DNA of 37,913 bases. Source: an uncultured Pelagibacteraceae bacterium (GTDB lineage: Bacteria > Pseudomonadota > Alphaproteobacteria > Pelagibacterales > Pelagibacteraceae). The stretch spans positions 1 to 37,913 of the forward strand of contig CACJWS010000003.1 of NCBI GenBank assembly GCA_902596975.1, given 5' to 3'. The notes beneath the pieces were generated by a model. It ran no database searches. It saw only the letters and a program-made list of their open reading frames with translations, and had not been told where the DNA came from. Numbering within the stretch: the stretch's first letter is position 1; the number at the start of each line of letters is the position of its first letter. Below are positions 1 through 37,913 of this stretch, one piece after another. The translations under genes and the position numbers were made by a program.

Positions 1-2
1 AT

Positions 3-755
3 ACTAATATTTATTTAGATATTGGAAAATATTTTGTTGAGAACATTTCTTATTTATCAAATGTTAAAGGTGAAATACAAATAAAGAGCAACAAAGTTTT
101 TAGCTCAAATATAAATGCAAAATTAAATAATAGTAGAAAATTTAAATTAAATATCTTTACTAATGATAAAAAACAAAAAATTACATTTTTAGAAATAGAG
201 CATCCTGAACCTTTTATAAAAAATTTCAAATTCATTAAGGGTTTTAAGGAGGGTAAATTGATATACGAGTCATCTAATTATGATGGTAAAACAATATCAA
301 ATTTAAAAATTATTGATTTTAAAGTCAAAGAGGTTCCTATTCTTGCTAAACTTTTAACATTAGCATCTCTTCAAGGGATAGCTGATCTTCTCACTGGTGA
401 AGGTATAAGATTTACCGATTTCGAGATGGATTATGAAACTTTAGGAAATAATACTAAAATAAAAGAAATGTATGCGATAGGCCCAGCAATTTCACTTATG
501 ATGGAAGGTTATATTGTAAAAGATGAATTAACTAGTTTGAAAGGAACGCTTGTGCCAGCAACAACTGTTAATAAAACAATTTCAAAAATACCAATGTTAG
601 GAGATATATTGGTTGGAAAAAAAATTGGTGAAGGAGTATTTGGTGTAAGCTTTAAAATTAAAGGGCCACCAAAAAAACTTAAATCTACTGTTAATCCAAT
701 AAAAACTCTAACCCCAAGATTTATTACAAGAACTTTAGAGAAAATTTCTAATTAA
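3..755 (+). CDS. AsmA/YhdP-like envelope protein, C-terminal part (5' truncated)
   Basis: The reading frame is open from the window edge (first full codon at 3) to the TAA at 753-755, so the gene begins outside the window. A TTG at 258 is only an internal codon. About 250 residues are visible. The segment with VPILAKLLTLASLQGIADLL followed by GEGIRFTDFEMDYE, and the late GDILVGKKIGEGVFGVSFKI stretch, match the C-terminal region of the large AsmA-like/DUF3971 (YhdP) family. Those proteins are inner-membrane anchored, reach into the periplasm and are linked to phospholipid transport to the outer membrane. The last 4 bp overlap the convergent tyrS gene. The family call rests on recalled motif resemblance; the exact member is uncertain because the N-terminus is missing. 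Confidence 0.7.
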   Translation, partial: TNIYLDIGKYFVENISYLSNVKGEIQIKSNKVFSSNINAKLNNSRKFKLNIFTNDKKQKITFLEIEHPEPFIKNFKFIKGFKEGKLIYESSNYDGKTISNLKIIDFKVKEVPILAKLLTLASLQGIADLLTGEGIRFTDFEMDYETLGNNTKIKEMYAIGPAISLMMEGYIVKDELTSLKGTLVPATTVNKTISKIPMLGDILVGKKIGEGVFGVSFKIKGPPKKLKSTVNPIKTLTPRFITRTLEKISN

Positions 756-1975
756 GTTACTATTTTATAATGTTTTTTCTTACCGATTGAGACTTTAATA
801 AAATTATTTTTTTTCAAAAGCTCATTTGAAATTGTAAATTTATCATCCGAAATAATTTCATTATTGATTTTAATACCATTAGATTTTATTAGTCTTCTTA
901 TTTCGCTTTTAGATAAATTTTTATCAATAATTGATAGTAAATTAACTACATCTTTATTAATATTAGAGATATCTATTTTTGTATTTGGCAAATTTTCTCC
1001 AGATGAGTTCTCAGCAAAAGAATTCTTAGCTATTTCTTCTGCTTTAGCAGCCTCATTAGCTCCATGTAGAATAGAGGTAGCCTCGTTTGCTAAAGTAATT
1101 TTTTGTTTATTTATATCTTGATTACTTATTTTCTCGATTTCGCTTAAATTTAAATCTGTAAACATCTTAAGAAATTTCAACACATCTTTATCATCAACAT
1201 TTCTCCAAAATTGCCAATAATCAAAAACTGAAAACAACTTTTTATCTAACCAAATAGCACCACTTTCAGTTTTACCCATCTTAGCACCTGATGCTAAAGT
1301 TATAAGTTCTGTTGTTAAACCATATACTTGTTTAGATGAATATCTTTTAATTAGTTCAACTCCGTTTACTATATTGCCCCATTGATCTGATCCGCCAATT
1401 TGGAGCAAACAATTCTCTTTCTTATTTAGTTCTAGAAAATCGTAGGCTTGCAAAATCATATAATTGAATTCCATATAACTTAATGATTGCTCTCTCTCTA
1501 GTCTTAACTTAACACTATCAAAACTTAACATTTTATTTATAGTAAAATGTTTTCCTATATCTCTTAGAAAAGATATATAATTTAAATTTTTTAGCCAAGT
1601 ATAGTTATTAACAAAAATTGGAGCTACTTTTTCATCTTTTGTCTCTAAAAATTTTTTTAGTATATTCTCTATACTTTTTATATTTTTTTCTATTTCATTT
1701 TCCTCTAAAATTTTTCTTGTTTTATCTTTTCCAGATGGATCTCCTATTCTAGTTGTTCCTCCTCCAAGCAAAACAATTGGTTTATGTCCATGTTTTTGCA
1801 TTAATCTTAAGCACATGATTTGAAGCAAGCTACCTACATGTAAACTTTGAGCAGTGCAATCAAAGCCTATATATCCTTTTATACTCTCTTCACTCAGTTT
1901 CTTTGAAAGAGCCTTTTCGTCCGTGCATTGATAAAAATATCCTCTGCCTTTAAATTCTTTTAAAAATTCATTCAT
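752..1975 (-). CDS. tyrS: Tyrosyl-tRNA synthetase
   Basis: This cytoplasmic class I aminoacyl-tRNA synthetase charges tRNA-Tyr with tyrosine. At 407 residues it has normal bacterial TyrRS length. The HIGH-type motif reads HVGS at residues 46-49 and the KMSKS loop reads KMGKT at 232-236. The tyrosine-pocket stretch QIGGSDQWGN lies at 192-201. The last roughly 60 residues form an S4-like RNA-binding domain (SEIRRLIKSNGIKINNE). The gene is divergent from anmK with a 47-bp spacer, a neighbourhood I recall from other alphaproteobacteria, and it converges on the YhdP-like gene with a 4-bp overlap. No clear Shine-Dalgarno precedes the ATG. Confidence 0.97.
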   Translation of the reverse strand: MNEFLKEFKGRGYFYQCTDEKALSKKLSEESIKGYIGFDCTAQSLHVGSLLQIMCLRLMQKHGHKPIVLLGGGTTRIGDPSGKDKTRKILEENEIEKNIKSIENILKKFLETKDEKVAPIFVNNYTWLKNLNYISFLRDIGKHFTINKMLSFDSVKLRLEREQSLSYMEFNYMILQAYDFLELNKKENCLLQIGGSDQWGNIVNGVELIKRYSSKQVYGLTTELITLASGAKMGKTESGAIWLDKKLFSVFDYWQFWRNVDDKDVLKFLKMFTDLNLSEIEKISNQDINKQKITLANEATSILHGANEAAKAEEIAKNSFAENSSGENLPNTKIDISNINKDVVNLLSIIDKNLSKSEIRRLIKSNGIKINNEIISDDKFTISNELLKKNNFIKVSIGKKKHYKIVT

Positions 1976-2022
1976 AAATGATACTTTTAATATACATATT
2001 TAAATAAAAATAATAATCAATA

Positions 2023-3120
2023 ATGGATAATTCTTTTATAGCACTGGGTTTAATGAGCGGTACATCTCTTGATGGTATTGATGCAAGTATTATCAAATCA
2101 GATGGTGAAAATAATTTAGACATATTAGATAATAAGTACTTCAATTATCCTGAAGAATTTAGAAAAAGACTCTCTTCTTTTATTTTAAATATAAATAATA
2201 GAGCAGATATAGAGGAAAATATAAGTACTTATAAATCTTTAGAAAGAGATCTAACTCTTTATCATTCAAAAATATCAAAGAAAATTATAAGTGAAAATAA
2301 TTTAAATGTTCAATTAATTGGCTTTCATGGACAAACGATAATTCATAAACCTAGAGATGGATATTCTATACAAATGGGAGATGCAAATTTACTCTCACAA
2401 GAATTAAAAGAAAAAGTAATTTATAACTTTAGAGCAAATGATATTAAAAATAATGGAGAAGGAGCTCCTTTAACTCCCGTTTATCATAAACTTTTAATAA
2501 ATAAATTTAAGATAAGTAATCCTACATTAATTTTAAATATAGGAGGCATATCAAATTATACCTATTGTTTTAATGATACTTTAGCTGCAAAAGATATTGG
2601 TCCCGGAAATGTTTTAATGGATGAGTACTTAAAAAAAACAAAAGGAATAGATTATGATAAAAATGGAAATATAGCGTCATCTGGAAACATAAATAAAGAT
2701 ATAATTAATCAATTTTATGAACACGAGTTTTATAATGTACAGCAAAAACACTCTTTTGATAGAAATGAATTTGATTTTAGTTTTGTTAAAGGTTTAGAAT
2801 TTGAAGATGCTGTAGCTACATTAACATATTTTACAGCATTAATAATTTCACAAAATATAAAAAAAAACTTTGATAATGAAATAGAAATTATTCTATGTGG
2901 TGGAGGCAGGAAAAATTTAGCATTAGTAAATCACATGAAGAAATTATTGAAATATAAAATTAAACTAATCGATGAATTTAGTGTAGACGGTGATTTTATA
3001 GAGTCCCAAGCATTTGCATATTTATCAATTAGATCATATCTTAATAAAATAATTAGTTATCCTTCTACGACTAATGTTTTAAATCCTGTTACAGGAGGTG
3101 AAATTAAAATAAATTTTTAA
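2023..3120 (+). CDS. anmK: Anhydro-N-acetylmuramic acid kinase
   Basis: AnmK phosphorylates and hydrolyses 1,6-anhydro-MurNAc to MurNAc-6-phosphate, returning murein turnover products to metabolism in the cytoplasm. The diagnostic phosphate-binding stretch GLMSGTSLDGID lies at residues 9-20. Further family signatures are GFHGQT, the NIGGISN motif, DIGPGNVLMDEY and a late CGGGRKN. The length of 365 residues matches the family. It is transcribed away from tyrS and its stop overlaps the convergent hydrolase by 4 bp. Nothing in the sequence suggests degradation. Confidence 0.96.
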   Translation: MDNSFIALGLMSGTSLDGIDASIIKSDGENNLDILDNKYFNYPEEFRKRLSSFILNINNRADIEENISTYKSLERDLTLYHSKISKKIISENNLNVQLIGFHGQTIIHKPRDGYSIQMGDANLLSQELKEKVIYNFRANDIKNNGEGAPLTPVYHKLLINKFKISNPTLILNIGGISNYTYCFNDTLAAKDIGPGNVLMDEYLKKTKGIDYDKNGNIASSGNINKDIINQFYEHEFYNVQQKHSFDRNEFDFSFVKGLEFEDAVATLTYFTALIISQNIKKNFDNEIEIILCGGGRKNLALVNHMKKLLKYKIKLIDEFSVDGDFIESQAFAYLSIRSYLNKIISYPSTTNVLNPVTGGEIKINF

Positions 3121-3782
3121 TATAAGGCAGTTTCTTTTTTTATATATTTATTTAAAGATTTTATTAAATTAGCATCTGCTTTTGAAAAAAAATGATTTGC
3201 ATCTGATATAATATCGAATTCAACCTTAATACCTTTTTGTGCACTTAATCTTTTATTTAATTCATTTATATCTTCAAAAGGAACTAACTCATCTTTTTTT
3301 CCATGTATAATTAGACCAGAAGTCGGACAAGGTGATAAAAATGAAAAATCATATACATTAGGCTGAGGTGATACAGCAATAAATCTATTTATTTCAGGTC
3401 TTCTCATTAGTAACTGCATTGCTATTAGAGAACCAAAAGAAAATCCTGAAATCCAACACTGGGAGTTATCAAAATTTTCTCTCTCCAGCCAATCTAAAGC
3501 TGCAGCTGCATCTGCAAGTTCACCCTGGCCATTATCAAATTCACCATCACTTTTTCCAACCCCTCTAAAATTTACTCTGCAAACAGAAAAATTATTATCT
3601 ACAAAAGTTTGAAAAGTATCGACAACAACTTTGTTATTCATTGTTCCTCCATATTGAGGGTGTGGGTGGAGCACTAAAGCAATAGGAGAGGTATTTTTTT
3701 TACTTTTAAAATACTTTGCTTCCAATCTACCAGCTGGACCTGGAATAAAGATTTCTGAAATTTTTGTATCTGTAGATGGCAT
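3117..3782 (-). CDS. Alpha/beta hydrolase of the short-chain LHPHP type
   Basis: A 221-residue single-domain alpha/beta hydrolase. The oxyanion-side motif LHPHPQYGGTMNNKV sits near residues 38-52. The nucleophile elbow is GFSFGS, the acidic residue is probably in HGKKDELVPF, and the catalytic histidine in DANHFF near the C-terminus. Family members are cytoplasmic esterase or dienelactone-hydrolase-like enzymes; the substrate cannot be read from sequence. The gene converges on anmK and is divergent from iscR across a 129-bp spacer that holds the suf promoter. No operon partner is visible. Confidence 0.85.
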   Translation of the reverse strand: MPSTDTKISEIFIPGPAGRLEAKYFKSKKNTSPIALVLHPHPQYGGTMNNKVVVDTFQTFVDNNFSVCRVNFRGVGKSDGEFDNGQGELADAAAALDWLERENFDNSQCWISGFSFGSLIAMQLLMRRPEINRFIAVSPQPNVYDFSFLSPCPTSGLIIHGKKDELVPFEDINELNKRLSAQKGIKVEFDIISDANHFFSKADANLIKSLNKYIKKETALY

Positions 3783-3859
3783 TGATTATCAGTCTCAAAA
3801 AAAAATTACATTTTTCTATCAAAATTAAGCGACAAAATGCAAGCATTTTAAATATTCCG

Positions 3860-3884
3860 AATCTTGACTAAATTAGTCAGGTAT
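3860..3884 (+). promoter_or_regulatory. Type-1 IscR-like operator
   Basis: The 25 bases match the E. coli type-1 IscR consensus, as I recall it, at 23 of 25 positions. They contain the perfect 13-bp palindrome GACTAAATTAGTC (3866-3878) followed by AGGTAT. The site overlaps the likely -35 element of the iscR-suf promoter. In enterobacteria this arrangement lets [2Fe-2S]-IscR repress its own operon when clusters are abundant. The first gene downstream is an IscR homologue with cluster-ligand cysteines, so the same feedback loop is the natural reading here. Confidence 0.8.
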
Positions 3885-3891
3885 ATATAAA
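3864..3891 (+). promoter_or_regulatory. Probable sigma-70 promoter of the iscR-suf operon
   Basis: A good -35 box TTGACT (3864-3869) is followed after 16 bp by TATAAA (3886-3891). The -35 box lies inside the IscR-like operator. The first gene starts 20 bp downstream and is preceded by a GGGGA Shine-Dalgarno at 3903-3907. The -10 register is ambiguous because the stretch is a run of alternating T and A. Confidence 0.6.
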
Positions 3892-3911
3892 GCCCGTCAA
3901 TTGGGGAAAAT

Positions 3912-4334
3912 ATGAAATTGTCAACCAAAAGTAGATACGCTGTGATGGCTCTAGCTGACATAGCAAGATTTAAAAATAATGAGCCAATATCACTGAGAGA
4001 TATATCTATCAGACAAGGAATATCCTTAGTCTACCTTGAGCAATTATTTTTAAAATTAAAAAAAAGTGAAATCGTAAGAAGCATAAGGGGGAAAAAAGGA
4101 GGTTATACTCTTAATAAAACACCAAATGAAATAAAAATTTCAGACATTCTTTATGCCGTAGAAGAAAAAGTTAAAACAATAGGTTGTCAAAAGCATTCAA
4201 AAAAAGGATGCAATGGAAAATCTGCTAAATGCATAACTCATAATTTATGGGATGAGCTAGAGACACACATAAACTTATTCTTTGAAGAAAAAAATCTTGG
4301 TGACCTAATATACAAAACAGAAAATAGATTGTAA
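3912..4334 (+). CDS. iscR: Rrf2-family Fe-S regulator (IscR-like)
   Basis: A 140-residue Rrf2 transcription factor. The N-terminal winged helix begins [18 protein letters not shown] and includes the wing [12 protein letters not shown]. Cluster ligands C92, C100, C107 and H110 reproduce the Cys-Cys-Cys-His pattern of IscR. The spacings (X7, X6, X2) are one to two residues longer than the X5, X5, X2 of E. coli IscR. It probably senses [2Fe-2S] status and controls the suf operon through the operator just upstream. Its last base overlaps the sufB start codon, so the two are probably translationally coupled. Confidence 0.9.
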
Positions 4335-5770
4335 TGAGAGATAAACAAATAGAAGATTTAAAAGATTATAAATACGGTTTTTCTACAGATATTGAAAGTT
4401 TTAAAGCCCCAAAAGGTTTAAATGAAGAAGTTATAAGATTTATATCAAATATAAAAAAAGAACCGGACTGGCTACTTAAATGGAGGTTAAAAGCATTTGA
4501 AAGATTAAAAGTATTAAAAGAACCTGATTGGCAAAAGCCAAAATACCCTAAAATTGATTATCAAGACTTATATTACTATTCAGCACCTAAAAGTTTTAAA
4601 GAGAAGCCTAAAGATTTAGAAGATTTAGATCCAAAATTGCTTGAGACTTACAAAAAATTAGGAATACCACTTCAAGAACAAAAGAGATTAAACGGTATTG
4701 CTGTTGATGCTGTATTTGACTCAGTATCTGTCGCTACTACTTTTAAAGATACTTTGACAGAAAAAGGAATTATTTTTTGCTCTATTTCCGAAGCAATACA
4801 AAAACATCCAGATTTAGTTAGAAAATATTTAGGTTCAGTTATACCAATTACCGATCACTTCTTTGCTACATTAAACTCGGCAGTTTTTACAGATGGATCA
4901 TTTGTTTACATACCACCAAATGTAAAATGTCCGATGGAACTATCAACTTATTTTAGAATTAATGCATCAGACACTGGTCAGTTCGAAAGAACATTAATCA
5001 TTGCTGATAAAGGTAGTTATGTAAGTTATTTAGAAGGATGCACTGCACCAATGAGAGATGAAAATCAGTTGCATGCTGCTAATGTTGAATTGATTGCTTT
5101 AGATGATGCAGAGATTAAATATTCTACAGTACAAAATTGGTATCCTGGAGATAAAGACGGAAAAGGAGGTATATATAATTTTGTAACTAAAAGAGGATTG
5201 TGTAAAGGTAAAAATTCAAAAATTTCATGGACACAAGTAGAAACTGGTTCTGCAATTACTTGGAAATATCCAAGTTGTATTTTAAAAGGTGATAACTCAA
5301 TTGGAGAATTTTATTCAATCGCAATTACAAATAATCATCAGAAAGCTGACACTGGAACCAAGATGATTCATTTAGGAAAAAATACAAAAAGTAAAATTAT
5401 TTCAAAAGGTATTAGTGCGGGTAAATCAGATATGACTTACAGAGGTTTGGTAGATATTTCAAAAAATGCATCTAATTCAACAAATTACACTCAATGTGAT
5501 TCATTACTAATGGGCAACAAGTGTGGAGCACACACAGTGCCTTATATTAAGAATAAGAATTCAAATTCTAATATTGCTCATGAAGCGACCACATCTAAAA
5601 TAAGTGAAGATCAACTTCATTATTGTCAACAAAGAGGACTAAATCAAGAAGAAGCTGTAGGACTTATTGTTAATGGCTTTTGTAAAGAGGTTTTACAACA
5701 ATTACCTATGGAGTTTGCTGTTGAGGCTCAAAAACTAGTCGGAATAAGTTTAGAAGGAAGCGTTGGTTAA
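4334..5770 (+). CDS. sufB: Fe-S assembly scaffold subunit SufB
   Basis: SufB is the core scaffold subunit of the SufBCD complex, which builds Fe-S clusters in the cytoplasm. The length of 478 residues is normal. Family hallmarks are the central parallel-beta-helix segment ([21 protein letters not shown]), the [15 protein letters not shown] region and the C-terminal [20 protein letters not shown]. The context places it after iscR (1-bp overlap) and directly before sufC with no gap. Cysteines suitable for cluster or persulfide chemistry are present in the beta-helix region. Confidence 0.97.
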
Positions 5771-6505
5771 ATGTTAAAAATAAACAATTTAAATGCAAAA
5801 ATTCAGGAAAAAATCATATTAAGTGGTTTTAACTTAGAGATAAAACCCGGTGAGGTTCATGCAATAATGGGTCCTAACGGATCAGGAAAAAGTACTTTAT
5901 CAAATATTCTATCAGGTAAAAAAGGATACGAGGTATCAGGAGAAATATTGTATGAAAACAATAATTTATTTGATCTTGAAACAGAGGAAAGAGCACACAG
6001 AGGTATCTTTTTAGCTTTCCAATATCCTTTAGAAATACCCGGAGTAAATACTAATATATTTTTAAAAACTTCTTTAAATTCAATAAGAAAAGCTAAAGGT
6101 GAAAAAGAGTTAGATGCTTTGGAATTTTTAAAATTAGTTAAAGAAAAAGCAAAAGAATTAAAATTTGACGAAGAAAAATTAAATCGTCAATTAAATGTAG
6201 GTTTCTCTGGAGGTGAAAAAAAGAAAAACGAAATTTTACAAATGTCAATTTTAGATCCAAAATTGTCTATACTGGATGAAACAGACTCAGGATTAGATAT
6301 AGATGCTCTTAAAATAGTTGCAGATGGAGTAAATGCATTAAGAAAAAAAAATAATTCCTTTCTTATAATAACACACTATCAAAGACTACTTGATTATATA
6401 AAACCTGACTTTGTGCATGTTCTTATGGGTGGAAAAATTATTAAATCAGGAGGCGCAGAATTAGCTTTAGAGTTAGAAAAAAAAGGATATGAAAATTTCA
6501 ATTAA
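5771..6505 (+). CDS. sufC: SufC ATPase
   Basis: SufC is the ABC-type ATPase of the SufBCD scaffold and is not a transporter. Its 244 residues contain Walker A GPNGSGKST at 34-42, an ABC signature that reads GFSGGEKKKNE, and Walker B LSILDETDSGLD followed by the switch histidine in ITHYQ. The ETDSGLD form of Walker B and GEKKKNEILQM are characteristic of SufC. It abuts sufB and sufD with no intergenic bases. Confidence 0.97.
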   Translation: MLKINNLNAKIQEKIILSGFNLEIKPGEVHAIMGPNGSGKSTLSNILSGKKGYEVSGEILYENNNLFDLETEERAHRGIFLAFQYPLEIPGVNTNIFLKTSLNSIRKAKGEKELDALEFLKLVKEKAKELKFDEEKLNRQLNVGFSGGEKKKNEILQMSILDPKLSILDETDSGLDIDALKIVADGVNALRKKNNSFLIITHYQRLLDYIKPDFVHVLMGGKIIKSGGAELALELEKKGYENFN

Positions 6506-7750
6506 ATGGAACAAAAATTAAAAACAGATTTTGATAAATTTATAAGTAATTCTAATTTCTCAAACCAAGAGATTAAATTAAAAAAAGAAGCTCTTGATAA
6601 TTTTTTGAAAAATGGATTTCCTAGTAGAAAATTAGAAAACTGGAAATTCTCAGATATAAACCAGATAATACAAAAAAATATTGGAGAACTAGCATTTTAT
6701 AATAATTATAATATTGAAAATGGAATTAATGACGATATTTTTATAAAGGAAATTGAGCATAATAAAATTGTTATTGTTAACGGTAAAGTTGAGCGATTTA
6801 GTTTCGAACATGAAGAGAGCGATAAAGTTAATTTAACGACTTTAGATAATATTAACCAAAACTTAAATGACTATAATTCTCTTTTAAGTCTAAATAATTC
6901 TTTTTCTAATAAAATACATAATATTTTAGTTAAAAAAAATTATTCATTCAAAAAGCCTTTAATTATATATCAAATAACAAATGAGGAAGTGAGTAAAACT
7001 AATATTAATTTTCAACTAAACTTTGAGCTAGAAGAAAACAGCTCAATAAAAATTATTAATCTTTCTGACGATAATTCAGAAAAAAATTTCATTAACAATT
7101 TATTTAATTTTAATCTTGATAAAAATGCAATTCTTAAGAATTATAAAATAGATAAAAAAAATAATACAAACATTAAGTATGATTATTCTAGTATTACTCA
7201 AAAAGAAAATAGTATTTCTGAAACATTTATATTTTCATCCGGTTCAGATTATATAAAAAATGAAGTCAGCTGTAATCTTGAAGGTCAATATTCGTCAGCA
7301 TTTATTAATGGAATACACTTTTTGTCTAAAAATAAACACCACGAAATAAGAACTAATACTAAACATCTGTATGAAAACACGAAAAGTTATCAGTTAATAA
7401 AAAGTGTAATTGATGACAGTTCAAAGTCTGTCTATCAAGGAAAAATATATGTGGATTCTAAAGCTCAAAAAACTGATGGTTATCAATTAAGTAAAGCGGT
7501 GCTTTTAAATGAACAAGCAGAATTTAATTCAAAGCCTGAACTAGAAATTTATGCTGATGATGTTAAATGTTCACATGGTTCAGCATCAGGTAGTTTAGAT
7601 GAAGATTCTATTTTTTATTTAATGTCTAGAGGATTAGACCAAAAAACTGCAAAAGAATTATTAATTAACGGTTTTCTTTTAGATGTTGTTGAAAAAATTA
7701 CAGATGAAGAAATTAAAAAATTATTAAAAGATATGATTGGATTAAATTAA
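6506..7750 (+). CDS. sufD: Fe-S assembly protein SufD
   Basis: SufD is the SufB paralogue that completes the SufBC2D complex. The 414-residue protein is divergent in its N-terminal half, which is rich in Asn, Lys and Ile. The C-terminal third is recognisable: VYQGKIYVDSKAQKTDGYQL, then KPELEIYADDVKCSHG with the conserved Cys-Ser-His-Gly motif, then DEDSIFYLMSRG. The gene starts immediately after sufC and overlaps sufS by one base. Confidence 0.95.
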   Translation: MEQKLKTDFDKFISNSNFSNQEIKLKKEALDNFLKNGFPSRKLENWKFSDINQIIQKNIGELAFYNNYNIENGINDDIFIKEIEHNKIVIVNGKVERFSFEHEESDKVNLTTLDNINQNLNDYNSLLSLNNSFSNKIHNILVKKNYSFKKPLIIYQITNEEVSKTNINFQLNFELEENSSIKIINLSDDNSEKNFINNLFNFNLDKNAILKNYKIDKKNNTNIKYDYSSITQKENSISETFIFSSGSDYIKNEVSCNLEGQYSSAFINGIHFLSKNKHHEIRTNTKHLYENTKSYQLIKSVIDDSSKSVYQGKIYVDSKAQKTDGYQLSKAVLLNEQAEFNSKPELEIYADDVKCSHGSASGSLDEDSIFYLMSRGLDQKTAKELLINGFLLDVVEKITDEEIKKLLKDMIGLN

Positions 7751-8967
7751 TGAATATAGATGATATAAAAAGAGAATTTCCAATTTTTGACGATAAAATT
7801 CAAAATAATGATTTAGTATATTTAGATAGTGCTAATTCATCTCAAAAACCAAGAATTGTTGTAGATAGAATTTATGATTTTTATACAAAAGAGTTTTCTA
7901 ATGTAGGTAGAAGCGTTCATTATTTGGCGGTTGCTGCTACTAATTTATATGAACAGACAAGAGTTTCAGTTCAAAAATATATTAATGCTAAAGATAAAGA
8001 TGAAATCGTATTTACTAAAGGTGCTACAGAAGCAATTAATTTAGTCGCTAACACTTTTGGTCAAAAATATTTATCTGAAGGAGATGAAGTATTGTTGACT
8101 GAACTCGAACATCATTCAAATTATGTTCCTTGGCATTTTCTCAGAAAAGCAAAAAATATAAAAATAGAATTTGCTGAAATTAATGATAATGGCGAAGTAA
8201 CATTAGAAGCTATAGAAAAAAAAATTACAAACAAAACAAAGATAATTAGCGTAAGTCATTTATCGAATGTAACAGGCGCAATATTACCTATCAAAGAAAT
8301 TGTACAATTGGCTCATTCGAAAAATATACCGGTTCTAATTGATGGTTGCCAAGGCGCGCCTCACCTAAAATTAGATATGCAGGATATTGATTGTGATTTT
8401 TATGCAATATCTGGACATAAAATGTACGGACCAACTGGAATAGGTATTCTATATGCTAAAAAAAAATGGCTTGAAGATTTACCCCCATATCAAGGTGGAG
8501 GAGGAATGATAAATGAGGTTAAAAAAGAAGGTATTACTTATGGTGAATTACCCAATAAATATGAGGCTGGAACAATGGCTACAGCTCAAGTTATAGCTTT
8601 TAATGAATCCATAAAATTTATGGAAAAAATTGGTATTCAAAATATCGAAAAACATGAAAAAGAATTATTAGACTACGGACTAGAAAAGTTAAGAAAAAAT
8701 AATTCAGTTAATATTATAGGAAATCCAAAAGAAAAGGGTGGGGTTATATCATTTACTATTGAAGGTGTTCATCCGCATGATATTGCGACAATTCTTGATG
8801 AAGATGGAGTAGCAATTAGAGCAGGGCATCACTGCTGTCAAATATTACATGATAAATTAAATTTACCTGCAACTGCAAGAGCTTCATTTGGAGTTTATAA
8901 TACGAAAGATGATATTGATAAGCTTGATGAAGCAATAAATAAATGTAAAAAAATATTTAACTTATAA
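7750..8967 (+). CDS. sufS: Cysteine desulfurase SufS
   Basis: This PLP-dependent group II cysteine desulfurase supplies persulfide sulfur for Fe-S assembly. In the 405-residue protein the PLP-binding lysine is K224 in SGHKMYGPTG. The PLP-anchoring aspartate is in LIDGCQ. The active-site loop RAGHHCC places the persulfide cysteine at C362, with an extra neighbouring C363. The next gene is a SufU-type partner and no sufE is visible, so sulfur probably passes from SufS to SufU. Confidence 0.97.
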   Translation: MNIDDIKREFPIFDDKIQNNDLVYLDSANSSQKPRIVVDRIYDFYTKEFSNVGRSVHYLAVAATNLYEQTRVSVQKYINAKDKDEIVFTKGATEAINLVANTFGQKYLSEGDEVLLTELEHHSNYVPWHFLRKAKNIKIEFAEINDNGEVTLEAIEKKITNKTKIISVSHLSNVTGAILPIKEIVQLAHSKNIPVLIDGCQGAPHLKLDMQDIDCDFYAISGHKMYGPTGIGILYAKKKWLEDLPPYQGGGGMINEVKKEGITYGELPNKYEAGTMATAQVIAFNESIKFMEKIGIQNIEKHEKELLDYGLEKLRKNNSVNIIGNPKEKGGVISFTIEGVHPHDIATILDEDGVAIRAGHHCCQILHDKLNLPATARASFGVYNTKDDIDKLDEAINKCKKIFNL

Positions 8968-9431
8968 TGGACTTAAAAGATTTATATCAAGAAATAATAT
9001 TAGACCATGGAAAAAATCCAAGGAATTTAGGAAAGTTTGATAATTATAATAAAGACGCAAAGGGAAATAATCCTTTATGCGGTGATAATGTTCATGTTTA
9101 TCTCAGATTAAACGAAAATAAAAAAGTTGAGGATATTGCATTTGAAGGCCATGGCTGTGCTATTTCAATGGCGTCGGCATCAATTATGACTGATATGGTT
9201 AGAGGCAAAGAAGAAAAAGAGGTAAAAGAAATTGTAACCGATTTTCTAGGAATGATAAAAGAAAAAGATTCTTTAGAAACTAATATTTTAAAAGAAGACG
9301 AAAAAACTAAATTAATGAGCCTATCTGGTGTTAAACAATATCCTATGAGAGTAAAGTGTGCAACTTTATCTTGGCATACTCTTACATCAGCATTAGATAA
9401 TTCTGATCAAATTGTAAAAACCGAGGATTGA
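8967..9431 (+). CDS. sufU: SufU-type sulfur acceptor / scaffold
   Basis: A 154-residue IscU-fold protein of the SufU type. The metal ligands are C38 and D40 in PLCGDN, C64 in GHGCAIS and C131 in RVKCATLSWHTL. The insertion between the second and third cysteines (about residues 80-120) separates SufU from IscU. SufU is a zinc protein that accepts sulfur from SufS. Its position directly after sufS, with a 1-bp overlap, fits that pairing. Confidence 0.93.
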   Translation: MDLKDLYQEIILDHGKNPRNLGKFDNYNKDAKGNNPLCGDNVHVYLRLNENKKVEDIAFEGHGCAISMASASIMTDMVRGKEEKEVKEIVTDFLGMIKEKDSLETNILKEDEKTKLMSLSGVKQYPMRVKCATLSWHTLTSALDNSDQIVKTED

Positions 9432-9433
9432 AA

Positions 9434-9730
9434 ATGGATCTTAAAGAAAAAGTAATTGCTGAAATAAAAAAAATTTATGATCCCGAGATACCTGTTAATA
9501 TATACGAATTAGGACTGATATACGATATTAAAGTTAATAATTCAGAAATTAAGGTAAAAATGACTTTAACCACACCAAACTGCCCAGTTGCTGAAAGTTT
9601 GCCTAAAGAAGTTAAAGACAGTATATTAGAAATTAAAGAAGTTTCAAAAGTAGATCTTGATTTAGTCTGGGAACCACCATGGGATAAATCAATGATGTCT
9701 GAAGCTGCAAAACTTGAATTAAATTTATGA
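9434..9730 (+). CDS. sufT: SufT / MIP18-family (DUF59) Fe-S maturation protein
   Basis: A 98-residue MIP18/DUF59 protein. It carries the opening DPEIPVNIYELGLIYDI and the conserved cysteine motif TTPNCPVAESLP. SufT proteins help Fe-S cluster maturation and are common in alphaproteobacterial suf operons. I chose the ATG at 9434, 2 bp after the sufU stop. An in-frame TTG at 9428 overlapping that stop is possible but less likely. Its own stop overlaps the sufA start as ATGA. Confidence 0.9.
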   Translation: MDLKEKVIAEIKKIYDPEIPVNIYELGLIYDIKVNNSEIKVKMTLTTPNCPVAESLPKEVKDSILEIKEVSKVDLDLVWEPPWDKSMMSEAAKLELNL

Positions 9731-10062
9731 CAAAACAAATTATAACATTAAGCGATAACGCCGCTCAAAGAATAAAAGAAATCATGTCTAATGCTGAAAA
9801 AGATTCTTTAGGAGTTAGAGTTGGTGTCAAGTCAGGTGGGTGTGCAGGGATGTCGTATGTTATGGAGTATACAAAAGAAGCAAATCCAAACGACGAAATA
9901 ATAGAAGATAAGGGTGTAAAAGTGTTTATAGACTCTGCAGCAGTAATGTATTTACTTGGAACAGAAATGGATTTTAAAAAAGAAAAATTTTCTTCACAAT
10001 TTGTATTTAATAACCCGAATGAAACGGAGAGATGTGGATGCGGGGAGTCCTTTAAAATATAG
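9727..10062 (+). CDS. sufA: A-type Fe-S carrier SufA/IscA
   Basis: A 111-residue HesB/IscA-fold carrier that moves Fe-S clusters from the scaffold to target proteins. The three ligand cysteines are present: C39 in SGGCAGMSY, and C103 and C105 in the ERCGCGESF tail. It is the last gene of the suf operon. I see no convincing terminator hairpin after it. Confidence 0.95.
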   Translation: MTKQIITLSDNAAQRIKEIMSNAEKDSLGVRVGVKSGGCAGMSYVMEYTKEANPNDEIIEDKGVKVFIDSAAVMYLLGTEMDFKKEKFSSQFVFNNPNETERCGCGESFKI

Positions 10063-10121
10063 TATTTAATATACGCATATCAGCATTGCGTAAATTGCAT
10101 ATCTATGATAGAATCATTGAT

Positions 10122-10286
10122 ATGAACACTTTTGAGCATAAAAACCTAATTAACTCTGAAGTAAAAACTCAAAAAAGAAAATCTTTATTCAGAAATTTAA
10201 TTAAACCAGTAGAAGCGGGCGCACATGGCACCCTCAACTACGTGGTTAAAAAAGGTTTAGGAAAAAATAAAATAGCTAAAAAATAA
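10122..10286 (+). CDS. Small basic hypothetical protein
   Basis: A 54-residue basic peptide beginning MNTFEHKNL and ending in a lysine-rich tail. A TTG start at 10086 would add 12 residues but has no better ribosome-binding signal. The middle (LIKPVEAGAHGTLNYVVKKGLG) looks like a real folded segment and not random A+T-rich translation. No membrane span or cysteine is present. It follows sufA by 59 bp and converges on glnA with a 9-bp gap. I do not recognise the family. Confidence 0.4.
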   Translation: MNTFEHKNLINSEVKTQKRKSLFRNLIKPVEAGAHGTLNYVVKKGLGKNKIAKK

Positions 10287-10295
10287 AAAAGTTAT

Positions 10296-11703
10296 TTAGC
10301 AACTATAGTACATATCAAACTCAATAGGATGAGGTGTATGTTCAAAGTTGTGTATCTCCTCAAATTTAAGAGCAATATAAGCATCAATTTGATCGTCAGT
10401 AAATACTCCACCTTGAGTTAAAAACTTTCTATCTTTATCTAAACTTTCCATTGCTTCTCTTAATGATCCACAAACAGTTGGAACTTTTTTAACTTCCTTC
10501 TCTGATAAAGCGTAAAGATCTTTATCAAAGGATTTGCCTGGATCAATTTTATTTTTGATACCGTCAATTCCCGCCATTAACATGGATGCAAATGTTAAAT
10601 ATGGATTACCAGATGCGTCTGGGAATCTAATTTCACATCTTGCTCCTTTTTTGCTTAGAGTTATTGGAATTCGACAAGATGCTGATCTGTTTCTTGCAGA
10701 ATAAGCAAGTAATACTGGAGCTTCAAAACCTGGAATTAATCTTTTATAACTATTTGTTGTAGCATTTGAAAATGCATTAATCGCCTTAGCATGTTTAAGT
10801 ATTCCACCAATATAATAAAGTGCAGTTTGTGACAAACCTGAATATTTATTTCCAGAAAAAACTGGAGTTTTTCCTTTCCAAACTGATTGGTGAACATGCA
10901 TTCCTGATCCATTATCACCTTTTACAGGTTTAGGCATAAACGTAGCAGTTTTACCAAATGAATGTGAAACCATTTGAACTACATATTTGTATAATTGAAC
11001 ATTATCGGCTTGATCAACTAATGTACCAAAAAGCATTCCAAGTTCGTGCTGACTTGGAGCAACTTCATGGTGATGTTTTTCAACTGTGATACCTACGTCT
11101 CTTAAACCTTTTAGGTATTCACCTCTTATATCCTGAGCACTATCTACTGGAGGGACTGGAAAATATCCACCTTTAACTCCAGGTCTATGACCCATATTCC
11201 CATTTTCATAACTTTTTCCAGAATTATATGGTCCTTCTGTACTATCTATCGAAAAACTTGTTTCGTTCATGTCGTTTTTGATTTTTACATCATCAAAAAC
11301 AAAAAATTCTGGCTCTGGACCAAAGTAAGCTTTATCACCTATACCAGTCTTCTTTAAATAAGCTTCAGCTTTCTTCGCTATCCCTCTTGGATCTCTTTCA
11401 TAAGAATTTCTTTTAATTGCATCTAATATGTCGCAAAATAAAACAAGAGTATTATGAGACGTAAATGGATCAACGATTTGTCTGTTTAAATCTGGTTTTA
11501 ATATCATGTCAGACTCATTTATTGCTTTCCATCCAGCAATAGATGATCCATCAAAAAATACACCATCAGTTAACATGTCCCCATCGACTACCGATGCATC
11601 CATAGTTAAGTGCTGTAATTTACCTCTTGGGTCTGTAAATCTTAAATCGACAAACTCAATCTGCTTGTCTTTCATCATTTTTTAGAACTTTGCTTGCGCT
11701 CAT
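10296..11703 (-). CDS. glnA: Glutamine synthetase type I (apparent frameshift near the start)
   Basis: GlnA makes glutamine from glutamate, ammonia and ATP in the cytoplasm and is the main ammonium-assimilation enzyme. Family signatures present are VDLRFTDPRGK, FFDGSS, GPEPEFFVFD, the KPVKGDNGSGMHVHQS glycine-rich loop and an adenylylation-type tyrosine in DKDLYAL. The uninterrupted frame starts at 11678 (460 residues) without a Shine-Dalgarno. An upstream ATG at 11703 has AGGAG at 11713-11709 and encodes MSASKVLK, the usual alphaproteobacterial GlnA start, but it is out of frame by one base. Removing one A from the A6 run (T6 at 11678-11683 on the + strand) joins the two and gives exactly 468 residues, the normal length. 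Confidence 0.93.
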
Positions 11704-11708
11704 ATAAT

Positions 11709-11713
11709 CTCCT
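11709..11713 (-). promoter_or_regulatory. Ribosome binding site of glnA
   Basis: AGGAG, read on the minus strand, sits 5 nt upstream of the ATG at 11703-11701. Its position supports initiation at that ATG and not at the in-frame ATG at 11678, which has no such signal. Confidence 0.75.
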
Positions 11714-11848
11714 GTAGAATTAAATATCTGGGTTAATTACCAATATTGTTATAATAAAGAATACATATAATGAGGATATCACCTATGCAATTTAAACATA
11801 TAATTATGCCAATATTTTCAGTGCTTTTTTATCAATCATAAGTTGAAT

Positions 11849-12328
11849 ATGACTTTACTAAATAAAGAACCAGTTAAAAGAGCAGAGAAGTGTCTTAAAG
11901 AGTTTGATGAAAAGTTATCAGTTGTAGAATTAGAAAATTCAGCAAAAACAGCATTGGATGCAGCAAATTCATTAAATTGTGAAGTAGGAGCAATTGTTAA
12001 AAGTCTACTTATTAAGATAGAAAATGATTTTTTAATTTGTTTAGTTTCTGGTGACAAAAGATGTTCGTTAAATAAATTAAAAAAAATTTCTGAAAAAAAA
12101 AATGTAAGAATGGCTTCTGCTGACGAAGTTAAGTCTCAAACAGGATATACAATTGGAGGTGTATCTCCTGTAGGTCATATAAATAAAATTCAAATATTTA
12201 TAGATAATTCTTTAAGTAGGTTCACAGATATTTTTGCTGCAGCTGGACATCCTAATGTAATTTTTAAGATCAATTATGAAAAATTAATTCAAATTACAAA
12301 AGGTGATGTGAAAGATATTACAGAATGA
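11849..12328 (+). CDS. YbaK/ProX-type aminoacyl-tRNA deacylase
   Basis: About 159 residues with the YbaK/ProRS-INS editing-domain fold. The motifs are VGAIVKSLLIK, CLVSGDKR, the conserved GYTIGGVSPVGH loop and FAAAGHPNVIF. Members hydrolyse mischarged tRNAs such as Cys- or Ala-tRNA(Pro) in trans. The ATG at 11849 is preferred; a TTG at 11843 would add two residues. Its stop overlaps the start of the following EamA transporter as ATGA, so the two are probably one operon, although no functional link is obvious. Confidence 0.88.
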   Translation: MTLLNKEPVKRAEKCLKEFDEKLSVVELENSAKTALDAANSLNCEVGAIVKSLLIKIENDFLICLVSGDKRCSLNKLKKISEKKNVRMASADEVKSQTGYTIGGVSPVGHINKIQIFIDNSLSRFTDIFAAAGHPNVIFKINYEKLIQITKGDVKDITE

Positions 12329-13212
12329 AGCAAGCTAATTTAACAGATTATATTTTATTAACATTACTATCAATAATTTGGGCATCTGCTTTTTTTAATA
12401 TAAAAATTGCAACAGAATCATTCGGTCCAATGACAATTGCTTTTTTGAGAGTGTTTTTCGGATCTATACCAGTATTAATTTTATGTTTTTATAAAAAAAT
12501 AGTGATTGAAGCATTTTCAAAAGATTGGCATTGGTTCATGTTAATAGGACTAATCAATTTAGTTATACCATTCTTTTTAATTGCTTACGGGGTAAAATCA
12601 GTGCAAAGTAATTTGGCAGCAATTTTGATGTCCACTACTCCTTTGAGCTCTACTATATTAGGTCACTTTTATACAAAAAATGAAAAATTTAATTTTGCCA
12701 AAACTATAGGAATATTAATAGGATTTGCAGGAATTGTTTATTTATTTTCTGATAATATTTTAATCGATGAAAATAATTTTCTTTCAGCAATATTAATTTT
12801 AGTAGGATCAACATGTTATGTAATAGGTGGAGTTTTAACACTTAAAATTAGTAAGAAAAAAAATGAAAACGTTACTGGATCAATATTAATTTGGGCAACT
12901 CTGATTTTATTTCCTTTGATGTGTATGTTAGAGACTCCATGGGAAAATACTCCATCATTAAATTCGACTATGTCAGTAATTTATCTTGGTATAGTACCAA
13001 CAGGAGTTGCGTGGCTTTTAAGGTTTAAAATTTTGAAAAAGAATGGTTTAATTTTTCAATCTCAAGTCTCATATTTAATTCCAATCTTTGGAATTATTTT
13101 AGGCTATATATTTTTAAGTGAATTAATAACTTACAAGGTATTAATATCTTTATTGGCTGTAGTTGTAGGAATTTATTTTGTTAGAAAAGCAGATACAAAA
13201 ATTATTATTTAA
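12325..13212 (+). CDS. EamA/DMT-family transporter
   Basis: A 295-residue inner-membrane protein with about ten hydrophobic segments arranged as two EamA repeats. The N-terminal repeat starts LLSIIWASAFFNIKIATESFGP and the second starts near residue 150. This family exports amino acids and other small metabolites; the substrate cannot be told. It is translationally coupled to the YbaK-type gene and converges with the methyltransferase gene, overlapping it by 8 bp. Confidence 0.88.
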   Translation: MKQANLTDYILLTLLSIIWASAFFNIKIATESFGPMTIAFLRVFFGSIPVLILCFYKKIVIEAFSKDWHWFMLIGLINLVIPFFLIAYGVKSVQSNLAAILMSTTPLSSTILGHFYTKNEKFNFAKTIGILIGFAGIVYLFSDNILIDENNFLSAILILVGSTCYVIGGVLTLKISKKKNENVTGSILIWATLILFPLMCMLETPWENTPSLNSTMSVIYLGIVPTGVAWLLRFKILKKNGLIFQSQVSYLIPIFGIILGYIFLSELITYKVLISLLAVVVGIYFVRKADTKIII

Positions 13213-14123
13213 ATGAAGATATAGAGCTAATATGCTCTGGTTTTGTCTCACAACATCCGCCTAAAATTGTTGCCCCACCTTCTACAAATTTTTTTGATAG
13301 ATTATAAAATTCATTTGCATCAAAATTATCTCTTTTTCCTAAAGATTGATTAGGATTTACTCCAATTTCATGAGGTTTTGCTGTATTAAATGTCTGTATT
13401 GGGCCTGGTTCATCAACTCCCCACAAATTTATTTTAAATCCAAATGGTACTTCACAATTTAAAAATTTATCTAATACGGACAGAGATATTTCTGGAGAAA
13501 TACATGCACAAACTACACCAAGTGTATTTTCATCTTGAATAATTTCAAGTAATTGCTCAATTTTTTCTTCTGAGGGTAGGTTACCATTTTTTTTTAAATG
13601 TATTCCAATTAAAACTTTTTTGTTTAATTTTTTAGATATATTAAGAGCGGCTTTAACTTCATTAGTGCTGCTAATAACATCTAAGTATAAAAAATCAGTA
13701 AATTCACTTAAAATATCAGCTTGTTCAAACATATCTTCCTCTATTAATTTGATGTCGCGATCATCAGTTATATAAGTGTCTCTTTGGCTTGGAATTGATC
13801 CGGCTACTAATATATTTTTCTTTGATAAATTTTTAGCTTTGATTGCAAGTTTACATGCAATTTTGTTTAATTTTTTTGAATTCATCACCAACTTTATTTT
13901 CTATTAATCTAAATTTTCTACAACTAAAGGTGTTAGTAACAATAACATCTGAGCCTGCGTTGATATATGATAGATGAGTATCAACTAACATTTGATGATA
14001 TTTTTCATCTAATAAAGCGCTAGCAGACCATAAAGTCCCCATAGATACCATTCCTTTTTCAAGTAATAATTGACCCATACCACCATCTAAAATTCTTATT
14101 TTTTTAAAAAAACTGTTATCCAT
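13205..14123 (-). pseudogene. Homocysteine S-methyltransferase family protein, split by a frameshift
   Basis: Two overlapping frames together make one protein. The first (14123-13851) carries RILDGGMGQLLLEKG and DVIVTNTF. The second (open from about 13891 to 13205) carries GVVCACISPE and the zinc-binding GGCCETKPEH near the C-terminus. Deleting one A from the A7 run (T7 at 13871-13877 on the + strand) fuses them as GDEFKKLNKIACKL into 305 residues, normal for the family. These enzymes transfer methyl groups to homocysteine from betaine or S-methylmethionine-like donors. All three zinc cysteines are kept and both halves look intact, so an assembly error or a very recent lesion fits better than an old pseudogene. 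The start overlaps the upstream EamA gene by 8 bp. Confidence 0.85.
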
Positions 14124-14976
14124 TTTTTTTATCTCTTGTAGCTATAAATACTCCAACGGTTGTTATTAAAAAACCAATTATGTCAGTAAATGTTAATTGT
14201 TCATTTAAAAATATCCATGCCATCACTGCTGAAGTGGGAGGTACTAAAAAAAATAAAGTAGTAGTTTTGCCCACAGTACCCCTTTTGATTAAAAACATAA
14301 GAATAGTAAAAGCTCCAAATGAAACTAATATAATTTGGTGAGACATACCCAATATAAAACTAGTTGTAAAATTTATGTAAGCATTTTCAAATATAAACAT
14401 TAATATTAGATTAAAAAGGCAACCACCAACTGCTTGATATGCATTGTTAACTGACAAAGCTAAATTTCCACTCAATTTTTTTTGCCACAATGTTCCAGCC
14501 GTTATTGCAAATAAAGCTAATACTGTAGCTAACAATCCTAAAGGAGGAATTTCTTTTCCAAAATCAATACCTAAGACAGTGACAGAACCAATGAAACCTA
14601 AACTGATACCTACCCACTGTTTCCAAGATATTTTTTCTCCAAAAATAGGACCAGATAAAATATTTGTTAAAATCGGTTGAAGTGTGACTATTAAAGCTAC
14701 AATTGCAGCTGGCATCCCAATTGAAAATGCATACCAACATCCACCTAAATAAATCCCATGAAATAAAATACCTGTTGAAAGACTTTCAATAATATTTTTT
14801 AATTTTCCGAAAATTTTATCATTACTGAGATAAGCAAATACAAGAAAACCAATTGTTACAATCCCAAACCTAAATGCTAAAGCTGCAAATGGAGAAGCGT
14901 TTTGAACAATTTCTTTCCCAGATATGAATGCCGATGACCATAATAATATAAAGAGCAAAGGAAATGATTTTGTCAT
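14116..14976 (-). CDS. EamA/DMT-family transporter
   Basis: A 286-residue multi-pass inner-membrane protein with two EamA repeats. The first begins LFILLWSSAFISGKEIVQNASP and the second follows around residue 150, ending with PPTSAVMAWIFLNEQLTF. It is probably a metabolite exporter of unknown substrate. It overlaps the start of the homocysteine methyltransferase gene by 8 bp and starts 23 bp after the sugar ABC ATPase, so it may be the tail of the same transcript. It differs clearly in sequence from the EamA protein at 12325. Confidence 0.88.
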   Translation of the reverse strand: MTKSFPLLFILLWSSAFISGKEIVQNASPFAALAFRFGIVTIGFLVFAYLSNDKIFGKLKNIIESLSTGILFHGIYLGGCWYAFSIGMPAAIVALIVTLQPILTNILSGPIFGEKISWKQWVGISLGFIGSVTVLGIDFGKEIPPLGLLATVLALFAITAGTLWQKKLSGNLALSVNNAYQAVGGCLFNLILMFIFENAYINFTTSFILGMSHQIILVSFGAFTILMFLIKRGTVGKTTTLFFLVPPTSAVMAWIFLNEQLTFTDIIGFLITTVGVFIATRDKKNG

Positions 14977-14999
14977 GGTAAAGATATATGGCGTAATAT

Positions 15000-15797
15000 C
15001 TAATTTTTGTTGTGAATTCTATCCATTTCTTGAAGTTCGACTTCAAGTTTGTCTAATTCTTCACCACCAGCCATCATACTAAGAAGCTTTTCTCTAGAAA
15101 TATCTTTTTTTTGGAATGTTCCCATGCTTTTTCCTCGGTTAAGTACAGTGAAACTATTACCAACTGGGTAAGCATGATGTACATTATGAGTAATTAAAAT
15201 TACAGCCAATCCCTCAGACGCGGCCTTTACAATATATTTTAATACCATTGATGCTTGATGAACTCCTAAAGCAGAAGTTGGTTCATCTAAAACTAAAACT
15301 TTTGCTCCAAAATATATAGCTCGTGATATTGCTAGGCATTGTCTTTCACCACCGGACATAGTTCCAACTGCCTGAGACGGATCTCTAACATCGATACCTA
15401 TCTGTCCCATTCTATCTGCTGCTATCTTATTTGCTTTCTCCACATCAAAAGTTTTAAGGAAAGGAATACCTTTTTGAGGCTCTCTTCCCATAAAAAAATT
15501 TCTAGTAACACTCATTAAAGGAACTAATGCTAAATCTTGATAAACTGTTCCTATACCAATATCTAAAGCATCTTTAGGTGAGTCAAAAACAATTTTATTA
15601 TCTTCAAATATAATTTCTCCTTCATCAGGCTTATGAACACCTGCTAAAGTTTTAATTAAAGTCGACTTTCCTGCTCCATTATCTCCAAGTAAGCACATGA
15701 TCTCACCTTTTTTTAATCTCATAGTGACATCTTTAAGCGCTATTACCTTCCCAAAAAACTTACTAATATTATTAAATTGAACGAGATAGTCTGACAT
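15000..15797 (-). CDS. Sugar/cyclitol ABC importer A, ATP-binding subunit
   Basis: This cytoplasmic ATPase of a carbohydrate importer has 265 residues and a single nucleotide-binding domain, as in FrcA-type systems. RbsA or MglA has a duplicated domain of about 500 residues. Walker A is GDNGAGKST at 38-46, the signature is MSGGERQ, and Walker B is [12 protein letters not shown]. The Q-loop region [10 protein letters not shown] is normal for the family. It overlaps the permease stop by one base. The link to iolG upstream suggests an inositol or related cyclitol as substrate; fructose is the other usual assignment for this subfamily. Confidence 0.92.
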
Positions 15798-16924
15798 TAT
15801 TTACTCTCAGTCACTTTCTTTCTGATATAGTTATTAAACACTACAGCTATCAACATCATTGCTCCTAAGAAAACTTTAAACCAATCAGTGTCAACATCTG
15901 TATAAAATATTCCCATAGATACTGTACCAAATATTATTGCACCAAAAGCAGCACCTATTGCAGATCCATACCCACCAGTTAAGAGACACCCACCAACAAC
16001 AGCTGCTGCAATAGCTTCTAGTTCTTTTAAAGTACCTCTCATAGTATCTGCAGAACCCGCATCTAATACTTGAATACAAGCAAAAATAGTAGAAGCGACT
16101 GCCGTACCAATAAATAGACTTATTTTTACCCTTCCAACAGGCACGCCGACGTTTGTTGCTCCAACCTTATCGCCTCCAGATGCGAAGATCCAATTACCGT
16201 ATCTTGTTTTCATCAATATCCATGTTGCAAACAATGTTAATGCAATAAACCAAATAACTGATGGAGGTATTCCGGTTGCAAGAGGAGTTCCATCAGTTCT
16301 TAGTTCAATTAATTTTAATGATCCCAACCAAGTAAAAAGCCATTTAAAAGTATCTGTAGCAAATAACCAAGCTAATGGATCATCTTCAATTAATACTCTT
16401 AGTCCTGGAACTTGAGTTCTACCAGTAATCAATCTTGTTATTGCTAATGTCAAACCTCTTAAAATAAAAAGCATTGCAAGTGTTACAATAAAAGATGGCA
16501 AACCAGTTTTGACAACCATTATGCCATTAAAGTATCCAACCAATACTGCCATAGCGAAAGCAAAAACTATACTCATCCATAAAGGCCAACCCCAATAAAT
16601 CGCAGGAATTGCGATACAAATTCCAGCAAAGCCAATCATTGATCCAATTGACAAATCAAATTCACCGCCAATCATTAACATCGCTGCTGCTATTGCTATG
16701 ATTCCTAAATTAGCTGAAACATCGAGGAAATTAAGCATTCCATAGGCGCTAAACATACCAGTATCGCCAGCTACAATTCCAAAAAATATAAATACAAGTA
16801 TTGAGCCACCTAATGCACCTAACTCAGGCCTATTCAATAAAACTCTTAGTGGTGATATTTTTTTTAGACGCTCATCTTCATTAAGACTACTTTTTGATGA
16901 AATACTTTTTGATTTTAATGACAT
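15797..16924 (-). CDS. Sugar/cyclitol ABC importer A, permease
   Basis: A 375-residue inner-membrane permease of the branched-chain amino acid/ribose (BPD_transp_2) type. It has a polar N-terminal extension of about 35 residues followed by multiple hydrophobic spans. Family signatures include [13 protein letters not shown], the [20 protein letters not shown] segment and [18 protein letters not shown]. The gene is separated from its binding-protein gene by a strong intrinsic terminator, so its transcription probably depends on readthrough or on a separate promoter. Confidence 0.93.
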
Positions 16925-16938
16925 TTAAATTTTGAAAA

Positions 16939-16969
16939 AAGGCCTGACTATAAAATTTAGTCAGGCCTT
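16939..16969 (-). terminator. Intrinsic terminator between binding-protein and permease genes of ABC importer A
   Basis: A perfect 12-bp stem (AAGGCCTGACTA pairing with TAGTCAGGCCTT) closes a 7-nt loop. On the minus strand it is followed by a T6 run. It sits 11 bp after the binding-protein stop codon and 14 bp before the permease start. Its direction matches the genes; the + strand side lacks a T run. It probably stops most transcripts after the binding-protein gene. Confidence 0.9.
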
Positions 16970-16980
16970 AAATATAGATT

Positions 16981-17904
16981 TTATCTATAACCTTGAGCTG
17001 CCCATTTAATTACTTTAGCAGCATTATCAGGAGTAACAAACCCTGGTCCAGTCATAACTACACCAGCAGGCATTGTTCCCCATCTCATGTACTGAGCAAA
17101 AATAGCTATAGGCAAATAACCTTGTAGATATTGTTGTTGGTCAATTAAAAACTCTACTTTACCTGCAGCAGCAGCTTTTAACATATTAGGTGACATATCA
17201 AATGTTCCTAATTTAACATTTCCAACTTTGCCAGCAGCTTCTAAAGCTTTTAGTGCTGCTTCACCAGATAAACCAGCTCCTAAAGTTAGAATAGTGTCAT
17301 ATCCACCACCTAATTTTGCAGCAACAGCTTTTTGAATTTCAGTTGGGTCATTTGATGTTCCAAGAATATCAACAGATCCACCAAAACCTTTTTTGAAACC
17401 TGCACATCTTCTATCAAGCGCTACGTTTCCAACTTCGTGGTTAACGCATAAAGCTTTTTTTCCTCCAGCAGCTTTCATTTTTTGTCCGCCACCAACGCCA
17501 GCTTCAAATTCAGTTTGACCTACGTGCGCACTAATTCCTAATGATGCATAGTCATCCGAACCAGAGTTCATAGAAACTACTGGTATACCAGCAGCTATTG
17601 CTGCTTTAACAGATTTTCCTAATGCTGCTGCATCAGGTAAAGTAATTACAATACCTTTTGGTTTTTGTGATACAGCGTTATCAATTAGTTTTGCCATTTC
17701 AACCATGTCAAAAGTTCCAGGCGCAGTGTATTTGCAAGATACTCCCATATCTTTACAAGCAGCATCAACTCCATTTTTTGCTACCGACCAAAAAGGGTCA
17801 TTAGCTTGTCCATGTGAAACAACAATTATATCAGTTGCTAATGCTGATACAGACATCATTGCCCATGCAGCAACAGCTAATATAAAGTTCTTTATTGTTT
17901 TCAT
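16981..17904 (-). CDS. Sugar/cyclitol ABC importer A, periplasmic binding protein
   Basis: A 307-residue class I (ribose/galactose-type, Peripla_BP_4) solute-binding protein. A signal peptide is clear: MKTIKN, a hydrophobic core, then cleavage probably after SALA. The mature start is TDIIVVSHGQANDPFWSVAKNG, with the NDPFW ligand-pocket motif typical of the family. Later segments IVITLPDAAALG and FDMSPNMLKAAAAGKVEFLIDQQQYLQGY fit the hinge region. A strong Shine-Dalgarno (AGAGG) precedes the ATG. Transcribed after iolG with a 105-bp gap, it plausibly binds myo-inositol or another cyclitol. Confidence 0.92.
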   Translation of the reverse strand: MKTIKNFILAVAAWAMMSVSALATDIIVVSHGQANDPFWSVAKNGVDAACKDMGVSCKYTAPGTFDMVEMAKLIDNAVSQKPKGIVITLPDAAALGKSVKAAIAAGIPVVSMNSGSDDYASLGISAHVGQTEFEAGVGGGQKMKAAGGKKALCVNHEVGNVALDRRCAGFKKGFGGSVDILGTSNDPTEIQKAVAAKLGGGYDTILTLGAGLSGEAALKALEAAGKVGNVKLGTFDMSPNMLKAAAAGKVEFLIDQQQYLQGYLPIAIFAQYMRWGTMPAGVVMTGPGFVTPDNAAKVIKWAAQGYR

Positions 17905-17982
17905 TTTTAATTTCCTCTCTTAAATAAAAGTTAACTTTTAAACATCAAAGCTAACATAAATTTATTCAGATTGTAAAGAAGC

Positions 17983-17998
17983 AGGTTGTATTCAACCT
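17983..17998. repeat. Inverted repeat between iolG and the importer A binding-protein gene
   Basis: Six-base arms AGGTTG and CAACCT flank a 4-bp spacer (16 bp in all), about 80 bp upstream of the binding-protein start codon. Size and position would suit an operator for a dimeric regulator. It is not followed by a T run on either strand, so it is unlikely to be a terminator. Function is a guess. Confidence 0.35.
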
Positions 17999-18009
17999 AA
18001 AGTTGATTT

Positions 18010-19023
18010 CTAGTATTTTATTTTTTCAAACTTTTTTGATTTTAATGATCTGATAGCACTTTCTGCAATTTGAATTGAAATCTTTCCATCAATAAAACCA
18101 CTTTTAGGTCTCGAATTTGATCTAAATAATTTGGCTAGATCATTTAATTGTTCTTTGTATGCTTGATCGTATCTTTCTATAAAAAAATGTTTAAAGCGTG
18201 AACGTGCATTTGTACTTTTATTAGAATACAAACTAATCTCATTTTCTTTGATATTATCAGAAATAATCATTCCTTTACTTCCAAAGAGCTCTACTCTTTG
18301 ATCATATCCAAAACTACAATGTCTCGAATTACTTATAATACATTGAACACCATTTTTTGTTTTCAAAATTGCCGTAGCAAGCTCGAAATCTTTAAGTTTA
18401 TTGAAGTATTTATTAGAAATATTACTCCCTGTAGCAAATATAGAAACAAATTCATCTTTACCCGCATAATATCTTGCTAGATCGAAATCATGGATCATCA
18501 TATCTTTAAAAATACCACCTGAGGCTTTTAAATAATTTATAGATGGAGCAGCTGGATCTCTGCTAGTAATAATGATTTTCTCTAGCTTTCCTATCTTACC
18601 TTTTATTAAATTATTTTTTAGAGAACTATGACCTGGATCGTATCTCCTATTAAATCCAATTTGAATTTTATGATTAAATTTATTTATTTTTTTTTCGTAA
18701 TTTTGAATTTTTTTTAAATTTAAATCTAAAGGTTTTTCACAAAATACTGTTTTGTTACTTTTTATACTTTCATATATAAATTTAAGATGAGTTGATGTAA
18801 TAGAAGATATAAAAATACAATCAATTTTTTTATCTTTATATGCTATTTGAGGATTTTCAATATTTTGACAATTTAGATTTTTTGAAACTTTTTTTGCAAG
18901 TTTCTTATTAACATCGAAAATATATTTAAGATTAAAATTTTTATTATTTATTAAATTATTTGCATGCATTAGTCCTATTCTTCCCAAACCGAATAATGCT
19001 ACGTTAATTAAATTTTTACCCAT
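18010..19023 (-). CDS. iolG: myo-Inositol 2-dehydrogenase
   Basis: IolG oxidises myo-inositol to 2-keto-myo-inositol (scyllo-inosose) with NAD+. In the 337-residue protein the Rossmann motif is VALFGLGRIGLMHANN, the nicotinamide-side lysine is in VFCEKPLD, and the substrate region reads SRDPAAP followed by GGIFKDMMIHDFDLARYY. The last stretch, with the catalytic Asp/His pair, together with NSRHCSFGYDQRVELFGSKGM is highly characteristic of IolG within the Gfo/Idh/MocA superfamily. It overlaps the upstream Gfo/Idh gene by 16 bp and lies before the ABC importer A genes, which supports an inositol role for that importer. Confidence 0.88.
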   Translation of the reverse strand: MGKNLINVALFGLGRIGLMHANNLINNKNFNLKYIFDVNKKLAKKVSKNLNCQNIENPQIAYKDKKIDCIFISSITSTHLKFIYESIKSNKTVFCEKPLDLNLKKIQNYEKKINKFNHKIQIGFNRRYDPGHSSLKNNLIKGKIGKLEKIIITSRDPAAPSINYLKASGGIFKDMMIHDFDLARYYAGKDEFVSIFATGSNISNKYFNKLKDFELATAILKTKNGVQCIISNSRHCSFGYDQRVELFGSKGMIISDNIKENEISLYSNKSTNARSRFKHFFIERYDQAYKEQLNDLAKLFRSNSRPKSGFIDGKISIQIAESAIRSLKSKKFEKIKY

Positions 19024-20153
19024 TGTTTTTTTAATGATGATTTCTTACATGCATCAATGAATTTAGCAGTCTCCAAACCCTCTTCTTCGTTAGGAAAATA
19101 AAATCTTTTTTTTGTATTTGTTTTTAAATATTCAGCAAATTCCTTATATATATTTGCAAAAGCATCTAAATAACCTTCAGGGTGACCAAATTTTACTCTA
19201 GAAAATTTTTTTGAAAAATTTGCTTTTGTATAACCTCTTTCTAAAAACTTTACTGCTCCTTTGCTTGGATTAAATTTTAGATAATTTGGATCATTTTGAA
19301 CCCATTCTAAACTTCCTTTAGATCCATATACTCTAATTCTTAAACCATAGACACCACCTTTAGCTGTTACACATGTCCATACAATTCCTTTAGCACCATT
19401 ATTAAAATTAACAAAAACTTGTGCGTTATTATCCATATTAACGTCCTTCGAATATTTACTTACATCGGCTATCAGTTTTTCTCCTTTAAGGCCTGTAATA
19501 TAAATTGCTAGATGATATGCGTGTGATCCTATTTCATTGAGAACTGCTGATACACCAACAATTTTTTTATCAACTTTCCATTTAAAAACCTTTTTTGAAT
19601 TTGTTTTTGAAATTTTATTACCATCTGTCCAATCCTGAATATATTCAACATTTATATATTCAACTTTTCCAATTTTTCCTTTTTCCACTAAATTTTTTGC
19701 TTCTCTTACCATTGGATAAGATGAATAGTTGTGAGTCAGTGCATATTTAATTTTTTTGTTATTTTTAATCGCTTTATATAGTTTTTTTCCCTGCTCAAGA
19801 TTCCCAGCAAATGGTTTGTCTGAAATTACATGTATATTTTTTTTTATAAAATTCTCTGCAATAATTTGATGACTTGATGGTGGAGTCATTATTGCTACAA
19901 CATTAATACCATCTTTTCTTTTCGCTTCTTTTTCAGACATCTCCTTGTAATTTGAATAACATCTCGATTTGTCTAAACCTATACTTTGTCCAAATTTCCT
20001 AGATTTATCAACACTTCTAGAAAATACCCCTGCAACGATTTCGTATTTGTCATCATATCTAGATGAAATCCTATGAACATGTCCGATCCAAGATCCAGGT
20101 CCTCCTCCAACAATTCCAAGTTTAAATTTTTTAGGTTTAATTTTTTGAAGCAT
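19008..20153 (-). CDS. Gfo/Idh/MocA dehydrogenase of the GGGPGSWIGxVHR type
   Basis: A 381-residue NAD(P)-dependent oxidoreductase. The dinucleotide motif is VGGGPGSWIGHVHRISSR, an unusual extended form that I associate with Gfo/Idh proteins of inositol clusters. The lysine motif is ISDKPFAGN and the Asp/His-type active-site area reads VLNEIGSHAYHLAIY. It probably oxidises or isomerises an alternative cyclitol or an inosose (for example scyllo- or chiro-inositol), but the substrate is inferred only. It starts 26 bp from the divergent iolE start and overlaps iolG. Confidence 0.85.
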   Translation of the reverse strand: MLQKIKPKKFKLGIVGGGPGSWIGHVHRISSRYDDKYEIVAGVFSRSVDKSRKFGQSIGLDKSRCYSNYKEMSEKEAKRKDGINVVAIMTPPSSHQIIAENFIKKNIHVISDKPFAGNLEQGKKLYKAIKNNKKIKYALTHNYSSYPMVREAKNLVEKGKIGKVEYINVEYIQDWTDGNKISKTNSKKVFKWKVDKKIVGVSAVLNEIGSHAYHLAIYITGLKGEKLIADVSKYSKDVNMDNNAQVFVNFNNGAKGIVWTCVTAKGGVYGLRIRVYGSKGSLEWVQNDPNYLKFNPSKGAVKFLERGYTKANFSKKFSRVKFGHPEGYLDAFANIYKEFAEYLKTNTKKRFYFPNEEEGLETAKFIDACKKSSLKKQWVKI

Positions 20154-20179
20154 CTAATATCATAACAAAACTATTATTT

Positions 20180-21082
20180 ATGTCAGTAAAATTAGGTATA
20201 GCCCCAATAGCTTGGAGCAATGATGACATGCCTGAGCTTGGTGGTGATACTCCGCTTGAACAATGTCTTTCCGAAGCTAGTGAAGCAGGATTTAAAGGAA
20301 TAGAATCTGGGGGAAAATTTCCAAAAACATCAAAAGAATTAATTCCTATATTAAACAAATATAATTTAAAATTATGTTCTGGTTGGTACGGAGCAAATTT
20401 AAGAAAAAATACTTTTGAAGAGGAAAAAACAAAAATTCAAAACCAATTGAAACTATTTCAAGATTGTAAAGCACCTTGCATGGTTTTTGCAGAAGTTTAT
20501 GGTTCTATTCAAGGCGATCCAAATATAAATTTATCTAAAAGACCTAGAATGGATTTAGACGAGGCTAAAAAATATTATAAAAAAATTTCAGAAATGGGAA
20601 AATATCTAGAGGATCAAGACATGCCTCTTGCTTACCATCATCATATGGGAACTTGTATTGAAAGTGAGGAAGATACAAGAAGATTATTAGAAAACACAGA
20701 TGGTAGTGTCAAACTAACTTTAGATACTGGACATATGTTATTTGCAAAAGGGGATAGTTTGAAAATTTATAAAGAATTTAAAGAAAGAATAATTCATATA
20801 CATTGCAAAGATATGAGAAAAAATGTTTTAGATAATTCATTAAATTACGATTATAGTTTTAGACAGGCTTTTTTGGAAGGAGCCTTCACTGTTCCAGGAG
20901 ATGGTTGTATTGATTATAAGCCTTTTTTTGAATTGTTAAAAAAACAAAATTATTCTGGATGGTTAGTTGTAGAAGCGGAGCAAGACCCCGCAAAAGCAAA
21001 TCCTTTTGAATATGCTAAAATTGGATACAAATATCTAATTGAAACTTTAAAAAGTGCAAATTTAGAAATTGAAAATAATTAG
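20180..21082 (+). CDS. iolE: myo-Inosose-2 dehydratase
   Basis: IolE removes water from 2-keto-myo-inositol to give 3D-(3,5/4)-trihydroxycyclohexane-1,2-dione. The 300-residue TIM-barrel protein of the xylose-isomerase-like family starts VKLGIAPIAWSNDDMPELGG, the usual IolE opening. It carries GIESGGKFP, AYHHHMGTCIES, LTLDTGHMLFAKGD and IHIHCKD, which supply the Glu, Asp, His and Asp/Glu metal ligands. WLVVEAEQDPAKANPFEY near the end is also typical. It stands alone on its strand, divergent from the Gfo/Idh-iolG operon and convergent with the pilin-like gene. Confidence 0.94.
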   Translation: MSVKLGIAPIAWSNDDMPELGGDTPLEQCLSEASEAGFKGIESGGKFPKTSKELIPILNKYNLKLCSGWYGANLRKNTFEEEKTKIQNQLKLFQDCKAPCMVFAEVYGSIQGDPNINLSKRPRMDLDEAKKYYKKISEMGKYLEDQDMPLAYHHHMGTCIESEEDTRRLLENTDGSVKLTLDTGHMLFAKGDSLKIYKEFKERIIHIHCKDMRKNVLDNSLNYDYSFRQAFLEGAFTVPGDGCIDYKPFFELLKKQNYSGWLVVEAEQDPAKANPFEYAKIGYKYLIETLKSANLEIENN

Positions 21083-21583
21083 TTATCTATATAAAGAAGT
21101 TAATTCATTATTACCAGCAGCAACACATGGAGATTTAAAACAAGTACCAACTATCCATTCTGATCCTGGTTCTGCTAAAAAATTTGATGACATTATAAAA
21201 ATAACACCCATTTCTACTGACTGACCAGCTTTTCCCTCTGCTTTTATTCTCGGGTCAGGGTCTGTTTTAACTTTATTGTCATCTGAAAATGGATTTTCAA
21301 TCTTAAGATTATCATTTATATGATTAACAACCTTTTCAGCTATCCATTCAGCATTACATGGATCACCCCAAACTGTTATCTTCCCTTCATCGTTATTTCC
21401 ACAATTATTAATTTCGCCATTAATAAAATCGACAACTTTTTTATGATTTTCTTTTACTAAATTTGCACGAGCTTCAACTTCAGGCCTTGTACTCGCTGTC
21501 CATATCAACATTCCTACCACATAAACAGCTGATATAATGATAAGAAACTCTAACAATCCAAAATTTTTTAATTTTAAGCTCAT
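21083..21583 (-). CDS. Pilin-like single-pass membrane protein, unknown function
   Basis: A 166-residue protein with a short basic N-terminus (MSLKLKNF), then GLLEFLIIISAVYVVGMLIW, one hydrophobic helix. This is followed by an amphipathic region (ARANLVKENHKKVVDFINGE) and a soluble domain with four cysteines in two pairs. A Gly before a hydrophobic helix with an early Glu resembles a type IV pilin/pseudopilin N-terminus. The Glu sits two positions earlier than the canonical place, so processing by a prepilin peptidase is uncertain. It overlaps the hydroxyacid dehydrogenase stop as ATGA, so it is translationally coupled to catabolic genes, which is odd. No pilus genes are nearby. Confidence 0.55.
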   Translation of the reverse strand: MSLKLKNFGLLEFLIIISAVYVVGMLIWTASTRPEVEARANLVKENHKKVVDFINGEINNCGNNDEGKITVWGDPCNAEWIAEKVVNHINDNLKIENPFSDDNKVKTDPDPRIKAEGKAGQSVEMGVIFIMSSNFLAEPGSEWIVGTCFKSPCVAAGNNELTSLYR

Positions 21584-22539
21584 GAGATTTTTACTATTTT
21601 TGACTTTTCCAATTTATTATCAAAAAAATCAATAATATTTTGGACTGTTTCAATACCCATTCTAGACAAACATTCTTCGGTAAATACTGCTGAATGAGGG
21701 CTTAAAAATGCTTTCTCATTTTTTAGCAATGGATTATCTACAGATGGAGGCTCCTTTTCAAAAACGTCAAGCCCTGCACCAAAAATTAAATCTTCGTTTA
21801 ATGCCTTATTAAGATCATCCTCATTAATAATACCACCTCTTGCAGCATTAATTAAAATACAATTTTTTTTCATTTTTTTTATCATTTCATAATTAATTAA
21901 ATGTTTTGTATTTTCGTTTAGAGGCATATGAATTGAAATTGCATCCATTTTATTTAAACTCTCATTTAAATCCTTAATTTTAGTACCACCAACTTTTTTA
22001 ATTTCCTCTTCACTGACAAAAGGATCATAAACAAAAATATTCATTTCTAAACCCTTACATTTTTTAAGTAAACATTTTCCAATTCGACCAAAACCTGCAA
22101 TTAAGATACTTTTATTCCATAACTCAATTGTTTTAGGAAGCTTAGTTCTATCACTGAACTTTCCAGTTTTTACTGTCTCGTTGTACATATTATTTCTTTT
22201 TGCAATGCTGAATAGCATGAATAAAACATGTTCTGCCACTGCTTGAGCATTTGCTGTAGCTGTTATTGCTAATGTGATATTGTTTTGTTTGGTTGCTTCA
22301 AGATCTATATTATCATAGCCTACACCATGTCTAGATATCACTTTTAAATTCTTAGCTGAGTCTATAATTTCTTTTGACAATTTAGATGTTCTAATACTTA
22401 TTCCATCACAGTCTTTTATTTTATCTTTCAAAAATTCTGTATCTGTATTGTCTACAACTTCAAATTCAAAATTTTTATTTCCTTTTAGTAAATCAATACC
22501 ATGATTATGTATAGATCCAATTATTAAGATTTTTTTCAT
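21580..22539 (-). CDS. D-2-hydroxyacid dehydrogenase (SerA-like)
   Basis: A 319-residue NAD(P)-dependent D-isomer-specific 2-hydroxyacid dehydrogenase. The Rossmann motif is AGFGRIGKCLLKKC. The catalytic Arg is in NAARGGIINEDDL, the Glu in GLDVFEKEPP and the His in LSPHSAV. Members interconvert 2-oxo and 2-hydroxy acids such as phosphoglycerate or hydroxypyruvate/glycerate. There is no regulatory ACT domain, so it is probably catabolic and not the serine-biosynthesis enzyme. It follows the aldolase gene by 24 bp, which suggests it acts on an aldolase substrate or product. Confidence 0.88.
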   Translation of the reverse strand: MKKILIIGSIHNHGIDLLKGNKNFEFEVVDNTDTEFLKDKIKDCDGISIRTSKLSKEIIDSAKNLKVISRHGVGYDNIDLEATKQNNITLAITATANAQAVAEHVLFMLFSIAKRNNMYNETVKTGKFSDRTKLPKTIELWNKSILIAGFGRIGKCLLKKCKGLEMNIFVYDPFVSEEEIKKVGGTKIKDLNESLNKMDAISIHMPLNENTKHLINYEMIKKMKKNCILINAARGGIINEDDLNKALNEDLIFGAGLDVFEKEPPSVDNPLLKNEKAFLSPHSAVFTEECLSRMGIETVQNIIDFFDNKLEKSKIVKIS

Positions 22540-22563
22540 ACGTAAAAGTTTATACTTTATTTA

Positions 22564-23355
22564 TTAATAGGCTTTAGATAATTCTGATTTCACTGTGCCT
22601 TTTAAATTTTCAACTGTATTTTTCGCACCCGCACTTATAAATCTGGAGTCTGCTCCAACTGTTACAAATTGAAAACCTTTTTCAATCATTTTTTTTGCAT
22701 AGTCAGTACTTCCGTTATGAATTCCAGCAAATATATTGTTTTTTTTTGCATGCTCTAATATTCTAAGTATTTCTGAATAAGCTTTAGTATCTTCACCTTT
22801 ATCAAAACCAGGCTTTTCTCCTATAGCCAAACTTAAATCAGCAGGCCCTATGTAGATACCATCAAGGCCTGGGGTACTCATAATTTCATCAAGATTTTCT
22901 AAAGCTTCTTTAGTTTCAATCATAGCCATTTTTAATATTTCATCGTTTGCATGATCTCCATAATCAGGCCCTCCATAGATTAATCCTCTTACAGGACCAA
23001 AACTTCTATATCCATCTGGTGGATATTTACATGCTTGAACAAATCTTTCTGCTTCTTTTCGATTACTTACCATTGGGCAAATGATTCCATAACATCCAGC
23101 ATCTAAAATTTTCATAATTTGACCAGGTTCATTCCAGTTAACTCTTGCCAAAGGCACGACTTCAGTCGCTGAAATCACTTGCATCATTGGCATTGCATTT
23201 GTGTAATCAACGAGCCCGTGTTGCATATCAATTGTTAATGAGTCCCATCCTTGTTGAGCCATTGTTTCTGCCGAAACAGTACTTGGAATTTGTAACCAAC
23301 CATTGATTACAGCTTTGCCATTTTTAATTATTTCTTTGGCTTTATTTTTTCTCAT
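22564..23355 (-). CDS. HpcH/HpaI-family class II aldolase
   Basis: A 263-residue divalent-metal-dependent aldolase of the HpaI/GarL group. These enzymes cleave 2-keto-3-deoxy (or 3-hydroxy) sugar acids to a 2-oxoacid and an aldehyde. Active-site signatures are TIDMQHGLVDY, the arginine in LARVNWNEP, the metal-binding Glu in MIETKEALEN and the Asp in GIYIGPADLSLAIG. It lies between an aldehyde dehydrogenase and a 2-hydroxyacid dehydrogenase on one strand. HpaI-type enzymes are not part of the textbook inositol route, where IolJ is a different class of aldolase. Confidence 0.92.
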   Translation of the reverse strand: MRKNKAKEIIKNGKAVINGWLQIPSTVSAETMAQQGWDSLTIDMQHGLVDYTNAMPMMQVISATEVVPLARVNWNEPGQIMKILDAGCYGIICPMVSNRKEAERFVQACKYPPDGYRSFGPVRGLIYGGPDYGDHANDEILKMAMIETKEALENLDEIMSTPGLDGIYIGPADLSLAIGEKPGFDKGEDTKAYSEILRILEHAKKNNIFAGIHNGSTDYAKKMIEKGFQFVTVGADSRFISAGAKNTVENLKGTVKSELSKAY

Positions 23356-23359
23356 TTAC

Positions 23360-24802
23360 TTAGGTTTTTAGACCCATATGTGTATACTTTATATTAAGGT
23401 AATCTTTTATAGCCATAGATCCACCTTCACGACCATAACCGGTTTGTTTTATTCCACCGAATGGAGCTTCAGCAACTGCAACTGCAGCTGTATTTACTGC
23501 TACACAACCGGTTTCCATCATTTCAGATGCTCTATTAGCTTTGTCCATCGAGTTTGTGTACAAATAACTACAAAGTCCTAAGTCATTATTATTTGCTCTC
23601 TCTACTACTTCGTCAAAATCCTTGAAAGTTAAAACCGGCACTAAGGGACCAAAAGGTTCTTCTTTCATAATTGTAAAATTGTCCTGCACTTCATCAAATA
23701 CTGTTGGTTCAAAATAATAACCTTTATTAAATCCTGAAGGTCTACCCCCACCTAAAATAACTTTTGCACCTTCACTCTTTGTCGTTTCGACTAATTTTTC
23801 AATTTCTTCCAAACGTTTTGCTGTTGTTAAAGGTCCTAAGTCAGTACCTTCATCCATACCATTTCCAATTTTTAATTTTTTTGCTCTGTCTACAAAAGCA
23901 TTTACAAATTCTTCTTTTCTTGTTTCTTGAATGTAGAACCTATTTGGGGATATACAAACTTGACCATTGTTACGAAATTTTGCTGTTATTGCCATATCTG
24001 CAACTTTATTCATGTCAACATCGTCAAATACTATAAATGGAGAATGACCACTTAATTCCATTGTAACTCTTTGAACTTTATCCGCAGCTTTTTTAAGTAT
24101 TAATTTTCCAACACGTGTTGAGCCAGTTATAGAAACTTTTTTTATTATATCTGATTCAAGTAATTCATTTGATATTTCAGCTGGGTCTCCAGATAATAAA
24201 TTGACTACTCCATCAGGAACTCCAGCATCTTTACAAATATTTACAAGTTCCATAACTGCCCCAGGCGTAATTACATCTGGTTTACAAATAACTGAACAAC
24301 CAGCAGCCAGTGCAGTTGAAATTTTTCTAGATGCTAAAACTATAGGAAAATTCCATGGTACAAGTGCTGCTACAACACCTACTGGCTGATAGTAAACATG
24401 AACTCTTGTTTCTGGAAATCTACTTTGTAATGTTTCACCATAAATTCTCTTAGTTTCTTCTGCGTTCCATTCAAATATATCTGCTCCACCGCCAACTTCT
24501 CCAATTGCTTCTTTAAGAGGTTTTCCAACTTCAAGTGTAAGCCATTTAGCTAATACATCTTTTCTTTCACGCATCAAATCTGCAATTTTTCTTATTACAT
24601 AAGACCTCTGCCATGGAGTGGTATTTTTCCAAGTTTCGAGTCCTTTCTCTGCTGATTTTAATGCTTTTTGAACGTCAACAGATGATGCTTTTGATGCTTC
24701 TCCTAAAACTTCTTCTGTTGCTGGATTGATAACTTTATAAGTTTCTTTTTTTTCTGCTTGTTGCCACTGACCATCAATGAATTGACCAAAATTGCTATAC
24801 AT
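23360..24802 (-). CDS. NAD(P)-dependent aldehyde dehydrogenase
   Basis: A 480-residue member of the ALDH superfamily, close to the succinate-semialdehyde/glycolaldehyde group. The catalytic asparagine is in VPWNFPIV, the general-base Glu in TMELSGHSPF and the nucleophilic Cys in NNGQVCISPNRF. The C-terminus has AVAEAPFGGIKQTGYGREGG. It lacks the features of the CoA-acylating IolA/MmsA group that I would expect, for instance that family's usual active-site context. It is the first gene of a minus-strand operon with the aldolase and hydroxyacid dehydrogenase, 52 bp from the divergent iolD start. The substrate is probably an aldehyde from inositol breakdown. Confidence 0.93.
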   Translation of the reverse strand: MYSNFGQFIDGQWQQAEKKETYKVINPATEEVLGEASKASSVDVQKALKSAEKGLETWKNTTPWQRSYVIRKIADLMRERKDVLAKWLTLEVGKPLKEAIGEVGGGADIFEWNAEETKRIYGETLQSRFPETRVHVYYQPVGVVAALVPWNFPIVLASRKISTALAAGCSVICKPDVITPGAVMELVNICKDAGVPDGVVNLLSGDPAEISNELLESDIIKKVSITGSTRVGKLILKKAADKVQRVTMELSGHSPFIVFDDVDMNKVADMAITAKFRNNGQVCISPNRFYIQETRKEEFVNAFVDRAKKLKIGNGMDEGTDLGPLTTAKRLEEIEKLVETTKSEGAKVILGGGRPSGFNKGYYFEPTVFDEVQDNFTIMKEEPFGPLVPVLTFKDFDEVVERANNNDLGLCSYLYTNSMDKANRASEMMETGCVAVNTAAVAVAEAPFGGIKQTGYGREGGSMAIKDYLNIKYTHMGLKT

Positions 24803-24854
24803 ATTTTTTAAATTGTGTTTAATTGTTAAAAGTTAAAGATTTATATATAGAATA

Positions 24855-26699
24855 ATGAAAAAAATAAAGCTCACTTGTGCACATGCAATAATAAAACATC
24901 TTATTGCTCAAAAAATTTTAATAGATGGTAAAAAAGAGCAGCTATTTGCTGGAGCTTTTGGTATTTTTGGACATGGCAATGTTGCTTGTTTAGGACAAGC
25001 TCTACAAGAAAATCAAGATAAATTACCAACTTATAGAGGGCATCATGAGCAAAATATGGCTCTGACTGGAATAGCATATGCTAGAGCTAAAAGAAGAAAA
25101 CAATTTTTTGTTGCAACTAGTTCAGTTGGACCAGGATCTACAAATATGGTTACAGCCTCGGCTGTTGCTATGAGCAATAGACTTCCAATTTTATTTTTAC
25201 CTGGAGATACATATGCAAACAGAATGCCTGATCCGGTTCTACAACAAGTTGAGCATTTTAATAATCCTGGCATTACTCAGAATGATGCTTTCAAACCAGT
25301 AACAAAATATTTTGATAGAATTACAAGACCAGAACAAATCTTACAAACATTACCTCAAGCAATCCAAACAATGTTAGATCCAGCAGATTGCGGACCAGCT
25401 TGCTTATCATTATCACAAGATGTTCAAGGTGAAACATATGAATATCCTGAAGAATTTTTTAAAGAGAGAGTTCATAATATTAGAAGACCAAGACCTGATG
25501 ATTTTCAAATAAAACAAGCAGCTGAGCAAATTAAAAAATCTAAAAATCCTTTATTGATTTCAGGTGGAGGGGTTTTCTACTCTGATGCAATGGAAGATAT
25601 AAGTAATTTTGCAATTAAACACAATATACCAGTTACACAAACAGTTATGGGCTACTCTACAATGAAGAGGGATCACTCTCATTTTTTGGGTCCCATAGGT
25701 GGTCTTGGTGGCAAAGCAGCAAATAATTTAGCAAAACAAACTGACTTAGCTATTGCTGTTGGAACAAAGTTAGCTGATTTCACAACTGGTTCGTGGGCAA
25801 ATTTTGAGAACCCAGACTTTTCACTTGTTAGTGTTAATGTATCTAGATTTGATGCTAGCAAACATTTGGCGCAGTCAGTAATAGGTGATGCAAAAGTAAG
25901 CTTACAAGAGCTATCAAATGCTTTGGGAGATTGGAAAGCACCTGATGAATGGCATAAAAAATCAAGAGATGAATTAAAAAATTGGAATGACTATGTTGAT
26001 AAAGAAAGCGGACCAACTAATCAAGAGCTACCTAGTTATGCACATGCTGTAGGAGCAATATATCGTAATTCAGATCCAACAGATATTGCAGTTACCGCAG
26101 CGGGAGGATTGGTTGGAGAAGTTGTACAAATTTGGAGGCCAAAAGAATTAAACACACATGAAACCGAGTGGGGTTTTAGCTGTATGAGTTATGAAATTTC
26201 TGGTGCATTAGGAGTTAAAATGGCAAACCCAGATAAAGAAGTAATAGCTTTTGTAGGAGATGGATCCTATTTACTTTTTAATTCAGATATTTATTCATCA
26301 GTTATAACAAATAATAAATTAATAATAGTTCTATGTGATAATGGAGGCCATGCCGTTATTAACAGGTTACAATTATTTAAAGGTGGAAAAGAATTTAATT
26401 GTCTATTTAATAGTTCAAAAGCTCCAAATCTAGTCCCTGTTAATTTTGCTAAACATGCAGAGAGTATGGGGGCAAAATCTGAGGAGGTATCATCTATTTC
26501 TGAATTAGAGGAAGCATTTAAAAGAGCTAAAAAATCTGATGTAACTTACTTAATTTCAATAAAAACTCATTCTTATGAGTGGCTAGAAGGTTCTGCTTAC
26601 TGGGAAAGTCCTACTTTAGAAATGCCATCAACAAAAGAAAATGAAGAGGCATTAAAACTTCATAAAGAAGGAAAATCAAAGCAAAGACAAGGTGTCTAA
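24855..26699 (+). CDS. iolD: 3D-(3,5/4)-trihydroxycyclohexane-1,2-dione hydrolase
   Basis: This ThDP-dependent enzyme opens the cyclitol ring to 5-deoxy-D-glucuronate. In 614 residues the PYR-domain glutamate is E65 in YRGHHEQNMAL, and IolD-typical blocks follow (SSVGPGSTNMVTASA, LPGDTYANRMPDPVLQQ). The ThDP magnesium motif starts GDGSYLLFNSD at 468 and ends with N496 in LCDNGGHAVINRLQ. WGFSCMSYEISGALG precedes it. It heads a + strand operon with a Gfo/Idh protein, a hydroxyacid dehydrogenase and ABC importer B. No iolB or iolC lies next to it, which is unusual. Confidence 0.95.
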   Translation: MKKIKLTCAHAIIKHLIAQKILIDGKKEQLFAGAFGIFGHGNVACLGQALQENQDKLPTYRGHHEQNMALTGIAYARAKRRKQFFVATSSVGPGSTNMVTASAVAMSNRLPILFLPGDTYANRMPDPVLQQVEHFNNPGITQNDAFKPVTKYFDRITRPEQILQTLPQAIQTMLDPADCGPACLSLSQDVQGETYEYPEEFFKERVHNIRRPRPDDFQIKQAAEQIKKSKNPLLISGGGVFYSDAMEDISNFAIKHNIPVTQTVMGYSTMKRDHSHFLGPIGGLGGKAANNLAKQTDLAIAVGTKLADFTTGSWANFENPDFSLVSVNVSRFDASKHLAQSVIGDAKVSLQELSNALGDWKAPDEWHKKSRDELKNWNDYVDKESGPTNQELPSYAHAVGAIYRNSDPTDIAVTAAGGLVGEVVQIWRPKELNTHETEWGFSCMSYEISGALGVKMANPDKEVIAFVGDGSYLLFNSDIYSSVITNNKLIIVLCDNGGHAVINRLQLFKGGKEFNCLFNSSKAPNLVPVNFAKHAESMGAKSEEVSSISELEEAFKRAKKSDVTYLISIKTHSYEWLEGSAYWESPTLEMPSTKENEEALKLHKEGKSKQRQGV

Positions 26700-26704
26700 A
26701 TTTC

Positions 26705-27859
26705 ATGAATAAAGTTTTTAAGGTTGGTCTCATAGGATGTGGCCATATCGCAGAAACATATTTTAGGGGACACCAATATTTTAATAATTTCAAAATCGTT
26801 GCTTGTGCGGATATTAATCAAAAAGCAGCTGAAAAATGTGCGAAATTATACAACATCAAATCAATGACTGTTAATGAAATACTAAAAGATAAAGACATTG
26901 AGGTAATTTTAAATTTAACAATTCCTCAATCACATTATTCTGTATCAAAAAAAGTATTAAATGCAGGCAAGCATGTTTATTCAGAAAAACCATTAGCAAC
27001 ATACTTTCAAAAAGGAAAAGAGTTAGTGGCTTTAGCAAAACAAAAAAAATTGTACATAGGTAATGCGCCAGATACTTTTCTTGGAGGAGGTGGACAAAAA
27101 GCAAAGGAATTAATTGACTCTGATTTGATTGGACAAATCAAACTTGGAAATGCAATCTTTGCATTTCCTGGAGTTGAAAATTTTCATCCAAAACCAGAGT
27201 CTTGGTATAAAAAAGAGGGAGGACCAGTAATTGATATGGGTCCTTATTTTTTTACAACGCTTGTTAATCTTTTAGGACCAGCTAAACAGGTGCAAGGAAG
27301 AACATTAACGGCGTTTAAAAGAAGAAATTATAGAGCAGGTCCAAATAAAGGAAAAACATTTAAGGTTGAAACACCAACTACTTATTTAGCAACAATTCAA
27401 TTTCATAATGAAGCAATTATTCAAGTTACTCTATCCTTTGATGTTATTAATCATCAAAGAAATCATATGGAACTTTATGGAACTAAAGGATCAATTATTG
27501 TTCCTGATCCAAATATGTTTGGTGGATCAGTTTATATTTCTGTTACAGAAGGTGGTCGTTGGGGTGAACATAAAACTGATAAAATGCATTTAGGAAAAAT
27601 AAATATTACATCTGCAAGTGGTAGATCTAATGAATCACCAACAAATGCAAACTATAGAAGTGTTGGAATGTCTGAGATGTTATATTCAATTGAAAAAAAG
27701 AAAAAACATCGATGTTCCGGAGAGCTATCTCTTCATGTTTTAGATATAATTGAGTCTACTATGAAAGCCGCAACATCTGGAGTACCTCAAAAAATAAAAA
27801 CTAAGTGTGAAAAGCCAAAAAGATTTACAGAAGAAGAAGTAAAAAAAATTCTCTTATAG
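26705..27859 (+). CDS. Gfo/Idh/MocA dehydrogenase
   Basis: A 384-residue NAD(P)-dependent oxidoreductase with the Rossmann motif VGLIGCGHIAETYFRG and the catalytic-side lysine in VYSEKPLATY. A substrate-domain segment reads ESWYKKEGGPVIDMGPYFFTTLVNLLG. The GGPVIDMGPYY-like form is common in sugar and sugar-derivative dehydrogenases of this superfamily and differs from both minus-strand paralogues. It lies 5 bp after iolD and 3 bp before a hydroxyacid dehydrogenase, so it probably acts on a cyclitol or on a ring-opened intermediate. The substrate is unknown. Confidence 0.88.
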   Translation: MNKVFKVGLIGCGHIAETYFRGHQYFNNFKIVACADINQKAAEKCAKLYNIKSMTVNEILKDKDIEVILNLTIPQSHYSVSKKVLNAGKHVYSEKPLATYFQKGKELVALAKQKKLYIGNAPDTFLGGGGQKAKELIDSDLIGQIKLGNAIFAFPGVENFHPKPESWYKKEGGPVIDMGPYFFTTLVNLLGPAKQVQGRTLTAFKRRNYRAGPNKGKTFKVETPTTYLATIQFHNEAIIQVTLSFDVINHQRNHMELYGTKGSIIVPDPNMFGGSVYISVTEGGRWGEHKTDKMHLGKINITSASGRSNESPTNANYRSVGMSEMLYSIEKKKKHRCSGELSLHVLDIIESTMKAATSGVPQKIKTKCEKPKRFTEEEVKKILL

Positions 27860-27862
27860 ATC

Positions 27863-28882
27863 ATGAAAGATATTGCAATAGTTGATCCATATCCAAGAAC
27901 TATGGAGCTTATTTTCTCAAAATCAAAATTAAATGAGTTAAAAAATAAATTTAAGCTTATTTTCGCACCAAAAATAAATAAACAGAAATTTTATATTAAT
28001 AATATTCATAAAGCGAAATTTATAATTGGACAGCCTTATCTTCCTAAATTTTTGTTAATGAAAGCAAAAAAGTTGAAAGCAGTAATAAACGTCGAAAGTA
28101 ACTTTCTAGATAATATGGATTATAATTATTGCTTTGATAAAGGTATTCATGTTATTGCAACTTCACCCGTTTTCTCGAAACCAGTCGCAGAAATTGCGCT
28201 TGGATTTACACTCTCTCTTCTTAGAAATATTCATGGAGCAAATCAGGATTTCATTAATAAAAAGGAAAAGTACGGATTAGATGGAAATCTTAAGTCTTCA
28301 TTGTTATCAGACAAAAGAATTGGATTATTGGGATTTGGAGATCTAGGGAAAGCTTTGGTTCCATTATTGAAACCATTTTCGAGCAAAATAAATATCTATG
28401 ATCCTTGGATACCAAACAAAAAAATTATTAATCAAGGATTTAAACCAATTACTTTAAAAAAAATGTTTAAAGAGTGTGAAGTTATTTATGTGCTTGCTGC
28501 AATTACTACAAAAAACAAAGGACTGATTAATAAAAAATTACTCAATCTTATGAAATCAAACTCACTTTTTATACTAATGAGTAGAGCTGCAGTTGTTAAT
28601 TTTAAAGATTTAAAAAATAGGCTTAAAAAAGGTGATATTTATGCAGCGCTTGATGTTTTTCCGGAAGAACCAGTTAAAAAAAATGACCCTATAAGAAAAT
28701 TAAAAAATGTTTTATTTTCTGCACATAGAGCAGGTGCTTTAGACGAGACATTCAAGGAAATGGGTAATATTGTTTTTGAAGATATGAAATTAATTTCAAA
28801 AAATCTTAATCCAAGATTTTGTAAAAGAGCTCTAAGAAAAACTGTTCATCTTTTAAGGTCAAAACCTGTTGCAATTAATTAA
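27863..28882 (+). CDS. D-2-hydroxyacid dehydrogenase family protein
   Basis: A 339-residue NAD(P)-dependent dehydrogenase with the Rossmann motif LLGFGDLGKALVPLL. The catalytic Arg is in MSRAAVVNFKDL, the acid residue in ALDVFPEEP, and the histidine in FSAHRAGA, the variant His-Arg form. It is basic and more divergent than the paralogue at 21580. It is in operon with iolD, suggesting reduction or oxidation of a 2-oxo or 2-hydroxy acid made from 5-deoxyglucuronate. The exact substrate cannot be inferred. Confidence 0.85.
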   Translation: MKDIAIVDPYPRTMELIFSKSKLNELKNKFKLIFAPKINKQKFYINNIHKAKFIIGQPYLPKFLLMKAKKLKAVINVESNFLDNMDYNYCFDKGIHVIATSPVFSKPVAEIALGFTLSLLRNIHGANQDFINKKEKYGLDGNLKSSLLSDKRIGLLGFGDLGKALVPLLKPFSSKINIYDPWIPNKKIINQGFKPITLKKMFKECEVIYVLAAITTKNKGLINKKLLNLMKSNSLFILMSRAAVVNFKDLKNRLKKGDIYAALDVFPEEPVKKNDPIRKLKNVLFSAHRAGALDETFKEMGNIVFEDMKLISKNLNPRFCKRALRKTVHLLRSKPVAIN

Positions 28883-28904
28883 TTTTTTTTTTAATTTAAA
28901 TTAA

Positions 28905-29654
28905 ATGACTTCAACAAATAAATTGCTCTTAGAGGCCAAAGGTATCACAAAGTATTTTGGAACAATAACTGCTTTAGAAAATGTAAATTTAAAAGTGCAC
29001 GAAGGTGAATGTTTAGGTGTAGTGGGAGATAATGGTGCAGGCAAATCTACACTAATGAAAGTTTTATCTGGTTTGTACAAACCAAGTGCAGGTGCTTTAT
29101 TTTTTGAGGGCAAAGAACATGTGTTAGATAGTCCAAAAGACTCTCAAAATTTAGGTTTAGAAATGGTTTATCAAGATCTTGCATTGGCAGGTAATTTACC
29201 TATTGGAGAAAATATATTCTTAGGAAGAGAGCCAACAAAAAATATTGGCTTCTTAAAATTTCTAGATTTTAAAAAAATTCAAGAAATGACAAGCGCACAC
29301 TTAGAGAAACTAAAAATAAATGTTAAAAGTGCTGATCAGAAAGTAGAGGAATTATCTGGAGGACAAAGACAAGCGGTTGCAATAGCTAGGTCTACAGCAT
29401 TTAATGCCAAAGTTGTTATAATGGATGAACCAACTGCTGCTTTGGCAATAAAAGAAGTTGGAAAAGTATTAGATTTAATTAACAAATTAAAAAGTACTGG
29501 CGTAGGTGTTATAGTAATAAGCCATAGAATGGATGATATTTTTACTGTTTGTGACAGAGTAATGGCACTTTTTCAAGGAACAAACTTTGCTGAGTCTCAA
29601 TTAGATAAAACTTCAAGAGATGAAGTCATTGGTTGGATTATGGGAAAAAAATAA
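28905..29654 (+). CDS. Sugar ABC importer B, ATP-binding subunit
   Basis: A 249-residue single-domain carbohydrate-importer ATPase. Walker A is GDNGAGKST at 41-49, the Q-loop lies in MVYQDLALAG, the signature is ELSGGQRQ and Walker B is VVIMDEPTAALA. It is related to the importer A ATPase but clearly distinct. It follows the hydroxyacid dehydrogenase by 22 bp and the permease begins 2 bp after its stop, so it is probably in the iolD transcript. Substrate: a ribose-like sugar or a cyclitol. Confidence 0.93.
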   Translation: MTSTNKLLLEAKGITKYFGTITALENVNLKVHEGECLGVVGDNGAGKSTLMKVLSGLYKPSAGALFFEGKEHVLDSPKDSQNLGLEMVYQDLALAGNLPIGENIFLGREPTKNIGFLKFLDFKKIQEMTSAHLEKLKINVKSADQKVEELSGGQRQAVAIARSTAFNAKVVIMDEPTAALAIKEVGKVLDLINKLKSTGVGVIVISHRMDDIFTVCDRVMALFQGTNFAESQLDKTSRDEVIGWIMGKK

Positions 29655-29656
29655 AT

Positions 29657-30670
29657 ATGGAAGATAAAGAAAAAAAACAAGATAGCTTATACGTAAAACT
29701 TATTCCATATTTTGAAAAATATGGGATTTTACTATTATTAGTTATCATGATCTTGGTAATGCATATATTGCAACCAGATGTCTTCTTGTCTTGGAGAAAT
29801 GTAACAAACGTATTTAAACAAATATCTTGGCAATCAATGTTAGCTTTAGGTGTTTTTATGGTGATTGTGACTGCAGGTATAGATCTATCAGTTGGCTCAA
29901 TAATGATGCTTTCATTGATGATTTTAGCAATAGTAGCTAAAGCCGGAGCACCTTGGTTTATAGTTGTTCTAGTACCTTTATTTGCTGGATTTTTATGCGG
30001 TTTGATAAATGGTTTGGGGATAACACTTTTAAGAATGCCTCATCCTTTTATAATGACTTTAGGAACTCTTTATATTTTTAGAGGAACAGGAAACTTAATA
30101 TCAGGCGGAACACCTATAAGTGGATTTACTGATGAAGTTAGGTACTTAGGTCATGGCAGAATAGATCTTACTTGGCTTGGATTAGAGAAATCTCAATATC
30201 TCCCCGTAAGCTTAGTTTTGATCGCTGTTGTATATTTTGTTTTTTGGGTTTTCTTGAATCATAGTCGAACAGGAAAGTGGATTTATGCAATTGGTGGCAA
30301 CCCAAGCGCAGCAAGAGCTTCAGGAATTAATGTTAATAAAATTTTAATAATTGTTTATTCACTTTGTGGATTTTTATCAGGTATTGGAGCATTAATTTTA
30401 GCAGGAAGAACAGACTCTGGTTATCCTAATGCAGGATTACAATCTGAATTGGATGCTATCGCAGCATGTATAATTGGTGGAGCTAGTTTCTTTGGTGGTA
30501 GAGGAACTGTTCTTGGAGTATTTGCCGGAGTAATGATTATGGGAATTTTAAGAAATGGACTTAATTTGATGGATGTAAGCTCTTTCTGGCAACAGGTATT
30601 AATTGGCTCGATCATTGTATTAGCAGTTTACGTGGATGTTTTAAGAAGAGATTTCGGCACAAGAAAATAA
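29657..30670 (+). CDS. Sugar ABC importer B, permease
   Basis: An inner-membrane permease of the ribose/xylose (BPD_transp_2) type, 337 residues from the ATG at 29657. A TTG at 29633, inside the ATPase gene, would add eight residues and seems unlikely. Signatures are VTAGIDLSVGSIMMLS, ITLLRMPHPFIMTLGTLYIFRG, NPSAARASGINV and ELDAIAACIIGGASFFGGRG. The binding-protein gene follows after 107 bp. Confidence 0.93.
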   Translation: MEDKEKKQDSLYVKLIPYFEKYGILLLLVIMILVMHILQPDVFLSWRNVTNVFKQISWQSMLALGVFMVIVTAGIDLSVGSIMMLSLMILAIVAKAGAPWFIVVLVPLFAGFLCGLINGLGITLLRMPHPFIMTLGTLYIFRGTGNLISGGTPISGFTDEVRYLGHGRIDLTWLGLEKSQYLPVSLVLIAVVYFVFWVFLNHSRTGKWIYAIGGNPSAARASGINVNKILIIVYSLCGFLSGIGALILAGRTDSGYPNAGLQSELDAIAACIIGGASFFGGRGTVLGVFAGVMIMGILRNGLNLMDVSSFWQQVLIGSIIVLAVYVDVLRRDFGTRK

Positions 30671-30777
30671 ACACGTCAAAGTTGAATAGATGCTATCATA
30701 AGAGACCCTGTAAACAGTTGAATTTTTTTTAAAAATTTTATTAAATTAAGCTTTAATAATTATTAAAGGGGAAATTT

Positions 30778-31710
30778 ATGAGAGAACTATCAAGAAAAAT
30801 TGTTGTTTTAGTATCAGCAATTTTTTTATCGATAAGCATGATTTCAGCTTCTTTTGCTGATGGTCATGGTAAAAAAATCTTATTCAGTATTAAAGGTCCT
30901 GGGTCTGGAAATCCTTTCTGGGCTTCTGTTACTAAAGGTGCTGAAGAAGAAGCTAAAAAATTAGGTGTCAAGTTAATCTTGGTTGCGCCACCTCAAGAAG
31001 GTGATGTTCAAGCACAAATTAACCAAGTGGAAGACCAACTTGCTAAAGGTGTTGATGCTTTAGCTCTTGCACCAGGAGATCCAAATGCATTTGCTCCAAT
31101 TGTAGATGATGCTATCAAAAGTGGTGTTCCAGTTGTATTCGTAGATACAAAAGGGATCAATGAAGGTGTTACTTTTATTGGAACTAACAATATGAATGGA
31201 GCAGAATTAGCTGCTAAATTCATTTGTGACAAAACTCCAAAAGGTTCAGATGTTGCAATTTTGACTGGAATAGAGTCTCAATCAACAGCTTTACTAAGAA
31301 GAGACGGTGCAATTAAAGGATTTAAAAATTGTGGTTTAAATATAGTTGCTACTCAAACAGCTGAGTGGGATACTGCAAAAGGTAGATCAGTTACTGAGTC
31401 TATTATTTTGAAAAATCCTAACATCAAAGCAATATTTGCTTCAAATGACAATATGGGCTTAGGTGCTATGCAAGCTCTTAAAGATGCAGATATGAATGAT
31501 GTTGTTGTAGTTGGTTTTGATGCAACTCCAGATGCTGCTACAAGTATCTTAAAAGGTGAAATGACTGCAACTATTGCTCAGTTCTCATATAACATGGGTG
31601 CTTACGGTGTTAAATATGCACTTGAGCTAGCTAATGGTGGAAGTATTGATCCAAACATTGATACTGGAACACAATTAGTAACAAAAGAAAACGCTAACGA
31701 TTTTAAATAA
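30778..31710 (+). CDS. Sugar ABC importer B, periplasmic binding protein
   Basis: A 310-residue class I (Peripla_BP_4, ribose-binding-like) protein. The signal peptide ends near SASFADGH, and ADG-H just after the cleavage region recurs in the TctC protein here. The mature start KKILFSIKGPGSGNPFWASVTKGAEEEA carries the pocket motif NPFW. Other blocks are ALAPGDPNAFAPIVDDA, FASNDNMGLGAMQAL and VVGFDATPDAATSILKGEMTATIAQ. A strong Shine-Dalgarno (AAGGGGA) precedes the ATG and a strong terminator follows, so abundant expression is likely. Confidence 0.94.
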   Translation: MRELSRKIVVLVSAIFLSISMISASFADGHGKKILFSIKGPGSGNPFWASVTKGAEEEAKKLGVKLILVAPPQEGDVQAQINQVEDQLAKGVDALALAPGDPNAFAPIVDDAIKSGVPVVFVDTKGINEGVTFIGTNNMNGAELAAKFICDKTPKGSDVAILTGIESQSTALLRRDGAIKGFKNCGLNIVATQTAEWDTAKGRSVTESIILKNPNIKAIFASNDNMGLGAMQALKDADMNDVVVVGFDATPDAATSILKGEMTATIAQFSYNMGAYGVKYALELANGGSIDPNIDTGTQLVTKENANDFK

Positions 31711-31735
31711 TCATTAGTTTATAACATTTAAAAAA

Positions 31736-31764
31736 GGGTGGAATTTTATTCCACCCTTTTTTTT
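31736..31764 (+). terminator. Bidirectional intrinsic terminator
   Basis: A 9-bp perfect stem (GGGTGGAAT with ATTCCACCC) closes a 3-nt loop. It is followed by T8 on the + strand and preceded by A6, giving T6 on the minus strand. It ends the importer B operon 25 bp after its stop codon. Read the other way it also serves the convergent DsrE-like gene. Confidence 0.93.
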
Positions 31765-31771
31765 ATTTATT

Positions 31772-32149
31772 TTAAAGAGTGATTACTTGATCAGGTGGAG
31801 TTGATCCAAGTGCAGTATATAATTGTGGAAAGCATCCGGCCACTACACCATCAACCAAACCTTTTGCTTTAACGTCTCCACTTCCGCATTGTTCTAAAGT
31901 TCCATCAGCAAAACCTCGTCTAACAGCGCAGGCATCACATACCATCAACAGCATTTTCTTCTCATTAGCAATTTTTGCTAATCTTTCACCGATGGGATCT
32001 CCTTTTTTTAAACAAAAAAGGTTATCATCAAAAAAAAACATTCCAGCAACATCAACTACGTGAGAGTTTTTTTCCAGTTGTGGCAATATCATTGTAGCAA
32101 GTTGGAAAGTACTAGCCATACTTGTTTTAAATACATAAGCAATTTTCAT
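31772..32149 (-). CDS. DsrE/DsrF-like small sulfur-relay family protein
   Basis: A 125-residue cytoplasmic DsrE-fold protein beginning MKIAYVFKTSMASTFQLATMILPQL. It has the cysteine motif MVCDACAVRRG (CxxC) and further cysteines in LEQCGSGD and AGCFPQLY. Members bind or transfer sulfur or persulfide; the exact role is unknown. It is a single gene with a strong Shine-Dalgarno (AGGAG at 32159-32155) and a perfect 20-bp palindrome 25 bp upstream of its start. It is flanked by the bidirectional terminator. No sulfur-oxidation genes are nearby. Confidence 0.7.
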   Translation of the reverse strand: MKIAYVFKTSMASTFQLATMILPQLEKNSHVVDVAGMFFFDDNLFCLKKGDPIGERLAKIANEKKMLLMVCDACAVRRGFADGTLEQCGSGDVKAKGLVDGVVAGCFPQLYTALGSTPPDQVITL

Positions 32150-32174
32150 ATTTTCTCCTAATTTTTATATTATT

Positions 32175-32194
32175 TGTTATGTTATAACATAACA
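32175..32194. promoter_or_regulatory. Perfect 20-bp palindrome, candidate operator
   Basis: TGTTATGTTATAACATAACA is a perfect 20-bp palindrome in the 171-bp divergent spacer between the DsrE-like gene and the fucU-like gene. It starts 26 bp upstream of the DsrE-like start codon. The ATGTTAT/ATAACAT halves resemble boxes bound by Fur-family regulators such as Zur, though Zur boxes that I know usually have extra central bases. No regulator gene is adjacent. The rest of this spacer is A+T-rich with no other clear element. Confidence 0.6.
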
Positions 32195-32320
32195 CTTTAA
32201 ATTCAATGAATAAATAAATACAAAGAAAATATTTTCAGAATTTTTGATAAAAAAAATTACGTAAATTAATTAATTCAAGTAATGTTAGAAATCTTAAAAA
32301 GAATATAATATACTTATAAA

Positions 32321-32782
32321 ATGTTAATAAATATTAATCCAGTTTTAAGCCCTGAATTACTTTTTAATTTAAGATCCATGGGTCACGGCGAGAAAATTAT
32401 TCTTGCTGATGCTAATTTTCCTGCAAACTCTATGAATAAAAATGTAATTCGATTAGATGGGGTAGATATTAAAAGTGCAGCAAATGCAATTTTATCTGTT
32501 TTTCCATTAGATAGTTTTATCGTATCACAAGGGGGCTCACCTGCACTTAGAATGGAAGTAGATGATAAACCAGAGGAACTAACTGAAACTCATAAAGAAT
32601 TTATTGATGCAGTAAAAAATAATTCTGGTCCCCAATGGAAAGTTGGATCAATTTCAAGACAAAATTTTTATGAAGAAGCTAAAAAAGCATATTGTATTGT
32701 AACCACTACAGATGCTCGACCTTTTGGATGTTTTATTATTACTAAAGGAGTTATTCTTCCTGACGGTAAAGTCTGGTCTTAA
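32321..32782 (+). CDS. RbsD/FucU-family sugar mutarotase
   Basis: A 153-residue protein of the RbsD/FucU fold, nearer to FucU. It starts INPVLSPELLFNLRSMGHGEKIILADANFP, with the catalytic histidine in GHGE and the Asp in LADANFP. It interconverts anomers of a sugar such as fucose or ribose. It lies 4 bp before a ribokinase, suggesting that the pair processes a sugar delivered by importer B or another system. Confidence 0.88.
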   Translation: MLININPVLSPELLFNLRSMGHGEKIILADANFPANSMNKNVIRLDGVDIKSAANAILSVFPLDSFIVSQGGSPALRMEVDDKPEELTETHKEFIDAVKNNSGPQWKVGSISRQNFYEEAKKAYCIVTTTDARPFGCFIITKGVILPDGKVWS

Positions 32783-32786
32783 TTAA

Positions 32787-33701
32787 ATGAAATCTATATG
32801 TGTATTTGGAGTGTTTGTTGCAGACTTATGTTTTATTGGTGAAAAAATTCCTGAAGTGGGGCAAACTATTTTAGGAACAAAACACTTAATAGGACCTGGT
32901 GGAAAAGGATCTAACCAAGCCATTGCTGCAGCAAGACTTGGAGGAAACATAAGTTTTATTACAAAAATAGGTGATGATAATAATGCTGAAATGGCACTAA
33001 ATTTATATAAATCCTCTGGAGTAAATACCGATTATATTATTATAGACAAAAATCAATCAACTGGTGTTGCTGGTATTATGATTAATGCAAATACAGGTGA
33101 TAATGCAATAAACATCGTACCAGGCGCTGCTGGCACTTTAAATAATTCTGATATAGATAATAATTTAAAAGCAATTGAAAATTCAGATATATTCTTAACA
33201 CAATTAGAAACACCACATGATGTTACTAGTTATGCTTTACAAAAAGCCAAAGATACTGGATCAATTACTATTTTAAATCCAGCTCCAGCTTCAAAAATAT
33301 CTGAGAATGACTTTAAAAACATAGACTATTTTACACCAAATGAAACTGAGGCTAGTTTTTATTTAGAAAAGAAAATAGAAACAAAATCTGAAATAGAAAA
33401 TGCAGCTAAAGAATTTTTAAAAAAAGGAGTAAAAAATATTCTAATAACCCTTGGTTCTAAAGGAGTTTATTTTTCAAATGGAACCGAAAGTCATTTTGTA
33501 GATGCTCATAAATTAAAAGATGATGTAAAAGATACTACTGGAGCAGGAGATGCATTTAATGGAGCTTTTAGTGTGGCATTAGCTAAATCGTTACAAATTG
33601 TTGATGCATTAGAATTTTCTAATAAAGTTGCTGGCATTTCTACAACTAAAGAAGGGGCTGCAAATTCAATGCCAAGTATCAATGAAGTAGAAAATTATTA
33701 A
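32787..33701 (+). CDS. rbsK: Ribokinase-type PfkB sugar kinase
   Basis: A 304-residue PfkB-family kinase that phosphorylates ribose or a similar sugar with ATP. The first PfkB signature, GPGGKGSNQAIAAARLGG, has the GGKGxNQA form typical of ribokinases. The second is DTTGAGDAFNGAF with the catalytic base Asp. NPAPA and TPNETEA are also ribokinase-like. IolC is also a PfkB kinase, but these motifs and the FucU neighbour favour ribokinase. The stop codon directly abuts the convergent enolase-superfamily gene. Confidence 0.88.
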   Translation: MKSICVFGVFVADLCFIGEKIPEVGQTILGTKHLIGPGGKGSNQAIAAARLGGNISFITKIGDDNNAEMALNLYKSSGVNTDYIIIDKNQSTGVAGIMINANTGDNAINIVPGAAGTLNNSDIDNNLKAIENSDIFLTQLETPHDVTSYALQKAKDTGSITILNPAPASKISENDFKNIDYFTPNETEASFYLEKKIETKSEIENAAKEFLKKGVKNILITLGSKGVYFSNGTESHFVDAHKLKDDVKDTTGAGDAFNGAFSVALAKSLQIVDALEFSNKVAGISTTKEGAANSMPSINEVENY

Positions 33702-34877
33702 TTACTCAATAATTTTAAATTCTGATTTATATTTATCTGTAATCTTAAGCCCTAGACCTGGAACATTATCATCTAGGTCTATCATTCCATCTATTGGAGC
33801 AGGATCACCTTCAAAAATATAATAAAATAGTTCGTTACCAATTTCTACATCATGAACTGGAAAAAACTCTGAGATAGGACAATTAAAATTCGACATTGTT
33901 AAATGATAGTTATGCATTTGACCTGCATGTGGAATTACTGGAACTTGATAAGCCTCTGCAAGAGCATTTATTTTCTGAGCGATTGTAAATCCACCAACTC
34001 TATTATTATCATATTGAATGTAGCTAACTGCTTTGAGGTCTAACAATTGTTTAAAACCAAATAGATTAAATTCATGTTCTCCCCCAGAAATTGGTATAGC
34101 GTTCATATTATTCAGTTCCGCATACCCATGAATATCATCAGCAATAACTGGTTCTTCTAACCATCTTGGATTAAATTTTACCAATTTAGGTATCATTCTT
34201 TTAGAATAATCTAGGTTCCAACCCATATAACATTCTAACATTAAGTCAGTATCATCCCCGATTACTTCTCTTACAGCTTCTACAAGTTCAATGTTTTTTC
34301 TCATACCTTCAGGACCATCTTTTGGCCCCCAACCAAATCTCATTTTAAACATTTTAAAACCTTGTTTTTTATATTTTTCAGCTTCATTTTGTAAATCTTT
34401 GATAGGTTGGCTATAAAGTTTTGATGCATAAACAGGTATCTTTTCTTTTGTTCTACCCCCTAACAATTTAAATACGGGTTTGTTAGTTAACTTTCCTAAT
34501 ATATCCCAAATAGCAATATCAATTGCAGATATTGCAACCATACCCAAACCTCTTCTTCCCCATGCATGAGTTCTTCTATACATTTTTTCCCAGATGTAAG
34601 AGTAATCAAAAGGATCTTCTCCTATAACTAATGGTCTAAGATACTCATCAATAGTTTTTTTTACTAACTGAGGAGCAAGAGCTGCATTACCAATTCCAAT
34701 ATGACCATCATCAGTTTCAATTTCACAAATTAACCATTCATGAAATCTGAAAGAACCCATGGCATCTGATTTTTCATAAAGTAAATCTGATGCATTTGTG
34801 CAAAAATTATTTTGAGGAGGAACTGTTTTACCATTCCATTGATATACTTTTGTTCTTATATCTTTAATTTTAGACAT
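33702..34877 (-). CDS. Enolase-superfamily sugar-acid dehydratase (rhamnonate-dehydratase-like)
   Basis: A 391-residue mandelate racemase/muconate-lactonizing-type enzyme that dehydrates a sugar acid to a 2-keto-3-deoxy acid. Metal ligands are E215 (LMLECYMGW), E241 (WLEEP) and E267 (SGGEHEF), and the catalytic histidine is H317 in [10 protein letters not shown]. The block [16 protein letters not shown] and the SGGEH motif resemble L-rhamnonate dehydratase (RhmD), where I recall the first ligand as Asp. Here it is Glu. Substrate is therefore open: rhamnonate, lyxonate or another acid. It abuts the PdxA-like gene with no gap. Confidence 0.87.
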
Positions 34878-35870
34878 TTAATTTAAATTTTGAGCCATTC
34901 TTAGTGCAATTTTAAACGATTGCAATGTTGGCTCCAAATTTGCCTGATTTTTTCCAGCAATATCAAACGCAGTTCCATGCGCAGGTGTTGTTATTGGAAT
35001 TGGAAGACCACCTTGAACTGTTACCCCTCTATCAAATCCAAAAGCCTTTAGTCCAGATTGAAGAGCATCATGATACATTCCAACAATACAATCATGATTT
35101 TTATTTTTAAATGCTGTAATGAAAGAAGTATCACATGGCAAAGGACCATCAGCATTAATACCAAGTTTTTTTGCTTCCTCTATTGCTGGTATTATCTCAT
35201 CTTTTTCTTCATTACCAAACTCTGCATGAGGGTTAAGAGCTTGAACCGCAACTCTTGGATTTTCTATACCGTTTAATTTCATTGCTTCATTAATCAATTT
35301 TATTGGCTTCATTATTTTATCTTTCTTAATATGTTCTGGAACTTCTTTGATAGGTATATGAGATGTCACTCGTGCAGTCCAAAAATTATCTACTACATTA
35401 AATTCACAAAAAAAACTTTTTACATTTAATTTATCAGCCATATGATGTAATTCGTCATCAAATTTACATCCACCTAGTTTTAAGCTTGTCTTATTAAAAG
35501 GACCAAAATTAATGGCATCAATTTTTTTTTCTTTCGCAAGTTCTAGTGCTAAATTTAATGCATTTAAAACTGTTTCTCCAGATTCCGCAGAGCACTCTGA
35601 TAAATTATAATCTTTGTTTTTACCCTTAGAGATATCTAAAAAATACTTACTTTTTTTATCAAAATTTATTTCATCAAAATCAGTAACAATTTCTAGGTCT
35701 GAATTATTTCCTGAAATTTTATCTCCAGCGTTTAAAATATTTTTTTCACCAATTATAGTAATGTTTGCATTCGATAGTTCGTTTTGGGTCAAAAGTTTTG
35801 ATATAAGTTCTGGTCCAATACCTGATGGATCTCCTAGTAATAAAGCAATATTTTTTTTCTTATTTGTCAT
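34878..35870 (-). CDS. PdxA-family dehydrogenase (catabolic PdxA-like)
   Basis: A 330-residue NAD-dependent, metal-binding dehydrogenase related to 4-hydroxythreonine-4-phosphate dehydrogenase. It opens IALLLGDPSGIGPEL. The metal-binding histidines are in VTSHIPIKEV, ALNPHAEFG and GMYHDALQSGLKAFGF, and it ends with TTPAHGTAFDIAG. True PdxA makes PLP precursor. Paralogues oxidatively decarboxylate phospho-threonate-type acids or cis-dihydrodiol carboxylates. Placement in an operon with a sugar-acid dehydratase and divergent from a TTT importer favours a catabolic role, although no DUF1537 kinase is seen. Vitamin B6 synthesis cannot be excluded. Confidence 0.85.
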   Translation of the reverse strand: MTNKKKNIALLLGDPSGIGPELISKLLTQNELSNANITIIGEKNILNAGDKISGNNSDLEIVTDFDEINFDKKSKYFLDISKGKNKDYNLSECSAESGETVLNALNLALELAKEKKIDAINFGPFNKTSLKLGGCKFDDELHHMADKLNVKSFFCEFNVVDNFWTARVTSHIPIKEVPEHIKKDKIMKPIKLINEAMKLNGIENPRVAVQALNPHAEFGNEEKDEIIPAIEEAKKLGINADGPLPCDTSFITAFKNKNHDCIVGMYHDALQSGLKAFGFDRGVTVQGGLPIPITTPAHGTAFDIAGKNQANLEPTLQSFKIALRMAQNLN

Positions 35871-35939
35871 CTTTTTTCTTACTGTTTCTAACAGATTATG
35901 ATTAAATATTTAAATATAAATTAACTTAAGAGGGAAATA

Positions 35940-36914
35940 ATGAAAAAAAGCTTTAAACTATTTTTAGCTGCTGCATTTTTAGTAACTGAATTTTTCGTTG
36001 TAGCACTTCCACTTATGATTACATCTGCAAAAGCAGATGGTCATCCAATACAAGCAATTACTCATGCTGGTTTTGGTGGTGGAACAGATGTTACTACTAG
36101 AATGATGTTGTTAAGAGCAAGAAGAGTTTTAAAACAAGACATGCAATTAGTTAATAAAAAAGGTGGTGGTGGAGCTGCATCTATGGACTATATGATGACA
36201 CTTCCTGCTGATGGTAATCACACTTTGACTTGGACTACTGGTCACGCTGTATCAATGGCTTTAGGTAAAACAAAAGTCAAAATAAGTGATATGCAACCGC
36301 TAGCTAGAGGAACTGATGATCCTCAACTATTTGTTGTTAACTGTAATAATGACATTAAAGATGCTAAGAAATTTATTAGCACGCAAAAATCAAAATCACT
36401 AAAATATGGAACAACTCACACTGGTGGAATTGATGATGTTAGTGCAATTGCATTTACTAAAAAAGGTGGATTAAAAGATCCAATTATTGTTGCTTACAAA
36501 GGTGTTGCGCCAATTAAAACTAATCTAATAAAGGGAGATATTGATGTAGGAGTTTTAAATTTAGGTGAGGCCCTAACTGAAATTAATGAAGGCAAACTTT
36601 GTGTTTCAGTTGTATTAGCAAATAATAGAATGGCTAAAATTGGAGACTCTCCAACAGCTAAAGAATTAGGGATACCTGTTTCTTTATCTACTGTTAGAGG
36701 TTTCGTAACTAAAAAAGGTGCTCCAGCAGAAAGAGTAAAACAACTAGAAGCTGGAATGATGAAAGCTATGAGCCACAACTACTATAAAAATTTCCTAACA
36801 GAAATTGGTCTTGATGAGACTAGTGTTGTAGGTGCAGATGAATGGGGCAAGCAAATGGAAGAAATGCTTGCTGAAATGACAGCTCAACTCAAAGCATTGG
36901 GTTACATTAATTAA
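35940..36914 (+). CDS. tctC: TTT importer periplasmic binding protein (TctC family)
   Basis: A 324-residue Bug/TctC-type extracytoplasmic receptor of a tripartite tricarboxylate transporter. The signal peptide ends near SAKADGH, followed by PIQAITHAGFGGGTDVTTRMM, the usual first binding loop. VNKKGGGGAASMDYMM and later GVAPIKTNLIKGDIDVGVLNL are family-typical. It has a strong Shine-Dalgarno (AGAGGG) 6-7 nt before the ATG. An intrinsic terminator begins 42 bp after its stop. The ligand is probably a carboxylate; the neighbouring dehydratase and PdxA-like genes suggest a sugar acid. Confidence 0.93.
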   Translation: MKKSFKLFLAAAFLVTEFFVVALPLMITSAKADGHPIQAITHAGFGGGTDVTTRMMLLRARRVLKQDMQLVNKKGGGGAASMDYMMTLPADGNHTLTWTTGHAVSMALGKTKVKISDMQPLARGTDDPQLFVVNCNNDIKDAKKFISTQKSKSLKYGTTHTGGIDDVSAIAFTKKGGLKDPIIVAYKGVAPIKTNLIKGDIDVGVLNLGEALTEINEGKLCVSVVLANNRMAKIGDSPTAKELGIPVSLSTVRGFVTKKGAPAERVKQLEAGMMKAMSHNYYKNFLTEIGLDETSVVGADEWGKQMEEMLAEMTAQLKALGYIN

Positions 36915-36921
36915 TAAATTT

Positions 36922-36946
36922 TGTACATTTAAATGAATGATGTACA
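36922..36946 (+). repeat. Inverted repeat around the tctB start codon
   Basis: Seven-base arms TGTACAT (36922-36928) and ATGTACA (36940-36946) flank 11 nt that contain the tctB ATG at 36933. In RNA the start codon would lie in the loop of a short hairpin just before the terminator. Either structure could affect how tctB is expressed; the arms are short, so this is tentative. Confidence 0.4.
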
Positions 36947-37439
36947 TAAAGAAAAAGGGACAAACAAAAGTTTGTCCCTTTTTTTTAAAAGTTCATTCAT
37001 TGTATCAGCTGTAATAATAGTAATTTCTTCAATCCTATTATACTTTACGTTTACTTTTGATATAGTGCCTCCTATATTAAATAGAGGTATCCAGCCAGCA
37101 ACATTTCCAAAGGCCCTATTAATTTTAATTATTGCACTAACTTTATTAACTTATTTTATTTCTCTTAAAAATCCCTGGAAAAATGAAAAAAAATTACCTA
37201 ATTCATTTTATATCACATTACTTTCATTTGTAGTTTTTATAATTGTTTCAAAATTTTTAGACTTCTTTTTAGGCATAGCATTACTTTCAATCATAGTTTC
37301 TTACTTTTGGGGAGAAAGAAGAGTTATCTATTTAATAATGGTATCAATTATATTTCCTTTAATTGTTTTTGTATTTTTTGAAACAATTTTAGGATTACGA
37401 TTTCCACCTGGAATTATTACAAATCTTTATTACGGATAA
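36933..37439 (+). CDS. tctB: TTT importer small membrane subunit (TctB family)
   Basis: A 168-residue inner-membrane protein with four to five hydrophobic helices, the small membrane subunit of the TTT importer. The segment PPILNRGIQPATFPKALLILIIAL is a recognisable TctB feature. The ATG at 36933 is the only usual start before the first membrane helix; no in-frame ATG, GTG or TTG occurs between codon 15 and that helix. Codons 9-18 coincide with a complete intrinsic terminator. The stop is followed by one base and then the tctA start. Confidence 0.88.
   Translation: MNDVHKEKGTNKSLSLFFKSSFIVSAVIIVISSILLYFTFTFDIVPPILNRGIQPATFPKALLILIIALTLLTYFISLKNPWKNEKKLPNSFYITLLSFVVFIIVSKFLDFFLGIALLSIIVSYFWGERRVIYLIMVSIIFPLIVFVFFETILGLRFPPGIITNLYYG
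36957..36986 (+). terminator. Intrinsic terminator inside the first codons of tctB
   Basis: A perfect 9-bp stem (GGGACAAAC with GTTTGTCCC) closes an AAAA tetraloop. It is followed by T8 and preceded by A5. It lies 42 bp after the tctC stop and within tctB codons 9-18. It would end most tctC transcripts, while ribosomes moving through early tctB could melt it. That last point is inference. Confidence 0.88.
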
Positions 37440-37440
37440 A

Positions 37441-37913
37441 ATGGAAAATTTAGGTTTAATCTTTGCTCCTTTATTTAGTTATAAATTATTAATTGTTTTA
37501 TTTTTTGGAACAATTTTTGGATTAATTCTTGGAGTTCTTCCTGGACTAGGACCAACAACAGGCGGTGCTTTAATATTACCATTTACGATGACACTAGATC
37601 CACTGTCTGCAATTGTGTTACTGACTGCAATTTATTGTGCAGGAACTTATGGAGGTGCGATTACCGCAATTTTAATAAATACTCCTGGAACCCCTGCAGC
37701 AGCAGCCACATGTTTAGATGGTTACCCTTTAGCACAAAAAGGAGAAGCTGGTAGAGCTTTAGGTATGGCTACTGTTTCAAGCGTAATTGGTGGAATTGCT
37801 AGTGTTGTAGTTCTTATATTTTTTGCACCTTTACTTGCTAATTTAGCTTACGAATTCGGTCAACCTGAATATTTTGCTCTAGCAATTTTTGGGTTAACTA
37901 TGCTTGCATCAAT
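37441..37913 (+). CDS. tctA: TTT importer large membrane subunit (TctA family), 3' truncated
   Basis: The frame opens at the ATG at 37441, one base after the tctB stop, and stays open to the window edge (about 157 residues seen; the full family is about 500). The N-terminal block GLILGVLPGLGPTTGGALILP is followed by the hallmark GTYGGAITAILINTPGTPAAAATCLDGYPLAQKGEAGRA-type region. This identifies the large transmembrane subunit that forms the substrate pathway. Several hydrophobic helices are visible. Confidence 0.93.
   Translation, partial: MENLGLIFAPLFSYKLLIVLFFGTIFGLILGVLPGLGPTTGGALILPFTMTLDPLSAIVLLTAIYCAGTYGGAITAILINTPGTPAAAATCLDGYPLAQKGEAGRALGMATVSSVIGGIASVVVLIFFAPLLANLAYEFGQPEYFALAIFGLTMLAS

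Follow-up and report, generated by a model that had tools for sequence, protein, structure and literature searches.

A putative lower half of inositol breakdown without IolB and IolC, linked to IolD in SAR11 bacteria

SAR11 bacteria may well carry out the second half of inositol breakdown with neither IolB nor IolC, by means of an aldehyde dehydrogenase (ALDH), a dehydrogenase and an HpaI-type aldolase – a reading we hold with moderate confidence. In this proposed route, where every substrate and product after IolD is a prediction, C2 of 5-deoxy-D-glucarate would be oxidised by one of two dehydrogenases encoded in the cluster (Gfo3 or hadh1), giving a 2-keto acid that the aldolase would cleave to hydroxypyruvate and malonate semialdehyde. 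The latter would go to acetyl-CoA through an MmsA-type enzyme encoded on contig C8 of the same genome, as in the standard pathway.

The window, meaning the whole 37,913-nucleotide stretch that was analysed, comes from a SAR11 (Pelagibacteraceae) genome that is 92.4% complete; the relatives compared with it include single-contig genomes. All ORFs of the inositol block described by an earlier note on this DNA were found at its coordinates. They are listed here with their neighbours and their occurrence in SAR11, for which 102 stretches were grouped at 95% iolD DNA identity into 34 groups as a guard against pseudo-replication. A group was scored positive for a gene if any member stretch has it.

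15000..17904, minus strand: ABC transporter, inositol/rhizopine type (ATPase 15000-15797, permease 15797-16924, substrate-binding protein 16981-17904)
18010..19023, minus strand: iolG, inositol 2-dehydrogenase (TIGR04380, 354.8 bits, cut-off 355)
19008..20153, minus strand: Gfo2, Gfo/Idh/MocA oxidoreductase (Pfam), a variable partner (9/34 SAR11 groups at ≥60% identity)
20180..21082, plus strand: iolE, inosose dehydratase (TIGR04379, 398 bits, cut-off 290)
21083..21583, minus strand: 166-aa protein with an N-terminal hydrophobic helix (16/34 SAR11 groups; alignment A1)
21580..22539, minus strand: hadh1, D-2-hydroxyacid dehydrogenase, PGDH-like, candidate C2 oxidase of 5-deoxyglucarate
22564..23355, minus strand: HpcH/HpaI class II aldolase (PF03328; 34/34 SAR11 iolD groups)
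23360..24802, minus strand: aldehyde dehydrogenase, SSADH-like, predicted hydrolytic type (PF00171; 34/34 SAR11 groups)
24855..26699, plus strand: iolD, trihydroxycyclohexanedione hydrolase (TIGR04377, 798 bits, cut-off 715)
26705..27859, plus strand: Gfo3, Gfo/Idh/MocA oxidoreductase (Pfam; 33/34 SAR11 groups)
27863..28882, plus strand: hadh2, second 2-hydroxyacid dehydrogenase, variable (Pfam; 14/34 SAR11 groups)
28905..31710, plus strand: second sugar-type ABC transporter, variable (ATPase, permease, RbsB-like binding protein; ATPase in 14/34 SAR11 groups)
33702-34877: mandelate-racemase-type dehydratase (5/34 SAR11 groups)

The earlier note had called iolG, iolE and iolD clear. IolE and IolD do score over their curated cut-offs, but IolG falls 0.2 bit under its own. 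A Pfam scan of the ten block proteins found one ALDH, one HpcH/HpaI aldolase and two 2-hydroxyacid dehydrogenases, the very set that had been proposed to replace the canonical genes. No KduI/IolB, FBP-aldolase (IolJ type) or DUF2090 domain was found among the ten, in agreement with the claim that iolB and iolJ are missing from the block. The remark that iolA was not clear stands for the block, to which it was confined; elsewhere in the genome, contig C8 encodes an IolA/MmsA-type enzyme (709 bits, cut-off 448.5).

Intact iolB, iolC and iolJ elsewhere in the genome had been named as what would overturn the reading; of iolB and iolC, neither was found. The KduI/IolB family had no match in the window's own genome or in any of 397 Pelagibacterales genomes, a sample that includes 156 with IolD. 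For IolC, nothing in the window's own genome passed the cut-off – the top match was the ribokinase of the window, at 80 bits against 300 – and none of 80 Pelagibacterales genomes had a match at E≤1e-40. This set of 80, and a set of 52 used below, were hand-picked from the near-complete genomes (151 at ≥90% completeness) and are not random draws.

Within SAR11, the ALDH and the HpaI-type aldolase lie beside IolD in all 34 groups. An orthologue of the aldolase was found in 40 of 40 IolD-positive genomes and in 2 of 40 IolD-negative ones, both exceptions being contig breaks inside the ALDH gene. Six of the IolD-negative genomes also have HpaI relatives that match less strongly, at E 1e-31 to 1e-45.

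Outside SAR11, the absence of IolB is not linked to this gene set. The aldolase lies beside iolD in nine stretches from other Alphaproteobacteria, with hadh1 near it in eight; the ALDH was not found in stretches L188 and L134. In a sample of the class, 36 of 289 genomes have IolD. A KduI/IolB match was found in 21 of these, that of G627 being weak and with stops. Among the 37 non-SAR11 iolD stretches of this sample, some of which are short (3–4 kb), the aldolase occurs in L134 and L144 only, and both genomes concerned (G466 and G411) encode IolB elsewhere. The 13 IolB-negative non-SAR11 genomes have no such aldolase in their stretches around iolD, again some of 3–4 kb. A rule that this aldolase takes over wherever IolB is missing was therefore rejected outside SAR11. 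Seven f72 stretches (L191, which stops shortly after the ALDH, and L194, L195, L197, L199, L200 and L202) carry ALDH, aldolase and hadh1 but no iolD, so this trio of genes may act on a different substrate.

The aldolase has both the PF03328 domain and the HpaI fold (AF2 model, pLDDT 82.9), and it scores below cut-off against the models for HpaI (4-hydroxy-2-oxoheptanedioate aldolase; 164.2 bits, cut-off 368.8) and GarL (140.5 bits, cut-off 406.75). By sequence and fold, the nearest solved structure is SwHKA (6r62), with 38% identity over 238 aligned residues, though the Z difference of about 2 in the structure comparison is modest. The structure alignment of the aldolase comprised the window protein and 18 of 120 listed homologues. 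The metal-binding Glu and Asp of SwHKA are aligned in the window aldolase. SwHKA is a hydroxyketoacid aldolase from Sphingomonas wittichii RW1 and, according to the available text of PMC10099721, its crystals contained hydroxypyruvate, a point in favour of a predicted split of 3,4-dihydroxy-2-oxoadipate into hydroxypyruvate and malonate semialdehyde. A conserved Leu near donor C3 is altered in both enzymes, to Phe210 in SwHKA but to His213 in the window aldolase. His213 was dropped as an inositol-specific signature because relatives with no iolD link often carry His: at this position, 15 such f72 relatives have 8 His, 6 Phe and 1 Gln. Seven SAR11 paralogues have 4 Leu and 3 His.

A different use of the aldolase is unlikely but deserves serious consideration: the ALDH would form 5-deoxyglucarate, a sugar-acid dehydratase would convert it to 4-hydroxy-2-oxoadipate, and the aldolase would release pyruvate and malonate semialdehyde, much as in the glucarate pathway. 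Pyruvate would require no further special enzyme, and the best NCBIfam names for the aldolase, HpaI and GarL, are those of pyruvate aldolases, though below cut-off. Dehydratases are also at hand, of the mandelate-racemase type in the window and of the IlvD/EDD type within the run of one f72 cluster that carries the trio (L206). Against this, the donor pocket seems closer to that of SwHKA than to the leucine type, and no dehydratase is constant in the SAR11 stretches; the mandelate-racemase-type enzyme was rejected as the missing step, being present in just five groups.

The favoured route, with hydroxypyruvate as a product, is weakest in its assignment of a C2 dehydrogenase. The hadh1 protein scores 275.2 bits against the phosphoglycerate dehydrogenase model TIGR01327, under the cut-off of 454, and its nearest solved structure is 1wwk. 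It is present together with iolE in 22 of the 34 SAR11 groups, and both are gone from the stretch in the other 12. Gfo3 is a rival candidate for the C2 oxidation: it starts 5 bases downstream of iolD in the window and is found in all 29 SAR11 groups having at least 5 kb downstream. The hadh1 ORF shares 4 bases with that of the 166-aa protein, which had no Pfam or NCBIfam match and whose structure was uninformative (AF2 pLDDT 64.5, best Foldseek E 8.1).

The earlier note had a 2-hydroxyacid dehydrogenase reduce hydroxypyruvate to glycerate. In this version the steps before are as in the favoured route, and D-glycerate would enter glycolysis. The kinship of hadh1 to glyoxylate/hydroxypyruvate reductases and its place near the aldolase, in 22 SAR11 groups and in eight of the nine linked stretches outside SAR11, speak for this ending. 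It is nevertheless improbable: the stretches of 12 groups have no hadh1, and searches of 52 Pelagibacterales genomes, 26 of them IolD-positive, turned up no glycerate kinase of the MOFRL or the GarK type (Caulobacter, the sole alphaproteobacterial control, also gave no signal in either search). Because no glycerate kinase of either family was found, hydroxypyruvate would more likely enter serine or pyruvate metabolism than become glycerate.

The ALDH has E. coli SSADH (3jz4) as its nearest solved structure. Aligned to it are a catalytic Cys283 and a general-base Glu249 (in MELSGHSP), residues from which the enzyme is predicted to be of the hydrolytic and not the CoA-acylating type; its predicted reaction is the oxidation of 5-deoxy-D-glucuronate to 5-deoxy-D-glucarate. 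Alternatively, the ALDH could act after the aldolase and turn malonate semialdehyde, the next-lower homologue of succinate semialdehyde, into malonate, some unseen enzyme having first made the 2-keto acid from 5-deoxyglucuronate. An SSADH-like enzyme would suit this, as would the trio clusters with no iolD in the stretch, but the genome's MmsA can take malonate semialdehyde and no candidate was seen for the first conversion. This version is about as improbable as the glycerate ending.

The claim that no kinase is involved does not hold as a general feature, since a ROK fructokinase-like gene lies in the stretches of 17 of the 34 SAR11 groups (group representatives only) and a ribokinase (RbsK) is encoded in the window itself. 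It is still very improbable that an unrecognised isomerase stands in for IolB and these kinases for IolC, the ALDH and aldolase belonging to a neighbouring pathway: neither kinase is constant (RbsK in 13/34 groups and ROK in 6/34 at ≥55% identity) whereas ALDH and aldolase are, and a 5-keto 6-phosphate substrate would, from knowledge of the family, be unsuited to a 2-keto-acid aldolase.

The transporter binding protein at 16981-17904 has as its top match NF052284 (rhizopine SBP; 320 bits, under the cut-off of 420), so it is related to that family, and the ATPase of this transporter occurs in 18 of the 34 SAR11 groups. Homologues share the stretch with iolD in other Alphaproteobacteria (for example L119, L122 and L149).

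The SAR11 gene set shares IolG, IolE and IolD, an IolA/MmsA-type enzyme and malonate semialdehyde as predicted end product with the canonical IolG-E-D-B-C-J-A pathway of Bacillus subtilis and Salmonella, but has the ALDH, the HpaI-type aldolase and dehydrogenases in place of IolB and IolC. The D-glucarate/galactarate pathway follows a similar logic of aldarate, 2-keto acid and HpaI-family retro-aldol cleavage. There GarL yields pyruvate and tartronate semialdehyde downstream of a dehydratase, whereas the SAR11 stretches have no constant dehydratase. Thermotoga maritima also has an IolB/IolC-free inositol pathway, but exits before IolE and IolD via inosose hydrolysis, while SAR11 has both. That the lower half varies among bacteria is likewise seen in IolC-DUF2090 fusions with a replaced aldolase; in the available text of PMC9007349 this variant retains the IolC kinase and a phosphorylated substrate, unlike SAR11, where no IolC or IolB was found. 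A 2022 survey defines a functional cluster, in the available text of PMC9430895, as having three or more of the genes iolB, C, D and E, a definition by which the SAR11 cluster would not be counted. In the open-access literature, represented mostly by titles and abstract openings, nothing was found on how SAR11 might catabolise inositol, or on any route that continues beyond IolD without IolB.

SAR11 are among the most abundant marine bacteria, and glycine and serine auxotrophy is common in them. IolD was found in 156 of the 397 Pelagibacterales genomes sampled, and pathway tools that require IolB and IolC would score such bacteria as unable to use inositol. Inositol might even be a serine source for SAR11, its hydroxypyruvate being transaminated to serine and its malonate semialdehyde converted to acetyl-CoA with no ATP spent, although we regard this idea as speculative and rather unlikely. 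If the proposed route is true, the textbook inositol pathway would have a second lower half, one that spends no ATP and gains an extra reduced cofactor, and its three-carbon product could help a cell that is unable to make its own serine.

The inositol block lies in a SAR11 (Pelagibacteraceae) genome of 1.25 Mb that is 92.4% complete, and its ORF coordinates agree with those given in the earlier note. The genes are, from iolD leftwards and then from iolD rightwards:

23360..24802, minus strand, aldehyde dehydrogenase (ALDH)
22564..23355, minus strand, HpaI-type aldolase
21580..22539, minus strand, D-2-hydroxyacid dehydrogenase (hadh1)
21083-21583, minus strand, 166-aa protein
beyond it, plus strand, iolE
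then minus strand, Gfo2 (a Gfo/Idh/MocA oxidoreductase) and iolG
then minus strand, ABC transporter
right side, plus strand, iolD
plus strand, Gfo3 (another Gfo/Idh/MocA oxidoreductase)
27863..28882, plus strand, second 2-hydroxyacid dehydrogenase (hadh2)
plus strand, second ABC transporter

Gaps are 4 bases between the ALDH and aldolase genes, 5 between iolD and Gfo3, and 3 between Gfo3 and hadh2. IolE and IolD (614 residues) scored above their NCBIfam cut-offs, and IolG 0.2 bit below. A separate module at 33702-37439 encodes a mandelate-racemase-type dehydratase, a PdxA-like protein and a tripartite tricarboxylate transporter.

The absence of iolB and iolC, claimed earlier for the block, held genome-wide. 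A profile search for the IolB/KduI family, which picks up B. subtilis, E. coli and other controls, gave no match in the window's genome or in any of 397 Pelagibacterales genomes, 156 of which have IolD above the cut-off. Nothing scored above the IolC cut-off in the window's genome, and none of 80 Pelagibacterales genomes had a match at E<=1e-40. The iolB and iolC parts of the refuting condition set earlier therefore leave the hypothesis standing. For iolA the earlier claim covered the block, where no clear copy is found; elsewhere in the genome an IolA/MmsA (709 bits) is encoded on another contig, flanked by sdhB-like and malate-dehydrogenase-like genes (named by eye from translations).

Conservation was counted in 102 SAR11 iolD stretches, forming 34 groups. 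ALDH and the aldolase are found in all 34. Individually, 99 of the 102 stretches have the aldolase, and the remaining three have <1.6 kb on that side. Gfo3 is present in all 29 groups with at least 5 kb downstream. The genes hadh1 and iolE go together: both in 22 groups, neither in 12, never just one. Less constant are hadh2 (14 of 34), the ribokinase RbsK (13) and the mandelate-racemase-type dehydratase (5). Among genomes chosen from the near-complete Pelagibacterales, an aldolase orthologue (E<1e-120) was found in 40 of 40 IolD-positive and 2 of 40 IolD-negative genomes (Fisher p 1.6e-20, ignoring relatedness). Both exceptions are contigs ending inside ALDH; six further IolD-negative genomes have weaker relatives (E 1e-31 to 1e-45). 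The lack of IolB and IolC together with a linked ALDH-aldolase pair is a solid result for SAR11.

Other neighbours vary. The gene for the 166-aa protein is inside the iol run in 16 of 34 groups; the protein has an N-terminal helix and FGLLE motif (prepilin-like by eye) and a nearly invariant C-terminal half, its AF2 model is poor (pLDDT 64.5), and a fold search gave no match. In ten stretches (L207:2006-7155, L219, L220, L223-L225, L227, L228, L237, L238) a cassette is inserted beside the aldolase, encoding PanB-like, DUF1907, ketopantoate-reductase-like, 2OG-Fe(II) oxygenase and PhyH proteins; of the 34 groups, 9 have the PanB-like gene. In two single-cell records, L077 and L046, RbsK/RbsD are reversed near the iol genes, as are SBP/permease genes in L077, and these records may be amplification chimeras.

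The proposal that no kinase is needed calls for caution: of the 34 group representatives, 17 have a ROK fructokinase-like gene (281 bits vs a cut-off of 443) in their stretch at E<=1e-30, and with an identity of >=55% required, 6 of the 34 groups have it. In several SAR11 clades (L143:7173-8075, L229-L232, L236) it adjoins Gfo3 or an inositol-type ABC transporter.

Outside SAR11, IolD was found in 36 of 289 genomes of a class-level sample, 21 of them with an IolB-family match. The aldolase is near iolD in 2 of 37 stretches (L144, L134). With the L144 aldolase as query, a family-level search detected relatives (E<=1e-50) in 32 of 298 genomes; the aldolase lies together with iolD and iolE in L187, L188, L189, L201, L203, L205 and L206. 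Seven of the nine linked stretches contain ALDH (L188 and L134 do not) and eight contain hadh1 (all but L134); none contains IolB. The L144 and L134 genomes encode IolB elsewhere, so the correlation of the set with IolB absence fails outside SAR11, where the two are untied. Thirteen non-SAR11 genomes of the class have IolD without a KduI/IolB match (G452, G470, G480, G483, G504, G517, G522, G523, G526, G573, G595, G625, G668); some of these genomes are incomplete, and their fetched stretches, some of them short, contain no SAR11-type aldolase. Six stretches without iolD (L194, at 7987-13542, L195, L197, L199, L200, L202) combine ALDH-HpaI-hadh1 with Gfo2 and a xylose-isomerase-like TIM-barrel protein, perhaps serving a related cyclitol or sugar pathway. 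L191 has ALDH-HpaI-hadh1 at a contig end, and L204 has the aldolase and hadh1 with ALDH absent.

ALDH retains Glu249 and Cys283, which by sequence would mark it as an acid-forming enzyme; the MmsA has QALGG, with no Glu. By reasoning, 5-deoxyglucuronate would be converted to its diacid, the diacid oxidised at C2, and the C3-C4 bond cut to give hydroxypyruvate and malonate semialdehyde. C2 of D-glucuronate has the D configuration used by the D-2-hydroxyacid dehydrogenase class, which makes hadh1 a candidate for the C2 oxidation. It is PGDH-like, under the NCBIfam cut-off, and retains the catalytic Arg, Glu and His motifs. Gfo3, the more constant gene, is a rival candidate.

Reduction of hydroxypyruvate to glycerate, the proposed end of the route, would be useful only with a glycerate kinase, and the lack of MOFRL and GarK types in all 52 genomes searched (26 IolD-positive) weighs against it. 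Caulobacter, an alphaproteobacterial control, was likewise unmatched, so a third glycerate kinase type is possible. An alternative would be transamination to serine: PMC12636525 reports agxt from offshore genera and says that auxotrophy for glycine and serine is common among Pelagibacteraceae; inositol does not come up in its main text. The hydroxypyruvate route, with all steps after IolD predicted, is the best single reading of these clusters, and we give it roughly an even chance.
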